From Sporosarcina sp. FSL W8-0480 (GTDB lineage Bacteria > Bacillota > Bacilli > Bacillales_A > Planococcaceae), in contig NZ_CP150166.1 in NCBI RefSeq assembly GCF_037963765.1, forward strand, positions 2,983,501-3,047,500: a stretch of 64,000 bases of DNA, given 5' to 3'. The notes beneath the pieces were generated by a model, which worked only from the letters and a program-made list of their open reading frames with translations, was not told where the DNA came from and did not search any database. The translations under genes and the position numbers were made by a program. This document shows positions 1-64,000 of the stretch, piece after piece; position 1 is the first letter of the stretch, and each line of letters opens with the position of its first letter.

Positions 1-3000
1 TCTGCCATTTTGAGTAGAAACGGCGGTAAATACGTTTTGACCTTCAGTCAGAACTACCGGGAAAGCAAATGCGCCATCTTCTCCGATTGTGACGGAACCA
101 GCGTCTTTACCGTTGTTCTTCAAATTGATCATTGTTGTTGGAGATGCTTTACCTTCAATTACAACATTTGCATCGTTTGTTACTGTGCCTAAAGTTGTGA
201 TTGAAGGACCATCTACTTCATAGTTTACACGTGCACGGATCATATAGTTTCCTTCTGCCTCAGGTGAAGGAGACCATGCGCCGCCAACGTACTGATAGCT
301 TCTCTTAGCATTCGGACCGTCCTCATCCGTAGCCAGTCCAGGTGATGCCGTGTTAATTTGAGTTTGGATGTAAACCATGTAGAAATCACCGTCAACCGCG
401 ATGTTGTGCTCCGCTAGGTCGACGACAGTCCAGCTGCCATCCCGTTTAGCATTCGCATCGATTGGACCTGCAAGCTTCTTGCCCGGTGCTCCATCTACAC
501 CTTTCGCATCCCAAACTTCAACTGCGAATTTTGTTCCACCTGGTACTGGCCATTCAGCAGTCCAGAAATGGAAAATACCTTCGGATACGATACCGGAATT
601 CTTACCTTCCGGAAGCGACATCTTGACAGCCCAGCCATTTCCAGCGTCATAGAATGCACGAGCATTGTCTGCTGTACCATCGTCATATCCAATTACCCCG
701 CCAGGATATGTGAAGAATGGCTCAAGAATAATATCTTTGACGAGACCGTTGGATCCGATAGTAATAGACTCTTCCTTACTATGGAACCCTCTTGCAATGA
801 TCTTCATCGTATACTCACCGGAGTATGCAGTAATCGAATAGCTTCCGTCAGCGTTAGACTCGACAGGAGTGATATTCGCATCTTCAATCAACATGATGAC
901 TGCACCTTCAACTGGAATTCCATCAGCGTCAGTAACTTTACCAGTTACCGTCCCTTTCGAATTTTCCTCCAATGTGAAGTTAGCAGTAGTTGTTTGCCCG
1001 TCACTGATTGTGACTGTTTGTGCAGCAGATTGGAATCCATACGCTTCTGCTTTCACAGTGTAAGTTCCTTCGCCAAGCGTCATTGTGTATGATCCATCTG
1101 CCGGATTTGTAGTGGCAGTACGATTGTTTTCAAGAACTGTCACTTTCGCACCCAATGGCAATGCTGAAAGATTGTTTTTCATTTCCGTAGCCGGAGCCGA
1201 AGCAACAACTTCCTCTTTCGTCATATCAACTACAAGATCTTTTGGATCCATTGGTGTTTCAGTTGCTTCTTTTTCTTTCTCTGCCTCAAGCTCAGCGTCT
1301 GTCAATTTCACCGCCGGCTTAGCCATACCGATTGTAGCAGTTGCAGGTTGTGCAACATCAGTTAATGCTACATCATCGATATACCAACCTGGTCGTACGA
1401 CACTTCCATCAGAAAATGCATTAAAGCCGATATAGACGCGTTGACCGCTATATTCAGAAAGGTCAACCTGGCCATCAACCCAGCCATCTGAGATTCCTAC
1501 GATTTGCTGAAGTTGTGTCCATTGAACTCTGTCAGTCGAAATGACAATATGCCCATAATCCCAAGCTCTTCCACTCACAGTGGATTGCTCGAAGTTATGC
1601 CATTGCTTAAACTGCAAGTAGGAATTTCCTTCTGGCAAATCAACAGGAGGCATGACAAGTGTTGCATTCATATTGCTCATGTAATCGCCTGATAGGTTAG
1701 TAGCGTATACCTTTTCACCGGAAACGGCATTGCCTGGTCCTGATGTAGGTACTCCCCACTCCCAACTATCATTCGCTCCAAATGATTCCCAACCGATCGG
1801 AGTTTGTTCAAAATTCTCGAAATAGCCAACTGTGATACCTTGCTTAACAGCAACCGTATACTCCTCAGTTGTCACTTCATTGTTACCGAAATCATTAATT
1901 GTAAATTTATACTTGAATTCGTTGCCTGCAACAGTGTCGCCAGCAACCGTCACACCGTACACACCGGACTTATAGTCTCCGGATTTGCGTGTAGCTTCCG
2001 CCGTTTGCCAAGCACCATCTGCATCTAGGTATTGGAAATTAACAGAAGAAACACTGATGTTGTCGCTCACTTGGATTGTTAGATCAAAATCCATGTTAGC
2101 GTATGTCTCTACAGGTGCAGTGTGCTCATACTCTGGTGCTTCAGTATCTTCACCATTTTGTGTAACTTGGCCTTTAAGTGTTCCAAGTCCACTTGCGATA
2201 GTCGATACAGCCGCGTATGCGTCAACAAGTCCGTGTCCATACGCATTGTTTGGAACTGTCGGATACTGGCTATCTGTCAACGGAACTGCAGTGCTTGTCA
2301 AAATTAGCTCCATCTCGTCAACAGTGATCGTAGCATTCGCTTGGCGAAGCAATGCTGCAACAGCTGCTACTGCAGGTCCGGACATCGAAGTTCCATTCCA
2401 TCCACCTTCATAGCCGCTTCCCGGTACCGAGGAGCGAATGTTCACTCCTGGAGCAATGATATCAGGCTTAACTTCCCCATATGGCGATGGACCGCGTAAA
2501 GAGAAGCTTGCTACCTTGTTGTTGATATCAGATGCACCAGTTGCAAATGATTCAGGATAGTTAGCTGGCACTGCGATTGAACCAGGTCCGCCTGGATTCG
2601 TTAATGTTGTATTACCGGCAGAGAACTCAGGGAAAATTTCTGCGTTTCTCCAGTTAATAACGACATCACGATACCACTCGTCAAGACCACGTCCGCCGCC
2701 CCATGAGTTATTTACAACGTCCGGAGCAAGGTCAACGCGAACGTTTCCATTTCCATCATGCGGAGCTAAAATCCATTGTGCTGCAGCTAATAAAATCGCA
2801 TCAGATGTACTACCTGCCGCATCGAATACTTTAGCTGCAATCCACTTCGCGCCTGGAGCAACTCCGATTTGATTGGAACCGTCCGGCTCGCTTCCGACCA
2901 TTGTTCCAGTGACATGCGTTCCATGTCCGTGGTCATCGTAAGCTGCTTCGCGACCAGCGCGAGTTGCATCGAAGAAGTTATATTTATGGCTTACTTCGCC

Positions 3001-3747
3001 AGTAGCTGCATCATAGCCACGATATTTTTCTTTCAATGCTGGATGATCCCATTGAACACCTGAGTCAAGACTCGCAACAACTGTCCCGGAACCATCAATG
3101 CCCATTGCCCAAACGTCTGGCGCATTCACACGTTGAACGTTCCATTCCACGTTCGCAAGGCCTGAAGCAGGAGCAACCGCATTTTCCGTCTTCGTTGCTG
3201 CAGTTAATTCACGTGTTTCGTTCGGAAGAATTTTTTCAACTTCAGGGAAACTTGCGATTTTCTCAGCAATTTCCTTCGTTGCAGTAACGGCCATACCATT
3301 TACTATATAGTAAGAGGTCATGTCTTTTACTTCTCCCGTTGCCATAAGGCTTTCTACAAAGTCCTTAACGTTCTGCTGTGTTTCAAGTGAAGTAGCTTTC
3401 AGTTCGGACACGACTGCAGACCTCACCATCAACTCTGTTGTCGCTGCTGAAAGACGAGCTTTGTTTGCATCTTGTCTAGCCTGTTCAGCGACCTTCGTTG
3501 TATCTGCTTTTTCTTTGAATTTAACTAAGAATGTAACTGTTTCCTCGTCCTTAAAATCTTCCAATAGGAAATTGCTGATTTTAGATTCAGTAGTAGTAAG
3601 GGAAACAGCAGAATCTCTGACCGATTGATGAAGTCTGTTCTTTTGCTCCGCTGTTGCCATGCCCGGCGATAAAATGGAGAGCACCATTAAAAACGCCGTT
3701 ACAATACTAAAGATTCTTCTTTGACTTCGAGCACGTTTCGTCCTCAA
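1..3747 (-). CDS. bpr: Bacillopeptidase F-like S8 serine protease, C-terminus beyond the window
   Basis: Secreted subtilisin-family endopeptidase; 1249 residues are visible and the frame is still open at base 1. A TTG start at 3747 follows GGAGG (3756-3760) by 8 nt. A signal peptide covers about residues 1-33, then an inhibitor I9-type propeptide. The S8 domain spans about 195-505, with catalytic Asp228 (SLDSG), His275 (GHGTHVTG) and Ser454 (GTSMSGP) plus the oxyanion Asn in VVNNSWGGG. After it come an Ig-like segment, an immune-inhibitor-A/MAM-like beta domain (about 640-790), two carboxypeptidase-regulatory-like repeats (about 870-1020) and another Ig-like segment at the edge. The domain order and many motifs match my memory of B. 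subtilis Bpr (about 1430 residues), so roughly 180-200 residues are missing. It has no operon partner; the signal peptidase gene ends about 140 bp upstream. Confidence 0.93.
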   Translation of the reverse strand, partial: MRTKRARSQRRIFSIVTAFLMVLSILSPGMATAEQKNRLHQSVRDSAVSLTTTESKISNFLLEDFKDEETVTFLVKFKEKADTTKVAEQARQDANKARLSAATTELMVRSAVVSELKATSLETQQNVKDFVESLMATGEVKDMTSYYIVNGMAVTATKEIAEKIASFPEVEKILPNETRELTAATKTENAVAPASGLANVEWNVQRVNAPDVWAMGIDGSGTVVASLDSGVQWDHPALKEKYRGYDAATGEVSHKYNFFDATRAGREAAYDDHGHGTHVTGTMVGSEPDGSNQIGVAPGAKWIAAKVFDAAGSTSDAILLAAAQWILAPHDGNGNVRVDLAPDVVNNSWGGGRGLDEWYRDVVINWRNAEIFPEFSAGNTTLTNPGGPGSIAVPANYPESFATGASDINNKVASFSLRGPSPYGEVKPDIIAPGVNIRSSVPGSGYEGGWNGTSMSGPAVAAVAALLRQANATITVDEMELILTSTAVPLTDSQYPTVPNNAYGHGLVDAYAAVSTIASGLGTLKGQVTQNGEDTEAPEYEHTAPVETYANMDFDLTIQVSDNISVSSVNFQYLDADGAWQTAEATRKSGDYKSGVYGVTVAGDTVAGNEFKYKFTINDFGNNEVTTEEYTVAVKQGITVGYFENFEQTPIGWESFGANDSWEWGVPTSGPGNAVSGEKVYATNLSGDYMSNMNATLVMPPVDLPEGNSYLQFKQWHNFEQSTVSGRAWDYGHIVISTDRVQWTQLQQIVGISDGWVDGQVDLSEYSGQRVYIGFNAFSDGSVVRPGWYIDDVALTDVAQPATATIGMAKPAVKLTDAELEAEKEKEATETPMDPKDLVVDMTKEEVVASAPATEMKNNLSALPLGAKVTVLENNRTATTNPADGSYTMTLGEGTYTVKAEAYGFQSAAQTVTISDGQTTTANFTLEENSKGTVTGKVTDADGIPVEGAVIMLIEDANITPVESNADGSYSITAYSGEYTMKIIARGFHSKEESITIGSNGLVKDIILEPFFTYPGGVIGYDDGTADNARAFYDAGNGWAVKMSLPEGKNSGIVSEGIFHFWTAEWPVPGGTKFAVEVWDAKGVDGAPGKKLAGPIDANAKRDGSWTVVDLAEHNIAVDGDFYMVYIQTQINTASPGLATDEDGPNAKRSYQYVGGAWSPSPEAEGNYMIRARVNYEVDGPSITTLGTVTNDANVVIEGKASPTTMINLKNNGKDAGSVTIGEDGAFAFPVVLTEGQNVFTAVSTQNGR

Positions 3748-3883
3748 ATTTCATTCCTCCTTTTTTTATAAAGAACACATTTCTTTAATGTAAAAGGTAA
3801 AACCCTATCCCTCCTTTTAATTCCGGGTATTTATGGCGGAGAATTGCTATATCTGGTTGTTTCAGTCACCATACAAGTTTGAT

Positions 3884-4426
3884 TTATTTAAAACCTAACG
3901 GAAAAAGTGAGAATAAAAGCTTACCTTTAATCCGTTCTTTTGGTAGGAAACCGAATTCACTGTTTCTACTATCCAAACTCTCACCGGGAGTCCGATTGTC
4001 TCCAATTACAAAATAGGAATTTTCCGCTACCGTCACTAAATCCATATCATTCGGGAAACCGATGGAGTAAACTTCTTTCACCTTGTCGCCATTCACATAC
4101 ACGACTCCGTCCACAATCTCAACAGTGTCATTCGGTAAAGCGATTATGCGTTTAATGGCATCAAAGCCATGTACATCACGAAATTGAACGATATCATCTA
4201 TATCAGGTGTAAAAAGCAGATTATTCGTCACAATAACATCCTTGTTTCCGAGTGTCGGGGCCATCGAGTTTCCGCTTATGACGGTAATGCCAATTGCAAA
4301 TCGGAATACAAGAAATAGACCAATGATGAGCAAAATGAACTTCACCCAACTGAGTACACTGTCATCTGATTTTTTCTTCTCTTTCGTAGCTTCGACTGTT
4401 TTTGCTGTCAGTTCATTTACATTCAT
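3884..4426 (-). CDS. Type I signal peptidase (Ser/Lys dyad)
   Basis: A membrane-bound leader peptidase that would cleave exported preproteins. The 180 residues hold one transmembrane helix at about 29-50, nucleophile Ser54 in SGNSMAPT, general base Lys92 in DAIKRIIALP, and the conserved GDNR...DSR box near the C-terminus. This is the prokaryotic SipS/T class (Lys base), not the SipW/ER class (His base), although it sits in an exported-matrix-like operon as SipW does. Its ATG overlaps the stop codon of the upstream coiled-coil gene (ATGA), so translation is probably coupled. The tight linkage to three exported proteins suggests a dedicated processing enzyme; that is inference. The enzyme assignment is firm. 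Confidence 0.93.
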   Translation of the reverse strand: MNVNELTAKTVEATKEKKKSDDSVLSWVKFILLIIGLFLVFRFAIGITVISGNSMAPTLGNKDVIVTNNLLFTPDIDDIVQFRDVHGFDAIKRIIALPNDTVEIVDGVVYVNGDKVKEVYSIGFPNDMDLVTVAENSYFVIGDNRTPGESLDSRNSEFGFLPKERIKGKLLFSLFPLGFK

Positions 4427-5091
4427 TCCGCATCACTTTTCCTTTCATCATAATCCGGGCCTCGGGTTGGATTTGGATCTGGATTTGGATCTGGATTTGG
4501 GTCTGGATTTGGATCTGGATTTGGGTCTGAATCCGGATTTGTTTCAGTTTCCGGCTCTTCCCCCGGGTCGTCCGTTTCCGGAGATTCAGGCTCTTCCATC
4601 GGGTCCTCCGCTTCGGGAATTTCAGGTTCCTCATTCGGCAGTAGGCTTTGATCACCCTCATTCACTACCCGGTTCATCTCATTCACCGCTGCTTGGAAAA
4701 TACTCTCCAGTTCATCTCTTACACTATTTTCAGTTTCAGAGTTGTCGATAGTAAATCCATCGATTAATTCATCGGCATAACGCCGTAATTCACTTGTTCG
4801 TTTTTCCTTTTCTTCCATCGTAAAAGCTTTAAGTCGTTCAATAGCCATTTGAATTTCCGAATGCAGCTCTTCTTTTAAGCGTTCCGTTTGAATCTCCTGT
4901 TCCGAATCGATTGCTTCCTTGATCTCAACAATCGCGTGCCCCCTTTGTGTATCAAACCAATTCACCAATAATGATTGGATATCTTGATTGGCAAATGTGA
5001 TCGATACACTACTTCCAATGATTCCGGTTAAAAGAACAGCTCCAATTAGGAACTTATACTTTGGCATTTTACTCCTTCTTTTTTTATCCAC
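4423..5091 (-). CDS. Exported coiled-coil protein with acidic Pro-rich and DPNP-repeat tail
   Basis: Family not recognised. The GTG start at 5091 has GGAGG 7 nt upstream; an internal ATG (residue 9) also has AGAAGGAG, so two starts are possible. A signal peptide of about 35 residues ends near TFANQ. Residues about 35-150 are helical and Glu/Lys-rich. From about 155 come acidic EPE/PET segments, then a run of Asp-Pro-Asn-Pro units, a wall-spanning type of low-complexity tail, and a short charged end without LPXTG. The motif after the cleavage site (VNWFDTQRG...I) resembles that of the two upstream proteins (SWYSG, DWYRL), suggesting a common family. It overlaps the signal peptidase gene by 4 nt. 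Confidence 0.8.
   Translation of the reverse strand: MDKKRRSKMPKYKFLIGAVLLTGIIGSSVSITFANQDIQSLLVNWFDTQRGHAIVEIKEAIDSEQEIQTERLKEELHSEIQMAIERLKAFTMEEKEKRTSELRRYADELIDGFTIDNSETENSVRDELESIFQAAVNEMNRVVNEGDQSLLPNEEPEIPEAEDPMEEPESPETDDPGEEPETETNPDSDPNPDPNPDPNPDPNPDPNPTRGPDYDERKSDAE
4461..4545 (-). repeat. In-frame 12-bp tandem repeat encoding DPNP units
   Basis: Near-identical 12-bp units (plus-strand form GGATTTGGATCT, with G/A variation) repeat about six times and encode Asp-Pro-Asn-Pro in the coiled-coil protein. The low divergence suggests slippage or recent expansion, so tail length may vary between strains. Confidence 0.85.
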
Positions 5092-5114
5092 AGCACAACC
5101 TCCAGATAAAATTG

Positions 5115-5139
5115 TAGGGCCGGCGTTTAGCAGGCCCTA
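5115..5139 (-). terminator. Intercistronic hairpin
   Basis: TAGGGCC (5115-5121) pairs with GGCCCTA (5133-5139) just after the stop of the 257-residue exported protein. The U-tract is weak, so partial termination or 3'-end stabilisation that favours the upstream gene is more likely than full termination. Confidence 0.5.
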
Positions 5140-5151
5140 TGCAACTACGAA

Positions 5152-5925
5152 TTAGTCATTCATGTCCGAAAGAAGCGCATCCATTGCAGCTTTTGCTTCA
5201 TCTTCAAGTTCCAATGCTTTTGCTTCGATCAAAGCTTCTTGTGCCGCCACTAAGTCATCTAAAATATCACCAACTTGGTTATATACTTCATTGACTTTGA
5301 AATCGACTGCAGTTTTCAAGTTATTAACAGTAATAGTCGTTTCATTTTCCAACTCTTCCATAATCGCGGCCTTTGCAGCTACAATTGCCTCTTCAAGCCC
5401 AGCAAGTGCGTCAGATTTAACAGCATCCAATTGATAGGTCAATTCTTCGATGGCAGCCGCTCCCGTATCTTCTGCAAATGTCGTCATATCGGCGGATGCA
5501 ATCTGTGTTGCCTCAGCCCCGGCAGCTTGTATTTGCAGCCATCCCTCCTGGTAAATATTATTAAAAGCAAGGTCCATACCCGCAAGGATTTCAGCCCCGG
5601 CTTCTCCTAACGAGTTAATATGGGAATCCCTTGCGCTTTCAATAGCGGAGGATGCTCTCCCAATTTCACGATCCCTTGTAAATTCAACGTCAAATTCTGC
5701 GCCAGCTCTCAATCCTTCAAACATTTCATCCAAACTACCAAACTCTTCATCAGAATACAGATCTGCTTCTTGTGCGATTGAAGCTTGCGCACCATTAAAA
5801 ACGCCGCTATACCAAGATTTCAACGCACCACCGGCATCCGTGTTCGCAAATGCAAGACCCACACCAGATAGCAGTCCAGCCGAAATTGTTCCTGCAACGA
5901 TTTTCTTTTTAAATGTCATCTTCAT
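5152..5925 (-). CDS. Exported alpha-helical protein, family unknown
   Basis: 257 residues with a signal peptide (KKKIVAGTISAGLLSGVG, cleavage probably after AFA) and an Ala/Glu-rich, almost entirely helical mature part without cysteines. The mature start (NTDAGGALKSWYSG) shares a W-aromatic motif with the proteins on either side. The helical composition argues against a TasA/CalY beta fold. GAGGA lies 7 nt before the ATG, which directly follows the stop of the upstream gene, so the pair is co-translated. The hairpin behind it could raise its level relative to downstream genes. It may be a structural surface or matrix protein; that is inference. Confidence 0.8.
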   Translation of the reverse strand: MKMTFKKKIVAGTISAGLLSGVGLAFANTDAGGALKSWYSGVFNGAQASIAQEADLYSDEEFGSLDEMFEGLRAGAEFDVEFTRDREIGRASSAIESARDSHINSLGEAGAEILAGMDLAFNNIYQEGWLQIQAAGAEATQIASADMTTFAEDTGAAAIEELTYQLDAVKSDALAGLEEAIVAAKAAIMEELENETTITVNNLKTAVDFKVNEVYNQVGDILDDLVAAQEALIEAKALELEDEAKAAMDALLSDMND

Positions 5926-6420
5926 TTAATAATCCTCCTCAGTTTTGTTATGATCATTTTCAAACTTCACATGGTTAGTGCTTCCGTCAAAACCATAGTC
6001 GGAAAGGAGTTCCGATAAAATATCGAATGTACGACGATCGATCTCTACATGTCGTTTTTCAATCTCTACTTCAATTTCTACTAAGTCCTTTTCTATAAGA
6101 GATTCTTTTGTTTCATCCAACTGCTGAAGATGGACGTTTTTATACTTTTTGATACTTTGATCAGCATCCTTAGAGGCATTTAAAACGTAATCCACAAGTT
6201 GACTTTCCAATCTTTTAATCAACTGATCTTGATAGGTGTTTATGGAGTCCTTAAAAGTTGTAAGTGAGGTTTTCATTTCTTCACTTATTTGGTTGGAAAG
6301 TAAATGAAGTTGAAGCCGATACCAGTCCGAAAAAGCGATTCCTTGCTTGGATTGGGCAACTATCGAGGTACCCATTAAAAGAAAACAACACATTGCTATT
6401 AAAATGACAAACTTTCTCAC
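5926..6420 (-). CDS. Small exported coiled-coil protein, first gene of the operon
   Basis: About 164 residues. Two GTG codons are possible (6426 and 6420); 6420 is chosen because GGGGG (6430-6434) lies 9 nt from it but only 3 nt from 6426. A hydrophobic signal peptide ends near VAQS; the mature part has a DWYRL motif followed by long Glu/Lys/Gln-rich helices (about 40-150). No known domain was recognised. It is the promoter-proximal gene of a four-gene unit (this gene, the 257-residue protein, the DPNP-tail protein, the signal peptidase) with junctions of 0, about 60 and -4 nt. Confidence 0.78.
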   Translation of the reverse strand: MRKFVILIAMCCFLLMGTSIVAQSKQGIAFSDWYRLQLHLLSNQISEEMKTSLTTFKDSINTYQDQLIKRLESQLVDYVLNASKDADQSIKKYKNVHLQQLDETKESLIEKDLVEIEVEIEKRHVEIDRRTFDILSELLSDYGFDGSTNHVKFENDHNKTEEDY

Positions 6421-6494
6421 GATCACCTACCCCCTACTATTTTCGGAGAAGCACCTTTCATTCCGCTGAACGCACGCTGTGTTTAGAAAAGATA

Positions 6495-6643
6495 TACTTT
6501 TCCATCTATTCCTAAGTATAAAAGCGAGTGTTTTTCTTCTCGCCCCTATTCCGTCTACTTTTGCCACTATACTTTTGATACGTCTTGTTAGACATAGATG
6601 TAAGACGACCTACCACTTTTGTCTCCATTGGTATACAAAAGTG
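6495..6643 (-). promoter_or_regulatory. Putative promoter region with repeated ACTTTTG boxes
   Basis: Upstream of the exported-protein operon, TACTTTTG occurs at 6556-6563 and 6570-6577 (14 bp apart), CACTTTTG at 6614-6621, its inverse CAAAAGTG at 6636-6643, and a weaker TACTTTTC at 6495-6502. A possible minus-strand -10 (TATACT, complement of 6515-6520) would put the first two boxes near -50 and -64. The adjacent LuxR-type regulator is the obvious candidate ligand, by inference. Confidence 0.45.
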
Positions 6644-6678
6644 TACTGATTATAATTGGGGGGCTGCTTGTAAAGCGA

Positions 6679-6715
6679 AAAATGCCAGACCCTATAAAAC
6701 AGGATCTGGCATTTT
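6679..6715 (-). terminator. Rho-independent terminator of the response regulator gene
   Basis: A 15-bp near-perfect stem (6679-6693 with 6701-6715, core ATGCCAGA) is followed on the minus strand by a short U-tract, about 20 nt after the regulator stop codon. It separates the regulator from the exported-protein operon. Confidence 0.85.
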
Positions 6716-6733
6716 GTATTTAATTTATTATAA

Positions 6734-7375
6734 TTAAGTAACTGTGTAACGAACTAACCCTTTTGCATTTGCATATAAAGCCGCCTGGGTTCGATCCCCT
6801 AAGTTCAACTTCGCTAAAACTTGGCTAACATGTTTTTTAACAGTGTATTCTGTTACGGATAGCACCTCGGAGATTTCTTTATTCGATAGACCTTTACCAA
6901 GTTCTATCAACACTTCCGTTTCCTTTGGAGTCAGAGTTTCAAACTCCCCCCTTGTTAAATAGGAACTTTGGGATTTCAAAATAACCTCAAGGATTCTTTG
7001 ATCATAATAATTCCTGCCATTACGAATCATCCTTAAGGCATGTACCAATTCTTCAAGCACTGATTCCTTCAATAGAAATCCGGAAACCCCCAACCTCTTC
7101 GCCGTCATAAAATTATCTTTACTTGGCGAAGAGGACAGTACGATAAATTTGCATACCGACCCTTGGCTTTTCGCCTCGGCAATCAAATCCAATCCACTTT
7201 CGCCGCCCAAATATAAATCTACAATAGCAATATCAGGTTCCTTCGACCTTAGGATGGCTAAAGCTTCCCTCCGATTCGAGGCTTCCCCTACAATATTCAA
7301 CCCTTCTTCACCGACAAGAATTGAAAAAAGTCCTTTTCTTATTAACGGATGATCATCGACAAGTATCACATTCAT
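6734..7375 (-). CDS. NarL/FixJ (LuxR-type) response regulator, no kinase nearby
   Basis: A 213-residue two-component regulator. An N-terminal receiver domain begins MNVILVDDHPLIRKG and holds phospho-acceptor Asp53 (AIVDLYLGG) and a KxxG-type end; a C-terminal LuxR helix-turn-helix (about 145-205) contains LTPKETEVL and NKEISEVLSVTEYTVKKHV. The ATG at 7375 is chosen over one 24 nt upstream because GAGAGAGG lies 8 nt before it. No histidine kinase is in the window, so it is an orphan here. Divergence and targets cannot be read directly, but the operon downstream and its repeated boxes are the likely targets. The family is certain; membership of the DegU, LiaR or ComA group is not. Confidence 0.92.
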   Translation of the reverse strand: MNVILVDDHPLIRKGLFSILVGEEGLNIVGEASNRREALAILRSKEPDIAIVDLYLGGESGLDLIAEAKSQGSVCKFIVLSSSPSKDNFMTAKRLGVSGFLLKESVLEELVHALRMIRNGRNYYDQRILEVILKSQSSYLTRGEFETLTPKETEVLIELGKGLSNKEISEVLSVTEYTVKKHVSQVLAKLNLGDRTQAALYANAKGLVRYTVT

Positions 7376-7864
7376 ATAACGACAACCTCTCTCTATCATT
7401 TATTAAGATGATTTCTATTGTTAATCGTCGTTGAAAAACTATACTAAGTAGCTTCCGTCGCCAATTTAGGGACGGTAGTGAACGGTAATAGACTTGCACG
7501 TGACAGTATGGAGATAAAATAGTGAGTGGAATTATTTCATGGATTGAGGTAAATTCTGAGGTGTCATATGGTTATGGATATAAAAACCATCTTCTTCCTC
7601 TATTGTAATGAACTGCAGAAAAACTGGCAATATAGGTTTCTAACTATTTAAAGTATTCATTCTTTATAACTGTTTTAGCCACCCCTCACTAATTCCAATT
7701 TCCCTCTCCACTAAACAGAACTACATATTTCGCCTTATCCCCCAACACCTACACATGTCACATCCATGCCACCACCCCTTGAAAACAGCCTTCCACAGCG
7801 CTCTAATTGGAACTCTAAGGAAAAAAGAAACTATAATAGGCCTTTTGACACGGAACATACTATG
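7376..7864. other. Intergenic stretch without recognisable genes
   Basis: It holds the upstream region of the response regulator and AT-rich DNA. I see no open frame with a ribosome binding site. The next dispersed element begins at its right end. Confidence 0.6.
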
Positions 7865-8021
7865 AAGGTACCTGTGCACGGCACATTTATGACAATTCAA
7901 CAGGACTAATATTCATTCAAGTTGGATCAGGTAAAACACTATAACGATTGAGTTCCATGTTTACTTTTTATGCAATTGTAGTGCATAGTCAGAATAGTTT
8001 CTTGCACAGGCACCTTTACAA
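7865..8021 (+). repeat. Dispersed ~155-bp inverted-terminal-repeat element, copy A
   Basis: The left end AAGGTACCTGTGCAC and right end TTGCACAGGCACCTTTACAA are inverted repeats. The interior has ACATTTATGACAATTCA near the left and GCAATTGTAGTGCAT near the right, which define the orientation. The left TTGT is lost. It lies between the response regulator and the PLA2-like gene. Confidence 0.9.
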
Positions 8022-8118
8022 AACTCTTTTACACTTTCCTCCACCTCCACACAGGTACTTTAAGCCTATTTGAATAAAATATAGTAAGAGAATTTTAAAC
8101 GGAGGGGACAATTTCATT

Positions 8119-8403
8119 ATGAGACGTAGAAGATTTCGAAGCCCAAGACTCTGTGTATTTCCCGGCTATACCTGGTGCGGTCCCGGTTGTAGTGGTCCGG
8201 GCGCCCCGGTAAATGCTGTGGATGCGGCATGCAAGGCACATGACTTATGCTATCTTTCGCATAAAAGCCGCTGTGAATGTGATTTGGAATTTCTCGATCG
8301 ACTGGAACAATATATTGACCTTGATAACTTGGAAGGCCGGCACGCAAGGACGCTTTATCGCTATATGCTTGCCCAATCCAAATTCACTTGTTGGCGGAGA
8401 TAA
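8119..8403 (+). CDS. Small phospholipase A2-like protein (parvovirus VP1u-like motif)
   Basis: 94 residues, Cys- and Arg-rich. The segment YTWCGPGCSGPG resembles the glycine-rich calcium loop and DAACKAHDLCY the catalytic helix of phospholipase A2, with the His41-Asp42 dyad flanked by cysteines. Similar short proteins in Bacillus are annotated as parvovirus VP1-like. They would hydrolyse the sn-2 ester of phospholipids, but activity here is inferred from motif only. There is no signal peptide; the N-terminus is highly basic, so release at sporulation or lysis, or action inside the cell, is possible. GGAGGGG lies about 10 nt before the ATG. It is monocistronic, with a strong terminator directly behind. 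Confidence 0.75.
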   Translation: MRRRRFRSPRLCVFPGYTWCGPGCSGPGAPVNAVDAACKAHDLCYLSHKSRCECDLEFLDRLEQYIDLDNLEGRHARTLYRYMLAQSKFTCWRR

Positions 8404-8410
8404 TAGAAAA

Positions 8411-8449
8411 CCCCCGGATGAATTTTTCAACCGGGGGCAGATTATTTTT
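8411..8449. terminator. Bidirectional terminator
   Basis: CCCCCGG (8411-8417) pairs with CCGGGGG (8431-8437), with T-rich sequence on both sides (T7 at 8445-8451 on the plus strand, TTTT on the minus). It lies between the convergent PLA2-like gene and the 39-residue gene. Confidence 0.85.
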
Positions 8450-8569
8450 TTAGTTTGTATACGAAAGGACAGCAGTAGGGAATCTCCACAGAATGTTTTT
8501 CGCTTCAACTTTTGTTGCGAATTCGAACATCCGAATACTTTTTTGTTCAAAAACAGTGATAACCCACAT
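8450..8569 (-). CDS. Small protein of 39 residues
   Basis: It begins MWVITVFEQKSIRMFEF. The ATG at 8569 has AAAAGGAGAA with 8-nt spacing; the longer upstream reading lacks such a site. Short proteins starting MWV(I/V)TV(F/Y) with an MFEF motif are common in Bacillus as uncharacterised proteins; no function is known to me. The fold is probably a small beta-alpha unit. Confidence 0.6.
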   Translation of the reverse strand: MWVITVFEQKSIRMFEFATKVEAKNILWRFPTAVLSYTN

Positions 8570-8764
8570 GATGCATTCTCCTTTTGTTTTGGTTTTGTTT
8601 GGCGAATCGCCTCTTCTAATGCCTATGTTACTCTGTTTTTCCCAAAACAAAAAGATAAGAAAGAGGTTGTTCACAAATCAGTCAAGGACAAAGCGCTTAC
8701 ATTTGTCATATTTTCGACTAAGTTGTCCGTATTGCACAACGAATCAAAACAAACACATGAAAAA

Positions 8765-9952
8765 TCACTGCTTACTCGACAACCACAGGGATTTCATTTC
8801 ATCTTCTATAGTAGAGAATATTAATAGTCGGTACTCGCCAAATGTATAATACTCGATATATTCGTTGAAAATATCATCGAACACTTTCTTCTCCGGCTTC
8901 CCCAATAGTGTTCTTAGCTCTTCCGTCGAATTGGTCAATGCCATTTTAGATACAACTATGAATGAAACATCCTGCGTCCCTTCATTATAAAAGTACGTAT
9001 ATCCGCCTGGAAATTCATAGTAAGGACCGCCCTCATAGTAATCATGGACAACCCAGTCATCTCTTTCCTGCAGCAACTTGTCGATCGGTTGCCCAAGTTG
9101 CACATTCTGATTGATAAACATGCCTTCTGACAATAAAGCTTTAGATTGTTCTGTAAAAGTGTACTGCGGAAAAGCGAGGTAGAAATGCTGATATTCATGC
9201 CACTTGCCCACCAAATATTCTCCTGACGCCAACCCGAATTCCTCCTGATCGGTATAGGTTCTTTCAAAGTGGAAAGCAAAACTCAATTTTTCAGGATGCC
9301 ATTTCCATGTTGTAAACGTCCATCCGGGAACAGCATCCATCGTGTCTTCCGAATCCAAATATATTTGCAAATAACCATCTTCGATTGCCCTAAACGTTGG
9401 AGTCGAGGCCTCCACATCACCTTTTCCATCAAATTGAATCTCTTTCAATCTTTCACCGTCATAAACCCATGCTGTAATTAAATTCAGCTTTGGACTCTCC
9501 TTCCGGGCCAAGCTAAAGATTGTATACTCCCCCAACGTGTACGTACCAAGCGATTCTTCAAAATTAGTCAACAAACCATCAATCTGTAATTGCATCTCAG
9601 CTTCCTCAGCACCTTCTTTCGCCAAGAATATAGTGTACGAACCTCCGTCAGCAAGCTGATTTTTTCCAATAACGGAAGACAACGTTTCGGTTTCGATCAA
9701 ATATACATCCCCAACCGCTTCACCCGACCGAACTACTGTAGTTGCAATCGCATGCTCCTTCGCCGCCTCTATTGAAATGAAAACACCAACTTCTTCATTC
9801 ATATCAACTTCCGGTTCAGAAACCCCTTCATCTATAACTTCATTCTCAGGAAGCGAAATCGGTGCTTTCTCACTACACCCCGCAACGATTAAAGCAATCA
9901 ACACCAAGCCCACTATTCCCTGCAAACCGCGAAAAGTAATTCCAGGAAGCAT
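8765..9952 (-). CDS. Putative lipoprotein of unknown function
   Basis: The ATG at 9952 begins a 395-residue protein with a clear lipobox (LVLIALIVAGC), so lipid attachment at the outer membrane face is expected. A longer reading overlaps the serine hydrolase gene out of frame and is unlikely. The mature part has an acidic linker, then mixed alpha/beta sequence. The last 120 residues (from about GQPIDKLLQERDDW, with Tyr-rich YYEGGPYYEFPGGYTYFYN) resemble DUF4309-like lipoprotein tails; that resemblance is weak. The gene starts 25 nt after the serine hydrolase stop, so the two are probably co-transcribed. Confidence 0.72.
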   Translation of the reverse strand: MLPGITFRGLQGIVGLVLIALIVAGCSEKAPISLPENEVIDEGVSEPEVDMNEEVGVFISIEAAKEHAIATTVVRSGEAVGDVYLIETETLSSVIGKNQLADGGSYTIFLAKEGAEEAEMQLQIDGLLTNFEESLGTYTLGEYTIFSLARKESPKLNLITAWVYDGERLKEIQFDGKGDVEASTPTFRAIEDGYLQIYLDSEDTMDAVPGWTFTTWKWHPEKLSFAFHFERTYTDQEEFGLASGEYLVGKWHEYQHFYLAFPQYTFTEQSKALLSEGMFINQNVQLGQPIDKLLQERDDWVVHDYYEGGPYYEFPGGYTYFYNEGTQDVSFIVVSKMALTNSTEELRTLLGKPEKKVFDDIFNEYIEYYTFGEYRLLIFSTIEDEMKSLWLSSKQ

Positions 9953-9977
9953 AATTGCAGTCACCCACCTTTCATTT

Positions 9978-11303
9978 TTACTGCTTGACCAACATCCTAA
10001 GCCCCAAAAACATCGCCCATGCATCATTTTCCCCGTCAAAAAAGAAGCGTATCGGTTTTTCTGTCTTCTCAATGACGAGGGTCGAATCATCGCTTGAACG
10101 AAGAGTAAAAGTTTCATTCCCAATGGTTGCCGTAGCCACATCATCATTCAAAGAGATGACCACCTCGGCACCCTCTCCCGAGCGATACGTTCCTACCATT
10201 CGCTTGAGTTGTTCAATGTCCATATCATATTGCGGTTCCACACTTCTTTTCTGATCAATCGGAAGCCCTAATACAGCATTTACCGCCGCAAGCCAAATGG
10301 CATCAGCACTTACATTACTCAAATTCGTCAACACAGCCACCGTTATCCCGCGTTCTAAAATGAATCCAAAATTAGATGAAACACCCGGCTGCCCTCCGCC
10401 ATGCTCAATTAGTGTAACTCCAGAGTAATCTGGGGTAATCTTGAGCGCATACCCATAATGGCTATTTCCGCTCACCCAGTGTATAGGTGTGGTCATTTTT
10501 CGTACATATTGATCGCCAACAATCTTCCCCGATTCACCAACATATGCCTCCCCATACTTAAGCAAATCCAATACAGTCGATCGTATGCCGCCACCGACAG
10601 CATAATTCCCTAACGTAGGCCAAGGACATTCCTTCGGATCCCCTTCCTCCAAAACGTACGGCACAGTTACATTCTCAAAGCCCTTCAATTCCTGAAGATC
10701 ATATGTAGTCCGTTCCATCCCCAACGGATTGATAATTAACCTTCGGATAAAGTCTTGATAATTTTCGCCGGTTATCCGTTCGATCACTGCCCCCAACAAT
10801 AAAAACATATCATTGTTGTAGCAAATAAATTCAGCTGGTCTGCCCAAATAGGTATGATCAATTTCATTCAAATAACGCAAATGCTCATCAAATCCATTCA
10901 ACTTTTCCAGGCGCTCCATCGTCCCAAGTCCAGTTGTATGCGATAAAAGATGATGAATTGTAATTTCATCAGTAAACCCACAATCTTTCAACTTGAAATC
11001 AGGAAGATGTTTACTCACCGGATCTTCAAGTTGCAATTTGCCTTCCTCAACCAATTTCATAATAGCGAGCGCGGTAAATGACTTTGTAATAGAAGCAACA
11101 CCAAAAATTGTCTCCGGTGTCACAGGCCCATTCGTTGTTAAATCTCTCACTCCAAAGCCTTTTTGATAGATTACTTCCCCATTCTCAGAAATTGCTACCG
11201 CAACACCGGGAATCTTTTCGACATCCATTACTTTCCTTACATACAACTCAAACCCTTCCCACCGACTCACATGCACCATTCCTTTCGCTTCAAGAATTTT
11301 CAT
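9978..11303 (-). CDS. Serine hydrolase, class C beta-lactamase / penicillin-binding protein 4* family
   Basis: 441 residues. Ser71-x-x-Lys74 (SITK) is the nucleophile motif, Tyr161-x-Asn163 (YNN) the second, and HGGG (EHGGGQPG) replaces KTG. A DUF3471-like C-terminal segment follows at about 345-441. Family members hydrolyse D-amino-acid peptides or esters; the true substrate cannot be inferred. No signal peptide is seen, so it is probably cytoplasmic. The start is uncertain: 11303 has a weak site, while the ATG at 11279 directly follows GAAAGGA. It is upstream of and probably co-transcribed with the lipoprotein. Confidence 0.88.
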   Translation of the reverse strand: MKILEAKGMVHVSRWEGFELYVRKVMDVEKIPGVAVAISENGEVIYQKGFGVRDLTTNGPVTPETIFGVASITKSFTALAIMKLVEEGKLQLEDPVSKHLPDFKLKDCGFTDEITIHHLLSHTTGLGTMERLEKLNGFDEHLRYLNEIDHTYLGRPAEFICYNNDMFLLLGAVIERITGENYQDFIRRLIINPLGMERTTYDLQELKGFENVTVPYVLEEGDPKECPWPTLGNYAVGGGIRSTVLDLLKYGEAYVGESGKIVGDQYVRKMTTPIHWVSGNSHYGYALKITPDYSGVTLIEHGGGQPGVSSNFGFILERGITVAVLTNLSNVSADAIWLAAVNAVLGLPIDQKRSVEPQYDMDIEQLKRMVGTYRSGEGAEVVISLNDDVATATIGNETFTLRSSDDSTLVIEKTEKPIRFFFDGENDAWAMFLGLRMLVKQ

Positions 11304-11342
11304 TTAATTAATTCTAACACTCTCACTGACCGTTTAATAGAC

Positions 11343-11374
11343 GAAAAAAGACCAATAGCAACGCGGCCATTGGC
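11343..11374 (-). terminator. Rho-independent terminator
   Basis: Complementary arms CCAATAGC (11352-11359) and GCCATTGG (11366-11373) are followed on the minus strand by TCTTTTTTCG. It ends the transcript of the 248-residue gene. Confidence 0.75.
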
Positions 11375-11388
11375 ATTCCTCATTAAGT

Positions 11389-12135
11389 TCACCACATCTT
11401 CTCATACGTTTCAATCCCAACTTTAGCATTATACGTATATCCGATATTCTCAATAATCTCTTTTACCGTTTTCACACCGATTTGTGAATACGCCCGATTT
11501 AAAGTCAGCGTGTTATTCGTAGCGTATTCAGGCCATTCTTTTCGTGTCGTATAAGGTGTATTCACGAAATAATAAGCTTCGATTTCTCCAATTCGCTCAT
11601 AGTCTGTGCGCCTTATCAGCGGCCGTAAATACCCCATTTGTTCGATCAACTTTTTTGCTTCGTATTTCTGGGCGGCTGTTTCAAATGACATTTTGGCCGA
11701 GAAAATCTTATCTCCACGAGAATTCCACAGCTCCGTCGGGCGATAGATGTGTACGTTCAAATCATGGTGGGTAACAAGATCCTTTTCTATAATCTTCTTT
11801 TCCGACGTGATTCTGTCGTAATTAAACTTAATGCCAAGCACCTGCAAAATTTCAATCGTTGCACTCGGCCCACTACCACTGTATCCGCAAGTCGCCCCAC
11901 TTAACCAAATCTCCCGCTCACTATCACCGTTCCGTAAGATAAATGTGTAGTTTCTTAACTGAAACTCCCTTTTCCCTTCATCTAAATAGATATCCGGGAC
12001 GTTTCGATAGAGTGCCGGTATATCCTCATCGTTGAAATATACCTCAAAACTCGTCACCGCTTCCAATAAATCCAAATTCGCTTTAATAAACCTCACCGTG
12101 CTATGGGGATCACCACTAAACCGAATGATTTCCAT
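11389..12135 (-). CDS. Conserved-looking hypothetical protein, 248 residues
   Basis: No family recognised. The protein is soluble, with a notable ATCGYSGSGPSATIEILQVLG segment near residues 80-100, preceded by beta-rich sequence and followed by a helical, charged C-terminal half rich in Tyr and Arg. The Gly-rich segment could bind a phosphate or nucleotide, but no canonical P-loop (GxxxxGKS/T) is present. GGGAGG-like sequence precedes the ATG at 12135. It is monocistronic with its own terminator. A phage or accessory origin is possible but not supported by anything else nearby. Confidence 0.65.
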   Translation of the reverse strand: MEIIRFSGDPHSTVRFIKANLDLLEAVTSFEVYFNDEDIPALYRNVPDIYLDEGKREFQLRNYTFILRNGDSEREIWLSGATCGYSGSGPSATIEILQVLGIKFNYDRITSEKKIIEKDLVTHHDLNVHIYRPTELWNSRGDKIFSAKMSFETAAQKYEAKKLIEQMGYLRPLIRRTDYERIGEIEAYYFVNTPYTTRKEWPEYATNNTLTLNRAYSQIGVKTVKEIIENIGYTYNAKVGIETYEKMW

Positions 12136-12236
12136 GTTACAATTCCTCCCTATAGATTGCTCTAAAGAAAGGTATGTTGTAATGATAGATGAATAGCACT
12201 TATTTAGATTGATTATGCCTCATTTTAAAGGATTCT

Positions 12237-12302
12237 TTGAGCGCGCGGCTGCATTCTTGAGCGCAAAATCCGCTTCTTGAGCGCCTCGACAACGTTTGAG
12301 AT
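12237..12302. repeat. Short tandem array, 20-bp period, core TTGAGCGC
   Basis: Three units of 20 bp begin TTGAGCGC and continue with variable sequence ending in TTC; a fourth starts TTTGAG. It is non-coding, downstream of the hydroxyacid dehydrogenase gene. The design (fixed core plus variable remainder) matches the arrays at 25.3 and 35.7 kb. Confidence 0.7.
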
Positions 12303-12307
12303 TGAAA

Positions 12308-13276
12308 CTACTTTCCTCGAATCCCATCCCCATTGATCAACGACGGCGGTTTCTCACCTGTCAAACCGGCGATTAAATTCCTGATTGCAAGCTCTTCCAT
12401 TTTCCTGCGAGTTTCCAAAGTCGCGGATCCGATATGCGGGAGAGTGACGACATTCCTCAGCCCAATGAATGGGTGATTTTTGCCAAGCGGCTCCTTTTCA
12501 TAAACATCCAGTCCCGCTGCAAGGATTCGACCTTCCTTCAAGGCAGCCACCAAATCAGCCTCATTCACTAACGCACCTCTTGATCCATTAACAAAAATAG
12601 CTGTTTCCTTCATTAATTTAAACTCACGGGCACTGATCAGATGAACCGTTTCCGCAGTTAACGGTGCCATCAAGCAGACAAAATCAGCTTGCTGCAATAG
12701 GTCATCCAATTCCATATATCTCGCATTGAGTTTTTCCTCAGCTTCCGGCTTTCTTGAGCGATTATGATAAAGTATGTCCATTCCGAATCCGAACCGCCCT
12801 CGTTTCGCTATGGCTTGCCCGATTTTCCCCATCCCGATGATGCCAAGCGTTTTTCCATGAACATCCATGCCAAATAGAGATTCACTTAATTTCCCTGTCC
12901 AGTTCCCCTTTTTGACATATTGATCAAGTTCAGGAATTCTTCTTGCAGTTGCAAGGAGCAGACTAAAAATTGTATCGGCTGTTGTTTCGGTTAGGACATC
13001 AGGTGTGTTGGTTGCTAAAATCCCCCGCCTCGTTAGCTCATCAATATCGAGATTGTCATATCCGACTGAAATATTGGAAACTACTTTTAAGAATGGTGCG
13101 CGCTCCAACAATGCCCTATCAACTTTCAAACTTGAGCCAATCAAGCCAGTGGCCGTCACAATCTCCTTATTGAATTCCCCACTTCCTGGAGCGGCCGTAA
13201 CAACAGTGAACCTTTCTTCAAGTTTCATTGTCCCTTCTTCCGAAATCGGAGTGTAAATCAATATTTTCTCCTTCAA
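12308..13276 (-). CDS. D-isomer-specific 2-hydroxyacid dehydrogenase (glyoxylate/hydroxypyruvate/2-ketogluconate reductase type)
   Basis: An NAD(P)-dependent reductase of 2-keto acids. The TTG at 13276 has GGGAGG 8 nt upstream and begins LKEKILIYTP, as family members do; an earlier in-frame start has no site. The Rossmann motif GIIGMGKIGQAIAKR and the catalytic trio Arg (NGSRGALV), Glu (YEKEPLG) and His (LPHIGSAT) are all present. It is the last gene of the hexarate region, after the regulator gene. A role in reducing 2-keto acids or tartronate semialdehyde from sugar acids fits, but the substrate is not readable. A hairpin lies just upstream, so expression may be partly uncoupled. Confidence 0.88.
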   Translation of the reverse strand: MKEKILIYTPISEEGTMKLEERFTVVTAAPGSGEFNKEIVTATGLIGSSLKVDRALLERAPFLKVVSNISVGYDNLDIDELTRRGILATNTPDVLTETTADTIFSLLLATARRIPELDQYVKKGNWTGKLSESLFGMDVHGKTLGIIGMGKIGQAIAKRGRFGFGMDILYHNRSRKPEAEEKLNARYMELDDLLQQADFVCLMAPLTAETVHLISAREFKLMKETAIFVNGSRGALVNEADLVAALKEGRILAAGLDVYEKEPLGKNHPFIGLRNVVTLPHIGSATLETRRKMEELAIRNLIAGLTGEKPPSLINGDGIRGK

Positions 13277-13296
13277 CTTGAATTCCTCCCTTAAAG

Positions 13297-13337
13297 AAAA
13301 CAGGACAGGAAATTGCACATTTCCCGTCCTGTTTTCA
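13297..13337 (-). terminator. Terminator after the GntR gene, inside the hexarate region
   Basis: The stem begins at the gntR stop codon: AAAACAGGAC pairs with GTCCTGTTTT around the inner GGAAAT/ATTTCC arms, followed by TTTCTTT on the minus strand. Only about 20 nt remain before the next start codon, so the dehydrogenase probably depends on read-through. Confidence 0.8.
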
Positions 13338-14024
13338 CGATGATTTATTTTGATCGTTCAAAATTTTATCCCGTACATAACTTAAGTGACTGTACATCTT
13401 TTGGAAAGCTTCAATTGGATCCCGTTTTTTCAGGGCCTCATAAATTTCAGTGTGGTACTGGATCGTTAATTCCGGCTCCCGCACTTTGATGAGTGAGTCG
13501 GTTTTTTCATGCGCCATCAATAGGGACTCAATCATCCCTTCCACAACTGGATTTTTCGCGCTGTAGGCGATGATTCTATGGAACTGCTTATCGTACATTC
13601 CATAGTCTTCATCATTTTTCCGGATATTTTCAATCGTCACTGCAAGTTCAGCAAGCTCACTATCTGTAATTTTTTCGGCTGCGATTGTAACAAGTCCAAG
13701 TTCCAGTGTCATCCTCGCTTCAATGACGGCCGGGAGATTGTTGATGGAAATGGCTAACATCGCACGGAACGGACTGCTTCCGACTTTTTCATTCACAAAC
13801 GTTCCGCCACGTGGCTTTCTTGAAATGACTTCAAGCGTTTCAAGCGAACTTAGTGCTTCGCGGATGACAGGGCGGCTGACGTCCAATTTCTCCATCAGCT
13901 CCATCTCAGGCGGAAGCCTGTCGCCCGGTTTCAATTCCCCCCTGAACAAGAGTGAGATAATCTGTTCCATTACTTGCTGGGCGAGGGTGTTACGCTTCAC
14001 CGTATCAACATTATATAACTGCAA
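13335..14024 (-). CDS. ycbG: GntR-family (FadR subfamily) regulator of the hexarate operon
   Basis: 229 residues. An N-terminal winged helix (RNTLAQQVMEQIISLLFRGELKPGDRLPPEMELMEKLDVSRPVIREAL) is followed by an all-helical FCD ligand domain (about 90-220) with the expected metal-binding Asp/His region. The TTG start at 14024 has AAAGGAGG 7 nt upstream. Position after gudD matches B. subtilis ycbG, so the symbol is by synteny. It probably represses the operon and is relieved by a hexarate or a derivative. Sites of FadR type (TNGTNNNACNA) lie before tctB and kdgD, and a related palindrome lies before this gene, suggesting autoregulation. Confidence 0.9.
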   Translation of the reverse strand: MQLYNVDTVKRNTLAQQVMEQIISLLFRGELKPGDRLPPEMELMEKLDVSRPVIREALSSLETLEVISRKPRGGTFVNEKVGSSPFRAMLAISINNLPAVIEARMTLELGLVTIAAEKITDSELAELAVTIENIRKNDEDYGMYDKQFHRIIAYSAKNPVVEGMIESLLMAHEKTDSLIKVREPELTIQYHTEIYEALKKRDPIEAFQKMYSHLSYVRDKILNDQNKSS

Positions 14025-14049
14025 ATCGGTACCTCCTTTCCTCTTTAAT

Positions 14050-14062
14050 ATTGACGGACAAT
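14050..14062. promoter_or_regulatory. Putative GntR operator upstream of gntR
   Basis: ATTGACGGACAAT keeps the ATTG/CAAT arms of the perfect operators upstream of kdgD and tctB (ATTGTAAGACAAT) and is flanked by T/A to give TATTG...CAATA. It lies 26-38 nt before the gntR start. Confidence 0.6.
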
Positions 14063-14140
14063 ACTACAATTTAATCTAGCTTAAGTATACTATTCTTAGA
14101 CAAAAAACTAAATATCAGAATGCACAGACATAGGAATTAT

Positions 14141-15496
14141 TTATCGAACAAGACAAGGCTTTTTCGGATCAAATTTCCACCCGGGGATCAAATACTGCAT
14201 CCCGACAGAATCATCGCGAGTGCCTAACTTCATATCGACATACAACTTATGTGCTTTTTCAATCTCTCCCATATCGATTTCGAGGCCGAATCCACCTGTT
14301 TTAGGTACTTCAACTTCTCCACCTTTTATCTGAAAAGGTTCTTTCGTTAAGCGCTGTCCATCTTGCCATATCCAATGTGTGTCAATCGCCGTTATTTTGC
14401 CTGGTGCAGCTGCAGCAACATGTGTGAACATTGCGAGTGAAATATCAAAGTGGTTATTGGAGTGCGAGCCCCATGTTAATCCCCAATCATTGCACATTTG
14501 CGCAACGCGAACCGAACCTTGCATCGTCCAGAAATGAGGATCCGCAAGTGGGATATCAACAGCATTCAATTGGATTGTATGACCCATTTGGCGCCAATCT
14601 GTTGCAATCATATTGGTCGCTGTCGGAAGGTTAGTTGCGCGGCGGAATTCTGCCATAGTTTCACGTCCTGAATAGCCGTCTTCTGGACCACATGGATCCT
14701 CTGCATAAGCAAGGACATCACCCAATCCTTTACAGAGACGGATTGCATCTTCCAATAACCAACCGCCATTCGGGTCAAGGGTGATTCGAGCATCGGGGAA
14801 CCGTTTCGCAAGCGCAGTGACCGCTTCAATCTCCTGCTCGCCGGCTAAAACGCCGCCTTTCAGCTTGAAATCTTCAAAACCGTATTTATCGTATGCTGCT
14901 TCCGCCAGGCGAACGATACTTTCAGGTGTCAGCGCCTCTTCATGTCGAATGCGGTCCCAACCGTCTGCTTCGCCAACCCCATCATTGTAGGCAAGATCCG
15001 TCTTTTTCCGATCACCAACGTAAAATAAATAGCCTAACATTTTCACTTTATCACGTTGTTGACCTTCACCTAAAAGTTCCGCGACCGGCACATTTAAATG
15101 TTTCCCTAAAAGGTCCAAGAATGCTGCTTCAAGTGCAGTCACCGCATGGATCGTCGTGCGCAAATCGAATGTTTGATTACCACGGCCACCTACGTCTTTA
15201 TGCGCAAATGCGATGCGAACTTGATTAAGCACTGAATTATATCTTCCGATGGATTGCCCTTTGACTAATGGAATCGACTCTTCGAGTGTACGGCGTATCG
15301 CCTCTCCGCCTGGAACCTCCCCAGCACCAACGTTTCCACTACTGTCTTCAAGCAATACGATATTTCGTGTAAAGTACGGAGCATGTGCACCGCTCAGATT
15401 CAACAACATGCTGTCCCGGCCCGCTACAGGAATAACTGTCACTTTCGTGATCACCGGTGTTTCCGTCTTCTTTGCTTCTTCAATAGCTGTTTTCAT
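14141..15496 (-). CDS. gudD: Glucarate dehydratase
   Basis: An enolase-superfamily enzyme converting D-glucarate (and L-idarate) to 5-dehydro-4-deoxyglucarate. 451 residues, the usual length. The N-terminal capping domain includes [15 protein letters not shown]; the barrel carries Lys211/Lys213 (FKLKGG), the metal ligands Asp241 (DPNGG) and Glu266 (AYAEDPCG), and the His of [22 protein letters not shown] precedes the ATG. It starts 11 nt after the gudP stop, so the two are one transcript. Order gudP-gudD-gntR matches B. subtilis ycbE-F-G. Confidence 0.96.
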
Positions 15497-15507
15497 TTCG
15501 TCGCCCC

Positions 15508-16797
15508 CTATTTAATAGAAACTTGTTTAATTTCCCCAACGAAAAATACATAGCAAAGTATAGCAAAAACTGCATGGATGCCTACGTACAACAAAGCCAA
15601 TTCGAATGAACCCGTCCACTGTACAAGGAACCCGATAACGATAGGTGTGACAATGCCTGCCGAATTGCCAAACATATTGAATAGCCCACCATTCAGTCCA
15701 GCGTTTTCCTTATTCGATGTTTCAGCAACAATCGCCCAGCCCATTCCGCCGAACCCCCTGCCAAAAAACGCAAAGGACATGATGGCAATCAAAAGAACTG
15801 TCGACTCGGCCATTTCTGCAAAGATGATTGACATCGAGCAAAGCATGCCAATGATAATCGGAATCTTCCTTGCTTTAGACAGCGGAACGCCTCTTCCAAT
15901 CAACCCATCCGAAAATCTTCCGCCCCAAAGCTGACCTAAAAACGCCGCCATAGCCGGAATTGTCGAAACGAGTCCAACTTCCATGACGGACAGCCCCTTT
16001 TCACTCACTAAATAGACAGGAAACCAAGTCATAAAGAAGTATGTAATCCCAGTGACGCAATATTGACCGATGTAGATTCCAAGAGTCATTCGATTCGATA
16101 GCAACCGAATGATTGGCCGCTGTCTCCATGGTACCTTCCGAGCTCCAATTCTCTCCACTACTATCTTTTCGACAGGCACGTTCGCCGAATCCGGATCCCT
16201 GTAAAATTTAAACCAAAGTATTGAACAAACCCCGCCAATCACACCGAACACTAAAAATACATACATCCAACCGAAACCTTGTGCTATAAAACCGATGACC
16301 GGTCCAAATAAGACAATCGCAAAGTATTGAGATGAACTGAATACGGAGGAAGCCCTTCCCCTTTCAGACGGGGGGAACCACTCACTGACAATCCGAGCAT
16401 TTGCAGGGAAAACCGGAGCAGTAATAAATCCGCATAAAATCCTTAATAGGAATAAACTGATGAATGCCACTACCGGCGTCAAGTATCCAGTTAGTGCATG
16501 CAAAATAATAACAGTCGTCCATACAAGGATTACCGTGCCATACACCTTGCCTGAACCGAAACGATCTAATATCAGTCCCCCCGGCACTTGACCGATTACA
16601 TACGCCCAACCAAATGCCGAAAACAGAAATCCCATTGCCACATCACCAATGCCTAAATCCGCGGCAATTGGAGCTCCTGCAATCGAAAGAATCGAACGTT
16701 CCGAAAAGCTGACAGCGGAAAAGAAAAAAAGCATCAGCATAATGCCATGCCGCGCTTGTATCCTACGCTGCTTATGCATTGCAGTAAAAACGCTCAT
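15508..16797 (-). CDS. gudP: MFS glucarate transporter
   Basis: A 429-residue major facilitator of the anion:cation symporter (phthalate permease/GudP) branch with about 12 membrane helices. The family motif [19 protein letters not shown] in helix 1 and the [13 protein letters not shown] loop 2-3 motif are visible. It would import glucarate or galactarate with protons. The gene is 81 nt downstream of the semialdehyde dehydrogenase, across a hairpin, and 11 nt before gudD. The operon also encodes a TctABC-type importer, so hexarate uptake may be redundant or divided by substrate. Confidence 0.93.
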
Positions 16798-16841
16798 GCA
16801 TCAAGTTCCTTCCATTCCCGAATTTTGGTTAATAGCCAAAA

Positions 16842-16876
16842 GAAGAGCCGGATTTGTTTTTCTCCGGCTCTTTCCA
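16842..16876 (-). terminator. Intra-operon hairpin between gucD and gudP
   Basis: AAGAGCCGGA and TCCGGCTCTT form a stem followed on the minus strand by CTTCTTTTGG. The U-tract is interrupted, so partial termination, lowering gudP-gudD-gntR relative to upstream genes, is likely. Confidence 0.65.
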
Positions 16877-16878
16877 AA

Positions 16879-18348
16879 TCACTTTACAAAAACGGTCTTA
16901 ATCGACGTGAAGAATTCGATTGCGGCGCGTCCTTGTTCACGCGAATGGGAGCTAGACTGCTTCATCCCGCCAAATGGCGCTTGCAGTTCAACACCTGCAC
17001 TTTCCGCGTTGATGCGTACTAAACCTGCGTCCATTTCATTGATGAAGGATAGAGCTTTCGAAATATTCGTTGTGAATACGGAAGCGCTAAGACCATAATC
17101 CGAGTCATTTGCAAGCTCAAGCGCCTCTTCAAACGACGACACTTTCATCAATGCAAGAACTGGCCCGAAAATCTCTTCACGAGCAATCGCCATATCCGGA
17201 GTCACCTCATCGAAAACTGCCGGCTCAACGAAATATCCTTTTGCATTCGCCCCTTTTTCACATCGATTACCGCCGTAAAGCAATTTCGCTCCTTCTTCTT
17301 TACCTTTTTGAACATAAGAAAGGACCGTATTCAGTTGGCTCTCACTGACAGAAGGGCCCATCCAGCTTCCTTCATCAAGGCCGTCTCCCACAGTAATTTC
17401 CGATACTTTCGTCAACAGCTTCTCACGGAACTCCTCGTAAACTGCTTCATGGACGATCACACGACTTGTCGCCGTGCATTTCTGGCCAGTCGATTTCAAT
17501 CCCCCGCTAATAGTCGCGTCAACAGCAAGATCCAAATCAGCATCTTCCGCAACGATTACCGGGTTTTTCCCACCCATTTCAAGTTGGTACTTAATGCCGC
17601 GCTCAACTGCAAGCTGAGCTATCCTTTTACCAACGCCATTGGATCCTGTGAACGTGATTCCGTTCACTTTAGAATGTTCGGCAAGTCCTTGACCAATGAC
17701 CGAGCCCGATCCCGTCACCATATTGATGACTCCTGCTGGAATCCCGGCTTCATGGAAGCAGTCGATCACTTTTGCACATGTAACAGCCGCCTCACTCGCA
17801 GGCTTCATAACAACTGCATTTCCGTAAATCAAAGCCGGTGCAGCTTTCCAGATTGGAATAGCAACCGGGAAGTTCCACGGAGTGATAACGCCGACTACGC
17901 CAAGCGGTGTTCGTGTCGTGAACATAAGTGCACTGCTATCTGTTGAAGGGATAACATCACCAACCGGGCGCATTCCTTCCCCAGCGTAATAGCGAAGAAT
18001 CGCAATTCCGCGTGCCGTTTCCCCTTTCGCTTCCGGGAATGTTTTCCCCATCTCGCGAGTCATCGTACGCGCGATATCATCGATTCTCTTTTCCATAATG
18101 TCAGCAACTTTGAAAAGTACATCGCCCCGTACGTTACCAGTAAGCTTTCGCCATTCCTTCTGAGCATTCCAAGCCGCCTCAACAGCTTGATCCAAATCTT
18201 CAGATGCCGACATCTGGTAGCGTCCGACCACATCTTCTACGTTTGCCGGATTCAAGCTTTCCCCCGTTTTGCCGGAGCTTGCTTCAACCCACTGTCCGTC
18301 GATATAATTCAGAACTGTTTGGACTGTTGTTTCTGTACTTGTCGTCAT
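16879..18348 (-). CDS. gucD: 2,5-dioxovalerate (alpha-ketoglutarate semialdehyde) dehydrogenase
   Basis: An aldehyde dehydrogenase superfamily member of 489 residues that would oxidise 2,5-dioxopentanoate to 2-oxoglutarate, the last step of hexarate breakdown. Catalytic Cys291 (GQKCTATSR), Glu257 (LEMGGKNP) and the cofactor-binding [10 protein letters not shown] and FTGSNGVGK segments are intact. Its ATG directly follows the kdgD stop codon. The neighbouring dehydratase makes its substrate, which supports the specific name over a generic aldehyde dehydrogenase. Confidence 0.94.
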
Positions 18349-19284
18349 TCAAGACACCTCCACTTGTTCAGTCGCTGGTGCTGGATACTTCTTAAGTGCA
18401 GCAGTCAGGAGCTCTTTCAGTTCATCGTAATGGCCTTGTTCAACTGGTGCGATTGGTGGTCTGACCGTCGTACCGACCGGAAGTCCAACGATATTCATCC
18501 CAGCTTTGATTAATGAAACAGCGTAGCCTGCTTTGCGTTTTCGGATTGAATGGATCGGAAGGATGACATCTTCAAGCACATCATGCATCGTCTTATGATC
18601 GCCTTGTTGTAACGCCTCAAAATACTTCGCTGAAATATGCGGAATATAGTTTGAGATGGCTGAAGAATATGTCCGGAATCCAAGATTGTAATAGGAAGCC
18701 ATCGTCACTTCCGCAAGTGGCATGCCATTGATCCACTCAAGGCGGTCGCCAATCAGTTGAACTGCCTCCGTATTGTATTCCATATCACCTACGCCGTCTT
18801 TGAACCCTACAAGCTGCGGCAACTTACACAGTTCAAGTAAACTTTCTTTCGTCAAAATACACTTGTCACGCTGATAGAGAATTGCGTTCAACTCCGAGCT
18901 TTCTATGATTGCCTTCAAATAGTTTACTAAACCGTCTTGCGATGGATCAATCAAGTAAGGTGGAAGGATTAGATAGCCGTCCGCTCCAGCGTCTGTAGAA
19001 ATTTTAACCTGCTCCAATGCGTGCTGGATGTTGCCCCCTACGCCTGTGTAAACCTGCACACGTCCATCTACTAATTCGATTGCTGTTTCGACCATTTGTT
19101 TGTATTCATCTTGTGTCACCGCGTGAAGTTCCCCCGCTCCACAAGCCACAAAAACGGATTGCACCCCGTTATTCATTAAAAATTCGATATTCGCCTTTAG
19201 ACCATTCAAGTCAAGCTGCCCATCCTCTTTAAGTGGTGCGACCGGGAAACCTAAAATGCCAGTCGGACAATTGCGTTTAACCAT
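18349..19284 (-). CDS. kdgD: 5-dehydro-4-deoxyglucarate dehydratase (decarboxylating)
   Basis: A DapA/NAL-superfamily barrel converting 5-dehydro-4-deoxyglucarate to 2,5-dioxovalerate with loss of water and CO2. The start at 19284 (MVKRNCPTGILGFPVAP) follows AAAGGTGG by 9 nt; a longer frame begins inside the promoter and is rejected. Schiff-base Lys162 (VGFKDGVGD) and Tyr137 (ILYQRD) are present and the length of 311 is normal. It has its own sigma-A promoter overlapped by a perfect operator, so kdgD-gucD and downstream genes can be transcribed independently of tctBAC. Confidence 0.94.
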   Translation of the reverse strand: MVKRNCPTGILGFPVAPLKEDGQLDLNGLKANIEFLMNNGVQSVFVACGAGELHAVTQDEYKQMVETAIELVDGRVQVYTGVGGNIQHALEQVKISTDAGADGYLILPPYLIDPSQDGLVNYLKAIIESSELNAILYQRDKCILTKESLLELCKLPQLVGFKDGVGDMEYNTEAVQLIGDRLEWINGMPLAEVTMASYYNLGFRTYSSAISNYIPHISAKYFEALQQGDHKTMHDVLEDVILPIHSIRKRKAGYAVSLIKAGMNIVGLPVGTTVRPPIAPVEQGHYDELKELLTAALKKYPAPATEQVEVS

Positions 19285-19314
19285 TCTAAATCTTCCACCT
19301 TTCATGTTTGTTTG

Positions 19315-19335
19315 TTTTATTGTAAGACAATAAAA
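19315..19335. promoter_or_regulatory. Perfect palindromic operator before kdgD
   Basis: Nine-base arms TTTTATTGT and ACAATAAAA surround AAG, a perfect inverted repeat of 21 bp. The core TTGTAAGACAA matches the FadR-family consensus TNGTNNNACNA. It covers the -10 of the kdgD promoter, so binding would block RNA polymerase. Confidence 0.85.
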
Positions 19336-19347
19336 CTTATCTGTCAA
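19319..19347 (-). promoter_or_regulatory. Sigma-A promoter of kdgD
   Basis: On the minus strand TTGACA (complement of 19342-19347), a 17-bp spacer and TACAAT (complement of 19319-19324). The operator overlaps the -10. Confidence 0.85.
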
Positions 19348-19353
19348 CTTCAT

Positions 19354-20889
19354 TTATGTTATAGGTGCAGGATTGAATAAAACAAGATCATTTTTTATCC
19401 CCCAGTGGTCTGCCCACGTCTGACGACGACCACTTGCAACATCAATAATGGCCTTGAAAATTTCTTCCCCAATCTCTTCGATCGTCGCCCCGCCGTCAAT
19501 GATCTTTCCTGCATTTACATCGATCAAATCATGCCACTGCTCAGAGAGTGTCGTTCTTGTTGCAACTTTGAGTACCGGCGCCATAGATAAGTTGTATGGC
19601 GTCCCTCGCCCGGTCGTAAACACCTCAATATGCATTCCTGACGCTAACTGCAATGTTCCACATACAAAATCTCCTGCAGGTGTTGCAGCAAATGTCAGTC
19701 CATTCTTTCGAACCTTCTCGCCCGGTGCAAGAACGTCCACAATTGGTGCAGTTCCAGATTTGACGATAGAACCAAGCGACTTCTCAACAATATTGGATAG
19801 GCCGCCTTTCTTGTTCCCAGGTGTTGTGTTCGCACTCCTGTCGGCAAGCCCTCTTGCCAAATAGGCGTCATACCATTCCATTTCGCGAATCAATGCATTA
19901 CGGACTTCTTCCGTTTCCGCTCTTGCGGTTAATAAATGGATACCATCCCGTACTTCCGTCACTTCGGAGAACATAACCGATGCCCCTGCACGAACAAGAA
20001 GATCCGCCGCATGACCGACAGCCGGGTTCGCCGTCACACCCGAAAGCGCATCACTTCCACCGCATTGCAGTCCAACCGTCAATTTGGACAAAGGCGCCTC
20101 CACCCGTTGACGTCGATTCAATCGTTCGAGTCGTTCTTTTGCCATTTCTACAATCGAGTCAACCATTTCAGAAAACCCATTTCGGTCTTGAAGGAATAAA
20201 ACATCCGATTCACTTTCCCCGGCATCAAGTCGGTCAAGCGTCAGCTTTTCGCATCCTAACCCGATAATGAGCATTTCCCCTCCAAAGTTCGGATGGCTTG
20301 TCAGATTCCTGATTGTGCGGATCGGAATCTCAGATCCAAGCCCATCAATCGCGACCCCACACCCGTACGCATGGTCAATCGCTACAACATCATCGACATT
20401 TGGATACTGTGGAAGCAGGTCCTTCTTTATCTTTTCAACGGCGAATCCTAAAACACCAGTTACGCACTGTACACTTGTCGTAATTCCTAAAAGGTTTTTC
20501 GTGCCGAATGAACCATCCGGATTCGGATAGCCCATGAATGTATACGTTTCTTTAAATGGCTCAAGTGGTTCCACATTTATCCCATGTTCCAATTCCGATA
20601 ACTTTGGAGCTTCCGGCATACGAAGCATCGTTTCACGGATCCAGCTGCCTTTCGGAATTTCCCGGTCCGCAAACCCGATGATTTCGCCATATCTTATAAT
20701 CGCATCGCCTTCTTGAAAGTCTTTTAATGCGACTTTATGGCCTTGGGGTGTTCTCTGGATAAGTTGTATGCCTTCCTGAAGATTCGTCTTAGCGGGAAGG
20801 CCGTTGTCATTCCCGACAATTGTTACATTGTCGAGGGCATTCATTTTAATGGAGATTGGTTTAACTTCTACTCCCTGGTCGGTCATCAT
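19354..20889 (-). CDS. garD: Galactarate dehydratase (UxaA/GarD family)
   Basis: About 511 residues. An N-terminal SAF-like domain (residues about 10-95, [13 protein letters not shown]) is followed by the large catalytic domain with [22 protein letters not shown] and [10 protein letters not shown], the conserved residues of the altronate/galactarate dehydratase family. It makes 5-dehydro-4-deoxyglucarate from galactarate, joining the glucarate branch at KdgD. ATG codons at 20889 and 20886 both lie just behind GGGGGGAG; an ATG at 20916 overlapping the previous stop is possible but has no site. The family is sure; substrate choice rests on synteny with B. subtilis ycbH. Confidence 0.92.
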
Positions 20890-20912
20890 CTCTCCCCCCT
20901 TTTTGATTATTC

Positions 20913-21929
20913 TCATCGGCCTTCAAATTCATTTAACGCATTCAGCAGCGCTTTAATATACCCGACGGAATACGCAAACCCTAAGCTTGACGGCTTCCAG
21001 CCAATATTCGAGTACTTCCAACTATCATGAAAATCCGCAACATCCCCAGCAAACGTCGGAACATGATCGGGATTCAAACAGCCGCTATAGCCGACTTTAC
21101 GAAGCTCCAATAAAATTTTGAACATATTCAAATCGCCATCATCTAATAGCGCCTCTTCAAACGCACCTGCTGTCGGCAAGCTACCTCTCACATTACGGAA
21201 GTGAACAAGGAAGATGCGCCCTTTTCTTCCGAAGTGATTGATTTCATCCATTACTAACGAAGAACCGCCCGCTTCCGCGCGTGTACCGATGCAGTAAACG
21301 AAACCGACATTCTTATTCGGAAAATCATCAATAATCCGGTTCAAGCCAATTCCGCCGAATGGGGAATCTGGATGCGGAGTATCAGATGGATGCATCGCAA
21401 CATTTACATCATAGTCCTGCGCAAGCGGAACGATTTCACGGTAAGCACGTTGGAATGAACCCCACCATTTCTGCAATTCCTCTTGAGTCGGTGTAGGTTC
21501 TTTCTCTTTCAACAATCCGATGCTCTCCCCGCGTGCAATTGCACCCCCGCGCTGGATTGCCTCATAACTTAAACCTCTACCATAGAAAACATCACCCTCA
21601 AAACGCTGGCGAACAATCTTTATCCCCGCCTCACCGAAAACCCGTACAGCATCAAGTGAGTTCTCAAGTTCAATCTCACTTCCGTCCATGCCATCCATGA
21701 ATGAACGTGAAATATTCGGCAACGTAACTCTATTAATATCGAGACCAAACGAGCGGACACGTTTTTTAAGCTTCAACAGCTCGTCGAGATCAGGATAACC
21801 TTGTTCCTTCACGCCTTTAAATGACTGGCCGTTTCCAAAGTCCACATAATCAATACCAAGCTGTGACATCTGCCGAAGATCCAGATCGGTCAAATCTGCA
21901 GTGTTAACAGTGACTGAAACATACATCAT
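20913..21929 (-). CDS. Mannonate dehydratase-like (UxuA family) sugar-acid enzyme
   Basis: A 338-residue xylose-isomerase-like TIM barrel with UxuA hallmarks: [16 protein letters not shown] (metal and substrate loop), [21 protein letters not shown] and CLNPDHVP. UxuA dehydrates D-mannonate to 2-keto-3-deoxygluconate. No UxaC, UxuB, KdgK or KdgA accompanies it, and it lies among hexarate genes with only a few nt to garD, so its substrate may be a different sugar acid. It is separated from tctC by a hairpin. Family assignment is good; mannonate itself is uncertain. Confidence 0.82.
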
Positions 21930-21967
21930 AATAAATCCCCTCGATTTCTTCTGGTTTAATTAGAGAA

Positions 21968-22002
21968 GCCCGGAAGTCGATCAATGATCAACCGTTCCGG
22001 GC
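21968..22002 (-). terminator. Intra-operon terminator after tctC
   Basis: GCCCGGAA (21968-21975) pairs with TTCCGGGC (21995-22002), with an inner TGATCATTGATC-type stem. The minus-strand U-tract (TTCTCTAATT) is poor, so attenuation rather than full stop is expected. Confidence 0.65.
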
Positions 22003-22034
22003 CTGTCCTTCCTGTTATTCACGTGACAGACTTC

Positions 22035-23024
22035 TTAATTGCCACCGGTCAATTTATGAAGTTCTACATATTCTGCTTCAACCTCGGATAGTTTCTTCAT
22101 CGCCTCTTCTGGATCCATATAGACTGGTTTCAACCAAGACTTCTTGATTTCTGCCTGATACTCTTCACTTTCGACCGCCTTACTCATTGCTTCTGTGAAA
22201 GTAGTAACGACTTCATCTGGAGTGTCTGCAGGGAATGCCCAAAGGAATACTTTATCGACGACAAGATCTACACCTTGCTCTTTGAATGTTGGAATGTCGG
22301 AAGCATCTTCAAGACGCTCATCCGCCATGACGCCAAGTGCTACAAAGTCACCAGACTCAAGATAGCCTTGAACGAGTCCAAGAGAAGTCGGTACGATATC
22401 TACTCGGCCACCTAAAAGTGCAGTGATTTTGTCGGAAGCACCACCAACGTCCGCAATGTTAAATTCAACACCTGTCTGTTCTTGGAATTGAACAATTTGC
22501 ATGTACGTCATTGAACCAATTTCAGTTGCAACCGTAACTTTTTTCGGATTGGCTTTTGCGTATTCAATCAGCTCTTCAACTGTTTTGAACTTTGAATCTT
22601 TAGAAACAAGGAATGTGTTGGATTGGTCAAGAACACCTACGCCTGCCACTTTCATGTCTGAGAATGTGTAATCCGCAAGTCCATAAACCTTGTTTAGAAG
22701 CATAGAGTTGTGGAACGCCAAAACTGTATAGCCATCTGCTTTTGCATCCATCACTTTTTGAGTACCTGTCGTTCCACCTGCACCTGTAACGTTTGTTACG
22801 ACAAGTGGCTTGCCAAGTTCTTTTTCCATCGCCTTCGCCATAATACGAGTATTCAAGTCAGTATCTCCACCAGCACCCGCGGGCACGACAATTTCAATTG
22901 GCTTTGTTGGATAGTTAGCCGCCGTATCGCCTGAAGCCTTATCCGAGTCTGAGCATGCCGCAAGACTTGCAGCAAGCGCAATGGCACCTGCTCCAAACGC
23001 TATTTTTTTCCAAACACCTTTCAT
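22035..23024 (-). CDS. Tripartite tricarboxylate transporter substrate-binding lipoprotein (TctC/Bug family)
   Basis: A 329-residue binding protein with lipobox ALAASLAAC and the Bug-family signatures PTKPIEIVVPAGAGGDTD (carboxylate-binding loop), VTNVTGAGGTTG and ALLGGRVD. It binds a carboxylate outside the membrane and delivers it to TctAB. GGGGGAG lies 6 nt before the ATG. It is third in the tctB-tctA-tctC unit. Given the operon, a hexarate or related sugar acid is a more likely ligand than citrate; this is inference. Confidence 0.92.
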   Translation of the reverse strand: MKGVWKKIAFGAGAIALAASLAACSDSDKASGDTAANYPTKPIEIVVPAGAGGDTDLNTRIMAKAMEKELGKPLVVTNVTGAGGTTGTQKVMDAKADGYTVLAFHNSMLLNKVYGLADYTFSDMKVAGVGVLDQSNTFLVSKDSKFKTVEELIEYAKANPKKVTVATEIGSMTYMQIVQFQEQTGVEFNIADVGGASDKITALLGGRVDIVPTSLGLVQGYLESGDFVALGVMADERLEDASDIPTFKEQGVDLVVDKVFLWAFPADTPDEVVTTFTEAMSKAVESEEYQAEIKKSWLKPVYMDPEEAMKKLSEVEAEYVELHKLTGGN

Positions 23025-23064
23025 CTGTTACTCCCCCAGTTCAAATTGGTTTTATTTTGATAAA

Positions 23065-24585
23065 TCATTGTTCCCCTTCAAGTAGATTGAATAGCTCATT
23101 ATTTTTATTTCGCTTTTTCTTCCAGCCGCTGTACAGCTTAAATCCAATAGAAGCGAATGTAAAAATAAGGAATACTGCTGCAATCGGTGACGTCAGGAAT
23201 GGCATGAAATCCCCTTGTGACAACATCAGTCCACGGCGTAAATTCGTCTCAAGCAACGGCCCTAAGATGAAACCTAAAACAAGCGGAGTCAACGGGAATC
23301 CGAACTTGATCATCAGGTATCCAAGAAGTCCAAAGAAGAATAGTGCGCCAATGTCAAATACACGACCATTCTCACCGTATGCGCCGACCACGCAAAGTCC
23401 AAGGACGACAGGCATTAGAATATTTTGTGGAATACTCAACATCTTGACGAAGCCTCTCATACCAAGGAACAAGAACAAAATCATGAACACATTCGCAACT
23501 AATAGTGCCGCGAAGATTGCGTAAACAACATCTCCATTATTTTGGAGGAGAAGTGGTCCAGGTTGTAGTCCATGAAGAACTAGTCCACCTAAAAGAAGAG
23601 CAGTAACCGTATCTCCCGGAATTCCGAGTGAAATCAAAGGAACAAGTGCCCCTCCGATAGCCGCGTTGTTTGAAGACTCGGAAGCAACGACACCGTCCGG
23701 AATACCAGTTCCGAACTTTTCCGGTTTTTTAGAAGAGTTTTTCGCAGCCGCATAAGCAAGGATATTCGATGTCCCGCCTCCAATACCAGGTAGAATACCA
23801 ATTCCAAGCCCAATCAAACTTGACCTGAACCAGTTCCAGCCTTGTCCAAGATATTCTTTAAGACTCACCTTGTAGCTAACTTTCTTCATATTAACTTTCA
23901 GATTATCCTTAACCTTCTTCTCCGCATTGATGAGAATCTCAGATATTGCGAATAACCCAATCAGTACCGGCAATAATGAAAATCCTGCGTCAAGTGATTT
24001 CGCGCCAAATGTAAAACGTGGAAACGCATCAATCGGTGCGGAACCGACCATCGCAAACCCGATTCCAAGAAGCCCAGCCATCAACCCTTTCGGCAATGAA
24101 TCACCAGACAAGCTCGAAATTAGAGAAAGAGCAAAAATAATGATTGCAAAATACTCGAATGGTCCGAACTGAAGGGCCACCTTTCCAAGTGGCGGTGCGA
24201 TTAAAATCAAAACGATAATACTTAAGAGCCCTCCCATGAAAGAAGAAACGATTGCAAAGTTGAACGCCTTGCCCGCTTCACCATTCCGTGCCATCGGGTA
24301 GCCATCAAATGTTGTCGCGATGGACGATGGTGTACCAGGGATTTTAAGCAAAATCGCTGGAATCAAACCACCCGAAACCCCACCAATATAGAGACCCATC
24401 AAAAGCGCCATCCCATCAATCGGGCTCATCCCGAACGTAATCGGCAAACAGATAGCAATTGCCATCGTTGCCGTAAGTCCCGGAATTGAACCGAAGATCA
24501 ATCCAAGGATAACCCCTCCAACGATGAGCAAAATTCCCTTGATTGTAAGAATTGATGCAAACCCGCTTATTAGTAAATCAAACAT
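23065..24585 (-). CDS. Tripartite tricarboxylate transporter large membrane subunit (TctA family)
   Basis: A 506-residue integral membrane protein with about 12 helices and the conserved GLIFGSIPGLTATMAIAICLP, LKIPGTPSSIATTFDGYPMA, GIGIGILPGIGGGTSN and GIPGDTVTALLLGGL loops of TctA proteins. It forms the ion-driven translocation channel with TctB. Spacing to tctB is 12 nt and to tctC 40 nt. The cysteine-poor sequence and length are normal. Confidence 0.94.
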   Translation of the reverse strand: MFDLLISGFASILTIKGILLIVGGVILGLIFGSIPGLTATMAIAICLPITFGMSPIDGMALLMGLYIGGVSGGLIPAILLKIPGTPSSIATTFDGYPMARNGEAGKAFNFAIVSSFMGGLLSIIVLILIAPPLGKVALQFGPFEYFAIIIFALSLISSLSGDSLPKGLMAGLLGIGFAMVGSAPIDAFPRFTFGAKSLDAGFSLLPVLIGLFAISEILINAEKKVKDNLKVNMKKVSYKVSLKEYLGQGWNWFRSSLIGLGIGILPGIGGGTSNILAYAAAKNSSKKPEKFGTGIPDGVVASESSNNAAIGGALVPLISLGIPGDTVTALLLGGLVLHGLQPGPLLLQNNGDVVYAIFAALLVANVFMILFLFLGMRGFVKMLSIPQNILMPVVLGLCVVGAYGENGRVFDIGALFFFGLLGYLMIKFGFPLTPLVLGFILGPLLETNLRRGLMLSQGDFMPFLTSPIAAVFLIFTFASIGFKLYSGWKKKRNKNNELFNLLEGEQ

Positions 24586-24597
24586 TTCCTACCCCCC

Positions 24598-25092
24598 TTA
24601 TAAAAGCCCACTCGGCAGCATGACATAAAACACATTGCGGAAAACATAGTAGATGGTGGCGGAAGCAACTACTGAAACAACTGCAAACAACAACCACCTT
24701 CTCTCCGGTTTATCAGAAAGGATCATCATCTGAATGAACATGTACACCGCAGTAGTTATTAGAAAACCGACGAAAGGCATCACTGCAACATACACAGCCA
24801 TCAGAATGAATGTCAAAATGACTGGCCGATAGGTAACCTCATCTTTCGGATCTTTTTTAGTAACAACATCAGAAGAAGCCTCTTTAACCCTTTCCGCCTT
24901 CACATTCCTAATTCCCTGAATAATGATTGCAAGAGCCATTAAAGCAATCAAACCGGCAATAACTTGCGGCATAAAAGCAGGACCAACAAGCGAAGTCGTC
25001 AACTTTTTAAAGCTCAGAGTCGCACTAAACATGATAACGCTTACAATCAGAAGAAAAATCCCCGACTGAACGTCCCTAATTTTTGGAATCAT
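24598..25092 (-). CDS. Tripartite tricarboxylate transporter small membrane subunit (TctB family)
   Basis: A 164-residue protein with four predicted membrane helices and a charged loop (about residues 65-90, rich in Lys/Asp/Glu), the normal TctB layout. It is the first gene of the transcript, about 45 nt behind a sigma-A promoter overlapped by the hexarate operator. Confidence 0.88.
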   Translation of the reverse strand: MIPKIRDVQSGIFLLIVSVIMFSATLSFKKLTTSLVGPAFMPQVIAGLIALMALAIIIQGIRNVKAERVKEASSDVVTKKDPKDEVTYRPVILTFILMAVYVAVMPFVGFLITTAVYMFIQMMILSDKPERRWLLFAVVSVVASATIYYVFRNVFYVMLPSGLL

Positions 25093-25136
25093 TACAACAC
25101 CTCAACTCCTTTCGAAGATTCTGTTAAATTAGGTTT

Positions 25137-25149
25137 ATTGTAAGACAAT
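25137..25149. promoter_or_regulatory. Palindromic operator before tctB
   Basis: ATTGTAAGACAAT is identical to the core of the kdgD operator and covers the -10 of the tctB promoter. It matches the FadR-type consensus. Confidence 0.85.
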
Positions 25150-25165
25150 TATATTGTACAGTCAA
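25137..25165 (-). promoter_or_regulatory. Sigma-A promoter of the tctBAC unit
   Basis: On the minus strand TTGACT (complement of 25160-25165), a 17-bp spacer and TACAAT (complement of 25137-25142), the same architecture as the kdgD promoter. Confidence 0.85.
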
Positions 25166-25255
25166 TAGAAAATATTAAAATAATATAAAAGATATTTTTT
25201 GTAGATGAAGTGATTGGTAGTTTTGTTGGTAGACTAATGGGGTTGGGATACTGGC

Positions 25256-26058
25256 GGTTATGTTCTGGTACGGCGGGGTTATGTTGTGATACGAGCGGGT
25301 TATGTTGTGATACGAGCCGGTTATGTTGTGATACAAGCGAGTTACATTGTGATACGAAGCCTTTATGTTGCGATACCGGCTTTACGTTGTGATACGAAGC
25401 GGTTACGTTGTGATACGAGCAAGTTACGTTGTGATACGAAGCCTTTTTGTTGTGATGCGGGCTTTACGTTGTGATACGGCGGGGTTATGTTGTGGTGCGG
25501 CGGGGTTACGTTGTGATACGAAGCCTTTATGTTGCGATACGGGCTTTACGTTGTGATACGACGCGGTTATGTTGTGATACAAGCGAGTTACATTGTGATA
25601 CGAAGCCTTTATGTTGCGATACCGGCTTTACGTTGTGATGCGACCGGGTTAGGTTGTGATACGAGCTTTACATTGTGATACGAAGCCTTTATGTTGCGAT
25701 ACGGGCTTTACGTTGTGATACGACGCGGTTATGTTGTGATACAAGCGAGGTACGTTGAGATACGAAGCCTTTATGTTGCGATACGGGCTTTACGTTGTGA
25801 TGCGACGCGGTTACGTTGTGATACGAGCGACTTAAGTTGTGATACGAAGCCTTTATATTGCGATACGGGCTTTACGTTGTGATGCGACGCGGTTACGTTG
25901 TGATACGAGCGACTTAAGTTGTGATACGAAGCCTTTATATTGCGATACGGACTTTACGTTGTTATACGACCGGGTTAGGTTGTGATACGAGCGAGTTACG
26001 TTGTGATACGAAGCTTTTATGTTGTGATACAAGCGAGTTACATTGCGATACGATTACC
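25256..26058. repeat. Large non-coding tandem array, about 39 units of 19 or 21 bp
   Basis: Units have the core TTGTGATACGA (variants TTGCGATACGG, TTGTGATGCGA) and a short variable join (GCGGGTTAT, AGCCTTTAT, GGCTTTACG). Most are 21 bp; about a quarter are 19 bp, which breaks any reading frame. A longer-range repeat of about 160 bp (25521 onward against 25682 onward) shows segmental duplication. It lies between the tctB promoter and the flagellin terminator. No start with a ribosome binding site is present. Confidence 0.92.
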
Positions 26059-26068
26059 GCAGCCAAGG

Positions 26069-26114
26069 CAAAAAAATAGGGCCCTCCAGATATCACATGA
26101 CTCTGTAGAACCCT
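26069..26114 (-). terminator. Terminator of the flagellin gene
   Basis: AGGGCCCTCCAG (26078-26089) pairs, with G-U pairs, with CTGTAGAACCCT (26103-26114); ATTTTTTTG follows on the minus strand. Confidence 0.75.
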
Positions 26115-26135
26115 TTTATAAAACTATATTACTTC

Positions 26136-26960
26136 TTATTTTAAGAGCTGCAATATCTGTTCTGATATTTCATTTCCCTTTACCATCATTGCCTGCGCTG
26201 CTTGTAGGATAGTCTGATTACCTGTAAGTTCCGTAACTTCCTTAGCTACGTCCACATCACGAAGACGTGATTCTGCGGCGATTAAATTCTCTTGGTAGTT
26301 TTTCACGCTTGACCCGATATGTTCAAGAACATTTTCATAAGCTCCAAATTTAGAGCGTTCTGAAGATACATGATTTATCGCATAATCCACTTTCTTAAAC
26401 AATGTCCCGTAGTCTGGATGTGATTCCACCACGTCAAAAGGTTTTAACTTTAGTCCTTCATCGGCCGTCGTTACATTTGTCAGTCCAATCTTAAACTGAT
26501 GTCCCGCATTAGGACCAACTTGAATAATGAATTCCCCGTTTTCATCATTCAATAAATCTTTAGTTTGGAATTTCGTTGAACTCGCAAGCTCGTCTATCCC
26601 TGCTAAAATTTCATCGACCTCAATTTGAATAAACTTACGGTCTTCGTCAGACACTGTATCGCTGGCCGCCTGCACAGTCAGTTCCCGTAATCGCATCAAA
26701 TTAGGATCGGATATTAGACCAAGCCCAGCATCGGCAACTCGAATAAGTGAAATGCCGATATCAATATTTTTGGAAGCTTCCTCAAGCCCCCGGATTTGCC
26801 CACGCATCTTTTCGGATATAGATAGCCCTGATGCATCGTCGCCAGCGGTATTAATCCTCATCCCCGATGATAGTTTGTTGACAGACTTCGTAATCGAATT
26901 ATTAGTCAGCTGTTGATTTCTGTAATTATTGAGATTAGTTATATTATGATTTATTCTCAT
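26136..26960 (-). CDS. hag: Flagellin (short form)
   Basis: A filament subunit of about 274 residues starting MRINHNITNLNNYR. The conserved N-terminal D0/D1 helices (SSGMRINTAGDDASGLSISEKMRGQIRGL) and the C-terminal helices (NYQENLIAAESRLRDVDVAKE, then QAAQAMMVKGNEISEQILQLLK) are intact; the central variable part is reduced to a small beta segment. The ATG at 26960 fits homologues; an upstream ATG at 26975 is possible. No other flagellar gene or CsrA/FliW is within the window, so it is an isolated copy. It may be an alternative flagellin rather than the main one. Confidence 0.9.
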   Translation of the reverse strand: MRINHNITNLNNYRNQQLTNNSITKSVNKLSSGMRINTAGDDASGLSISEKMRGQIRGLEEASKNIDIGISLIRVADAGLGLISDPNLMRLRELTVQAASDTVSDEDRKFIQIEVDEILAGIDELASSTKFQTKDLLNDENGEFIIQVGPNAGHQFKIGLTNVTTADEGLKLKPFDVVESHPDYGTLFKKVDYAINHVSSERSKFGAYENVLEHIGSSVKNYQENLIAAESRLRDVDVAKEVTELTGNQTILQAAQAMMVKGNEISEQILQLLK

Positions 26961-27121
26961 TTTCCCTGTTCCCATTCCCTTGATTTTCTATTTCCCCATT
27001 ACTAATAGCATAATACTAAATTCCCGCATTGTAATAATAACATTGAAAAAATATATTAGATAGTTTCATTATACCTACCCGTGATAGTTTGTCACAATAG
27101 GATTGTCAAAATTCAACACAC

Positions 27122-27155
27122 AAAAGACAACAGTTCTCAAGAATCAGGACTGTTG
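27122..27155 (-). terminator. Terminator of the FecR-domain gene
   Basis: CAACAGTTCT and AGGACTGTTG form the stem, followed by TCTTTTG on the minus strand. Confidence 0.65.
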
Positions 27156-27170
27156 CCATTTTTTGCATAT

Positions 27171-29375
27171 TCATCGTTCAAGTGTTACAGGGATACTCTC
27201 GGAAATCGCCTGTGGCCAATCGCTTCCTGAATGTCTAAACTCCACATGGATATGACGTTCACCGCTTAATTCTATGGCAAAGGTAGCTGAATATTCGATT
27301 CCGTTTGATTCCCAAATAGGTTCACCATCAATAAAAATACGAATATCCCTATAGCCTTCTTCATTTTCCCAGGATAAGGTTATAATGCTTCCAATTACTG
27401 ATACGTTTATTTCTTTTATATCCGGCATTATTTCGTTTACAAACTCAATATTCATTAGTAGTAGTTGTTCATAGATTTCCTTGAATTCATCAATACTTGA
27501 AAAACCCTCTTCTGGCCTTGCGTAAAACACTTCATATGCAAGCGATTCAGCAAAAGGATGAAACCGTTCATATTCGTCGTCAACGGTATAAAAATCAATG
27601 CCAAGTACATCCGAATAGGAAGTTAGAAAATCAATTGGCTCTTCAGATCCATCAGGATAAAAATCGTTTAATGCGGCCAACACCATTTCCGGATTCATTC
27701 TATCTCTTTCTATTAAATTACTAATCGCAACCCAAATTGTTTCCGCTTTAGCAACCTTATCTTCAGCCGTTTCTTCAGGTAAATCCAAAGCCGCCATTAA
27801 ATTAAACCAGCTTTCATCGCTGTACAACTCAGAATCGGAAGGGACGCTATTTATTGCATTCATCAAATTCTGATCAACCTGAGTTACCAATCCACTAATC
27901 GCATTCAAAAGCTCTTCTGTTTTAACAATCTTCTCCTCATCCGTCGACTCACCAAGCCCTAAAGCAACTTCAATTCTTCCCCAACTTTCCGACGTATACA
28001 GCTCCGCGGAAACCGGAACTTGCGCTTTGGCCGAGTTCAGATTTCGTTCTACTACGGAAATTGGTGGGGTTGGCCGCTCGGGCGGACTTGACGGTTGGAC
28101 AACAGGAGGTGGTGCCGTTCTCTCCCTTTCCCTATTCGCCGCATCTTGTTGTCTCTGTCTTTCAAGTTCTTTATCTCTTAGCCTTGCATCCAATTCAGCC
28201 TTAGCATCAGGGTCTAACCCTTCTCTTAATCGCTCTGTCGCAGCACGCTTGGCATCCTCTAAAGCTTTTTTAATCCTTTCTTCTTGCTGTTTTCGTTCAT
28301 TTTCTATTTTCTGAAGTAACGCAGCTTGGCTATTTTTCCTTTCCTCTAATTCACGCTTCTGCGCTTCCTCTCTTTGCCGTCTTGCATCATCAAGCGCCCT
28401 TTGCCGCTCCCTTTCCCGTTCAGTTAAAATCCATTCTTCACGTCCACCAAGGTTGATTGGTTGCTCTAACGAACGATTTGCCTCGCGAATTATTCGCTCA
28501 ATATCAGCCGAAGAGCTTTTACCAGAATCAATGGCAGCCTGTAAGATGTGTTCCATTAAAAATTGAATGTTTCTTTCATATCTTTGCAGTTCTTCTACAG
28601 AGTTAAATAGTAAAGAATCAAGTGAAGTGCCGTTCAGCAATTGTCGTCTCGTTTCTTCAATAAATTCTTCATTCTCTTTATCGAATTTGTCTTTCAAGGA
28701 TGCAATCTGTTCCAACATATGAAGCGTAAGCTGTGAATTCAAATCTTCGAAATTAAGAAATTCTACAGTTGCACCTATTTCATCCGGATATTGAATAGTT
28801 TGCTGCGCAGGATGAATGAGTTGTCTGTCTTTGTCACTGCCAGTGTCACTGTCACTTCGGATCCCTACTATACCATCCAAAACCGAAAGTGTCGTTCTAC
28901 CAGTACCTGGATCAACAGTAACCAGAAAAAGGGTGCCCTTTGCCCCGATACTCTGGCCGGGTGTATTGACTTCAAATACATCCTTCCGATTTTTATCGGG
29001 ATTGACATTGGATAATACTGACCCTGCCCAAATAAGTAATTTCGTAACCTTCTTACCCGCTTCATTACGCAAATCCGTTAACACCAAATCGGCATTTTGG
29101 GTAATCGTCAATTCATCATGCGTATCACTGATTACCAATTTTACGCTGGAAAAATTCTCGGTTATCACACGATCCTCCTGACCCAATCGTGCTCCTGGAT
29201 AAGCCCTGATGGGTAGATTCCCGCCCGCCTTTATGATCCAAACAGTACCAATCACATCTTCAATTTTTGCAGTCCGATTTTCAGCGGCTCCAACCGGCTG
29301 CCCAACTCCCGACAACATGAGAACAGCTGCAAGGAAGAGCGCAACAAGCTGTTTAATCGGTTTGGTAGCCTTCAC
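27171..29375 (-). CDS. Exported FecR-domain protein with long charged helix
   Basis: 734 residues with a signal peptide (LVALFLAAVLMLSGVGQPVGA). A FecR-like beta domain (about 35-215: IEDVIGTVWIIKAGG, FEVNTPGQSIGAKGTLFLVTV) is followed by a highly charged Arg/Glu/Gln helix (about 300-420) and a Pro-rich hinge. Two similar repeats follow (VPVSAELYTSESWGRIEVALGL and VPSDSELYSDESWFNLMAALDL), like FIVAR-type three-helix modules, then an unknown C-terminal domain. GTG start with GGGAGG 7 nt upstream; it directly follows the SLH-protein stop, so the two are co-transcribed. FecR domains of this type occur in surface proteins; no iron role is implied. Confidence 0.82.
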   Translation of the reverse strand: MKATKPIKQLVALFLAAVLMLSGVGQPVGAAENRTAKIEDVIGTVWIIKAGGNLPIRAYPGARLGQEDRVITENFSSVKLVISDTHDELTITQNADLVLTDLRNEAGKKVTKLLIWAGSVLSNVNPDKNRKDVFEVNTPGQSIGAKGTLFLVTVDPGTGRTTLSVLDGIVGIRSDSDTGSDKDRQLIHPAQQTIQYPDEIGATVEFLNFEDLNSQLTLHMLEQIASLKDKFDKENEEFIEETRRQLLNGTSLDSLLFNSVEELQRYERNIQFLMEHILQAAIDSGKSSSADIERIIREANRSLEQPINLGGREEWILTERERERQRALDDARRQREEAQKRELEERKNSQAALLQKIENERKQQEERIKKALEDAKRAATERLREGLDPDAKAELDARLRDKELERQRQQDAANRERERTAPPPVVQPSSPPERPTPPISVVERNLNSAKAQVPVSAELYTSESWGRIEVALGLGESTDEEKIVKTEELLNAISGLVTQVDQNLMNAINSVPSDSELYSDESWFNLMAALDLPEETAEDKVAKAETIWVAISNLIERDRMNPEMVLAALNDFYPDGSEEPIDFLTSYSDVLGIDFYTVDDEYERFHPFAESLAYEVFYARPEEGFSSIDEFKEIYEQLLLMNIEFVNEIMPDIKEINVSVIGSIITLSWENEEGYRDIRIFIDGEPIWESNGIEYSATFAIELSGERHIHVEFRHSGSDWPQAISESIPVTLER

Positions 29376-31031
29376 TTACATGCCTCCCTTACTCAAAATT
29401 CGTAAAACCCTATTGTCATAGCTGTCCACTACATGTAAATTGCCTTCCGTATCTACAGCAATGCCCGTCGGACTCTTGAACCCTCGTGCAATCGTTCTAA
29501 CCTTCCCATCCTTCAAAACCCGAATTGACTTATTCACACTATCTGCTATGAACAAGCCGTTTTCATTTGAATAAGCCAGGCCTTTCGGGAAGTTGAATCG
29601 TGAACTTTCCGCCAACCCGTCCGAATAATCTCCACCTGCGTATAACCCGTCAATGGAGTATCCTCGAAATACACCAGCCACAGTGGAAACGGTATTTGTT
29701 GAAAAGTCGATGTACCGGATCACTTGGTTACCGGAATCACTGACGTATAAATTCCCCTTCGAGTCAAGCGCAAGACCCGAAGGTTCATTGAATTTCGCAT
29801 CCTTCAACAGGCCATCTTGATGATCACCCACCCACTCCACTTCACCCGAAGCAACCTCAATAACCCGCTCGGAAGCAGCATTCAACGTCGTCACTTTGCC
29901 ATCTGTAGTTATTTTGCGAATCAAATGATTCAATGTATCCGCTACATATACCGTTCCATTTTCAGCAACAGCAATCGCCCGCGGGGAATAGAAAAGGGCA
30001 TTTTCACCGAATCCGTCATCCTTTCCAATGAAGCCGCCACCCGCAAGAGTAGTAACTTGACCGTTTGGTGAAATTTTACGGATTGCATGGTTTTTGGAAT
30101 CAACAATGAAGATATCCCCTACAGCATCCACAGCAATATCAAAGGGTTCATCAAAGAAGGCTGCTTCCTTATCACCATTGTAGAATGCACCTTGCGGCAA
30201 CCCGAACTCGTTTATATCCAAAGTCATTCCTGCAAACGTGCTGATATCTCCCTTAAAGATTTTCCGAATCACATGATTTCGGCTATCCGCAACAAGTAGT
30301 GATCCGTCAGGCAGAAAAGCAATACCATTCGGACCCCGGAATGAAGCACTTTCCCTCTTCCCATTCACAAGGTCAAACCTACCATTTCCCGCGAAATTCA
30401 AAACCGAAACGGCCGCCTCACTCCTTGTAATAAATGAAGCAAACTGACCACGTGTGACAAAAGAATTCGGTGAGTATGTCGTCGGCGACGTACCTGAAGT
30501 AATTCCATTCAACCGGAGCGATTCAACATAGGGTGCGAACCAATCATCTGCTGAAATATCCAAGAAAGGCGTTTCTTTCAAGGAGTCTCCCGAAAGTCCG
30601 AACCCATCATGAATGATTTTCGCAATCTGCGCCCTCGTCATGAAAGCATTCGGTTTAAAAGTCCCATCCGTGTAACCACCCACTACACCAGCCTGTACCA
30701 GTGCTGCAATTTCCATATAAAATGCATGGGTCGTTGGTAGATCTGTAAAGTTAGGGTTGTTAACATTATCTGTATCTATCCCCAACGCTGATGCAAGCAT
30801 CGCAGCTGCCTGCCCGCGCGTTACATGCTCCCCCGGTCTAAACGTACCATCCGGGAAACCATTCACGATTCCCCTTTTGCTCAACTCAATGACAGAGTCA
30901 TAGTAATGGGCTTCCACATCCAAATCGCTGAATGATGCCCCATCCGCATGCACTACCGCGGGGGCCATAACAACACAAACCACCATGGATGATGCAATGG
31001 CGGACAAGAACATTTTCTTCGTTCGCAGCAA
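29376..31031 (-). CDS. S-layer homology protein with NHL beta-propeller
   Basis: 551 residues, TTG start with AAAGGAGG 7 nt upstream. A signal peptide ends near VHADG. Three SLH domains (about 32-90, 92-150, 152-210; ITSGTSPTTYSPNSFVTRGQF in the third) anchor the protein to pyruvylated wall polymer. Residues about 215-551 hold NHL repeats (FRGPNGIAFLPDGSLLVADSRNHVIRKI and five or so relatives) forming a beta-propeller for binding. It heads a two-gene unit with the FecR-domain protein and is likely a surface adhesin or sensor; the ligand is unknown. Confidence 0.92.
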   Translation of the reverse strand: MLRTKKMFLSAIASSMVVCVVMAPAVVHADGASFSDLDVEAHYYDSVIELSKRGIVNGFPDGTFRPGEHVTRGQAAAMLASALGIDTDNVNNPNFTDLPTTHAFYMEIAALVQAGVVGGYTDGTFKPNAFMTRAQIAKIIHDGFGLSGDSLKETPFLDISADDWFAPYVESLRLNGITSGTSPTTYSPNSFVTRGQFASFITRSEAAVSVLNFAGNGRFDLVNGKRESASFRGPNGIAFLPDGSLLVADSRNHVIRKIFKGDISTFAGMTLDINEFGLPQGAFYNGDKEAAFFDEPFDIAVDAVGDIFIVDSKNHAIRKISPNGQVTTLAGGGFIGKDDGFGENALFYSPRAIAVAENGTVYVADTLNHLIRKITTDGKVTTLNAASERVIEVASGEVEWVGDHQDGLLKDAKFNEPSGLALDSKGNLYVSDSGNQVIRYIDFSTNTVSTVAGVFRGYSIDGLYAGGDYSDGLAESSRFNFPKGLAYSNENGLFIADSVNKSIRVLKDGKVRTIARGFKSPTGIAVDTEGNLHVVDSYDNRVLRILSKGGM

Positions 31032-31117
31032 TTCTCAACCTCCTTTTTCACATAGGTATGCAATGTTCACTATATGCCCATTTAGGAAAAAGGATACTTA
31101 TAAATTATTAAAGCACC

Positions 31118-31146
31118 GAAAAAAAGAGATACCAACTTTCGGTATC
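31118..31146 (-). terminator. Terminator of the uppS-like gene
   Basis: GATACCAACTTTCGGTATC folds with a 6-bp stem; TCTTTTTTTC follows on the minus strand. Confidence 0.85.
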
Positions 31147-31151
31147 CCCAG

Positions 31152-31958
31152 TCATTTATTAATTATTCTAATTCCCTCGCTCACACCACCAAAGCGACGA
31201 TTCCTCATTTGGAAATCTTCAATCGCACTCAAAAGGCATTCTTCATCAAAATCCGGCCAATTGACATCCGTGAAATTGAACTCGGCATAGGCAAGCTGCC
31301 AGAGCATAAAGTTTGAAAGTCTAACTTCACCGCTTGTTCGGATCAACAAGTCCGGCTCAGGTAAATGGGATGTCATTAATTTGGATTCAATTAGAGATTC
31401 ATCGATATCTTCTGGTTGAATTTCTCCACTTCTTGTCATTTCTCCAATTGCCTTAACCATATTCACCAATTCAAACCGACTTCCGTAGTTCATCGCAAAG
31501 TTTAAAACAAGGCCATCATTGTTTGCCGTTGCGTCCATGGCATCCTTGATCGCTTTTTGTGTATGAAGCGGCAACGCTGAAAAATCGCCAATCATTTCAA
31601 CCCTTACATTTTCCTCAATAAGTTCAGGTAGATATGTGGATAAAAACTCGACAGGCAGCTTCATAAGGAAATCGACCTCAAATCTTGGTCTTTTCCAATT
31701 CTCGGTTGAAAATGCGTATAAGGTTAACACACGAATTCCAAGTCGGTTTGCAAACCGCGTGATTTTACGGACGGTATTCATACCTTCACGGTGCCCCATA
31801 ACACGTGGTAGATTGCGCTGCTTTGCCCAACGTCCATTTCCATCCATAATTATAGCAACATGGGAGGGGACTGCTTTCCGCAGTACCTCATCAATACGAA
31901 AAGATAAAGTTTTTTCCAATACATCAGGTGACTTCTTCCACCAAATCTTCTCTAACAT
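31152..31958 (-). CDS. Cis-prenyltransferase (undecaprenyl diphosphate synthase family)
   Basis: 268 residues with the full set of UppS signatures: HVAIIMDGNGRWAKQR (catalytic Asp39), LYAFSTENWKRP, NFAMNYGSR and DLLIRTSGEVRLSNFMLWQ with YAEFNFTDVNWPDF. It would chain-elongate farnesyl diphosphate with isopentenyl diphosphate. It is monocistronic and lacks the usual frr-uppS-cdsA-dxr neighbours, so it is probably a second copy beside the housekeeping one. Its product could supply carrier lipid for extra surface polymers. Confidence 0.93.
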   Translation of the reverse strand: MLEKIWWKKSPDVLEKTLSFRIDEVLRKAVPSHVAIIMDGNGRWAKQRNLPRVMGHREGMNTVRKITRFANRLGIRVLTLYAFSTENWKRPRFEVDFLMKLPVEFLSTYLPELIEENVRVEMIGDFSALPLHTQKAIKDAMDATANNDGLVLNFAMNYGSRFELVNMVKAIGEMTRSGEIQPEDIDESLIESKLMTSHLPEPDLLIRTSGEVRLSNFMLWQLAYAEFNFTDVNWPDFDEECLLSAIEDFQMRNRRFGGVSEGIRIINK

Positions 31959-32400
31959 AATTTCCCTCCACTTTAGTCAACTCACCAAGCGACTACTAAT
32001 ATTTTATCTATATTAATATAATTAATTTAATAGGGGCATAGTTTACTACGCTATCAAGAATTCTAACACATCATAATACGTAAGATAGGATGAATATTCC
32101 ACTGTCTAACTAAAACTATGCCTAAGTTAAATATACTAACGATTTTCGGACCATTAAGTTCCCTTAAATCATGGCTATTTGAAATTTCTCTATTCACCAA
32201 CTTTCCCAATTACGTTAAAACAGGCTATTTGAACCATGTCGAATTAGGTCGAAATACGTCGTCGAAAAAAGTACCAGAATTTTTATTCATGAACTATAGG
32301 TAAAAGATAATATAATGTGTATAATATAGACATGCATTTATTTTAGATATTTACTAATTTTTAATCAATCCAATCAAAAACACCAACCAAAGTTCTATGG
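31959..32400. other. Intergenic stretch, AT-rich, no gene seen
   Basis: No open frame with a ribosome binding site and no repeat was recognised. TATAAT-like hexamers near 32310-32330 may belong to the promoter of the 35-residue gene. Confidence 0.5.
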
Positions 32401-32412
32401 GAGGAGGATTTT

Positions 32413-32520
32413 ATGGCTAAGTGGGTGGGGAAATGGTTATGTAAGATATCCGGGTATCACCGGATGGACTACTATTCCAATACATGCAAGCGTTGTGGAC
32501 ATGTCAGACGGAAAGGATAA
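32413..32520 (+). CDS. 35-residue Cys-containing mini-protein (DUF1660-like)
   Basis: It begins MAKWVGKWLCKISGYHRM and ends with a CKRCGHVRRKG motif. Cys10, two His and the CxxC pair could bind one zinc. The GGAGGAGG site lies 5 nt before the ATG and a strong terminator follows, so this is a real gene despite its size. The pattern CKxxGH...CKRCG resembles small prophage proteins of the DUF1660 type. Function unknown. Confidence 0.72.
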   Translation: MAKWVGKWLCKISGYHRMDYYSNTCKRCGHVRRKG

Positions 32521-32546
32521 GAAAATAATTGAGACTTGGGGGAAGA

Positions 32547-32592
32547 AAACAGTCCGGAAAGGTAAACAAACGCTACCTTTTGGACTGTTTTT
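32547..32592 (+). terminator. Terminator of the mini-protein gene
   Basis: AACAGTCC and GGACTGTT form the outer arms and AAAGGTA with TACCTTT the inner arms, followed by a run of eight T. Confidence 0.9.
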
Positions 32593-32600
32593 TTCAAACT

Positions 32601-33284
32601 CTAAGAATGAACCATGCTTACCTTATCACCTTCATCATTTAATGAAGCAAAATCCGTAGCAACAATTTTTGATGCCTGCTTATTAAAAATTGCACATTGC
32701 CAAAAATACATATCAATCAGTTTCATAGGAGTATAACCATTATCTAAGTAAGGCTCGAATTCCATTTGGTACGTACAATAAAATCGGACTAATTCGATTA
32801 AAGATGCCTTCGTTAGAGAACTCTTCATACTATGCAATCTTAAACCCTTCCTAAAATAACGGTCGTATGCAGGAATATTACCGAACACTCCCATAAGAAT
32901 CTTCGTTACAAGAGTATCCGAGATATTGAAACCTTCATAGCATGCCCGCGTCTCGTTGACCAACTCCAACAAAATATCTACATGTTCCTCATCCGGTAAT
33001 TGTCCTGTGTAAAAAGCCGCGTAGTCAGGTTTTCCGGCAACTGTTCTGATGAAATTCAAATGTATCTTATAGTCCTTTTGCAACAGATTGGAACCCCCGC
33101 GCATCATCCCCCAACTTGCCAAGTAAAACCCTAAATGCAATGCAGCGACATCCTGAACAGCTTCCTCATGCAAACGCTGATGATTGTCCATAAAAAAGCC
33201 ATGGCAATGGTGCCATGAATTATATCGATGATGTATATCTTCCACGGTCGGCTCTATATACATATCTAACATTTCCTTAATCAT
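32601..33284 (-). CDS. Hypothetical protein, about 227 residues
   Basis: No family recognised with confidence. The helical, His/Trp/Tyr-rich N-terminal half (RYNSWHHCHGFFMDNHQ, LHLGFYLASWGMMRGGSNLLQKDY) looks conserved and could bind a metal or nucleic acid; this is a guess. The ATG at 33284 overlaps the TGA of the short upstream frame (ATGA) and has GTGGAAG in front; a GTG at 33296 is the alternative. Coupling suggests the upstream remnant was once its operon partner. It lies beside a candidate nuclease gene pair. Confidence 0.6.
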   Translation of the reverse strand: MIKEMLDMYIEPTVEDIHHRYNSWHHCHGFFMDNHQRLHEEAVQDVAALHLGFYLASWGMMRGGSNLLQKDYKIHLNFIRTVAGKPDYAAFYTGQLPDEEHVDILLELVNETRACYEGFNISDTLVTKILMGVFGNIPAYDRYFRKGLRLHSMKSSLTKASLIELVRFYCTYQMEFEPYLDNGYTPMKLIDMYFWQCAIFNKQASKIVATDFASLNDEGDKVSMVHS

Positions 33285-33400
33285 ATCGACTTCCACTCCC
33301 GATAAAATTCTACTAAATCCCCTTCTAAATACTTATATTCGACAAGAGAGTGGAAAGTCCTTCCTGTCTTCTTCCTAATTTTGTGGTTAGAAGTGTAAGG
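33281..33400 (-). pseudogene. 3' remnant of a gene cut by a dispersed element
   Basis: About 40 codons ending ...GDLVEFYREWKSI end in a TGA that overlaps the next start codon, the hallmark of a translationally coupled gene. Moving upstream, the frame enters the inverted-repeat element at 33401-33577, where it codes only element sequence. I read this as the tail of a gene whose 5' part was displaced by insertion. Its family is not recognisable. Confidence 0.5.
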
Positions 33401-33577
33401 TTTGTAAAGGTACGACACACTTATTGTATAGGGACCTCGTGCACGGCATATATATGACAATTCAAAGGGATGCATTATAAATTCAACTTCACTATTACGG
33501 TTAATGGTAACCATTGGTTTTACGGATTTTTATGCAATTGTAGTAAATAGTCCGAGTAGTCCGACCACAGGTACAAT
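33401..33577 (+). repeat. Dispersed element, copy B (degenerate)
   Basis: TTTGTAAAGGTAC at the left, then an inserted or duplicated stretch before CCTCGTGCACGGCATATATATGACAATTCA; at the right GCAATTGTAGTAAATAG and CCACAGGTAC. The interior matches copy A best. Older and more diverged than the other copies. Confidence 0.75.
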
Positions 33578-33600
33578 TTCGGCATATCAAATTTCATATA

Positions 33601-33636
33601 GTAAAAGGTCAACCGTAAAATTCGATTGACCTTTTG
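33601..33636 (-). terminator. Terminator of the PD-(D/E)XK/RAMA gene
   Basis: AAAAGGTCAA (33603-33612) pairs with TTGACCTTTT (33626-33635), with T-rich ends. Confidence 0.75.
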
Positions 33637-33648
33637 GTTTTTATATAA

Positions 33649-34776
33649 TTATTCGTCTACTACTTCCTGAAGATAGATGTCACGAATATCGAGTAAAGAG
33701 CCTTTTCTTTCATTATTTTGATCATACACTGACCACTCTCTCCAGCCATTTGTTTGCCTGCCTTTTATCATTGCACCAGGTGTTGATGGGCTATTATATT
33801 TCTCACCTTTGTATTCAATCTTAATTTGATCATTTTCCTGAACAAACGATGCCTCGTAGTCAGTATTATAATGGGTTATTATAAGCCTATCCTTCATCGA
33901 TAGAAGCCCAGCATCCATTAATTGAGTTAAAGAGATATTATAATGGGTCATTGTTTTAGTCTTTTTTACAGGCGGTTTTCTATCCAAAACCGCATATATC
34001 TCGTCCAACACTTCTTTGTGCGTTTCGTATAACTTTTCACATATCTCTTTATTCGGCATTGCCATAACCCCACCTTTTTGAGTATTTATTGGTTTACCCA
34101 AGTTATTCACATATTGATTAACCAAGTATTTATTTTCTTCACGGATACTCGGATGTTTTAAGATTGGTTTAAGTACAAAATCGCAAAGTTTTTGGTAGGT
34201 AACAGGGATGAAATCATTTGATTCCGGTTTATCATTTTCATTAGGTGTTAAATATACTTTGACATCGTATTCATAGGAATTCGTCTGCTCCAAGTACTCG
34301 TTATATTTTTTTGTCTGATCAGCTGATTCCTTCGCTTTAATTTTGTTTTCAATTGTAATGCGAAGGACGTTCTTGTTGTTCCCTATTATATCTAGTCGTA
34401 AATTTCCAGCAGCTTTTTCTGTAACAAATTCCATGCCTTCATAAATTTCCGGGTCTTCAATTTCTACCAGTCCTAATGACTCAAGACTACTATCCATAAA
34501 GTTAAAATTGTTTTCGTAGCGTACCATATAAAGGAATCGTTGGAGCGGGAAATTACCCAACCCTAAATTTGATGTGGGATCCAGCACCCAACTTATAAAT
34601 GCACTGTGCCACATTTCAGTATGAGAGGCTGCCACAATCTCAAAAATGGTTTTATTCGATTTAAGGGACTTTAATTCCAAAAATAGTGGGTCGGTTATGA
34701 GTTCATTGAATCTTTTTTGGAATTCAACCTTCTCCCTCCCTTTTTGGATGGCGCTTGTTTGAGTTACAATTGTCAT
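33649..34776 (-). CDS. PD-(D/E)XK nuclease-like protein with C-terminal RAMA-like domain
   Basis: 375 residues. The N-terminal half has the pattern of the PD-(D/E)XK superfamily family seen in bacterial defence loci: HSAFISWVLDP near residue 57-67, then LRLDIIG (Asp129), ITIENKIKAKE (Glu143-x-Lys145) and QTKKYNEYL (Gln154). A linker (about 215-280) leads to a C-terminal module (about 285-365: LTQLMDAGLLSMKDRL, YKGEKYNSPSTPGAMI, TNGWREWSV) that resembles the RAMA domain of restriction-associated proteins. It may cut nucleic acid; the target is unknown. Its start overlaps the stop of the upstream gene by 4 nt. Composition appears AT-richer than flanking housekeeping genes. Confidence 0.78.
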   Translation of the reverse strand: MTIVTQTSAIQKGREKVEFQKRFNELITDPLFLELKSLKSNKTIFEIVAASHTEMWHSAFISWVLDPTSNLGLGNFPLQRFLYMVRYENNFNFMDSSLESLGLVEIEDPEIYEGMEFVTEKAAGNLRLDIIGNNKNVLRITIENKIKAKESADQTKKYNEYLEQTNSYEYDVKVYLTPNENDKPESNDFIPVTYQKLCDFVLKPILKHPSIREENKYLVNQYVNNLGKPINTQKGGVMAMPNKEICEKLYETHKEVLDEIYAVLDRKPPVKKTKTMTHYNISLTQLMDAGLLSMKDRLIITHYNTDYEASFVQENDQIKIEYKGEKYNSPSTPGAMIKGRQTNGWREWSVYDQNNERKGSLLDIRDIYLQEVVDE

Positions 34777-35555
34777 TTTGTCACCTGCCTTAATTCAGTA
34801 ATCGAATTTCTCCGTTTGTAATCCATTTCGAATAGTTTTTCAACATTTATATGCTCTTTTGATGATAAAACCAATGGATCACCTTCCCAATCTTCAGAAA
34901 ATAGTCCTAATGATGTAGCCAAGGCTTTAAATTCCTTGAATGACGGTACCGCTTCATCCAGTAATTCACTTGTCCATAAGTTCATTTTTTCGAAGTGTAA
35001 CTCTTGTTTCGCCGGAAGTTCTTCAGTATCCATATCATAAATTTCAATTGTAGTTATTTCCTTAAATTCGGTATCTAAAAACTCTTCGGGAGTAAGCCCA
35101 AATTCTTCTGCGTCAGTCCTTACACTATGGGAAATAATTTTTTTAGTACCTTCTTCAATGTCATTGGGATTGAGACGGATAATATAACTATTTTTAATTG
35201 AAATATCTTTAGAATCCCAACTGACAGGTGTAGTAATCCAGCATTCTTTCGTGTGATTCGCATCGCTAACAAGTTCTTCTGTGTATAAAGTTTCGCTATC
35301 TATTACATATTCTGAAATCAGATTTTCATTGACCTCAATTTCATAAATACGATAATAGCCAAATGAGGTTTCTCTGATATGATCTTCTATACCTGCCCCA
35401 CCAAACGGCATAGCTGTAAAACATCCGTTAAGATCCTCGCTAACACATATTCGAGGGATTTTAGCATCTTCTCCTGACTCATGCAGACTTTCTGGTATTC
35501 TTGGTACGAATTCTTTGATGAGGTCTAGACTAGTAGATACATGGTAATACTTCAT
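34773..35555 (-). CDS. Unknown protein paired with the nuclease-like gene
   Basis: 260 acidic residues. The N-terminal 115 residues (MKYYHVSTSLDLIKEFVPRIP, then RICVSEDLNGCFTAMPFGG) resemble short domains in phage and mobile-element proteins that I cannot name; the YHVS...PRIP...RICVS order recalls an ADP-ribosyltransferase-like or RES-like fold, but no catalytic set can be proved. The rest is acidic and without a recognisable domain. It forms an ATGA-overlap operon with the PD-(D/E)XK/RAMA protein, arguing for joint function such as effector and sensor or inhibitor. Confidence 0.65.
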   Translation of the reverse strand: MKYYHVSTSLDLIKEFVPRIPESLHESGEDAKIPRICVSEDLNGCFTAMPFGGAGIEDHIRETSFGYYRIYEIEVNENLISEYVIDSETLYTEELVSDANHTKECWITTPVSWDSKDISIKNSYIIRLNPNDIEEGTKKIISHSVRTDAEEFGLTPEEFLDTEFKEITTIEIYDMDTEELPAKQELHFEKMNLWTSELLDEAVPSFKEFKALATSLGLFSEDWEGDPLVLSSKEHINVEKLFEMDYKRRNSITELRQVTK

Positions 35556-35689
35556 TACTCCAACTCCTTTTGTTATTCTGGTTAAACGGCAAACTCTCGT
35601 AAACTATATGCACTTGTCCTCAAACTAATTCACTATTATTTTTTTCCTACTTTGCTGCCATGAGGTTTTTGCCGTCGGGCGTGGTGTTT

Positions 35690-35877
35690 TCTCAAGTTTT
35701 CTCGTTTAACTTGATTGACTTCTCCTTTAAGCGTGAAGAGTTCTCCTTTAAGCACGATGTTTTCTCATTAAGGTGAAAAAAGTTCTCCTTTAACCCGGAA
35801 TAGTTCTCGTTCAAGCACCATTAGTTCTCCTTTTCGCACAATAAGTCCTCCTTTAAGCATAAAAAGTTCTCATTAGC
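35690..35877. repeat. Tandem array, 21-bp period, core TTCTCCTTTAAGC
   Basis: About nine units, each 21 bp, share TTCTC(C)TTTAAGC and then vary (GTGAAGAG, ACGATGTT, ATAAAAAG). It is non-coding, between the terminator of glpD and the nuclease-like operon. Same layout as the arrays at 12.2 and 25.3 kb but with an unrelated core. Confidence 0.88.
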
Positions 35878-35887
35878 ACCCCCACAC

Positions 35888-35921
35888 CAAAAAAGAGGAC
35901 AACGAAATTTCGTTTGTCCTC
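35888..35921 (-). terminator. Terminator of glpD
   Basis: GAGGACAACGAAA and TTTCGTTTGTCCTC form a near-perfect stem, followed on the minus strand by TTTTTTGG. Confidence 0.9.
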
Positions 35922-35940
35922 CAAGTAATTTCCCCGATCC

Positions 35941-37581
35941 TTACTGTATCTCCTCAATCCGCCGATTCAAGTCATCCATATGCTTCTTCGTTTCCTCTAC
36001 GCTCCACTTCATCAAAATAGCCATATACGCAACGACTTCATATTTCCATTTATTCACCCAGTCGATGTCGAATAGGACTGCGCCGGTTCTTCTGATGAAG
36101 TAGTCGGCTGGGCTGATGGCCATTTCTTCTTCAATTGCATAGTGGAGGGTTAACTTAATCGACAGCGGCAGGTTGGTTTCTTGTAATTCCTTGCCTGCGT
36201 ATTTCAATACTGAATCAGTGTTTGTACCGTATGTTGATAGGATGCTTGTTGCGTCGCGCAGTGAAATGCCTGTTTCTGCGGCAACTGCCTGAGCTCTGTC
36301 GTTTATGAAGCGCCCATAGTCTTCAGGATTTTCGAAATTTCCTCCTGATAACTTCATTTGCTTTGTAACAGACCCTGTACACTTCTTACCTTCTTGTTTT
36401 AATTGTTCGCAAATCATGTCTGTGACGGTTTCGGCCATTTTTCTGTAGCCGGTCAATTTTCCGCCTGCGATTGTGATTAGGCCTGTTTCGGAAGTCCAGA
36501 TTTCATCTTTTCGCGAAATTTCCGATGGCCCCTTCCCTTCTTGACGGATTAACGGTCGCACCCCTGCCCATGCGGATTCGACATCTTGCATGCCAATTTG
36601 CAAGTCTGGAAACATGAATGCAATGCTTTTCAATATATACTCTTTGTCTTCCACTGTGATTTCAGGATTCACCAAATCACCATGATACTCGGTATCTGTC
36701 GTTCCTACATATGTTTTCCCATTCCTTGGAATCGCGAACACCATTCGGCCATCCGGTGTGTCGAAATAGACCGCTTGGCGTAACGGGAACTTGGAACTGT
36801 CGATGACGATATGAACACCTTTTGAATGGAAGAGGCTTTTCCCTTCGATTTTCCTGTCTTGCTCGATGACATTTTCGACCCACGGTCCAGTGGCGTTAAT
36901 AATCTTTTTGCCCATGACAAGATACTGCTCTTCATCTAATACATCACGGATATATAATCCTGCAACCTTGCCTTTCGCGTCATATTTGAATGACTCCGCC
37001 TTCACATAGTTCAGCAAGTCGACGCCATTTGCATATGCCGTTTTCGCCACTTCAATTGTCAACCGGGCGTCATCTGTCCGGTATTCAACGTAATAGCCTG
37101 CACCCAAAAGATCTTTCTTTTTTAATAAAGGTTCCTTCCGTAAACTCTCTTCCCTTGTCAGCATTTTACGACGCTCGTTTCTCTTCACTCCTGCTAAGAA
37201 ATCATAGACTTTCAAACCAAGCGACGTGGAATACTTCCCGAATGTTCCTTTACGGTAGATCGGCAGCAGCATCCATTCCGGGTGAGTGACATGCGGTGCA
37301 TTTCGATAGACGACTTCCCTTTCTTTCCCAACTTCTGCAACCATGCCCACTTCAAATTGCTTCAAATAACGAAGTCCACCGTGGACAAGTTTCGTGGAGC
37401 GACTTGATGTCCCAGCCGCAAAGTCTTGCATTTCAACTAAAAGCGTCTTCAAACCCCTTGTTACACAGTCAAGGGCAATACCCGTTCCAGTAATTCCGCC
37501 CCCGATAATAATCACGTCATAATGCTCGTTTTCAATCCCACTTAATAATTCTTGTCTGCCTTTAAATGAAAATGATTTCAT
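35941..37581 (-). CDS. glpD: Aerobic glycerol-3-phosphate dehydrogenase
   Basis: A membrane-associated FAD enzyme oxidising glycerol-3-phosphate to dihydroxyacetone phosphate and feeding electrons to quinone. About 546 residues, typical. The N-terminal dinucleotide motif (YDVIIIGGGITGTGIALDC), SSRSTKLVHGGLRYL, the FAD/substrate barrel and the C-terminal helical cap are all present. The ATG at 37581 has GGAG 10 nt upstream; a TTG three codons earlier is an alternative. Expression is governed by the leader terminator at 37601-37650, the presumed target of the divergently encoded GlpP. Confidence 0.96.
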   Translation of the reverse strand: MKSFSFKGRQELLSGIENEHYDVIIIGGGITGTGIALDCVTRGLKTLLVEMQDFAAGTSSRSTKLVHGGLRYLKQFEVGMVAEVGKEREVVYRNAPHVTHPEWMLLPIYRKGTFGKYSTSLGLKVYDFLAGVKRNERRKMLTREESLRKEPLLKKKDLLGAGYYVEYRTDDARLTIEVAKTAYANGVDLLNYVKAESFKYDAKGKVAGLYIRDVLDEEQYLVMGKKIINATGPWVENVIEQDRKIEGKSLFHSKGVHIVIDSSKFPLRQAVYFDTPDGRMVFAIPRNGKTYVGTTDTEYHGDLVNPEITVEDKEYILKSIAFMFPDLQIGMQDVESAWAGVRPLIRQEGKGPSEISRKDEIWTSETGLITIAGGKLTGYRKMAETVTDMICEQLKQEGKKCTGSVTKQMKLSGGNFENPEDYGRFINDRAQAVAAETGISLRDATSILSTYGTNTDSVLKYAGKELQETNLPLSIKLTLHYAIEEEMAISPADYFIRRTGAVLFDIDWVNKWKYEVVAYMAILMKWSVEETKKHMDDLNRRIEEIQ

Positions 37582-37600
37582 TTTCAACACACTCCTCTAA

Positions 37601-37650
37601 TGAAAAAGACCATTACAATAGCCCTGCCGAATGCAGGGATTGTAATGGTC
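37601..37650 (-). promoter_or_regulatory. glpD leader terminator (GlpP antitermination site)
   Basis: GACCATTACAATAGCCCTGC pairs with GCAGGGATTGTAATGGTC, then TCTTTTTC on the minus strand, about 25 nt before the glpD start. In B. subtilis GlpP with glycerol-3-phosphate prevents termination at such a leader; glpP is divergent here. Confidence 0.9.
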
Positions 37651-37760
37651 CTATCTCATAATCTCCGACCTTATAAAATTAATTCTTTCCAAATTTGTTT
37701 AACTTATACTATTATAATAGAAGAGTCACCATTTCTTATTTTTCGAAAGGATGAATAAAC

Positions 37761-38324
37761 TTGAAATTAGTTGACATGGTGGAATCCCAGATGATTGCGT
37801 CCGTAAAGAATGAAGAAGATTTACAACACGCACTTACATCCAATGTCAATATTGTCTTTCTTCTAACCGGGAATCTAATGACCATTGCCAACTATATTCA
37901 ACAGTTGCGCAAGGCCGATAAACATGTATTCCTTCATTTGGACTTCATCGATGGCATCTCCAATTCCCGAAATGCGCTCAGTTATGTTGCAGAATATTGG
38001 AAGCCGACAGGGATCATTACTACTAAAAGCCATATCGTCAAAACTGCAAATGAGTTGGGGCTGAAAACGATTCAGCGAATCTTCCTGATCGATCGCGCCG
38101 CCATTAAGAAAGGGATTGAAATGGTCAAGTCCTGCCAACCGGATGCAGTTGAAATTCTGCCTGGCATTATCCCGAAAGTGATCGATCAACTTTCAAGGGA
38201 ACTTGACTACCCCATCATTGCAGGTGGTTTGATCACAGACCTTTCAGAAGTTCATGAAGCTCTTCAAGCCGGTGCGTTAGCCGTTTCATCGGGTGATCCG
38301 GAAATGTGGAAATTTGATTTATAA
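37761..38324 (+). CDS. glpP: Glycerol-3-phosphate-responsive antiterminator
   Basis: A 187-residue RNA-binding TIM-barrel-like regulator. Signatures: VFLLTGNLMTIANYIQQLRKADKHVFLHLDFIDGIS, GIITTKSHIVKTANELGLKTIQRIFLIDR, and PDAVEILPGIIPKVI with PIIAGGLI. With bound glycerol-3-phosphate it binds the glpD leader and lets transcription continue. TTG start with AAAGGA about 11 nt upstream; the ATG at 37751 is out of frame. It is divergent from glpD; the stop codon shares TTATAA with the stop of the convergent HAD gene. Confidence 0.95.
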   Translation: MKLVDMVESQMIASVKNEEDLQHALTSNVNIVFLLTGNLMTIANYIQQLRKADKHVFLHLDFIDGISNSRNALSYVAEYWKPTGIITTKSHIVKTANELGLKTIQRIFLIDRAAIKKGIEMVKSCQPDAVEILPGIIPKVIDQLSRELDYPIIAGGLITDLSEVHEALQAGALAVSSGDPEMWKFDL

Positions 38325-39101
38325 AGTCGCGATATCCTTCACACTTTCAAGTACATATTCCGGTCGATGAACACTCGACTTCAACATCTCTTCGTTCGTA
38401 ATGCCTGACATGACTAGGACGGAATGGATTCCCGCGTCATTCGCCATTTTAATATCCGTTTCCAGACGGTCACCGACCATATAACATTGACCGGCTTCCA
38501 TGCCTAATACATTTTTCAAGACATATTCGGCCATTAATAGCGAAGGCTTTCCAGTGATCATCTTCACCGGTTCACCGGTCGCCCCTTCAAGCGCGCCAAT
38601 CATTGCGCCGCAATCAGGGATTTCTCCGTCTTTGACTGGACAAGTCCGATCAGGATTCGTTGCAATGATTTCCGCGCCATTTCGCCAAGCCTGAAACGCA
38701 TTGTTCAATTTCTCATAATTGAATTCGCGATCCCAACCTAATACAACATGAGATGCGCTAACGGGATTTTCCGCTAACTTTATGTTTTCACTCGCCAACT
38801 CGTCGAATAAAGGCCCCTCACCGATGACGTAAACCGAGTCATCGGTTTTCATAACTGTTTTCAAGTAATGTGCCGTAATATAATTGGAATTAATGACCTC
38901 GTCAAGTTCGACTTCAATTCCTAACGCATTTAATTTAACAACATAATCTTTACGGCTTGCAATCGATTTATTCGTCAAGAAAACGACTTTATCCCCGCGT
39001 TCTTTAAGGGCTTTAACACCTTCTGCAGCACCCTCTATTATATGGTCGTCGAGATAAATTGTTCCGTCCAAGTCAAAGATAAAACCTTTCAAAACACTCA
39101 C
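38319..39101 (-). CDS. HAD-superfamily IIA phosphatase (AraL/NagD type)
   Basis: 260 residues. Nucleophile Asp10 and acid Asp12 in FIFDLDGTIYLDD, motif II Thr in VVFLTNKS, motif III Lys in MITGKPS and motif IV GDRLETD; the IIA cap lies between motifs II and III. Enzymes of this group dephosphorylate small sugar or glycerol phosphates. It ends convergently on glpP (6-nt overlap) and lies 34 nt behind an Fbp-type importer operon, suggesting the imported substrate is an organophosphate. The substrate is inferred. Confidence 0.9.
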   Translation of the reverse strand: MSVLKGFIFDLDGTIYLDDHIIEGAAEGVKALKERGDKVVFLTNKSIASRKDYVVKLNALGIEVELDEVINSNYITAHYLKTVMKTDDSVYVIGEGPLFDELASENIKLAENPVSASHVVLGWDREFNYEKLNNAFQAWRNGAEIIATNPDRTCPVKDGEIPDCGAMIGALEGATGEPVKMITGKPSLLMAEYVLKNVLGMEAGQCYMVGDRLETDIKMANDAGIHSVLVMSGITNEEMLKSSVHRPEYVLESVKDIATL

Positions 39102-39135
39102 TCCAAATCAGTTATGTTAGACACCAAGTTGTGGA

Positions 39136-40839
39136 TTAAAGCTGTGACTTTTTACCGATCAAGTTCGCAATCCCTTGCAAGATCAACACCAATGCAACAA
39201 GTATGACCGACATTGCTGCCGCCGAATAATATTCTGCCCGCAGGATGTTTTGGAAAATCGCCAAACTCATTGGAGCCCATTCAGGTGGTGCAAGCAAGAT
39301 CGAAACGCTCGCCTCTTTGATTACTGTGATGAAAACAAGTACGGATCCGGCAGCAATCCCTGGTAACATTAGCGGTCCTACAATTGTAATTGCCGCTGTC
39401 AATGGAGTAGCTCCAAGATTCACCGCTGCCTCTTCGATATCCGCCTTAATCGCCCGCATCGATCCCATTGTCGAACGGACCATATAAGGGAGTCGGCGAA
39501 TCGTATAAGCGATGATTAAAAGTACAGCAGTTCCAGTCAATTGAAGTGGTGCCGTGTTAAATGTTTGGATCAACGCGATACCGAAAGCGATTCCTGGCAC
39601 GACTAACGGAATGGAAGCGATGAAATCCAACTTCGCCGAATTTTGACGTACAACGAAATACGATACAAATGTCGCTACGATTACGCTTAAAATTAATGCG
39701 CCTGTCGCAAGCATGATACTGTTTTGGATGTTCCCCATCGATGTAGAGAAGATCATTTTATAGTGGTTCAATGTATATCCACTTGGCAACAGATCTTTCC
39801 CCCAAGTAGTTGCAACGGACTGAAGTGCCACAGAAAGCATTGCAAGTAGTGGAATCAGCACGATGAACAGGGAGTAGCCTGACAATACGCGTGTCAATAA
39901 TTTATTCTCAATCAACTTCTGTTGCTTCGGTTTACCGGAAACGGAGCCGTAGTTTTTCCCCTTCGTGAATAGATGTTGCAAATAGAAGAAGAATGCTGCA
40001 ACGATTACCATGACAACAGTAAGGATCGCTGCCCCGCCCCAGTTAAAGAATCCGGATATTTCCCGATAGGCTTCAACGACCAACAGATTTAATTCTTTTG
40101 GGGCAAGTACGATTGGACTTCCGAAATCCGAGAAGCTTACTGTGAATATTAGCAACGCACTCGAGATGACTCCCGGTAATGCAAGTGGAAACGTGACGAA
40201 TATAAATGTGAACCAGTTTTTCGCGCCCAAGTTCTGAGATGCCTCTTCCAAACTAACGTCGCTCACTTTAAACGCCGCCACTAATGGCCATAATGCATAA
40301 GGGAAAAAGAAGAATACCTGTACCGCAACAACACCCGCCATGGAATAAGGATTCAGCAACATCCCTTCCCCGCCAAGCGCATTGTAGATTTGTGTTACCC
40401 ATCCAGCCCGACCAAACATGATGATAAATGCATATGCAGAAATGAAAGTTGGTACAATCAACGGAATCATACATAATGCGGATATCGTCTTCTTAAAAGG
40501 CATTTTCGTCCTTGCAATCCCATATGCAAGGGGTATACAGACGAGGATAATGATGATGGTAACGGTAAACGCCAACACAAGGCTATTTTTCAACGCAGTT
40601 GCATATCCAGCGTTCGAAAAGATCCGTTTATAGTTATCCAACGAAATGTTCTTGAACTTTTCCAGTGTTGAATTGAAAATCGCCGGATCGGTAATAGCAC
40701 CTAATAGATTCGTCGGTTCACCTGTAAAACTGACGACAAAAACCGAGAGGAGCGGGAGTAACATGAATAAACCAAAGAATAAAAAGATGAGTACTTTTAC
40801 TACCGTTAATCCATTTAAGCTGTTTTTTAAACGATTCAT
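39136..40839 (-). CDS. ABC importer permease, duplicated (FbpB/ThiP type)
   Basis: 567 residues with about 12 membrane helices and two permease units, each with an EAA loop (SLEEASQNLGAKNWFTFIFVTFPLALPG and DIEEAAVNLGATPLTAAITIVGPLMLPG), the fused arrangement of FbpB-type transporters. It passes substrate from the lipoprotein at 41983-43011. Start overlaps the ATPase stop (ATGA). Annotation pipelines often call these iron transporters; see the binding protein for why that is doubtful. Confidence 0.92.
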   Translation of the reverse strand: MNRLKNSLNGLTVVKVLIFLFFGLFMLLPLLSVFVVSFTGEPTNLLGAITDPAIFNSTLEKFKNISLDNYKRIFSNAGYATALKNSLVLAFTVTIIIILVCIPLAYGIARTKMPFKKTISALCMIPLIVPTFISAYAFIIMFGRAGWVTQIYNALGGEGMLLNPYSMAGVVAVQVFFFFPYALWPLVAAFKVSDVSLEEASQNLGAKNWFTFIFVTFPLALPGVISSALLIFTVSFSDFGSPIVLAPKELNLLVVEAYREISGFFNWGGAAILTVVMVIVAAFFFYLQHLFTKGKNYGSVSGKPKQQKLIENKLLTRVLSGYSLFIVLIPLLAMLSVALQSVATTWGKDLLPSGYTLNHYKMIFSTSMGNIQNSIMLATGALILSVIVATFVSYFVVRQNSAKLDFIASIPLVVPGIAFGIALIQTFNTAPLQLTGTAVLLIIAYTIRRLPYMVRSTMGSMRAIKADIEEAAVNLGATPLTAAITIVGPLMLPGIAAGSVLVFITVIKEASVSILLAPPEWAPMSLAIFQNILRAEYYSAAAMSVILVALVLILQGIANLIGKKSQL

Positions 40840-41966
40840 ATTAACAGCACCCTCTCGTGTTCAACGGTCAACTTAACCTTTTTCCCTTCCTCAAAAATAT
40901 TAGCGCCTGAGGAATACGTTGTGTCGACAATCAGTTGGTACGATCCGACTTGAACGTCATATCGAACGATGGAGCCTAAATATGTCGACATGATGACTGT
41001 TCCTTCAATTACATTCGTTGCAGTATGGTCAATATCGATATCAGCCGCAACCACTTTTACGTGTTCAGGACGAATGATGACATCAACGTCTTTATTCTTA
41101 ACTTTATTAGCAGAACGAAGTAGGAAACCTTCTCCTTTTACAACCGTCAAACCATTCTCTTCACCTTCAACAGTGCCTTTTAAAATATTGGAAGTTCCGA
41201 CGAAATCTGCGATAAACGGTGTTTTAGGATTACTGTATAAATCAGTTGGAGTTCCGATTTGGACGATATGGCCTTTATCCATAACTGCAACACGGTCCGC
41301 CATACTCATCGCTTCCTCTTGGTCATGTGTAACGAAAATCGTTGTGATGCCCAAATCTTGTTGAATCTTACGGATCGTGTTTCTCATGGAGTGACGTAAT
41401 TTCTGGTCCAAGTTGGATAATGGTTCATCCATAAGAAGAACCGCCGGCTCCATGATCAATGCTCTCGCAAGGGCAACCCGTTGCTGTTGACCACCGGATA
41501 GTTCACTCGTTAGGCGATCGGCATGGTTTTCCAGCTCAACATACTTTAAGATTTCCATTACTTTATTTCTAAGATCTGCTGGGTATTTGCCTAAACGGCT
41601 TGATAGTAAACGACCATATATTCCCAATTGCTTAATAGGATTGCTTGAATTCAGTTCTTTAATATTCAAACTGTAAGCAACATTTTCGAACACATTCATA
41701 TGTGGAAACAGTGCATAGCTTTGGAACACCATGCCGCAATTTCGTTTATTCGCAGGAATTTTTTCAACTTCACGATCACCTATGTAAATTCTTCCGGAAG
41801 TGGGATTTTCAAAACCGGCAATACAGCGCATTGTCGTCGTTTTCCCACATCCCGAAGGACCAAGAAGGGCGAAGAACTCGCCCTCCTTGATATCAAGGTT
41901 AATGTCGTGAAGGGCAGTAAAATCCCCAAATGATTTTGTCATTTTCTCAATTCTTACTGATCCCAT
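40836..41966 (-). CDS. ABC importer ATPase (FbpC/PotA type)
   Basis: 376 residues. Walker A GPSGCGKTTT, Q-loop FQSYALFPHM, signature LSGGQQQRVALARAL, Walker B AVLLMDEPLSNLD and H-loop FVTHDQEEA are intact; a C-terminal TOBE domain (about 250-376) contacts the permease. It is second in binding protein-ATPase-permease order, 16 nt after the binding protein and overlapping the permease gene. Confidence 0.94.
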   Translation of the reverse strand: MGSVRIEKMTKSFGDFTALHDINLDIKEGEFFALLGPSGCGKTTTMRCIAGFENPTSGRIYIGDREVEKIPANKRNCGMVFQSYALFPHMNVFENVAYSLNIKELNSSNPIKQLGIYGRLLSSRLGKYPADLRNKVMEILKYVELENHADRLTSELSGGQQQRVALARALIMEPAVLLMDEPLSNLDQKLRHSMRNTIRKIQQDLGITTIFVTHDQEEAMSMADRVAVMDKGHIVQIGTPTDLYSNPKTPFIADFVGTSNILKGTVEGEENGLTVVKGEGFLLRSANKVKNKDVDVIIRPEHVKVVAADIDIDHTATNVIEGTVIMSTYLGSIVRYDVQVGSYQLIVDTTYSSGANIFEEGKKVKLTVEHERVLLI

Positions 41967-41982
41967 TCATCTTCACCCTTAC

Positions 41983-43011
41983 TTACTGAAATTTGTCTTT
42001 CCATTCGTTACGAACGCGGTCGTAGTTTTCATTCACCCAGTCAATGTCAAGGTCAACAGCGTGAGCTTTAACTTTTTCAAGTGTCAACGGAGTTTTTGAT
42101 TCTACTTCTGGATTGATCGGAATATGGTACCAGTCCGCCATGATTTGTTGCGCTTCTTTAGATAGAAGGAAGTCCATGAACTTCTTACCGCCTTCAGCAT
42201 TCGGGCCGCCTTCAATCAATGTTGCAGGGTTAACAAGTACTGGTGTTTTATCAGGAACGATAAAGTCTACAGTTTCACCTTTAGCTTTTTGCTCATACGC
42301 CATGAAGTCAAATCCGATACCGATATGAGCTTCACCCATTGCTACCGCTTTAGTTGGAGCAGAACCGGAGTCAGGAATCGAGTTCGCTTGCTTAACAAGC
42401 TTTTCGAAGAATTCCCATGCCTTTTCTTCACCTTGCTGCATCATTTGGTCCATAACCATTAGAGTCGCTGTACCAGATGCTGCAGGGTTCGGGAATTGAA
42501 TTTTCCCTTCCCATTTCGGATCAAGCAAATCAGCCCATGTTTTCGGTGCTTCTGCTTCAGTAACTAAATCCGTATTATAAGAAAAACCTAAAACGAAAAG
42601 TTCAACCCCAACATACTTTCCATCTTGGTGCTTTAACTTAATGCCGTTTTCAACAATGTCCCAATCTGCAGCGAAATCCGGAATGTAGGAAGCAAGTATC
42701 CCACGCTCAACTGCCGCTTCAAACGGAAGGATTCCTCCCCCACCATACCAAACGTCAGCTTTTGGATTGTCTTTCTCAGCCATCATCTGGTTCACTAAAA
42801 TGTTTGTCCCAGCGTAGTGAACGTCTACTTTCTGACCATGCAATTCCTCGTATTTCGCAGCCAATTCCTTCGTGAAATCAGGAGTTTCAGGTGAATAAAG
42901 CGTGATTCTCCCTTTGTCGCCACCCCCAGACGATGACCCTCCACCTGCACAACCAGCCAGAATTCCCGCTGTCAGGAATACACCAGCAGCTAATCTACCA
43001 AATCTCTTCAT
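41983..43011 (-). CDS. ABC importer substrate-binding lipoprotein (family 1/FbpA-like)
   Basis: The start at 43011 (MKRFGRLAAG) has AAGGGGG 6 nt upstream; a longer frame lacks a site. Lipobox AGILAGC, then a Gly/Ser linker and a type II periplasmic-binding fold of 342 residues (ITLYSPETPDF, ADVWYGGGGILPFEAA, WADLLDPKWEGKIQFPNP, GMGEAHIGIGFDF-like region). The conserved tyrosine pair of ferric-ion binders is not evident, and the neighbours are glycerol-phosphate genes, so an organophosphate such as a glycerophospho compound is more plausible than iron. That substrate is inferred. Confidence 0.88.
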   Translation of the reverse strand: MKRFGRLAAGVFLTAGILAGCAGGGSSSGGGDKGRITLYSPETPDFTKELAAKYEELHGQKVDVHYAGTNILVNQMMAEKDNPKADVWYGGGGILPFEAAVERGILASYIPDFAADWDIVENGIKLKHQDGKYVGVELFVLGFSYNTDLVTEAEAPKTWADLLDPKWEGKIQFPNPAASGTATLMVMDQMMQQGEEKAWEFFEKLVKQANSIPDSGSAPTKAVAMGEAHIGIGFDFMAYEQKAKGETVDFIVPDKTPVLVNPATLIEGGPNAEGGKKFMDFLLSKEAQQIMADWYHIPINPEVESKTPLTLEKVKAHAVDLDIDWVNENYDRVRNEWKDKFQ

Positions 43012-43041
43012 GAAAATCCCCCTTAATATTTTTATAGACAG

Positions 43042-43113
43042 AAAAAAAGACGAATGCAAAATGAGACCCTCCTTTAGAAAGGGCTTTCATTTTAGGCTTT
43101 CATCTCATCGTCT
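43042..43113 (-). promoter_or_regulatory. Leader terminator upstream of the ABC importer
   Basis: Outer arms AGACGA (43048-43053) and TCGTCT (43108-43113), inner arms AAAATGA (43058-43064) and TCATTTT (43087-43093) with CCCT/AGGG at the tip; seven T follow on the minus strand. No minus-strand gene lies upstream, so this is a 5'-leader attenuator or riboswitch-like element. Confidence 0.7.
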
Positions 43114-43200
43114 CTGCCTATATTGAACTAAATCTCAGTATATATCAGAATATAAAAAATGCAATAGTTTTATGACATTTTTTTCATTTATGTAAAAGTA

Positions 43201-43353
43201 TTGTTGTGGTGCCTGTGCAAGAAACATTCATGTTTATTCAGTAAATTTGTATAAATATACGTTATCTCCGCAATTTTACGCGGTTATTTATTAATAAATA
43301 TACAATTGTAGTGTATAAACTGAATAGTCTTCTGCACAGGCACCTTAACAATT
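43201..43353 (+). repeat. Dispersed element, copy C
   Basis: Left end GGTGCCTGTGCAAGAAACATTCATG, right end CTGCACAGGCACCTTAACAATT, with CAATTGTAGTGTATAAACTG near the right. It belongs to the GAAACATTCAT subfamily. Confidence 0.9.
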
Positions 43354-43559
43354 CTTCCGACAAATCCTTGAGTACCCGAAATATCCTACTTGCAATCTCC
43401 GACAAAGGAAATAGTTTCCTGTTCGAATCAAGTAGAAAAGAATCGTTTTTGGTTGTTTTAGGGTTTTTAACTTTCCAATAATTACGAATCATGTATACTA
43501 CATTCCGATAACTTGATAGGTTGCTATATTAGCGACCTAATTCCAAAGGAGGAGTTGTT

Positions 43560-45884
43560 ATGGGAATGGGTAGGAATGGATGGAGAAAGCTGTTGATCAT
43601 TTGTGCGATTGCATTGTTAGCCGGCACCGGTTATCTTTCGGCAGTTGCTGGTAAAGCAAGCGCTGCACAGACGATCCTTGTTGAAGAGAATTTTGATCAG
43701 CTTGAAGGGGAATTACCGAATGGATGGAGTGTCATACAAGGACAAGCATCCGTTGAAGACGGAAAGTTGAAGTTAATCTCACCGTCCTCTGCCTCACCGG
43801 CAAGAGTACTTGTGCCACTTTCCGACAAAAATGGGGATATCGTATTCGAAGCCGATATGACATTCGTTTCGGCAGTCGAGGATACACGCTGGGCATCCAT
43901 GATGTACAGAGTCCAATCATCGAATTATCCTTACTATCAATTCGCGATGCGTAGGGGCACAACTGCACTAAATGGTGCGGAGTTCGCGGAGCGCAATTCA
44001 AAGAACCAATGGGTCGTTCCTGAAGCAACGTTTTTCACGGAAAAGCTTGAGTACAACAAGCCATATCGCATAAAAATCATTGCAAGCGGTAATCGTGTAC
44101 AGCAGTTCATCAATAACAAGCTTGTCATCAACACGGATCAAGCTTCCAATTGGCTCAGCGGGGACATCGGTTTCCAAGCAAACGGTTCTACTGTTTTATT
44201 CGACAATGTAAAGGTCACGACTTTCGAGAATGAATTGCCACCAATTGAAAACGCTGGTGCTTTCCTTCCACAAGAGCCTATGTCGAATATTGTCAATGCA
44301 CCAACACTAATTGGACAAACCCTGCAGGCAGCGGATTCCACGAATACTGCTTCCGTTCTTCTCAAAGTAGAGAAGAATCAAAACGGCGAACTGACGACGA
44401 ATAATATGTCGCTTGAACAAGCACTTGCTATGGTCCAAAACAGACATATTCCGATCTTACAAATTGAACAAGAAGGTATTGAGGACGCAATTATCAATGC
44501 ACTGAATGCTACAACAACTACTGACGTGCATATCGTTTCGTCGAAGCCGCAAATTGTGAAAGAAATTACTGACCTGATGCCAACAGCACGCGGCGGAATC
44601 ATCTATATAAAGAACTCTTTCAATAAACATGACCTGAATGAGCTCATTCAGACTGTCCATAAAAGCAATGCGAAAGTCGCGTTGATTCCTGAAAAGGTTT
44701 TGGACACGGAAAAGGTTCATTACTTGCATACAAGAATGGTCGCGGTTTGGGGAATTGGGGCTCAAAATGAAAAAGGTGCTCATGCATTAATTCATACAGG
44801 TGTTGACGGAATCATCACCAACAACCCTGCTGCGTCGATTGAAGCACTTGGTAAATATCCTGAAAACACGATCGTTCAACGACCAATCGTCGCCGCCCAC
44901 CGAGGAGTTCCATCGCTCGCTCCTGAAAACACGATGGCAGGATATCGACTGGCGTATGACTTGGGAGCGGATCTGATTGAAACGGATGTACAATTAACGA
45001 AAGACGGTCACCTCATAATCATGCATGATTTGACAGTTAACCGCACTACCAACGGGACTGGCGCAGTAAAGGATCTTACATTGGAAGAAATCCGCCAATT
45101 GGATGCGGGCATCAAGTTCAGTGAAGAATTTGCGGGAGAAAAGGTTCCGACATTCAAAGAATTCCTTGCCGAATTCAAGAAGAAGGACATCATCCTTCTT
45201 GTCGAATTAAAGGGAGCAGGCTTCGAAGCTGAAGTGATCAAGCAAATCGAGGAATTGGGAATGGTCGACCAAGTCATCATTCAAAACTTCGACTTAGGAA
45301 GCATGGTTGATTCGTTTAAATTAAAACCTGAAATTCCTGTCGGCTACTTGTACTCGGCAGCTGTACCAGCAACGACAAGTGCCAAAATTAAAAACGCCCA
45401 AAAGATGATGGATTACGGAACATCCAACAGGGTCACTCTGAATGCAAGCTACGGAAGCACGTACGAAGAATTCATCACATACATGCGTCAACGCGGCATG
45501 CTCACAATGCACTGGACATTCCGTGCAGAAGAACCTTTCCGCGACAAACTTGCTGAAGGACTAATCGGACCAATCACCGACTACACACAGTGGCTGACCG
45601 ACGCACCAATCAAGCTTGAAACACCGATTAAGAAGATCAACCTAAAAGTCGGAAAAACATCGACTGTTAACGCAAAAGCCTTCGTCAATTTCCGTACAGC
45701 CAAAAAGGAGAATATTGCTTCTGAGTTGTTTGTTGTTGGGGATAATGGCGTGGTAAGAATTGAAGGCAACACAATCGAAGCAGTTTCCAGCGGGACTGCG
45801 CAGGTATTTGTGAAACATACATTCACGATGTTAGGTAAGGAATGGAATGTTGTTGGAGAACCGATTGAAGTGAATGTGAATTGA
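43560..45884 (+). CDS. Exported multidomain glycerophosphodiester phosphodiesterase
   Basis: 774 residues. Signal peptide or anchor (LIICAIALLAGTGYLSAVAG), then a concanavalin-like jelly-roll (about 38-225, EENFDQLEGELPNGW to VLFDNVKV). A first GDPD-like barrel (about 245-440) lacks the HRG motif and looks catalytically dead. A complete GDPD domain (about 443-690) carries VAAHRGVPSLAPENT (His447), LIETDVQL and IIMHDLTVNR. A Big-2-like Ig domain ends the protein. It would release glycerol-3-phosphate from glycerophosphodiesters or teichoic acid outside the cell. AAAGGAGGAG precedes the ATG. Its location opposite the importer, HAD and glp genes suggests one pathway. Confidence 0.92.
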   Translation: MGMGRNGWRKLLIICAIALLAGTGYLSAVAGKASAAQTILVEENFDQLEGELPNGWSVIQGQASVEDGKLKLISPSSASPARVLVPLSDKNGDIVFEADMTFVSAVEDTRWASMMYRVQSSNYPYYQFAMRRGTTALNGAEFAERNSKNQWVVPEATFFTEKLEYNKPYRIKIIASGNRVQQFINNKLVINTDQASNWLSGDIGFQANGSTVLFDNVKVTTFENELPPIENAGAFLPQEPMSNIVNAPTLIGQTLQAADSTNTASVLLKVEKNQNGELTTNNMSLEQALAMVQNRHIPILQIEQEGIEDAIINALNATTTTDVHIVSSKPQIVKEITDLMPTARGGIIYIKNSFNKHDLNELIQTVHKSNAKVALIPEKVLDTEKVHYLHTRMVAVWGIGAQNEKGAHALIHTGVDGIITNNPAASIEALGKYPENTIVQRPIVAAHRGVPSLAPENTMAGYRLAYDLGADLIETDVQLTKDGHLIIMHDLTVNRTTNGTGAVKDLTLEEIRQLDAGIKFSEEFAGEKVPTFKEFLAEFKKKDIILLVELKGAGFEAEVIKQIEELGMVDQVIIQNFDLGSMVDSFKLKPEIPVGYLYSAAVPATTSAKIKNAQKMMDYGTSNRVTLNASYGSTYEEFITYMRQRGMLTMHWTFRAEEPFRDKLAEGLIGPITDYTQWLTDAPIKLETPIKKINLKVGKTSTVNAKAFVNFRTAKKENIASELFVVGDNGVVRIEGNTIEAVSSGTAQVFVKHTFTMLGKEWNVVGEPIEVNVN

Positions 45885-45890
45885 CATGAA

Positions 45891-45924
45891 ACAGGAAGCC
45901 ATGTTGGTGGCTTCCTGTTTTTTC
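45891..45924 (+). terminator. Terminator of the GDPD gene
   Basis: ACAGGAAGCCA (45891-45901) pairs with TGGCTTCCTGT (45908-45918), then TTTTTT. Confidence 0.93.
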
Positions 45925-45966
45925 AGGTGGCATAATGCGAACGTATTGTAAAGGCAACCGAACATA

Positions 45967-46129
45967 TTGTAAAGGTACCTGTGCGCTACACATTTATGGT
46001 AATTTATCTATGTGTATAATTATACACATCTAAGAAGGATGACACTTGACTCCATTGCATTAACACACAAAATATATGTATATACAGTGAATATTCGCGA
46101 TTGTTCGCTGCACAGGCACCTTAACAATT
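45967..46129 (+). repeat. Dispersed element, copy D
   Basis: Left TTGTAAAGGTACCTGTGC, then CACATTTATGGTAATTTA; right CTGCACAGGCACCTTAACAATT. The interior differs from other copies but the left arm shows plus orientation. A second ATTGTAAAGG lies just before it at 45945-45954. Confidence 0.85.
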
Positions 46130-46311
46130 CTCAAACCCTCAAAATAAATTTTTGACCCCTTTTTCGCGTTGAAAATTCATTTTTACCCCCTTTTTCGCAA
46201 ATTTTCTTGTTTTTTGGGTGTTTTTGGTTGAATTCAGACAGTTGTCAGTCTATTAGGAATACGATAGAGTTGGGGAAAATGAAGGGGTGAAGGGAAATTA
46301 CATCGATTATT

Positions 46312-47823
46312 ATGAGTGTTGGTTTGCAAGGAATGAAAGGTCATCGGGTTGCTGTTGAGGCGAATGTTCGGATGGAAAGGGAGCAGTGTGTGATCATTGG
46401 GTTGCCGGATGCCTCTATTAAAGAGTCAAAAGAACGCCTTCTGAGTTGTTTGCATGCTCTAAACATGGACATTGATATGAAGAAAATCACAATCCATTTA
46501 TCCCCCGCGGACATTCGAAAAAGTGGGACGGGGTTTGATTGCGCAATGCTATTAGCCGTCATGCAAGAGGTTTTGAAGGAGCCGTTACCCATTGATGAAT
46601 CGACTTGCGTGATTGCGACGCTCTCCTTGAACTGTGAACTTATGCCATTCCACGGTATGATTCCAGCCATTCAGCAAGCGATTGCACTTGGTTTCAAGAG
46701 GATTTTGATTCCACCGATCGATGTCTTTTTTTTAAACCGCGTTGGTGATGTGGAAATTGTTCCGTTACGCGATATATACGAGCTTGTGTCCTATTTAAGA
46801 GGGCAGATTTCGCCTGATTTTGATACTTACCCACGTATTCCGATTGCAGACTTCAACACAACCGATATGAATCAAACGACTACAGATTTTTCATCCATTC
46901 GCGGACATAAAGTTGCGAAGCGTGCCTTAGAAATCTCTGCAGCTGGAGGACATCATGTATTGTTAACCGGCCCGCCCGGATGCGGAAAAAGTATGTTGGC
47001 TGATGCATTTCATACGATATTACCGGATTTAACCCACGAAGAGGTCGTCGAATTATATGGCATTTACCATTTAGCGCGTGAAAATCGCGGCTTATCGTTA
47101 CGCCCTCCCTATCGCCACCCCCATCACTCCGCATCCTCAGTCTCATTAATCGGCGGTGGGACATACCCGAAACCCGGCGAAATTTCCCTATCTCATCGGG
47201 GCGTCTTATTCTTGGATGAACTTGGGGAATTTTCAAGAAAGACATTGGACATGCTGCGACAGCCAATGGAAATGGGAGAAGTAACGATCAATCGGGTCAA
47301 GCAATCCGTTACCTACCCATCTAACTTCATACTGATCGCCGCAACTAACCCTTGTCCTTGCGGATATTCCGGATCAAATGAGCGCTACTGCACATGCACA
47401 CCGAGACAGGTGAATGCATATCGGCTGAAGGCTTCCGGACCGCTATTTGACCGGCTCGATTTTATTCTTTCATTACAAAACGTTGGGTTGCAAGAGCAAG
47501 GAAAAGCCGAAACCTCCGCCATTATTCGCGAACGCACAACTCGCGCCAGAGAAATGCAATGGGAAAGATACGGGAATCAATGGTTGAACGGTAATGCCCC
47601 ATTTCAACTATTAGATGAAACTTCGGGGTTAAATGATGAACAGAAAAACCTTGTCCAACGAATATGCTTTGAAAATAAATGGAGCAATCGAACGCAAATC
47701 AAGCTTATCCGAATCGCAAGGACAATCGCGGATTTGGAAGGAGAAAGATTTATTTCTGAAAATGCATTACAAGAAGCGATTAGATGGAAATCAATTGCCC
47801 CACAAGCAATGGAGGTGAATTAA
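46312..47823 (+). CDS. YifB/ComM-family Mg-chelatase-like AAA+ ATPase
   Basis: 503 residues. The N-terminal ChlI-like domain (VIIGLPDASIKESKERL, ITIHLSPADIRKSGTGFDCAMLLAV) is followed by an AAA+ core with Walker A GPPGCGKSM, Walker B VLFLDELGEF and the Cys-rich NPCPCGYSG...YCTCT insert, and a C-terminal chelatase-like helical domain. ComM promotes branch migration during transformation. Homologues usually start five or six residues earlier; the in-frame codons before the ATG read ITSII after a stop, and an ATT at 46297 follows AAGGGGTG by 7 nt, so a rare ATT start is possible. It is followed after 1 nt by the RAYT gene. Confidence 0.92.
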   Translation: MSVGLQGMKGHRVAVEANVRMEREQCVIIGLPDASIKESKERLLSCLHALNMDIDMKKITIHLSPADIRKSGTGFDCAMLLAVMQEVLKEPLPIDESTCVIATLSLNCELMPFHGMIPAIQQAIALGFKRILIPPIDVFFLNRVGDVEIVPLRDIYELVSYLRGQISPDFDTYPRIPIADFNTTDMNQTTTDFSSIRGHKVAKRALEISAAGGHHVLLTGPPGCGKSMLADAFHTILPDLTHEEVVELYGIYHLARENRGLSLRPPYRHPHHSASSVSLIGGGTYPKPGEISLSHRGVLFLDELGEFSRKTLDMLRQPMEMGEVTINRVKQSVTYPSNFILIAATNPCPCGYSGSNERYCTCTPRQVNAYRLKASGPLFDRLDFILSLQNVGLQEQGKAETSAIIRERTTRAREMQWERYGNQWLNGNAPFQLLDETSGLNDEQKNLVQRICFENKWSNRTQIKLIRIARTIADLEGERFISENALQEAIRWKSIAPQAMEVN

Positions 47824-47824
47824 A

Positions 47825-48415
47825 TTGCCAAGACGGAGACGTAACTGGCGCCCCAATGCCTATTACCATGTCGTCATGCGAGGGAATAACCGGCAAAATA
47901 TATTTGAAACCCATGAGGACCAAATGAATCTAATGCGCGCCTTCAATTACACATACTCCAAATACCCGTTCACCCTGTTGGCCTATTGCATCATGACCAA
48001 TCACTATCATTTATTAATCCGCTCCGAGGTGGATTTAAGCAAAGTCATGGCCTACATTAATCGAAGGTATAGCGACTATTACTCCAAGCGGTATCAACAC
48101 GTTGGTCGAATCTATGAAAAAAGATACTACTCCGCACTTGTCGACGGACCTAATGCGATCCTTTCCGTCAGCAACTACATCCATAGAAATCCAATTGAGA
48201 CCAAAATTCCGTTAGTGGAGAATTTGGAGGATTATCCATACAGTTCGTTTCCTTTTTATGCGGATGAAAAGAAAACCCCTCCTCGTTTTTTAGATACTGG
48301 ATTTGTAGCTGCTTATTTACCGAAGGAATACGAAAAATCGAATCAGGCGTATTGTCATTATTGTAAGGTTTATAGGCATGATATTGAGGAGGATAGAAGA
48401 ATAGTTTCGAAGTAG
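47825..48415 (+). CDS. REP-associated tyrosine transposase (RAYT, Y1_Tnp family)
   Basis: 196 residues, TTG start with GGAGGTGA about 8 nt upstream inside the ComM-like gene end. The HUH motif is His60-Tyr-His62 in MTNHYHLLIR; the catalytic tyrosine is probably Tyr118 in NYIHRNP. It begins PRRRRNWRPNAYYHVVMRGNN as single-domain RAYTs do. These enzymes nick single-stranded DNA at REP hairpins and are thought to spread REP/REPIN sequences. The co-transcription with the ComM-like ATPase and a partial dispersed element 106 nt after its stop make the nearby element family a candidate substrate, by inference. Confidence 0.92.
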   Translation: MPRRRRNWRPNAYYHVVMRGNNRQNIFETHEDQMNLMRAFNYTYSKYPFTLLAYCIMTNHYHLLIRSEVDLSKVMAYINRRYSDYYSKRYQHVGRIYEKRYYSALVDGPNAILSVSNYIHRNPIETKIPLVENLEDYPYSSFPFYADEKKTPPRFLDTGFVAAYLPKEYEKSNQAYCHYCKVYRHDIEEDRRIVSK

Positions 48416-48418
48416 GAA

Positions 48419-48462
48419 AAAAGCCAACGACTCCCCCCCAAGTCATTGGCTTACCACTTTTT
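48419..48462 (+). terminator. Terminator after the RAYT gene
   Basis: AAGCCAACGACT and AGTCATTGGCTT form the stem around a C-rich loop, followed by ACCACTTTTTA. Confidence 0.75.
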
Positions 48463-48520
48463 ATTTTTAATTCACTTCAACAAAAACTTCCCAAACCCAT
48501 CCGCTCCATCAGCGATAAAA

Positions 48521-48555
48521 TTGTAAAGGTGCCTGTGCAAGACACACTAACAATT
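48521..48555 (+). repeat. Dispersed element, copy E (left end only)
   Basis: TTGTAAAGGTGCCTGTGCAA then GACACAC, directly followed by TAACAATT as in the right flank of copies C and D. It looks like an internally deleted element, 106 nt from the RAYT stop. Confidence 0.8.
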
Positions 48556-48723
48556 ACCATCTAAAGATACTTAAACAAATTAAGTATATCTATTCACATA
48601 GTTGTGTAAAATAAAGTAAGATAGATAGATATAAAGTTCTCGTTTGAAATCTATGGCAAACAAAGGGATACTAAACTTAAGGAATTTAATAGAAATTTGC
48701 TTATGAGGGGTTTTGGGTTAAAA

Positions 48724-49752
48724 ATGGATACGATTATTCGGCTATTACAAAGAAAAGAAGTGAAACGGGTCATTATTTTTGCATTAATGATCGTTGTGTT
48801 ATTCAGCGTGAAAAGTATGATGAATTTAATCTTACTTACCTTTATATTTTCATTCTTAATGAATCGACTCGTTGAATTTACGGCAAAGCGCGTCCGTATG
48901 AATCATAAACTGATTGTTATCATGCTGTATACATTGATTGTCGGCATTTTGACGGTAGCTCTTACGAAATACTTACCGCTCATCTCCTACGAAATAACTC
49001 AGCTCGTCAGGCAAATAACAAATTTCTTCACCCACCCGCAAGAAAATCCGCTTTTAGGCGTTATTGAATCATTTATTTCCGGTGAACAGATTAAGGCCTA
49101 CATCGATAATGGCGTGTCGTTCCTACTAAAATCATTTTCAGATATTAGTAAAGTGAGTATACATGTACTGCTTGCGTTGATTTTAAGCTTATTTTTCCTT
49201 ATTGAAAAACCACGACTTGTCGAGTTTACGAATAAATTTAAAAACAGCAAGATTGCTCCCTTCTATCATGAAATTGAGTTTTTTGGAAAGAAATTTTCAC
49301 GTACATTTGGTAAAGTAATCGAAGCGCAATTTATCATTGCACTTGTTAATACGTTTTTGTCTATCATCATTTTAATGATTTTAGGATATCCTCAGATTGT
49401 CGGATTGGGCATTATGATCTTCTTCCTTGGGCTAATCCCGGTCGCAGGAGTCGTCATATCACTTATTCCACTTACGATTATCGGCTTTACAATCGGTGGA
49501 TACATGACGGTCATCTACTTGTTAATCGCTATTATGATTATCCATGCGATTGAAGCATACATTTTAAATCCGAAACTGATGTCTTCAAAAACGGATCTGC
49601 CAATCTTCTACACATTCGTCGTACTCATTTTTTCGCAAAACTTTTTCGGCGTATGGGGCCTGATCATTGGGATTCCGATTTTCATATTCCTGCTCGACAT
49701 ATTGGATGTGACCGATAAAGAGCCGGTTCCAACTACAAAAGACGACATTTAA
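48724..49752 (+). CDS. AI-2E family transporter
   Basis: 342 residues with about eight membrane helices, the normal layout of the AI-2E (YdbI/PerM/TqsA) family: three N-terminal helices, an extracellular helical domain (about 70-145), and a C-terminal bundle with GLIPVAGVVISLIPL and PIFYTFVVLIFSQNFFGVWGLIIGIPIFIFLLDI. Family members have been linked to autoinducer-2 export, sodium or lithium:proton antiport and other roles, so no substrate is given. The ATG at 48724 (MDTIIRLL) is chosen over 48697 by similarity; GAGGGG is 12 nt upstream. It is monocistronic. Confidence 0.9.
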   Translation: MDTIIRLLQRKEVKRVIIFALMIVVLFSVKSMMNLILLTFIFSFLMNRLVEFTAKRVRMNHKLIVIMLYTLIVGILTVALTKYLPLISYEITQLVRQITNFFTHPQENPLLGVIESFISGEQIKAYIDNGVSFLLKSFSDISKVSIHVLLALILSLFFLIEKPRLVEFTNKFKNSKIAPFYHEIEFFGKKFSRTFGKVIEAQFIIALVNTFLSIIILMILGYPQIVGLGIMIFFLGLIPVAGVVISLIPLTIIGFTIGGYMTVIYLLIAIMIIHAIEAYILNPKLMSSKTDLPIFYTFVVLIFSQNFFGVWGLIIGIPIFIFLLDILDVTDKEPVPTTKDDI

Positions 49753-49764
49753 CGATAATGAATA

Positions 49765-49793
49765 AACACCAGCCGCGCGTGGCTGGTGTTTTA
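49765..49793. terminator. Bidirectional terminator
   Basis: AACACCAGCC (49765-49774) and GGCTGGTGTT (49781-49790), T-rich on both sides, between convergent AI-2E and EamA genes. Confidence 0.88.
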
Positions 49794-50687
49794 TATTTGC
49801 CTTTTTATCCGAAAAAGATTTGATCCAAGTTCATTCAAAATGATTGCGAGTAGAATGATTGCAGTCCCCACCCATTGCAGCGGTGTCACCAATTCCGACA
49901 AGATGACGCTCGCTAAAAGGATAGTAATCGGCAATTCAATGGACGTTAATATATTCGCGATTCCTCCTGAAATTAAGGGTGCTCCTACTGCGTAAAACAG
50001 TGGTGGAAGGACAGCACCGAATAATGAAACCCCGATACCCACTGTTACCAAGTTTCCTTCGAGTGGAAATACAGTCGGTATATCACGCATGAACAGGATA
50101 AAAACCATTGCGGATGACCCTGTCACCATCACCGAACTCCGCGTCAACGCATCCACATTAACCGCCACTTTTCCACTAAAGAATATGAATCCTGCATATG
50201 TAAATGCGGATAGGATGCCAAATACAAACCCTTTAATCGGGAGCCCTTGAATATCCCCGTTAATGATGTTCGAAGCGAAAAAGACCCCTATGAGAATTAA
50301 AAGTATAGATAGGATCGTCATTGGTGCAGGTGTTACTTTGCTGAAGATCCATTCCAAAATGATGCCAATCCATATAAATTGAAACATTAAAATGATCGCC
50401 AACGAGGCCGGTAAGTATTGCATCGATGCGTAATAAAAAACGGTCGTCAATCCGATAAAGCAACCCGTCATCATGATTTGCAAAATATTCTTCTTCGTCA
50501 GGCCCTTGAAGCTCGACCGTCTAATTAAGGTAATAGACCATATTAATATAAAGGAAATTAACATTTGTGCAATTGTAATTTGGCCAAGTGAATACCCATA
50601 GCTAAACCCAAGCTTTGCAAATATTGGCGTAAACCCAAAACACGCTGCGCCCAATAAAACAAACACAATCCCTTTATTGAATTTCAT
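49791..50687 (-). CDS. EamA/DMT-family permease
   Basis: 298 residues with ten membrane helices in two EamA repeats (FNKGIVFVLLGAACFGFTPIFAK and GFVFGILSAFTYAGFIFFSGK). Drug/metabolite transporters export amino acids, nucleotides or drugs; the substrate is not readable. The ATG at 50687 follows AAGGAGG; an earlier start would encode the dispersed element and is rejected. It stops inside the shared terminator stem and is monocistronic. Confidence 0.9.
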   Translation of the reverse strand: MKFNKGIVFVLLGAACFGFTPIFAKLGFSYGYSLGQITIAQMLISFILIWSITLIRRSSFKGLTKKNILQIMMTGCFIGLTTVFYYASMQYLPASLAIILMFQFIWIGIILEWIFSKVTPAPMTILSILLILIGVFFASNIINGDIQGLPIKGFVFGILSAFTYAGFIFFSGKVAVNVDALTRSSVMVTGSSAMVFILFMRDIPTVFPLEGNLVTVGIGVSLFGAVLPPLFYAVGAPLISGGIANILTSIELPITILLASVILSELVTPLQWVGTAIILLAIILNELGSNLFRIKRQI

Positions 50688-50780
50688 TATGAAAATACCT
50701 CCTTGCTGCAGAAAACTAACTGTACTATTATACCATGAATGATGGAAAGCCTGAAGATAGGCTGTTTTTCGCGATTTCAT

Positions 50781-50931
50781 TTGTAAAGGTACCTGTGCAC
50801 GACACATTTATGACAATTCATATAGTTGTATATAAATACATAAAAACTCAGTATAACAGGATTTTAATAGACTTTCACTGCATAAACGGTGAATATTCTC
50901 TATTGTGTGTTACACAGGTACCTTTACAATT
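50781..50931 (+). repeat. Dispersed element, copy F
   Basis: Perfect 17-bp terminal inverted repeats: TTGTAAAGGTACCTGTG at 50781-50797 and CACAGGTACCTTTACAA at 50913-50929. The interior left ACACATTTATGACAATTCA shows plus orientation. Confidence 0.93.
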
Positions 50932-51033
50932 CCTTTACAATCATCGACACCTTCGCAATCCAATTATGATATAATAATTTAGTTGTCCGGCAGCTTAGGA
51001 AGTTGTTTCTAAATGAAGGAGGAACAACACGTC

Positions 51034-51438
51034 ATGAGGATTCTCATTATTATTTTACAGATTTGTATTCTATATATTTTTTCATATATCGGAACGGTTA
51101 TTCAGAACTTTTTCGACCTGATTATACCAGGAAGCATCATTGGGCTTCTGTTACTTTTCACTTGTCTTTGCTTTAAAATAATTCCTGTGAAATGGATTGA
51201 AAATGGCGCAGGGTTTGTACTCAGTATATTGATGCTGTTTTTCATTCCAGCATCAGTCGGTATTATGAATTATGCATCCTTACTTTCTTTACATGGTGCA
51301 TTATTCATCCTTGCCGTCATCATAAGTACAGTCATTTCCATTGCAATTACAGGGACAGCTGGACAGTTTTTCGGAAAAAAGGCTATTAAAAGAGAGGATG
51401 ATAAAGAATGCAGCAAGCAACACTCGCATTCTTCATGA
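51034..51438 (+). CDS. CidA/LrgA-family holin-like protein
   Basis: 134 residues, four membrane helices, with IGTVIQNFFDLIIPGSIIGLLLLF, the conserved LrgA/CidA core. The protein is thought to act in export of small metabolites or control of murein hydrolases with its LrgB partner. The ATG at 51034 has AAGGAGG 11 nt upstream; the ATG at 51013 lacks a site. It overlaps the LrgB-type gene by 31 nt. No LytSR is nearby, so LrgA against CidA cannot be decided. Confidence 0.9.
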   Translation: MRILIIILQICILYIFSYIGTVIQNFFDLIIPGSIIGLLLLFTCLCFKIIPVKWIENGAGFVLSILMLFFIPASVGIMNYASLLSLHGALFILAVIISTVISIAITGTAGQFFGKKAIKREDDKECSKQHSHSS

Positions 51439-52100
51439 TTTTATTAACCGTCGTTGCCTATTTAGCCGCAGTGAAACTATATAAACGGTATTCATTCTCC
51501 TTTTTAATACCTGTTCTAACTGCGACCACGATGATTATTATCGTGCTCTCTTTATTCCAAATTCCATACGACAAGTATATGGTTGGGGGACAATGGATCA
51601 GCTCCCTTTTAGGGCCTTCCGTCGTCGCACTTGCCTACCCTTTGTATAGGCAACGCCATTTTTTACGAGATCACTTACTTCCTATCTTGGGAGGGGTGTT
51701 GGTTGGCGCCAGTTCCGGAATGGTCAGCGTTGCACTCATCGCTAAACTATTCAGGCTCAATCAAAACTTAACCCTTTTCCTTATCCCAAAATCCCTTACT
51801 ACCCCCGTAGCCATTGAAGTGGCGAAAGGGCTGGACGGAAATGCATCTCTAACGGTTGTCGGTGTTATGATCGCTGGAATTTTCGGTGCAATCATCGCCC
51901 CGACTATATTTAAGCTATTGCGCATCCATAGCCCCCTTGGCAGAGGCATCGCACTTGGTGGCGCATCACATGCTATCGGGACTTCAAAAGCTGCTGAATA
52001 CGGCGAACTCGCCTTTTCGATGAGCTCTGTCACTATGGCATTATGCGCAGTCATCGGCTCAGTTTTAGGACCGATTGTTGTGTGGATATTCCATATATGA
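51408..52100 (+). CDS. CidB/LrgB-family membrane protein
   Basis: 230 residues, about seven membrane helices. The family motifs LLGPSVVALAYPLY, LIPKSLTTPVAIEV and GIALGGASHAIGTSKA are intact. It pairs with the overlapping CidA/LrgA gene. A GC-rich terminator follows directly. Confidence 0.93.
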   Translation: MQQATLAFFMILLTVVAYLAAVKLYKRYSFSFLIPVLTATTMIIIVLSLFQIPYDKYMVGGQWISSLLGPSVVALAYPLYRQRHFLRDHLLPILGGVLVGASSGMVSVALIAKLFRLNQNLTLFLIPKSLTTPVAIEVAKGLDGNASLTVVGVMIAGIFGAIIAPTIFKLLRIHSPLGRGIALGGASHAIGTSKAAEYGELAFSMSSVTMALCAVIGSVLGPIVVWIFHI

Positions 52101-52101
52101 A

Positions 52102-52129
52102 AAAGCACCGCATCTGCGGTGTTTTTTTT
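52102..52129 (+). terminator. Terminator of the lrgAB-type operon
   Basis: CACCGCA (52106-52112) pairs with TGCGGTG (52115-52121), then eight T. Confidence 0.93.
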
Positions 52130-52139
52130 CGTGGAATTG

Positions 52140-52298
52140 TTGTAAAGGTACCTGTGTAAGAAACATTCATATTTATTCAATCAATTTGTATAAATATACA
52201 TACTACAAAAACAAACAACTTATAACTAACATCACAGTTTCATATATATACAATTGTAGTGTATTAACTGAATAGTTCGCTGCACAGGTACCTTAATA
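52140..52298 (+). repeat. Dispersed element, copy G
   Basis: Left TTGTAAAGGTACCTGTGTAAG, AACATTCATATTTATTCA; right CAATTGTAGTGTATTAACTG and CTGCACAGGTACCTTAATA. It ends 5 nt before the DedA stop codon. Confidence 0.92.
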
Positions 52299-52302
52299 AT
52301 AT

Positions 52303-52962
52303 TCATTTCCCCATCCGTCCGCGTACCACACCAATAATTGCCGGCAGCACGGAAATGAAGATAATGAGTAGGAGTACGGTTGAAAAATTGTCTTTGATAA
52401 TCGGGATATTGCCGAAAAAATAGCCTAAAGTTGTACAAACCCCAACCCAAATTACGGCACCGACTACGTTATAAATCAAAAAATAACGGTAGTTCATCCG
52501 GCTCGCACCCGCGACAAAAGGGATGAACGTGCGAATGAATGGCATGAAACGAGCGATTACAATCGTTTTTCCACCATGCCTATTGAAGAAACTCTCAGCT
52601 TTAGCCATCTTTTCTTGGTTAATTAATTTCCCCATGAAACTCTTTGAAGAGATGGTAGTTCCCACTTTCTTACCGATATGATAATTCACAGTATCGCCAA
52701 GCACCGCTGCGGTAAAAAAGACGAGGACTAAGAGAACAAAGTTAAATGCCCCCCTCGTGGCTAATGCACCACTGGCAAACAATAAGGAATCTCCAGGTAA
52801 GAATGGGAAAATTACAATTCCAGTTTCAACAAATACGATTAAAAATAGGATTCCGTATGACCATCCGCCAAAGGTCTTGATGATCTCAACTAAATGGTCA
52901 TCAATATGCAGGATGAAATCAATAATAGCGTAGATTAGTGTCAAGATTGTACCTGCCTTCAT
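52303..52962 (-). CDS. DedA-family membrane protein
   Basis: 219 residues. DedA signatures: VFVETGIVIFPFLPGDSLLFASGAL, GDTVNYHIGKKVG, and HGGKTIVIARFMPFIRTFIPFVAG with the two essential arginines. Members act as lipid flippases or scramblases (undecaprenyl phosphate, phosphatidylethanolamine); which lipid applies here is open. Monocistronic. Confidence 0.92.
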   Translation of the reverse strand: MKAGTILTLIYAIIDFILHIDDHLVEIIKTFGGWSYGILFLIVFVETGIVIFPFLPGDSLLFASGALATRGAFNFVLLVLVFFTAAVLGDTVNYHIGKKVGTTISSKSFMGKLINQEKMAKAESFFNRHGGKTIVIARFMPFIRTFIPFVAGASRMNYRYFLIYNVVGAVIWVGVCTTLGYFFGNIPIIKDNFSTVLLLIIFISVLPAIIGVVRGRMGK

Positions 52963-53038
52963 AGTTTTCTCACTTCATGTTATCACAAAACTCATAGATT
53001 AGATTCAAGAATTAATTCATGAAGACCAAAAAAACCTT

Positions 53039-54319
53039 TTATATCAACGCATCCTTTTTCATGTCAACTACCACCCGTTCCTTCCCATCAGCCGTCAAGC
53101 TAACTTTCTCAGGTTTAACAAGTAGTATACTGATCAAAGTCGCAACCGCGAAGAGCCCCATGATGACATACAGCACCATGTCATAGGAATCTGTCTTGTC
53201 CAAAACAAATGCACTTAGCTGATTGCCCGTCAGTCCCGCAACCGCCCAAGCGGATAATGCCAAACCGTGCACAGTTGAAATACTGTCCAAACCGAAACGA
53301 TCCGATAACAGTGGAGGCAAAGATGAAAACCCTCCGCCGTACCCTGCATTGATGATGCAAAGCAGAGCAATAATAAGAATCGCGATTGAATTATTTAACC
53401 CATCAAACACAATCGTTAATAAAAACGCAGAAATCGATGAAATAAAAATGATCTTATAAATCGAGTTTCGATCCTTCATTCGGTCTCCCAATGAAGAGAA
53501 AAAAATCCGACCGCCCGCATTGAAAATCGCGGTTAACGAACTAACCAAACCAATTGCCCCAAATCCAATGAACGCCAAAATCCCTTTTTCCTGCGAAATC
53601 AATGCCAACCCACAAGTAATATTAATATAAAACATTAGCCAAATTCCGATGAATGTTTTATTTTTTAACGCCAATTTATAACTAAAGTTTCGTGTTTGAA
53701 CGCTTTCTTCCTCATACCCTGCCGGTTTTCTTAATAGTACATGTCCAATAACCATCATCACTAAATAGATTGCAGCTAAAATATAAAACATCGTAAAAAC
53801 ATTTGATGGATTCACCAAAATCCCTTCCACGTTTCTATCCCCCAAAAGCTTTTCCATCAATGGACTCGCAATCACCTTTGCCAATCCGAAACCAGCAACC
53901 GCAAGGCCCGTCGCCAACCCCTTTTGCTTATCAAACCAAAGCATCAACGTCTTCACCGGCGTCAAATAGCCAATTCCAAGCCCAATCCCCATGATTACTC
54001 CGTATGAAATATAAACACCGATCAATGACTTTTGGTAAATAAAGAAACCCGTTCCCGCCATCCCGGCAACAAAAAACAATGCTGAAAGCAAAGACGACTT
54101 ATGTATATCCTTCTCAACAAGCCTCCCACCAAAAGCCGCCGACATCCCAAGAACAAAAATCGCTATACTAAACGCCCACTCCACTTCCCCAACAGATCTC
54201 CCCATATAAGTGGCAATATCACCCTTAAACAGCGACCAACAGTAAACCGTACCAATACTACAATGAATTAACAAAGCCGGAAGCACAGCACGCATCCACT
54301 TATTATTAATCTTTTCCAT
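53039..54319 (-). CDS. MFS transporter, oxalate/formate antiporter (OFA) family
   Basis: 426 residues with 12 membrane helices. IGTVYCWSLFKGDIATYMG, GIGLGIGYLTPVKTLMLWFDKQKGLATGLAVAGFGLAK and RIFFSSLGDRM are family features of OxlT/YhjX-type carriers. It exchanges or imports small carboxylates; the substrate is not fixed. Monocistronic, with CCTCC-like AGGAGG before the ATG. A Lys in helix 11 typical of true OxlT was not identified. Confidence 0.88.
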   Translation of the reverse strand: MEKINNKWMRAVLPALLIHCSIGTVYCWSLFKGDIATYMGRSVGEVEWAFSIAIFVLGMSAAFGGRLVEKDIHKSSLLSALFFVAGMAGTGFFIYQKSLIGVYISYGVIMGIGLGIGYLTPVKTLMLWFDKQKGLATGLAVAGFGLAKVIASPLMEKLLGDRNVEGILVNPSNVFTMFYILAAIYLVMMVIGHVLLRKPAGYEEESVQTRNFSYKLALKNKTFIGIWLMFYINITCGLALISQEKGILAFIGFGAIGLVSSLTAIFNAGGRIFFSSLGDRMKDRNSIYKIIFISSISAFLLTIVFDGLNNSIAILIIALLCIINAGYGGGFSSLPPLLSDRFGLDSISTVHGLALSAWAVAGLTGNQLSAFVLDKTDSYDMVLYVIMGLFAVATLISILLVKPEKVSLTADGKERVVVDMKKDALI

Positions 54320-54633
54320 TTCGCCCCTCCTCCAGATCTACTGACCTTTACCTAAAACACGAACAATAATTATAAATGAATTAAATTAATTCGTCTTCGG
54401 TTCGTGATTTAATAGTTTTTGTCTTTTTTAAGAGTTATTTATAGTTAATTTACGAAAATTAATAAAGTCATTATATATCATATTAGGAAATAAGCAAATA
54501 GAAATTTGAAAAGATACTTTGTAAAGGTGCCTGTGCAGCAAACATTCTATTCCTTCTCACATGTATAGCTGCCCTTCCAAAGTTGCTGAACTTGGAATAT
54601 ACATACTTGAGAGTGCAAAAGGAGGTGATTTGA
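54320..54633. other. Intergenic region with one partial dispersed element
   Basis: AT-rich divergent spacer between the OFA transporter and the 102-residue gene. Apart from the left-end element at 54519-54547, no gene or terminator was recognised; TATA-rich sequence near 54470 may hold promoters. Confidence 0.5.
54519..54547 (+). repeat. Dispersed element, copy H (left end only)
   Basis: TTGTAAAGGTGCCTGTGCAG then CAAACATTC; no right end was found nearby. Confidence 0.75.
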
Positions 54634-54942
54634 ATGGAGGAAAAGAAAGACGCTCGACAACTAAAAGGACTGTCCGATCAGTTAATGGAAATGTATGTTG
54701 CTAACTTATTGTCCAAGCATAACGTTGATATCGAAAAAGCAAAATTGCAAATAACGAAAGAACAGCGTGCACAGTTACGGAAGACAGCAGAACAGCTAAA
54801 AGCCCAGGTAGATGAATACCTTGAGTCGAAAAAAACTCAAAAAATGCCTAAGACAGAAGAAAAAAATGCGGGACAGGTAAATCCGCTACGGGAAGCATTC
54901 ATTCAAAGAAGAATGAATAAGGAAAGAGGAAAAAATGAATAA
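54634..54942 (+). CDS. Small Lys/Gln-rich helical protein upstream of cotX
   Basis: 102 residues, almost wholly charged helix (EKAKLQITKEQRAQLRKTAEQLKAQVDEYLE), ending in a basic tail. AAAAGGAGGTGATTTGA gives a very strong site. Family not named. It precedes cotX by 75 nt on the same strand and may be co-transcribed late in sporulation; a coat or spore-maturation role is plausible but inferred. Confidence 0.72.
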   Translation: MEEKKDARQLKGLSDQLMEMYVANLLSKHNVDIEKAKLQITKEQRAQLRKTAEQLKAQVDEYLESKKTQKMPKTEEKNAGQVNPLREAFIQRRMNKERGKNE

Positions 54943-55017
54943 AACCAGATGATTGTCCAACTCAACAAAAGTTTTGAACATCTAATAAGAAGAGATAAAG
55001 AAAGGAGGGGAAAATAA

Positions 55018-55503
55018 ATGTCCTATTACGATGACGATGAATATGAATATTGTCGTTCACGTTCTCAAGGTAGGTGGTCTGCCTTGGACCCTGATGCCGA
55101 GCATCCGATCTTCTCATCCAGAAACAGAAATTCTAACACTGGGGCTGAAGCGGGTCTTTTCTCGGATATCGACCAAATTTCCAATGAATTAATTTTAATT
55201 CGCGACTCCAGCAACGTTTCCGTCCACACGACGGACACACAAGTTGCAGCATCCCTGCAAGCAGCTTTGCAGGTTGCAATCGCCATTGTTGTCAACATCT
55301 CGATTGCCGACGCCTCAAGAGCGGAGCGCGTAACAGCAGAATTATTGGAAAGAGCGACTATCCGACAGTCCAACCGCCAAAGAATGTACATCGTTAACTC
55401 CCGTGATATTGAAGTTATTACGGAAGATATCGATGTGGCAATATCCTTGCAACTTTTACTACAGGTCTTATTGGCATTAATTGTCCAATTAGACATACTG
55501 TAA
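55018..55503 (+). CDS. cotX: Spore coat protein CotX-like (insoluble fraction)
   Basis: 161 residues with two CotX/CotV-type repeats. The first (about 50-105) reads DQISNELILIRDSSNVSVHTT, then ASLQAALQVAIAIVVNISIADA; the second (about 118-161) has QRMYIVNSRDIEVITEDIDVAISLQLLLQVLLALIVQLDIL-like sequence. An acidic Tyr-rich N-terminus (SYYDDDEYEYCRSRS) is typical. CotX is cross-linked in the outer coat or crust. AAAGGAGGGG precedes the ATG. Its presence is the main evidence for endospore formation. Confidence 0.92.
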   Translation: MSYYDDDEYEYCRSRSQGRWSALDPDAEHPIFSSRNRNSNTGAEAGLFSDIDQISNELILIRDSSNVSVHTTDTQVAASLQAALQVAIAIVVNISIADASRAERVTAELLERATIRQSNRQRMYIVNSRDIEVITEDIDVAISLQLLLQVLLALIVQLDIL

Positions 55504-55545
55504 GGCAAAAAGGAAAACTATGTCTCTATACTACCCAGAATAACA

Positions 55546-55586
55546 ACCGCGCCCCACGCCAACCAGCAAGCGGGTGCGGTTTTCTC
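55546..55586 (+). terminator. Terminator of cotX
   Basis: AACCGCGCCC (from 55545) pairs with GGGTGCGGTT, then TTCTCG. Confidence 0.8.
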
Positions 55587-55643
55587 GTACTAATCCCCTC
55601 TACCCTAATCTATGAATCAAACTCAGCACATGACACTGTTTGT

Positions 55644-55801
55644 TTGTAAAGGTGCCTGTGCAAGAAACATTCATGATAATTCAACCAATTTGAATAAATA
55701 TACATAAATAAAGAGTGAATATTGTAGGTGCAGCCTCACATATTTATATTTATGCAATTGTAGTGTATTAACTGAATTCAACCTTGCACAGGCACCTTAA
55801 A
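55644..55801 (+). repeat. Dispersed element, copy I
   Basis: Left TTGTAAAGGTGCCTGTGCAA, GAAACATTCATGATAATTCA; right GCAATTGTAGTGTATTAACTG, then CTTGCACAGGCACCTTA. Nearly identical to copy K over most of its length. Confidence 0.95.
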
Positions 55802-55865
55802 AATATTGCCCACCCCTTCCCAATAAGAGATAATAAAAGGATTACACAACAAGAGAGGTTTTCAG

Positions 55866-56507
55866 ATGAAAGGAAGTTCACACGCAGCTATCGGCGCCGC
55901 AGCCGGAGCAATAGCAGGATATCAGATGCAGCCTGATTTATATACAATAGTGGTCTCTTCGCTTATCGGAGGCGTATCAGCGTTAGTCCCCGACCTGGAT
56001 ACAAATGGGTTGGCAAGCAATCGGATCACTCTCTCAAAGAAATTTGCTCAATGGCTCATGCAGTCCGTTGGGATCGGCACTTTAGTCGCGATTGCATATC
56101 AGTTTTTCACTACAGGCTTCTCTCCTTCTATTATTCTTTACGCGGGGATCGGTTTGCTATTTTTCATCATCTCGCATTTCATTACACAACGAAGAATGTT
56201 AACACTAACCGGAGTCATGGTGATGTGGCTCGGCATTGTGATGCATCAGTCCATCGGCATCCTGTTGGCCGGAAGTTATATCGTCATCGCGTCATTCCTG
56301 CCACACCGGTCCTACACTCATTCACTTTTAGGACTCGCGTTTTATGCATTCATCTTGCATCATTTACAACAGGAGTGGGCATTCGAAGGTCTACTTGTTG
56401 CAGGAATAGCCGGGTACACCAGTCACCTCATTGCGGACATGAAGCTATTGCCAATAAACCGCCGAGGCGTGAAGTTACTCGCTCCGCTTTGGAATAAAGA
56501 ATTGTAA
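55866..56507 (+). CDS. YdjM/DUF457-family membrane-bound metal-dependent hydrolase
   Basis: 213 residues. The family pattern is present: initial SSHAAIGAAAG, then LVPDLDTNGLASNRI, LPHRSYTHSLLGLAFYAF and GYTSHLIADML-like HLIADMKLLP, giving His/Asp metal ligands among about five membrane helices. E. coli YdjM is SOS-induced; function is unknown. The last Leu codon and stop (TTGTAA) are the first bases of dispersed element J, so the element forms the end of the gene. Confidence 0.88.
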   Translation: MKGSSHAAIGAAAGAIAGYQMQPDLYTIVVSSLIGGVSALVPDLDTNGLASNRITLSKKFAQWLMQSVGIGTLVAIAYQFFTTGFSPSIILYAGIGLLFFIISHFITQRRMLTLTGVMVMWLGIVMHQSIGILLAGSYIVIASFLPHRSYTHSLLGLAFYAFILHHLQQEWAFEGLLVAGIAGYTSHLIADMKLLPINRRGVKLLAPLWNKEL

Positions 56508-56655
56508 AGGTGCCTGTGCAAGAAACATTCATGATAATTCACACAATTTGAATAAAAATACATAGATTCCAAATAAGAATCGTACCTACAACCCTAACAA
56601 TTTATATTTATACAATTGTAGTGTATTTACTGAATAGTTCCATGCACAGGTACCT
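56502..56655 (+). repeat. Dispersed element, copy J
   Basis: Left TTGTAAAGGTGCCTGTGCAA, GAAACATTCATGATAATTCA; right CAATTGTAGTGTATTTACTG and ATGCACAGGTACCTCAA. It overlaps the YdjM-like stop codon. Confidence 0.95.
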
Positions 56656-56706
56656 CAAAATTGGCACCTCAAAATTAGATTAACATTAAAAAATGGGGTG
56701 GAATTT

Positions 56707-56793
56707 ATGCAACCAGTTAACTACCTTAATGATGATTCGGCACGAAACGACTATGCCGTTATATTGGAACTTGTGAAAAATGCCTTGAAATAA
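56707..56793 (+). pseudogene. Short open frame, probable gene remnant
   Basis: 28 codons from an ATG behind GGGGTGG end in TAA; the frame then continues for more than 20 sense codons (AQILDHVTIEERNEGF), as if a longer gene had gained a stop. No family recognised. It lies between element J and the decayed helicase. Confidence 0.35.
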
Positions 56794-56839
56794 GCCCAAA
56801 TATTAGACCATGTGACCATTGAAGAACGGAATGAAGGTT

Positions 56840-57976
56840 TTATGGTAAACCAAAAATCTTCATATTCCCGGATAAGACTACAATATTCTTCACGAACCCT
56901 TTGAACTGCTTATGTAGGTCCTTCACGTGTTGTACTCTCTCTGTTAGAATCAACGGCGTTCTTCCCTCCTCCAACTCTAACAGCACGTCATTAAATATAC
57001 GTTCATTCCGCGCTTCATTCACAATTAGCTCATTACAAATCTCCAGAAGTTTTTCCATTTTCGTCATGAATTTTGTATTTCTAACAATAACCCGGTGGTT
57101 GTAAGGGCGTATCTTCGCCTGGTCTTTTGCATCCGCTTTATAGATAATTGGCCCACACTGCATTGTAATAATCGGATGCAATCCATCTTTTCGCTTCAGT
57201 GTCGCCGTTAGCCCATAGACAAACTTTGCCCGAATTTGTTTCATTACTTTTTCAAATGTGAAAGCCGACAAATGATGGCATTCGTCCACAATCACTTGCC
57301 CGTATTGCGTTACAACCGGATCTACCCCACCTTGTCTTGACAACGATTGCATCATGGCTACATCGATCATTGCCGTTTGCTTCCGTTTTCCCCCTCCGAT
57401 TTGGCCGATTTCCTCCTTTGAAACACCTAAAAAGTTCGATAGCTGCTCCAACATCTTTTGCACAGCCTCCTGCTGCTGCGGTCGTAATTCCCCTCGTAAT
57501 GCAACATCGATCGGGTCTCCTTCATTTCGCTGATCCGCAATTTCCAGCCCTACCTTAAAGGATTCAAATATTCCCCTAACCTCTTCCACACATCCCCTTG
57601 GGACAATCATATGGATATCATTCGTTTCCGCGCATACAATCTTCTTTTCAACACCATAAGTCGAATGTCTTCTTGCTTGCCGCTTATAAAATTCTGGATT
57701 ATGAAAGGACGCAGCATCATGAAGCTTTGTTAATAATGAGGAAGGAAGCCCCGATTTCTTGATATGGATTCCATTTTTCCATTGAACAGCCTCCAACGGA
57801 CCCGATAGTTCATTTTTCTCTTCAGCTTCAGGATTGGATAACTCCTTGATAATCCTTTCCACACTTCTCCGGTCCAATTTCACGATGGTTGATAAATAAA
57901 GCCATTGATCAACGTACGATTGGAACGATTCGTCGACAAATTCACTATTCCCCTCAATGATTGAACAAGGTGATTT
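56840..57976 (-). pseudogene. Decayed DEAD/DEAH-box helicase (TOTE-type), Walker A deleted
   Basis: The 379-codon frame reads through a helicase whose N-terminus (TOTE primase side) and C-terminus are missing. LRPQQQEAVQKML should be followed by motif I (GKT) and about 45 more residues; instead it joins directly to EQLSNFLGVSKEEIGQIGGGKRK, an in-frame deletion. Motif II DECHH and motif III-like GLTAT are kept. The C-terminus stops after VVLSGNMKIFGLP, lacking motifs V-VI. It cannot be an active ATPase. A GTG at 57883 is the first good start in the frame, but sense sequence matching the family extends upstream to about 57976. Confidence 0.8.
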
Positions 57977-57980
57977 GTAA

Positions 57981-58217
57981 ATGAAAGTACTATGGACCCA
58001 ACAGGCCTTGGAAGTGTTTCAATCCATTCAGAGCAGACACTTTTCATTGATTGAAACACAAGAATATAAAAAAGATCTTGTCACTAAAATTCAAGATAGG
58101 GTTTCCCTTATAAAAACCAGTATCCCTTCTAATCAATCAGGGTGGGAAGGAACATATAAAGTTATAGTTGATCAATATATTGTCTATTATTCCTTATCCG
58201 ATGACCATACAGCATAA
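57981..58217 (+). pseudogene. Truncated ParE/RelE-type toxin
   Basis: 78 residues: MKVLWTQQALEVFQSIQ, central WEGTYKVIVDQYIVYYSL, as in the ParE/RelE fold (three-stranded sheet with N-terminal helices). Family members are 90-100 residues with a C-terminal strand carrying catalytic or gyrase-contact residues; that part is lost here. No antitoxin gene precedes it; the space is occupied by the decayed helicase. Probably inactive. Confidence 0.65.
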
Positions 58218-58340
58218 TAAAAAATAAAGTCTGCTATCAATAACTCTGTGACAATTTGTTCACAAACACCAAGCAATGCTATAATTAATCGAATAAGTAA
58301 AATTATTCTAAAATGGAATAACAAGAAACGGGAGGAAGTT

Positions 58341-58736
58341 ATGGGGAGATTAGTTCATTTCGAGATTCACGTTGATGACATGGAGCGGGCGAAGGGGTTT
58401 TATGGGAAAGTTTTCGGATGGGATTTCCAGGATTGGAGCGATTTTGCTGGGATGCCCTACTTCGGGGCAGTGACTGGCGATGATAGTGAACCTGGCATCA
58501 ATGGAGCATTAATGCAGCGGCAAAGTGCTCCGCCTGAAGTGGGACAAGCCATGAACGGCTTCGCTTGTACGATGGGTGTGGAGAATTACGATGCAACGGA
58601 AGAGAAGATTTTGGCAAATGGCGGCACTGTCGCTATGCCAAAATACGCGCTACCCGGTATGGCGTGGCAAGGGTATTATATCGACACCGAAGGCAATGTG
58701 TTTGGAATTCATCAACCTGACGAGAATGCCAAGTAA
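58341..58736 (+). CDS. VOC-family protein (glyoxalase/bleomycin-resistance fold)
   Basis: 131 residues with two beta-alpha-beta-beta-beta repeats: GRLVHFEIHVDDMERAKGFYGKVFGWDF, and AMNGFACTMGVENYDATEEKILANGG with a final YYIDTEGNVFGIHQPD. His and Glu metal ligands are in the expected places. Substrate unknown. The ATG at 58341 has GGGAGG 5 nt upstream; the longer frame has none. Monocistronic. Confidence 0.9.
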   Translation: MGRLVHFEIHVDDMERAKGFYGKVFGWDFQDWSDFAGMPYFGAVTGDDSEPGINGALMQRQSAPPEVGQAMNGFACTMGVENYDATEEKILANGGTVAMPKYALPGMAWQGYYIDTEGNVFGIHQPDENAK

Positions 58737-58748
58737 CATATAAAAACT

Positions 58749-58800
58749 TAAGGCTGTCACAGAAAGTCGGTTTCCGGCTTTCTGGACAGCCTTATTTTCG
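58749..58800 (+). terminator. Terminator of the VOC gene
   Basis: TAAGGCTGTC (58749-58759) pairs with GACAGCCTTA (58785-58794), with inner AGAAAG/CTTTCT arms and TTTT after. Confidence 0.9.
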
Positions 58801-58809
58801 TTAGTTGAA

Positions 58810-58965
58810 TTGTAAAGGTACCTGTGCAAGAAACATTCATGATAATTCAACCAATTTGCATGAATATACATAAATACAAAGTAGATATTGTAGGTATCAC
58901 CTTACATATTTATATTTATGCAATTGTAGTGTATTAACTGAATTCAACCTTGCACAGGCACCTAA
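58810..58965 (+). repeat. Dispersed element, copy K
   Basis: Left TTGTAAAGGTACCTGTGCAA, GAAACATTCATGATAATTCA; right GCAATTGTAGTGTATTAACTG and CTTGCACAGGCACCTA. Nearly identical to copy I. Confidence 0.95.
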
Positions 58966-58986
58966 ATAATTCATAATTCCAAATGA

Positions 58987-59274
58987 TTAAACTTTAAAGT
59001 AGTTTTTCTTCAATAATCTTGGTTGTGCCATTAAATCTTCATATGAGACACTTGATTCTATCTTACTCGTGTCAATGAGATATAATTGATCTTCGATTTC
59101 TTCGTGAACGGAGTCTTCTTGATAAATCATTCCACAATCCAAACATTCAATAGATGGAATTGATGTAATTTCAATTGCTCGATTACCTATTGGTAACTCC
59201 CACGCGGCAGTTTGCTTTGTTATCAATATTTCACTTGATTCGCACCACATACATTCCACTTCAAATCCCCCCAT
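58987..59274 (-). CDS. yokU: YokU family zinc-finger protein
   Basis: 95 residues with two CxxC pairs (Cys8/Cys11 in CMWC and Cys44/Cys47 in CLDC) forming a zinc ribbon, then a helical C-terminus. YokU-type proteins are encoded beside kamA in Bacillus; their role is unknown. The ATG at 59274 immediately follows the kamA stop; a GTG at 59259 behind GGGGGG (7-nt spacing) would give VECMWCES and may be the true start. Confidence 0.82.
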   Translation of the reverse strand: MGGFEVECMWCESSEILITKQTAAWELPIGNRAIEITSIPSIECLDCGMIYQEDSVHEEIEDQLYLIDTSKIESSVSYEDLMAQPRLLKKNYFKV

Positions 59275-60666
59275 TCATTGATGTACAGGTTCTTTTTGTT
59301 GTGCTTGCCATTGCTTTTCAATCATCTTATCCCTTTTTTCACGACCATCTTTGAGGCTTACATGCTCAGGATCCGATTCATAGACCTTTCTACGAATATT
59401 ACGTTCTAAGTTTTCAGGAGATAATGTCTTTACCTCATCATTCATTAAAGCTGCAATCCCAACTGTCCTCGCCGTGTCTTCCAAATTATATAGTTCATTG
59501 AAGTAATCATCTGCTTGGCCTGGAACATAAAATTGTGGTTCTGGATAGGAAGTGATGACCCCCTCAAAGTTTCGAAGAATCACTTTCTCCCCGCCTTGGG
59601 AAATAATATAATTCGGCTGCACTGGAATTTTACCGCCGCCCCCAGGTGCGTCGACAACAAAAGTTGGTACAGCATAACCAGATGTATGCCCTCTTAACCC
59701 CTCAATAATTTCAATTCCTTTCGAAATCGGTGCTCTAAAATGTCCGATTCCTTCCGACAAGTCACACTGATAAATATAATATGGTCGAACTCGGATTTTA
59801 ACCAAATCATGCATAAGCTTCTTCATAATAGTGACGCTATCATTGATCCCTGCCAAAATAACGGATTGATTTCCTAATGGAACACCAGCGTCTGCCAACA
59901 TTTCACAAGCTTTTTTAGATTCCTCTGTAATCTCAACTGAGGTATTGAAATGCGTATTCAACCATACCGGATGATACTTTTTCAATATATTGCATAAGTT
60001 CTCTGTGATTCTTTGCGGAAAAACAACCGGTGCTCTTGTACCGATACGGATAATTTCCACATGTGGAATATCTCGCAAATTTTTCAAGATATATTCCAAT
60101 AATCTGTCATTAATGAGCAAACCGTCCCCACCTGATATAAGAACATCACGAACTACAGGTGTTTCTCTTATATACTGAATGGCTTTATCAATTTGTTTTT
60201 TGGGAACTCCCATACCGATTTGTCCAGAAAATCTACGCCTCGTACAGTAACGGCAATACATTGAGCATTGGTTTGTAACAAGGAACAAAACTCTATCTGG
60301 ATAACGGTGCGTGAGTCCAGGAACTGGAGAATCCTCATCCTCGTGAAGAGGATCCTCTAAATCATAACTCGTTTTATTTATCTCAGCTGAAATCGGAATC
60401 GATTGCATCCGAATCGGACATCTTGGATCATCAGGATTCATTAATGACGCATAATACGGCGTTATATTCAACGGAATCGTTCTCGTTGAAATTCTAACCC
60501 CCTCTACCTCATCAGGAGTCAAATTAACGACTTTTTTCAAGTCATCGACAGTGCGTATCGTATTCGTCAATTGCCAAATCCAATCATTCCATTTCTCTTC
60601 CGGTACATCCTTCCAAAGCTCAACTTCCCGCCAGTCCCTTTTAGGTTTATACAATTGATTTAGCAT
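59275..60666 (-). CDS. kamA: L-lysine 2,3-aminomutase
   Basis: A radical-SAM, PLP-dependent enzyme interconverting L-lysine and L-beta-lysine. 463 residues, normal length. The cluster-binding CxxxCxxC is Cys134, Cys138 and Cys141 (CSMYCRYC), followed by ISGGDGLL and GTRAPVVFPQRIT; PLP lysine in DAPGGGGKIPVQP. No ablB acetyltransferase or lysine-degradation genes follow, so N-acetyl-beta-lysine osmolyte synthesis is not supported here. Co-transcribed with yokU. Confidence 0.95.
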   Translation of the reverse strand: MLNQLYKPKRDWREVELWKDVPEEKWNDWIWQLTNTIRTVDDLKKVVNLTPDEVEGVRISTRTIPLNITPYYASLMNPDDPRCPIRMQSIPISAEINKTSYDLEDPLHEDEDSPVPGLTHRYPDRVLFLVTNQCSMYCRYCTRRRFSGQIGMGVPKKQIDKAIQYIRETPVVRDVLISGGDGLLINDRLLEYILKNLRDIPHVEIIRIGTRAPVVFPQRITENLCNILKKYHPVWLNTHFNTSVEITEESKKACEMLADAGVPLGNQSVILAGINDSVTIMKKLMHDLVKIRVRPYYIYQCDLSEGIGHFRAPISKGIEIIEGLRGHTSGYAVPTFVVDAPGGGGKIPVQPNYIISQGGEKVILRNFEGVITSYPEPQFYVPGQADDYFNELYNLEDTARTVGIAALMNDEVKTLSPENLERNIRRKVYESDPEHVSLKDGREKRDKMIEKQWQAQQKEPVHQ

Positions 60667-60689
60667 TTGCTTGATCGCCCTCCGCTTAA

Positions 60690-61451
60690 TTAATGTGTAT
60701 TTTGGTATAAATATCGTGCAGATGTACGATTTATAATCGTAGCGATTCTTACGTAATCCCTTTTTATAAAAAAATGATTACCTGTAAACAACTTATACTC
60801 ACAAGGCTTAACAAAAATATCATCCCACTTATGAATGTTGTCACTATGTTCATCTTCTTCGGTATAAAGTATAGTAGAACCGCAACTCAGCTTTTCAGAC
60901 AACTCATTAAATCGATAGCTTGCAATGGATGCAAAATCCGCCCTCATTATCGGAATAAAGTATTTCAGTATACTCATATCCTTTGTTAAATCAGCTTCTA
61001 TTCCGCCTCTCTTCACTAATTCCTGAATAAATTCTTCGTCTTTTAACCCCAATAAGTCAGAGGACATTTCATATATTGGCGGCTGAAAGGCCGCCAAAAA
61101 TAGATGTTCAGGGTGTTGTTCCAATCTTTTGCTTGCTTCATAGGCTAATAAGCTGCCAAAGCTATAACCTAATATCATATACTGATCTTCTTTACTAACT
61201 TTAGACTTAATCTGATCGACTACATCGTCCACCACTTCGTCGATAGAAGTTAATAATTCTTCATCAAATCTTGACCCTCTCCCCGGTAACTCGATTGGTA
61301 CCAAGTTGATGTCCTCGTTTAAATATGACTTTAATTTATAATAAATCGTGGCTGAAGCTCCTGCATAAGGTAAACAGAAAAGTGATAGTTTCTTCAAGTC
61401 TGACCTCCCTGATTGAATTTCACTAATTTTAAACTCCAACGAGTTCATCAC
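60690..61451 (-). CDS. Type II thioesterase of the NRPS cluster
   Basis: 253 residues, alpha/beta hydrolase with nucleophile Ser97 in GYSFGS, oxyanion CLPYAGASA, PGRGSR and a late His in GNHFFIKRD. Enzymes of this SrfA-D/GrsT type clear mis-primed carrier domains. It overlaps the ABC transporter gene by 23 nt. The usual motif is GHSMG or GHSFG; Tyr replaces His here. Confidence 0.9.
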   Translation of the reverse strand: MMNSLEFKISEIQSGRSDLKKLSLFCLPYAGASATIYYKLKSYLNEDINLVPIELPGRGSRFDEELLTSIDEVVDDVVDQIKSKVSKEDQYMILGYSFGSLLAYEASKRLEQHPEHLFLAAFQPPIYEMSSDLLGLKDEEFIQELVKRGGIEADLTKDMSILKYFIPIMRADFASIASYRFNELSEKLSCGSTILYTEEDEHSDNIHKWDDIFVKPCEYKLFTGNHFFIKRDYVRIATIINRTSARYLYQNTH

Positions 61452-63177
61452 TTAATTTACAAAGGGAATAAAATTCTCCTCTTTGTTGGATTAACTCATG
61501 GATCGTACCCATTTCGGAAACCTTTCCGTCTTTCAACATGATAATGCAGTCATAATTTGCAAGTAATTCTTCATCTATTTTGTGTGTGATAGCGATACTT
61601 GTCATACCCTTCAGATTGCTGAGGGAGTTCTCTAATTCCCTCGTTGTCTTTAAGTCTAATGCCGAAGTAGCCTCGTCCATAAGGAGTATTGGTGGCTGCT
61701 TCAACAATGCCCTCGCAATTGAAACTCTTTGCCTCTCACCGCCTGATAATTCGGCGCCTCCCTCACCGCATCGAGCTTTTATGCCCCCTCTTTCTTCAAG
61801 GAAGGAATCCATAATAGCGTTTTTTGTTGCAAGTTTAACTTGTTCATCCGGCCATTCTTTATAAAGCTTAATATTTTCTTCAATACTATCGTCAAAAACA
61901 AATGTATCTTGTTGAACCATACTATAGAGTTGCGTCAATGCTTTCTCATCCACATCACGAATTTCAACATCATCTATAAAGATATTTCCTTCATAGGAAT
62001 CATAATAGCCTGCCAAAATTTTTAGTAATGTGGATTTTCCGCTCCCACTCAGACCGACGACCGCATATCTTTTCCCTTTCTCAAAAACCAAATTAATGTT
62101 TTCCAAAGTATTCTGTTCATCAGTCTTAAATGAGAAGCTCAAATTTTCAACTCGAATACTATGCTCTAAATTTGTTTTTTGAATTTTAAGACCAGATGAT
62201 GCTTCCTTATTCAATAACTCATCGGAATTTCTTAACAACTGTAAGCTGGCACTTCTTTTTGCTACGGATGAAACAACATCATTAATAGGAGCAGTTACAT
62301 TGTTAAGAAGCTGTACAAAGGCAAGGATTCCACCGATTGTCATTTGCCCCTCTATCGTCAACCATGCACCTGCAATAAAAAGGATTAACACAATTATCAC
62401 AGTGCTGTTTTGAGTTAAGGACATTACAATCCCAAGCAATACTTGATACTTCTTCTTAGCATCCTCCTGTTGTTCTGCTTTTCCTTCAGATAGATTAAGT
62501 ATCTCCTTTTCAATATTAAAGCTCTTTATAACCGGGTATCCGGAAAAAATATCTTTAATAAATGAAGTAAATATACCGTTATTTTTAGCAACATTGTTTT
62601 GGGCACTAACTAACTTCCTATTAAAAATGGCTGAAACAATCAAAGGAAGTACGCAGGATACCAATACACATATCGCTAATATCCAGCTGATGTAAAACAT
62701 AAGAGCGATGCCGAAGACGATCATTACACTTTGTGAAATTAGACGAATGGTCCCTCGAATATAATCTTCTTCTATAATCGTCATATCGTTATTCAATATG
62801 GAAATATAGTTTCCGGTTTTCTCACTGTTAAAATCCTTTATTTTTAAACCAAGAATCCTTTCCGTTACGATCTTTTTTAAATTCGTCATCGCTTTTTTAG
62901 TAAATCCATTCACGGTAATGATTTCTAACATATTCACTGAGATATTCACTAAAATATAGATGGCCGAAATTATGATCAAGCCATATAATGCCTGAAGCCC
63001 TTCCTCAATACCTTTGTCTATAAACTGCTGTAAAATAAGGGCTACACCTACACTTAAAAGGTAGGAGATGATTGAGAAAAATACCGCGAAACTATACATG
63101 ACTCTATTATTTTCATATATATAGCCTTTCAACTTTCTCCCATTACTGAAAGGGACCCCTACTGTACTTGTAGTCAT
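61429..63177 (-). CDS. ABC exporter, fused membrane and ATPase domains
   Basis: About 582 residues: six membrane helices (1-310), then an ATPase with GLSGSGKSTLL (Walker A), ELSGGERQRVSIARALL (signature) and ILLMDEATSALD (Walker B), and an ITHKID switch. It is the half-transporter type that exports peptides or lipids. The ATG at 63177 has AAAAGGGGGAGA directly upstream and is 10 nt from the NRPS stop; an ATG at 63195 overlaps it. The cluster position makes it the exporter, and probable self-resistance, for the peptide product. Confidence 0.92.
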   Translation of the reverse strand: MTTSTVGVPFSNGRKLKGYIYENNRVMYSFAVFFSIISYLLSVGVALILQQFIDKGIEEGLQALYGLIIISAIYILVNISVNMLEIITVNGFTKKAMTNLKKIVTERILGLKIKDFNSEKTGNYISILNNDMTIIEEDYIRGTIRLISQSVMIVFGIALMFYISWILAICVLVSCVLPLIVSAIFNRKLVSAQNNVAKNNGIFTSFIKDIFSGYPVIKSFNIEKEILNLSEGKAEQQEDAKKKYQVLLGIVMSLTQNSTVIIVLILFIAGAWLTIEGQMTIGGILAFVQLLNNVTAPINDVVSSVAKRSASLQLLRNSDELLNKEASSGLKIQKTNLEHSIRVENLSFSFKTDEQNTLENINLVFEKGKRYAVVGLSGSGKSTLLKILAGYYDSYEGNIFIDDVEIRDVDEKALTQLYSMVQQDTFVFDDSIEENIKLYKEWPDEQVKLATKNAIMDSFLEERGGIKARCGEGGAELSGGERQRVSIARALLKQPPILLMDEATSALDLKTTRELENSLSNLKGMTSIAITHKIDEELLANYDCIIMLKDGKVSEMGTIHELIQQRGEFYSLCKLSDELVGV

Positions 63178-63187
63178 TCTCCCCCTT

Positions 63188-64000
63188 TTAATCATTTGCC
63201 CCTATTCCTTCCATTAACTGATTTAATAAATCAATTTCATCATCTAATAACTCAACACTGCTTACTTCTTCTATCAAATTCACTCTTTCTTTAGGCATTT
63301 GTTCGGAATTGGCAAATTTATAAAGCTCTTCTATGGCACTTAAAAAGTGTTTTTCAAAACTCTCCATATCTGCCTTACTTATGAATTGATGATCGTAATA
63401 ATTTGTGAATACGACCTTGTCCTTAACATATGCTCCATTTATTGTCAGAGGGTGGAATAATTGATTCTCGTCAGCAATATCGAATTGATTGAACCTGTCC
63501 GAAAATGCTATGCCTTTTAATTCGTGATTTTCAAGCGTGGTTTCTCCTAAGAAGTTAAAGATTATATCTGCATCGACCGTTAATGACTCGTCATGATGTA
63601 GATATCTCAGTATTCCATAGGAAATTCCTTGGTTTGGAACCTTTAAAAAGCTCCTTCTGACGTCCACTATTGCATCATTAATAGATAAATTAGGCTTTAA
63701 AATCATTGGATATATAGTTGTAAACCAGCCTACTGTTCTATTAATATTAATGTTTTCATTAAGTTCTTCTCTTCCGTGAGATTCTAACTCCAGTATATAA
63801 CTTGACGTATTCCTCCACTTTTTCAAGGCTATATTTAATGCGGTTATAAAGAATTCATCAGTTTCAATCCCAAAAATCCTATGATACTGCATGATCATTT
63901 GGGTGCACTTTTCTTTAGACATCTCAACACTAAATACGCCTAATCTCTTTTTACCAATGTACTCTTCTTCAGTTTTGGCTGTACCAAATAATCTGTCTGT
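63188..64000 (-). CDS. C-terminal part of a non-ribosomal peptide synthetase (epimerisation or condensation-type domain)
   Basis: 271 codons are visible and the frame is open at the right edge. LELESHGREELNENININRTVGWFTTIYPMIL is the conserved core of epimerisation-type C-domains, and IFNFLGE with NYYDHQF later motifs; a short unstructured tail (VNLIEEVSSVELLDDEID) ends the protein. An E-type domain here implies the last handled residue may be a D-amino acid. There is no thioesterase domain at this end, which with a separate type II thioesterase suggests chain release elsewhere or further modules on another protein. Confidence 0.85.
   Translation of the reverse strand, partial: TDRLFGTAKTEEEYIGKKRLGVFSVEMSKEKCTQMIMQYHRIFGIETDEFFITALNIALKKWRNTSSYILELESHGREELNENININRTVGWFTTIYPMILKPNLSINDAIVDVRRSFLKVPNQGISYGILRYLHHDESLTVDADIIFNFLGETTLENHELKGIAFSDRFNQFDIADENQLFHPLTINGAYVKDKVVFTNYYDHQFISKADMESFEKHFLSAIEELYKFANSEQMPKERVNLIEEVSSVELLDDEIDLLNQLMEGIGAND

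Follow-up and report, generated by a model that had tools for sequence, protein, structure and literature searches.

The closest described relatives of the locus considered here are systems in which a transposase of the TnpAREP (RAYT) kind accompanies REP or REPIN/BIME repeats, as in Escherichia coli, Pseudomonas, and Stenotrophomonas. In the passages of PMC6006769 that deal with these enzymes, a Y---NP motif, as against Y---Q in IS200, is the criterion separating TnpAREP from IS200, and section 12 of the same paper gives as the rule that each tnpAREP has its own REP family. Di Nocera et al. (2013; part of PMC3733652) describe TIRYTs, RAYT-like genes accompanied by terminal inverted repeats, and Quentin et al. 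(2018; relevant passages of PMC6006769) report that subclass 2.1 genes lack REP-like sequences in their vicinity. The spread of REP sequences is described as poorly understood in the abstract of PMC8266576. For the Bacillales, no title or abstract opening on a REP/RAYT system was found in the open-access literature.

The stretch of DNA that was analyzed (the window; 64,000 nucleotides of the 3.25-Mb genome of Sporosarcina sp. FSL W8-0480, here G000) contains a ComM/YifB-like Mg-chelatase AAA+ ATPase open reading frame (ORF) of 503 amino acids (46312..47823, + strand) and, beginning one base past its stop, a RAYT/TnpAREP-like Y1 (HUH) transposase of 196 amino acids with a TTG start (47825..48415, + strand), whose likely ribosome-binding site, GGAGG, lies within the 3′ end of the ComM-like ORF (47811..47815, + strand). 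The ATPase matches Pfam Mg_chelatase (E 1.2e-81), ChlI, and Mg_chelatase_C and exceeds the cut-off of NCBIfam TIGR00368 (YifB/ComM; 405.1 versus 362.4 bits), and it scores 281.4 bits against the threshold of 530 for PRK09862, which it misses.

The transposase is a Y1/HUH enzyme of the TnpAREP (RAYT) kind. First, it matches Pfam Y1_Tnp (E 3.6e-17), and residues 118 to 123 read YIHRNP, the Y---NP signature. Second, H60 and H62 of H60-Y-H62, together with Y118, are invariant in alignments of 19 and of 31 sequences, and Y118 is the candidate catalytic tyrosine by motif position. Third, its AlphaFold2 model (pLDDT 90.3) has the TnpAREP structure 4er8 as its top PDB fold match (Foldseek E 2.2e-8, TM 0.65/0.77), which is also the top PDB match by sequence profile (E 2.7e-5). 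NCBIfam REP_Tyr_transpos is narrowly missed, at 75.6 bits against a curated cut-off of 80, and no Pfam domain besides Y1_Tnp, hence no C-terminal HTH, was found at an E of ≤0.001. By motif, subclass 2.1 is the group closest to this protein. The ORFs, the 1-nt spacing, and the His-Tyr-His motif are all as an earlier note on this DNA had described them. The genome has a second RAYT gene (RAYT-2), whose product is 49 to 51% identical to that of the window.

The repeat that surrounds the gene pair is an element of ∼145 to 160 nt with GGTRCC...GGYACC ends. Its ends are formed by TTGTAAAGGTRCCTGTGCA and the inverse of this sequence, followed inward by conserved subterminal tracts and a variable center; a GTAG lies in the 3′ part, and the foot is GGTRCC-TGTGCA / TGCACA-GGYACC. 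There are 35 occurrences of the core AAGGTNCCTGTGCA in the genome (reversed control, 0), and an nhmmer search seeded with seven window copies, covering 464 kb of two zones and a further two isolated 3-kb loci of this genome, found 34 element places, 24 of them near full length. The window's 11 listed places are all on the + strand, which bears out the claim that the dispersed family is strictly oriented there. This strand carries copies found with nhmmer at 7863..8021, 43201..43351, 52140..52299, 56502..56660, and 58810..58969; a copy at 55644..55803 that is the top match to model R1, itself built from 22 copies including this one; a degenerate copy at 33424..33574 (45 bits); a GTAG-less variant at 50781..50929; a 5′-end stub at 54519..54547 (E 7.4e-4); and element E, a 5′ end alone (model positions 1 to 30), at 48521..48550 (E 5.5e-5). 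Element E had been described as a truncated copy 106 nt behind the RAYT gene; the truncation is correct and the distance from the RAYT stop is 105 nt. A complete copy before the ComM-RAYT pair, at 45967..46127, does not appear in the earlier note.

The RAYT gene is flanked by its own dispersed repeat family, and, as in the TIRYT or subclass 2.1 arrangement, terminal inverted repeats flank its locus, the downstream member in both cases being a stub. As in REPs and REPINs, two inverted repeats are joined by a variable linker, and the 12-bp end helix is paired in 98.0% of cells, with almost no informative variation for covariation in the outer arms. The center was aligned in 42 copies from G036, G040, G053, and L086 (the same genome as G040), after removal of copies that lacked clear ends or crossed a stretch border and then of 7 of 49 with odd length. 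In a 15-bp central helix, 11 pairs show changes on both sides, yet only 67.5% of the cells pair. Over the whole named structure, 66 cells are changed on both sides (shuffles, 37.7 ± 5.0; 0 of 500), with a covariation score of 0.147 versus 0.105; in the same alignment, neither the pairs changed on both sides (12) nor the pair types exceed the shuffles, and RNAalifold did not pick the central helix. Single-strand folding of three chosen copies, on both strands, was much more stable than that of shuffles (z values of −5.3 to −11.9). We regard a base-paired center as shown in one subgroup and the ends as classical REP hairpins as not shown. Rfam has no match in window positions 43000 to 59200.

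The GTAG had been likened, speculatively, to the tetranucleotide that RAYTs recognize next to REPs. Among 137 copies, 129 have it in their last 60 nt (G005, 58/58; G013, 55/57; G000, 16/22), and 8 have a GTAG elsewhere in the element. This conservation strengthens the likeness, but the GTAG sits inside the element and off the hairpin foot. Around it there is at most a weak 5-bp hairpin (helix 3). A column pair there (105/117), paired in only 21 of the 42 aligned copies, was rejected as unconvincing.

A RAYT match is present in 44 of 68 Sporosarcina genomes, and in 13, the window's own included, the product is ≥65% identical to that of the window; the matches of two of these 13 (G021 and G029) contain an in-frame stop. 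When at most 43 candidates per genome were scored, with both strands of one copy possibly counted, at least 25 element matches were found in 12 of these 13 genomes, versus 3 of the 55 others (G053, G023, and G003); the clade genome below 25 is G021, with 16. Fisher's exact P is 7.7e-10, a value that ignores kinship and rests on thresholds chosen after the tables were seen. With more candidates scored, in ten clade genomes and G000, rows at an E of ≤1e-5 number 12 (G021), 25 (G009), and otherwise 53 to 142. G029 has 103 despite its stop-bearing RAYT match, and G023 has many copies and a RAYT match that is only 51% identical and contains a stop. G031 and G004 have RAYT remnants only. Outside the genus, the element is found in 2 of 53 genomes, both RAYT bearing (G068, 21 rows; G070, one borderline match, E 7.2e-4), and no match was obtained in 4 further RAYT-bearing and 47 RAYT-less genomes.

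The expected association of the RAYT clade with the element was therefore found, with exceptions. At an E of ≤1e-5, G053 has 138 rows (and at least 43 matches in the first count), G003 has 21, G041 has 15, G002 has 14, and G059 has 11, and none of these five has a RAYT match at an E of ≤10; the last four equal or exceed, approximately, the RAYT-bearing G021, and G003 comes near G009. High copy number without any RAYT had been named beforehand as an observation against the element as RAYT substrate, and G053 is a real exception of this kind, which a putative loss of the RAYT would explain. The other such observation, a different repeat family flanking RAYTs elsewhere, was made in other RAYT clades; it does not overturn the pairing in our view, since PMC6006769 (section 12) describes a separate REP family for every tnpAREP as the normal state. 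Co-occurrence, position, and strand support the element as the candidate substrate, G053 counts against it, and we conclude from these sequence patterns that it is probably the substrate of this RAYT and may be cut by it.

The association extends beyond Sporosarcina. The window-type element occurs in 20 of 80 named RAYT loci, several of the matches being weak or partial, with Planococcus, Indiicoccus, Jeotgalibacillus, Chryseomicrobium, Tetzosporium, and Paenisporosarcina among the genera represented. In 12 of these 20 loci an element starts ≤400 nt behind the RAYT gene (1.68 expected), and 66 of 76 element matches in the named loci are on the same strand as the RAYT gene. At many other Bacillales RAYT loci, different short repeats adjoin the gene: a 300-nt 3′ flank holds a repeat with a further copy in 38 of 59 RAYTs versus 126 of 449 other ORFs of the same loci. 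With the window clade excluded, TGAATTGT is found in 20 of 58 RAYT 3′ flanks versus 24 of 605 controls (P = 5.7e-14, an optimistic value since the loci are related), and GTCAGAAT, GCACAGGC, and others are likewise enriched, with P values optimistic in the same way. We read the RAYT-flanking repeats of the Bacillales as one putative superfamily with clade-specific members. As a marker of other RAYT clades, GAATTGTGTGNNNCACAGG was not clean (31 occurrences in G022, 13 in G052, and ≤7 elsewhere). RAYT-2 of G000 lies amid copies of a second, 45-nt family (fuzzy matching with ≤12 substitutions and no E values), whose polarity is opposite relative to the sense of GAATTGT; the choice of the active strand, and any single active strand shared by the two families, are therefore at most putative.

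Rearrangements at the element ends may reveal something of the reaction. In a scan of 137 copies anchored, like the microhomology scan below, at the end of GGTACC, tandem duplications of flank plus GGTACC were found at 35 left and 30 right ends, mostly with periods of 13 to 14 nt, and shuffled flanks yielded 0 to 0.05. The sister genomes G005 and G013 account for 32 left and 28 right duplications among 115 copies, about a quarter of their ends, and G000 accounts for 3 left and 2 right among 22 copies, four of these with periods of 17 to 21. The window provides an example, a 14-nt tandem duplication of an element right end (GGTACCTCAAAATT / GGCACCTCAAAATT; 56649..56676, + strand). Other genomes have a lower rate, 9 of 148 ends. 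In one orthologous pair, the duplications are present in G013 and absent in G005; duplications are thus gained or lost at elements already in position. When 422 ends were scanned without an anchor, 45 exact duplications emerged: 16 have their inner edge at C|T, 12 have it one base further, 6 have it at −4 (these are 11-nt units, mostly from G040), and 11 have it elsewhere. As we read the edge positions, a break precisely at C|T would fit 26 of the 45. The TnpAREP enzymes treated in the relevant passages of PMC8266576 cut next to the REP at C|T, and one of them cuts at CA as well.

These duplications could be traces of a reaction in which the RAYT cuts at the foot and joins the end to a strand cut 13 to 14 nt outside. 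They could also, with a probability somewhat short of even, be products of replication slippage at the hairpin foot that carry no information on RAYT chemistry. A long hairpin may stall the polymerase, the edges as we read them reveal no fixed sequence at the outer break, the 11-nt units have another edge, and RAYT-less G053 has duplications at 2 of 12 ends, all of which fit slippage. Slippage usually uses some microhomology; among 57 duplications with periods of 12 to 15, outer-edge microhomology is absent in 43 and amounts to ≥1 base in 14, about the chance level, which argues against slippage, as do the narrow unit length and the C|T-compatible inner edges.

The earlier suggestion that the linkage of the two genes has a functional basis was less well supported than the linkage itself. 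A near-complete ComM gene lies directly upstream of 14 of 31 RAYT loci (30 of the genus, with both of G000, and one of a sister genus), with fragments in 5. Among the 80 named loci, a set that overlaps the 31, it is directly upstream in 16 (in two pieces in two of them), with fragments in 4, and in 4 further loci ComM is divergent or downstream of the RAYT gene. The ComM-RAYT order is thus recurrent across the Bacillales, with examples in Sporosarcina, Indiicoccus, Planococcus, Paenisporosarcina, Bacillus, Alkalihalobacterium, and Mesobacillus. No title or abstract opening on such a link was found in the open-access literature. ComM/YifB performs branch migration in natural transformation in other bacteria, and a partnership of ComM and RAYT in processing single-stranded DNA is conceivable, and the recurrent order speaks for it; we nevertheless consider it rather unlikely, as the element-rich genomes G005, G013, G036, and G040 have no ComM, or a decayed one, next to the RAYT gene. 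In G036, only ComM residues 1 to 21 and 468 to 498 are left before the RAYT gene, and at RAYT-2 of G000 only residues 1 to 24, as if a leader that would drive RAYT expression were kept while ComM is lost.

Element orientation follows DNA replication. With dnaA at 445.5 kb (G000), 2.373 Mb (G005), and 488 kb (G023), and replichores taken as half of the genome on either side of dnaA (the length of G023 being rounded), elements are on the + strand of the left replichore and the − strand of the right replichore in 33 of 34 cases in G000 and, among the matches listed, in 71 of 73 in G005 and 24 of 24 in G023, two second-strand rows of G023 being left out. In G000, GC skew is below zero in 13 of the 15 left-zone bins and above zero in 8 of the 9 right-zone bins. 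Four zones of G005 and G013 each have a single element orientation (27/27, 39/39, 26/26, and 36/36), those of G013 being unplaced relative to dnaA. Among the 73 matches listed for G005, 43 lie at 0.38 to 0.53 of the right arm, with the RAYT gene among them, and 24 at 0.65 to 0.70 of the left arm. Between one-third and one-half of the copies (24 of 73 listed in G005 and 15 of 34 in G000) lie in the second zone, and no RAYT remnant was found at an E of ≤1 in the second zones of G005 (G005A), G013 (G013A), and G000 (C1) or in the examined part of C24 of G040. A ComM-like match in G005A (25%, E 0.14) was discounted.

This strand pattern bears on two further accounts. Terminal inverted repeats and the high copy number in RAYT-less G053 would suit an ordinary MITE moved by an unlinked DDE transposase, with the RAYT gene merely situated among the copies. 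We consider this improbable: double-strand transposition does not predict a replichore-fixed strand, the number and place of elements track the RAYT clade, and offset matching in 135 copies, the exact ends of which are uncertain, revealed no target-site duplication of fixed length, since no offset beside the ends stood out. A comparison of G005 with G013 yielded no clean empty site; of three candidates, two were poorly alignable and one was occupied in both genomes. That the copies are now immobile and are selected regulatory or terminator elements, oriented by function, is very improbable, for although they are mostly intergenic (the copy middle is inside an ORF in 3 of 155) and have a terminator-like, base-paired center with compensatory changes in one subgroup, the element keeps its strand under all four neighboring-ORF arrangements, which all occur among the 155 copies, so that strand is not set by transcription, zone gene content differs (only 9 of 319 G000-zone ORFs match the G005/G013 zones at ≥55% identity and an E of ≤1e-20), and the orthologous pair mentioned above differs by its end duplications.

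We consider it likely that the locus belongs to a REP/RAYT-type system of Gram-positive bacteria in which the RAYT spreads copies of a non-autonomous element. The RAYT would be read from the comM-like operon and would recognize the element as single-stranded DNA through its foot and the conserved internal 3′ GTAG; cutting and rejoining by the RAYT would then spread the copies. The substrate may be single-stranded DNA laid bare at the replication fork, which would explain the strand bias, and ComM might, as a guess, contribute branch migration or hairpin unwinding. A broader reading, which we offer tentatively and as slightly less than an even chance, is that a REP/RAYT system peculiar to the Bacillales is widespread among them: each clade of a RAYT lineage, often linked to comM, would have its own repeat family within one superfamily (GAATTGT arms, GTAG, and a GGTRCC/CAGGCACC foot), with strand-specific insertion at replication forks and with the 13- to 14-nt end duplications, often extending to C|T and without microhomology, as RAYT footprints. 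The repeats are asymmetric enough to show their strand, the strand tracks replication, and the ends carry rearrangements made in place, and the single-strand model would thus become testable in Gram-positive soil bacteria. If the reading of the end duplications as footprints is true, the RAYT reaction in living chromosomes could be read from sequence alone.

Compared to IS200/IS605 elements, the system described here shares the HUH fold and a strand choice tied to replication, as reported for IS608 and ISDra2 in the abstract of PMC6006769, and differs in that the repeat is non-autonomous, with the transposase gene outside it. Like TIRYTs or TIRtrons, as presented in part of PMC3733652, it has a RAYT-like gene flanked by elements with terminal inverted repeats, and its NH[YF]H and Y-IH-NP motifs resemble the ones that the table of PMC6006769 gives for TnpAY1 subclass 2.1 (Bertels group 1). 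In contrast to TIRYTs and subclass 2.1, the protein has no C-terminal HTH domain by Pfam and the consensus has no GGGG, hence no GGGGWSAS motif; the protein is also shorter, at 196 amino acids, than the median of 238 in the subclass 2.1 table of PMC6006769. With the TnpAREP systems and their REP or REPIN/BIME repeats, it has in common a Y1 HUH enzyme with Y---NP (two RAYTs per genome here) and a non-autonomous intergenic family of its own, with copies beside the gene, two inverted ends, a variable middle, and a conserved GTAG. It differs from them in its Bacillales host, in its repeats of ∼145 to 160 nt with a GGTRCC foot, in a GTAG inside the 3′ part rather than at the foot, in the crowding of copies in two zones, and in the ComM-like gene in the operon. 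Gram-positive bacteria too seem to have a form of the repeat-spreading REP/RAYT system described in other bacteria.

Sporosarcina sp. FSL W8-0480 carries a second RAYT (locus L002, G000:C1:3111075-3111650; 49-51% identical), which is preceded by a ComM N-terminal remnant and surrounded by 45-nt repeats that form a family of its own, with opposite polarity. Both repeat families are present in each of two zones (1.34-1.49 Mb and 2.99-3.14 Mb) on opposite chromosome arms, and a RAYT search of these zones left one of them without any match. An array of tandem repeats with 82 nt spacing occupies positions 25178-26131 of the window.

The centre of the element is often formed by a terminator-like hairpin in several species (element loci L226-L233, L234-L238, L086, and L242), e.g., GAAGCCGATCAAA...TTTGATCGGCTTC with a T-run, and similar hairpins adjoin the repeats in Planococcus (L094 and L100). 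Element ends in G040:C24 and L086 have tandem units of 11 nt (GAATTGTGTGG/GAATTGTTTGG), and these duplications form a second class.

Three matches to the DnaA domain, all with the same score (G000:C1:1378310, 3118959, and 3148913), are located within or close to the two element zones; as a guess, these are perhaps IS21-type helper genes.
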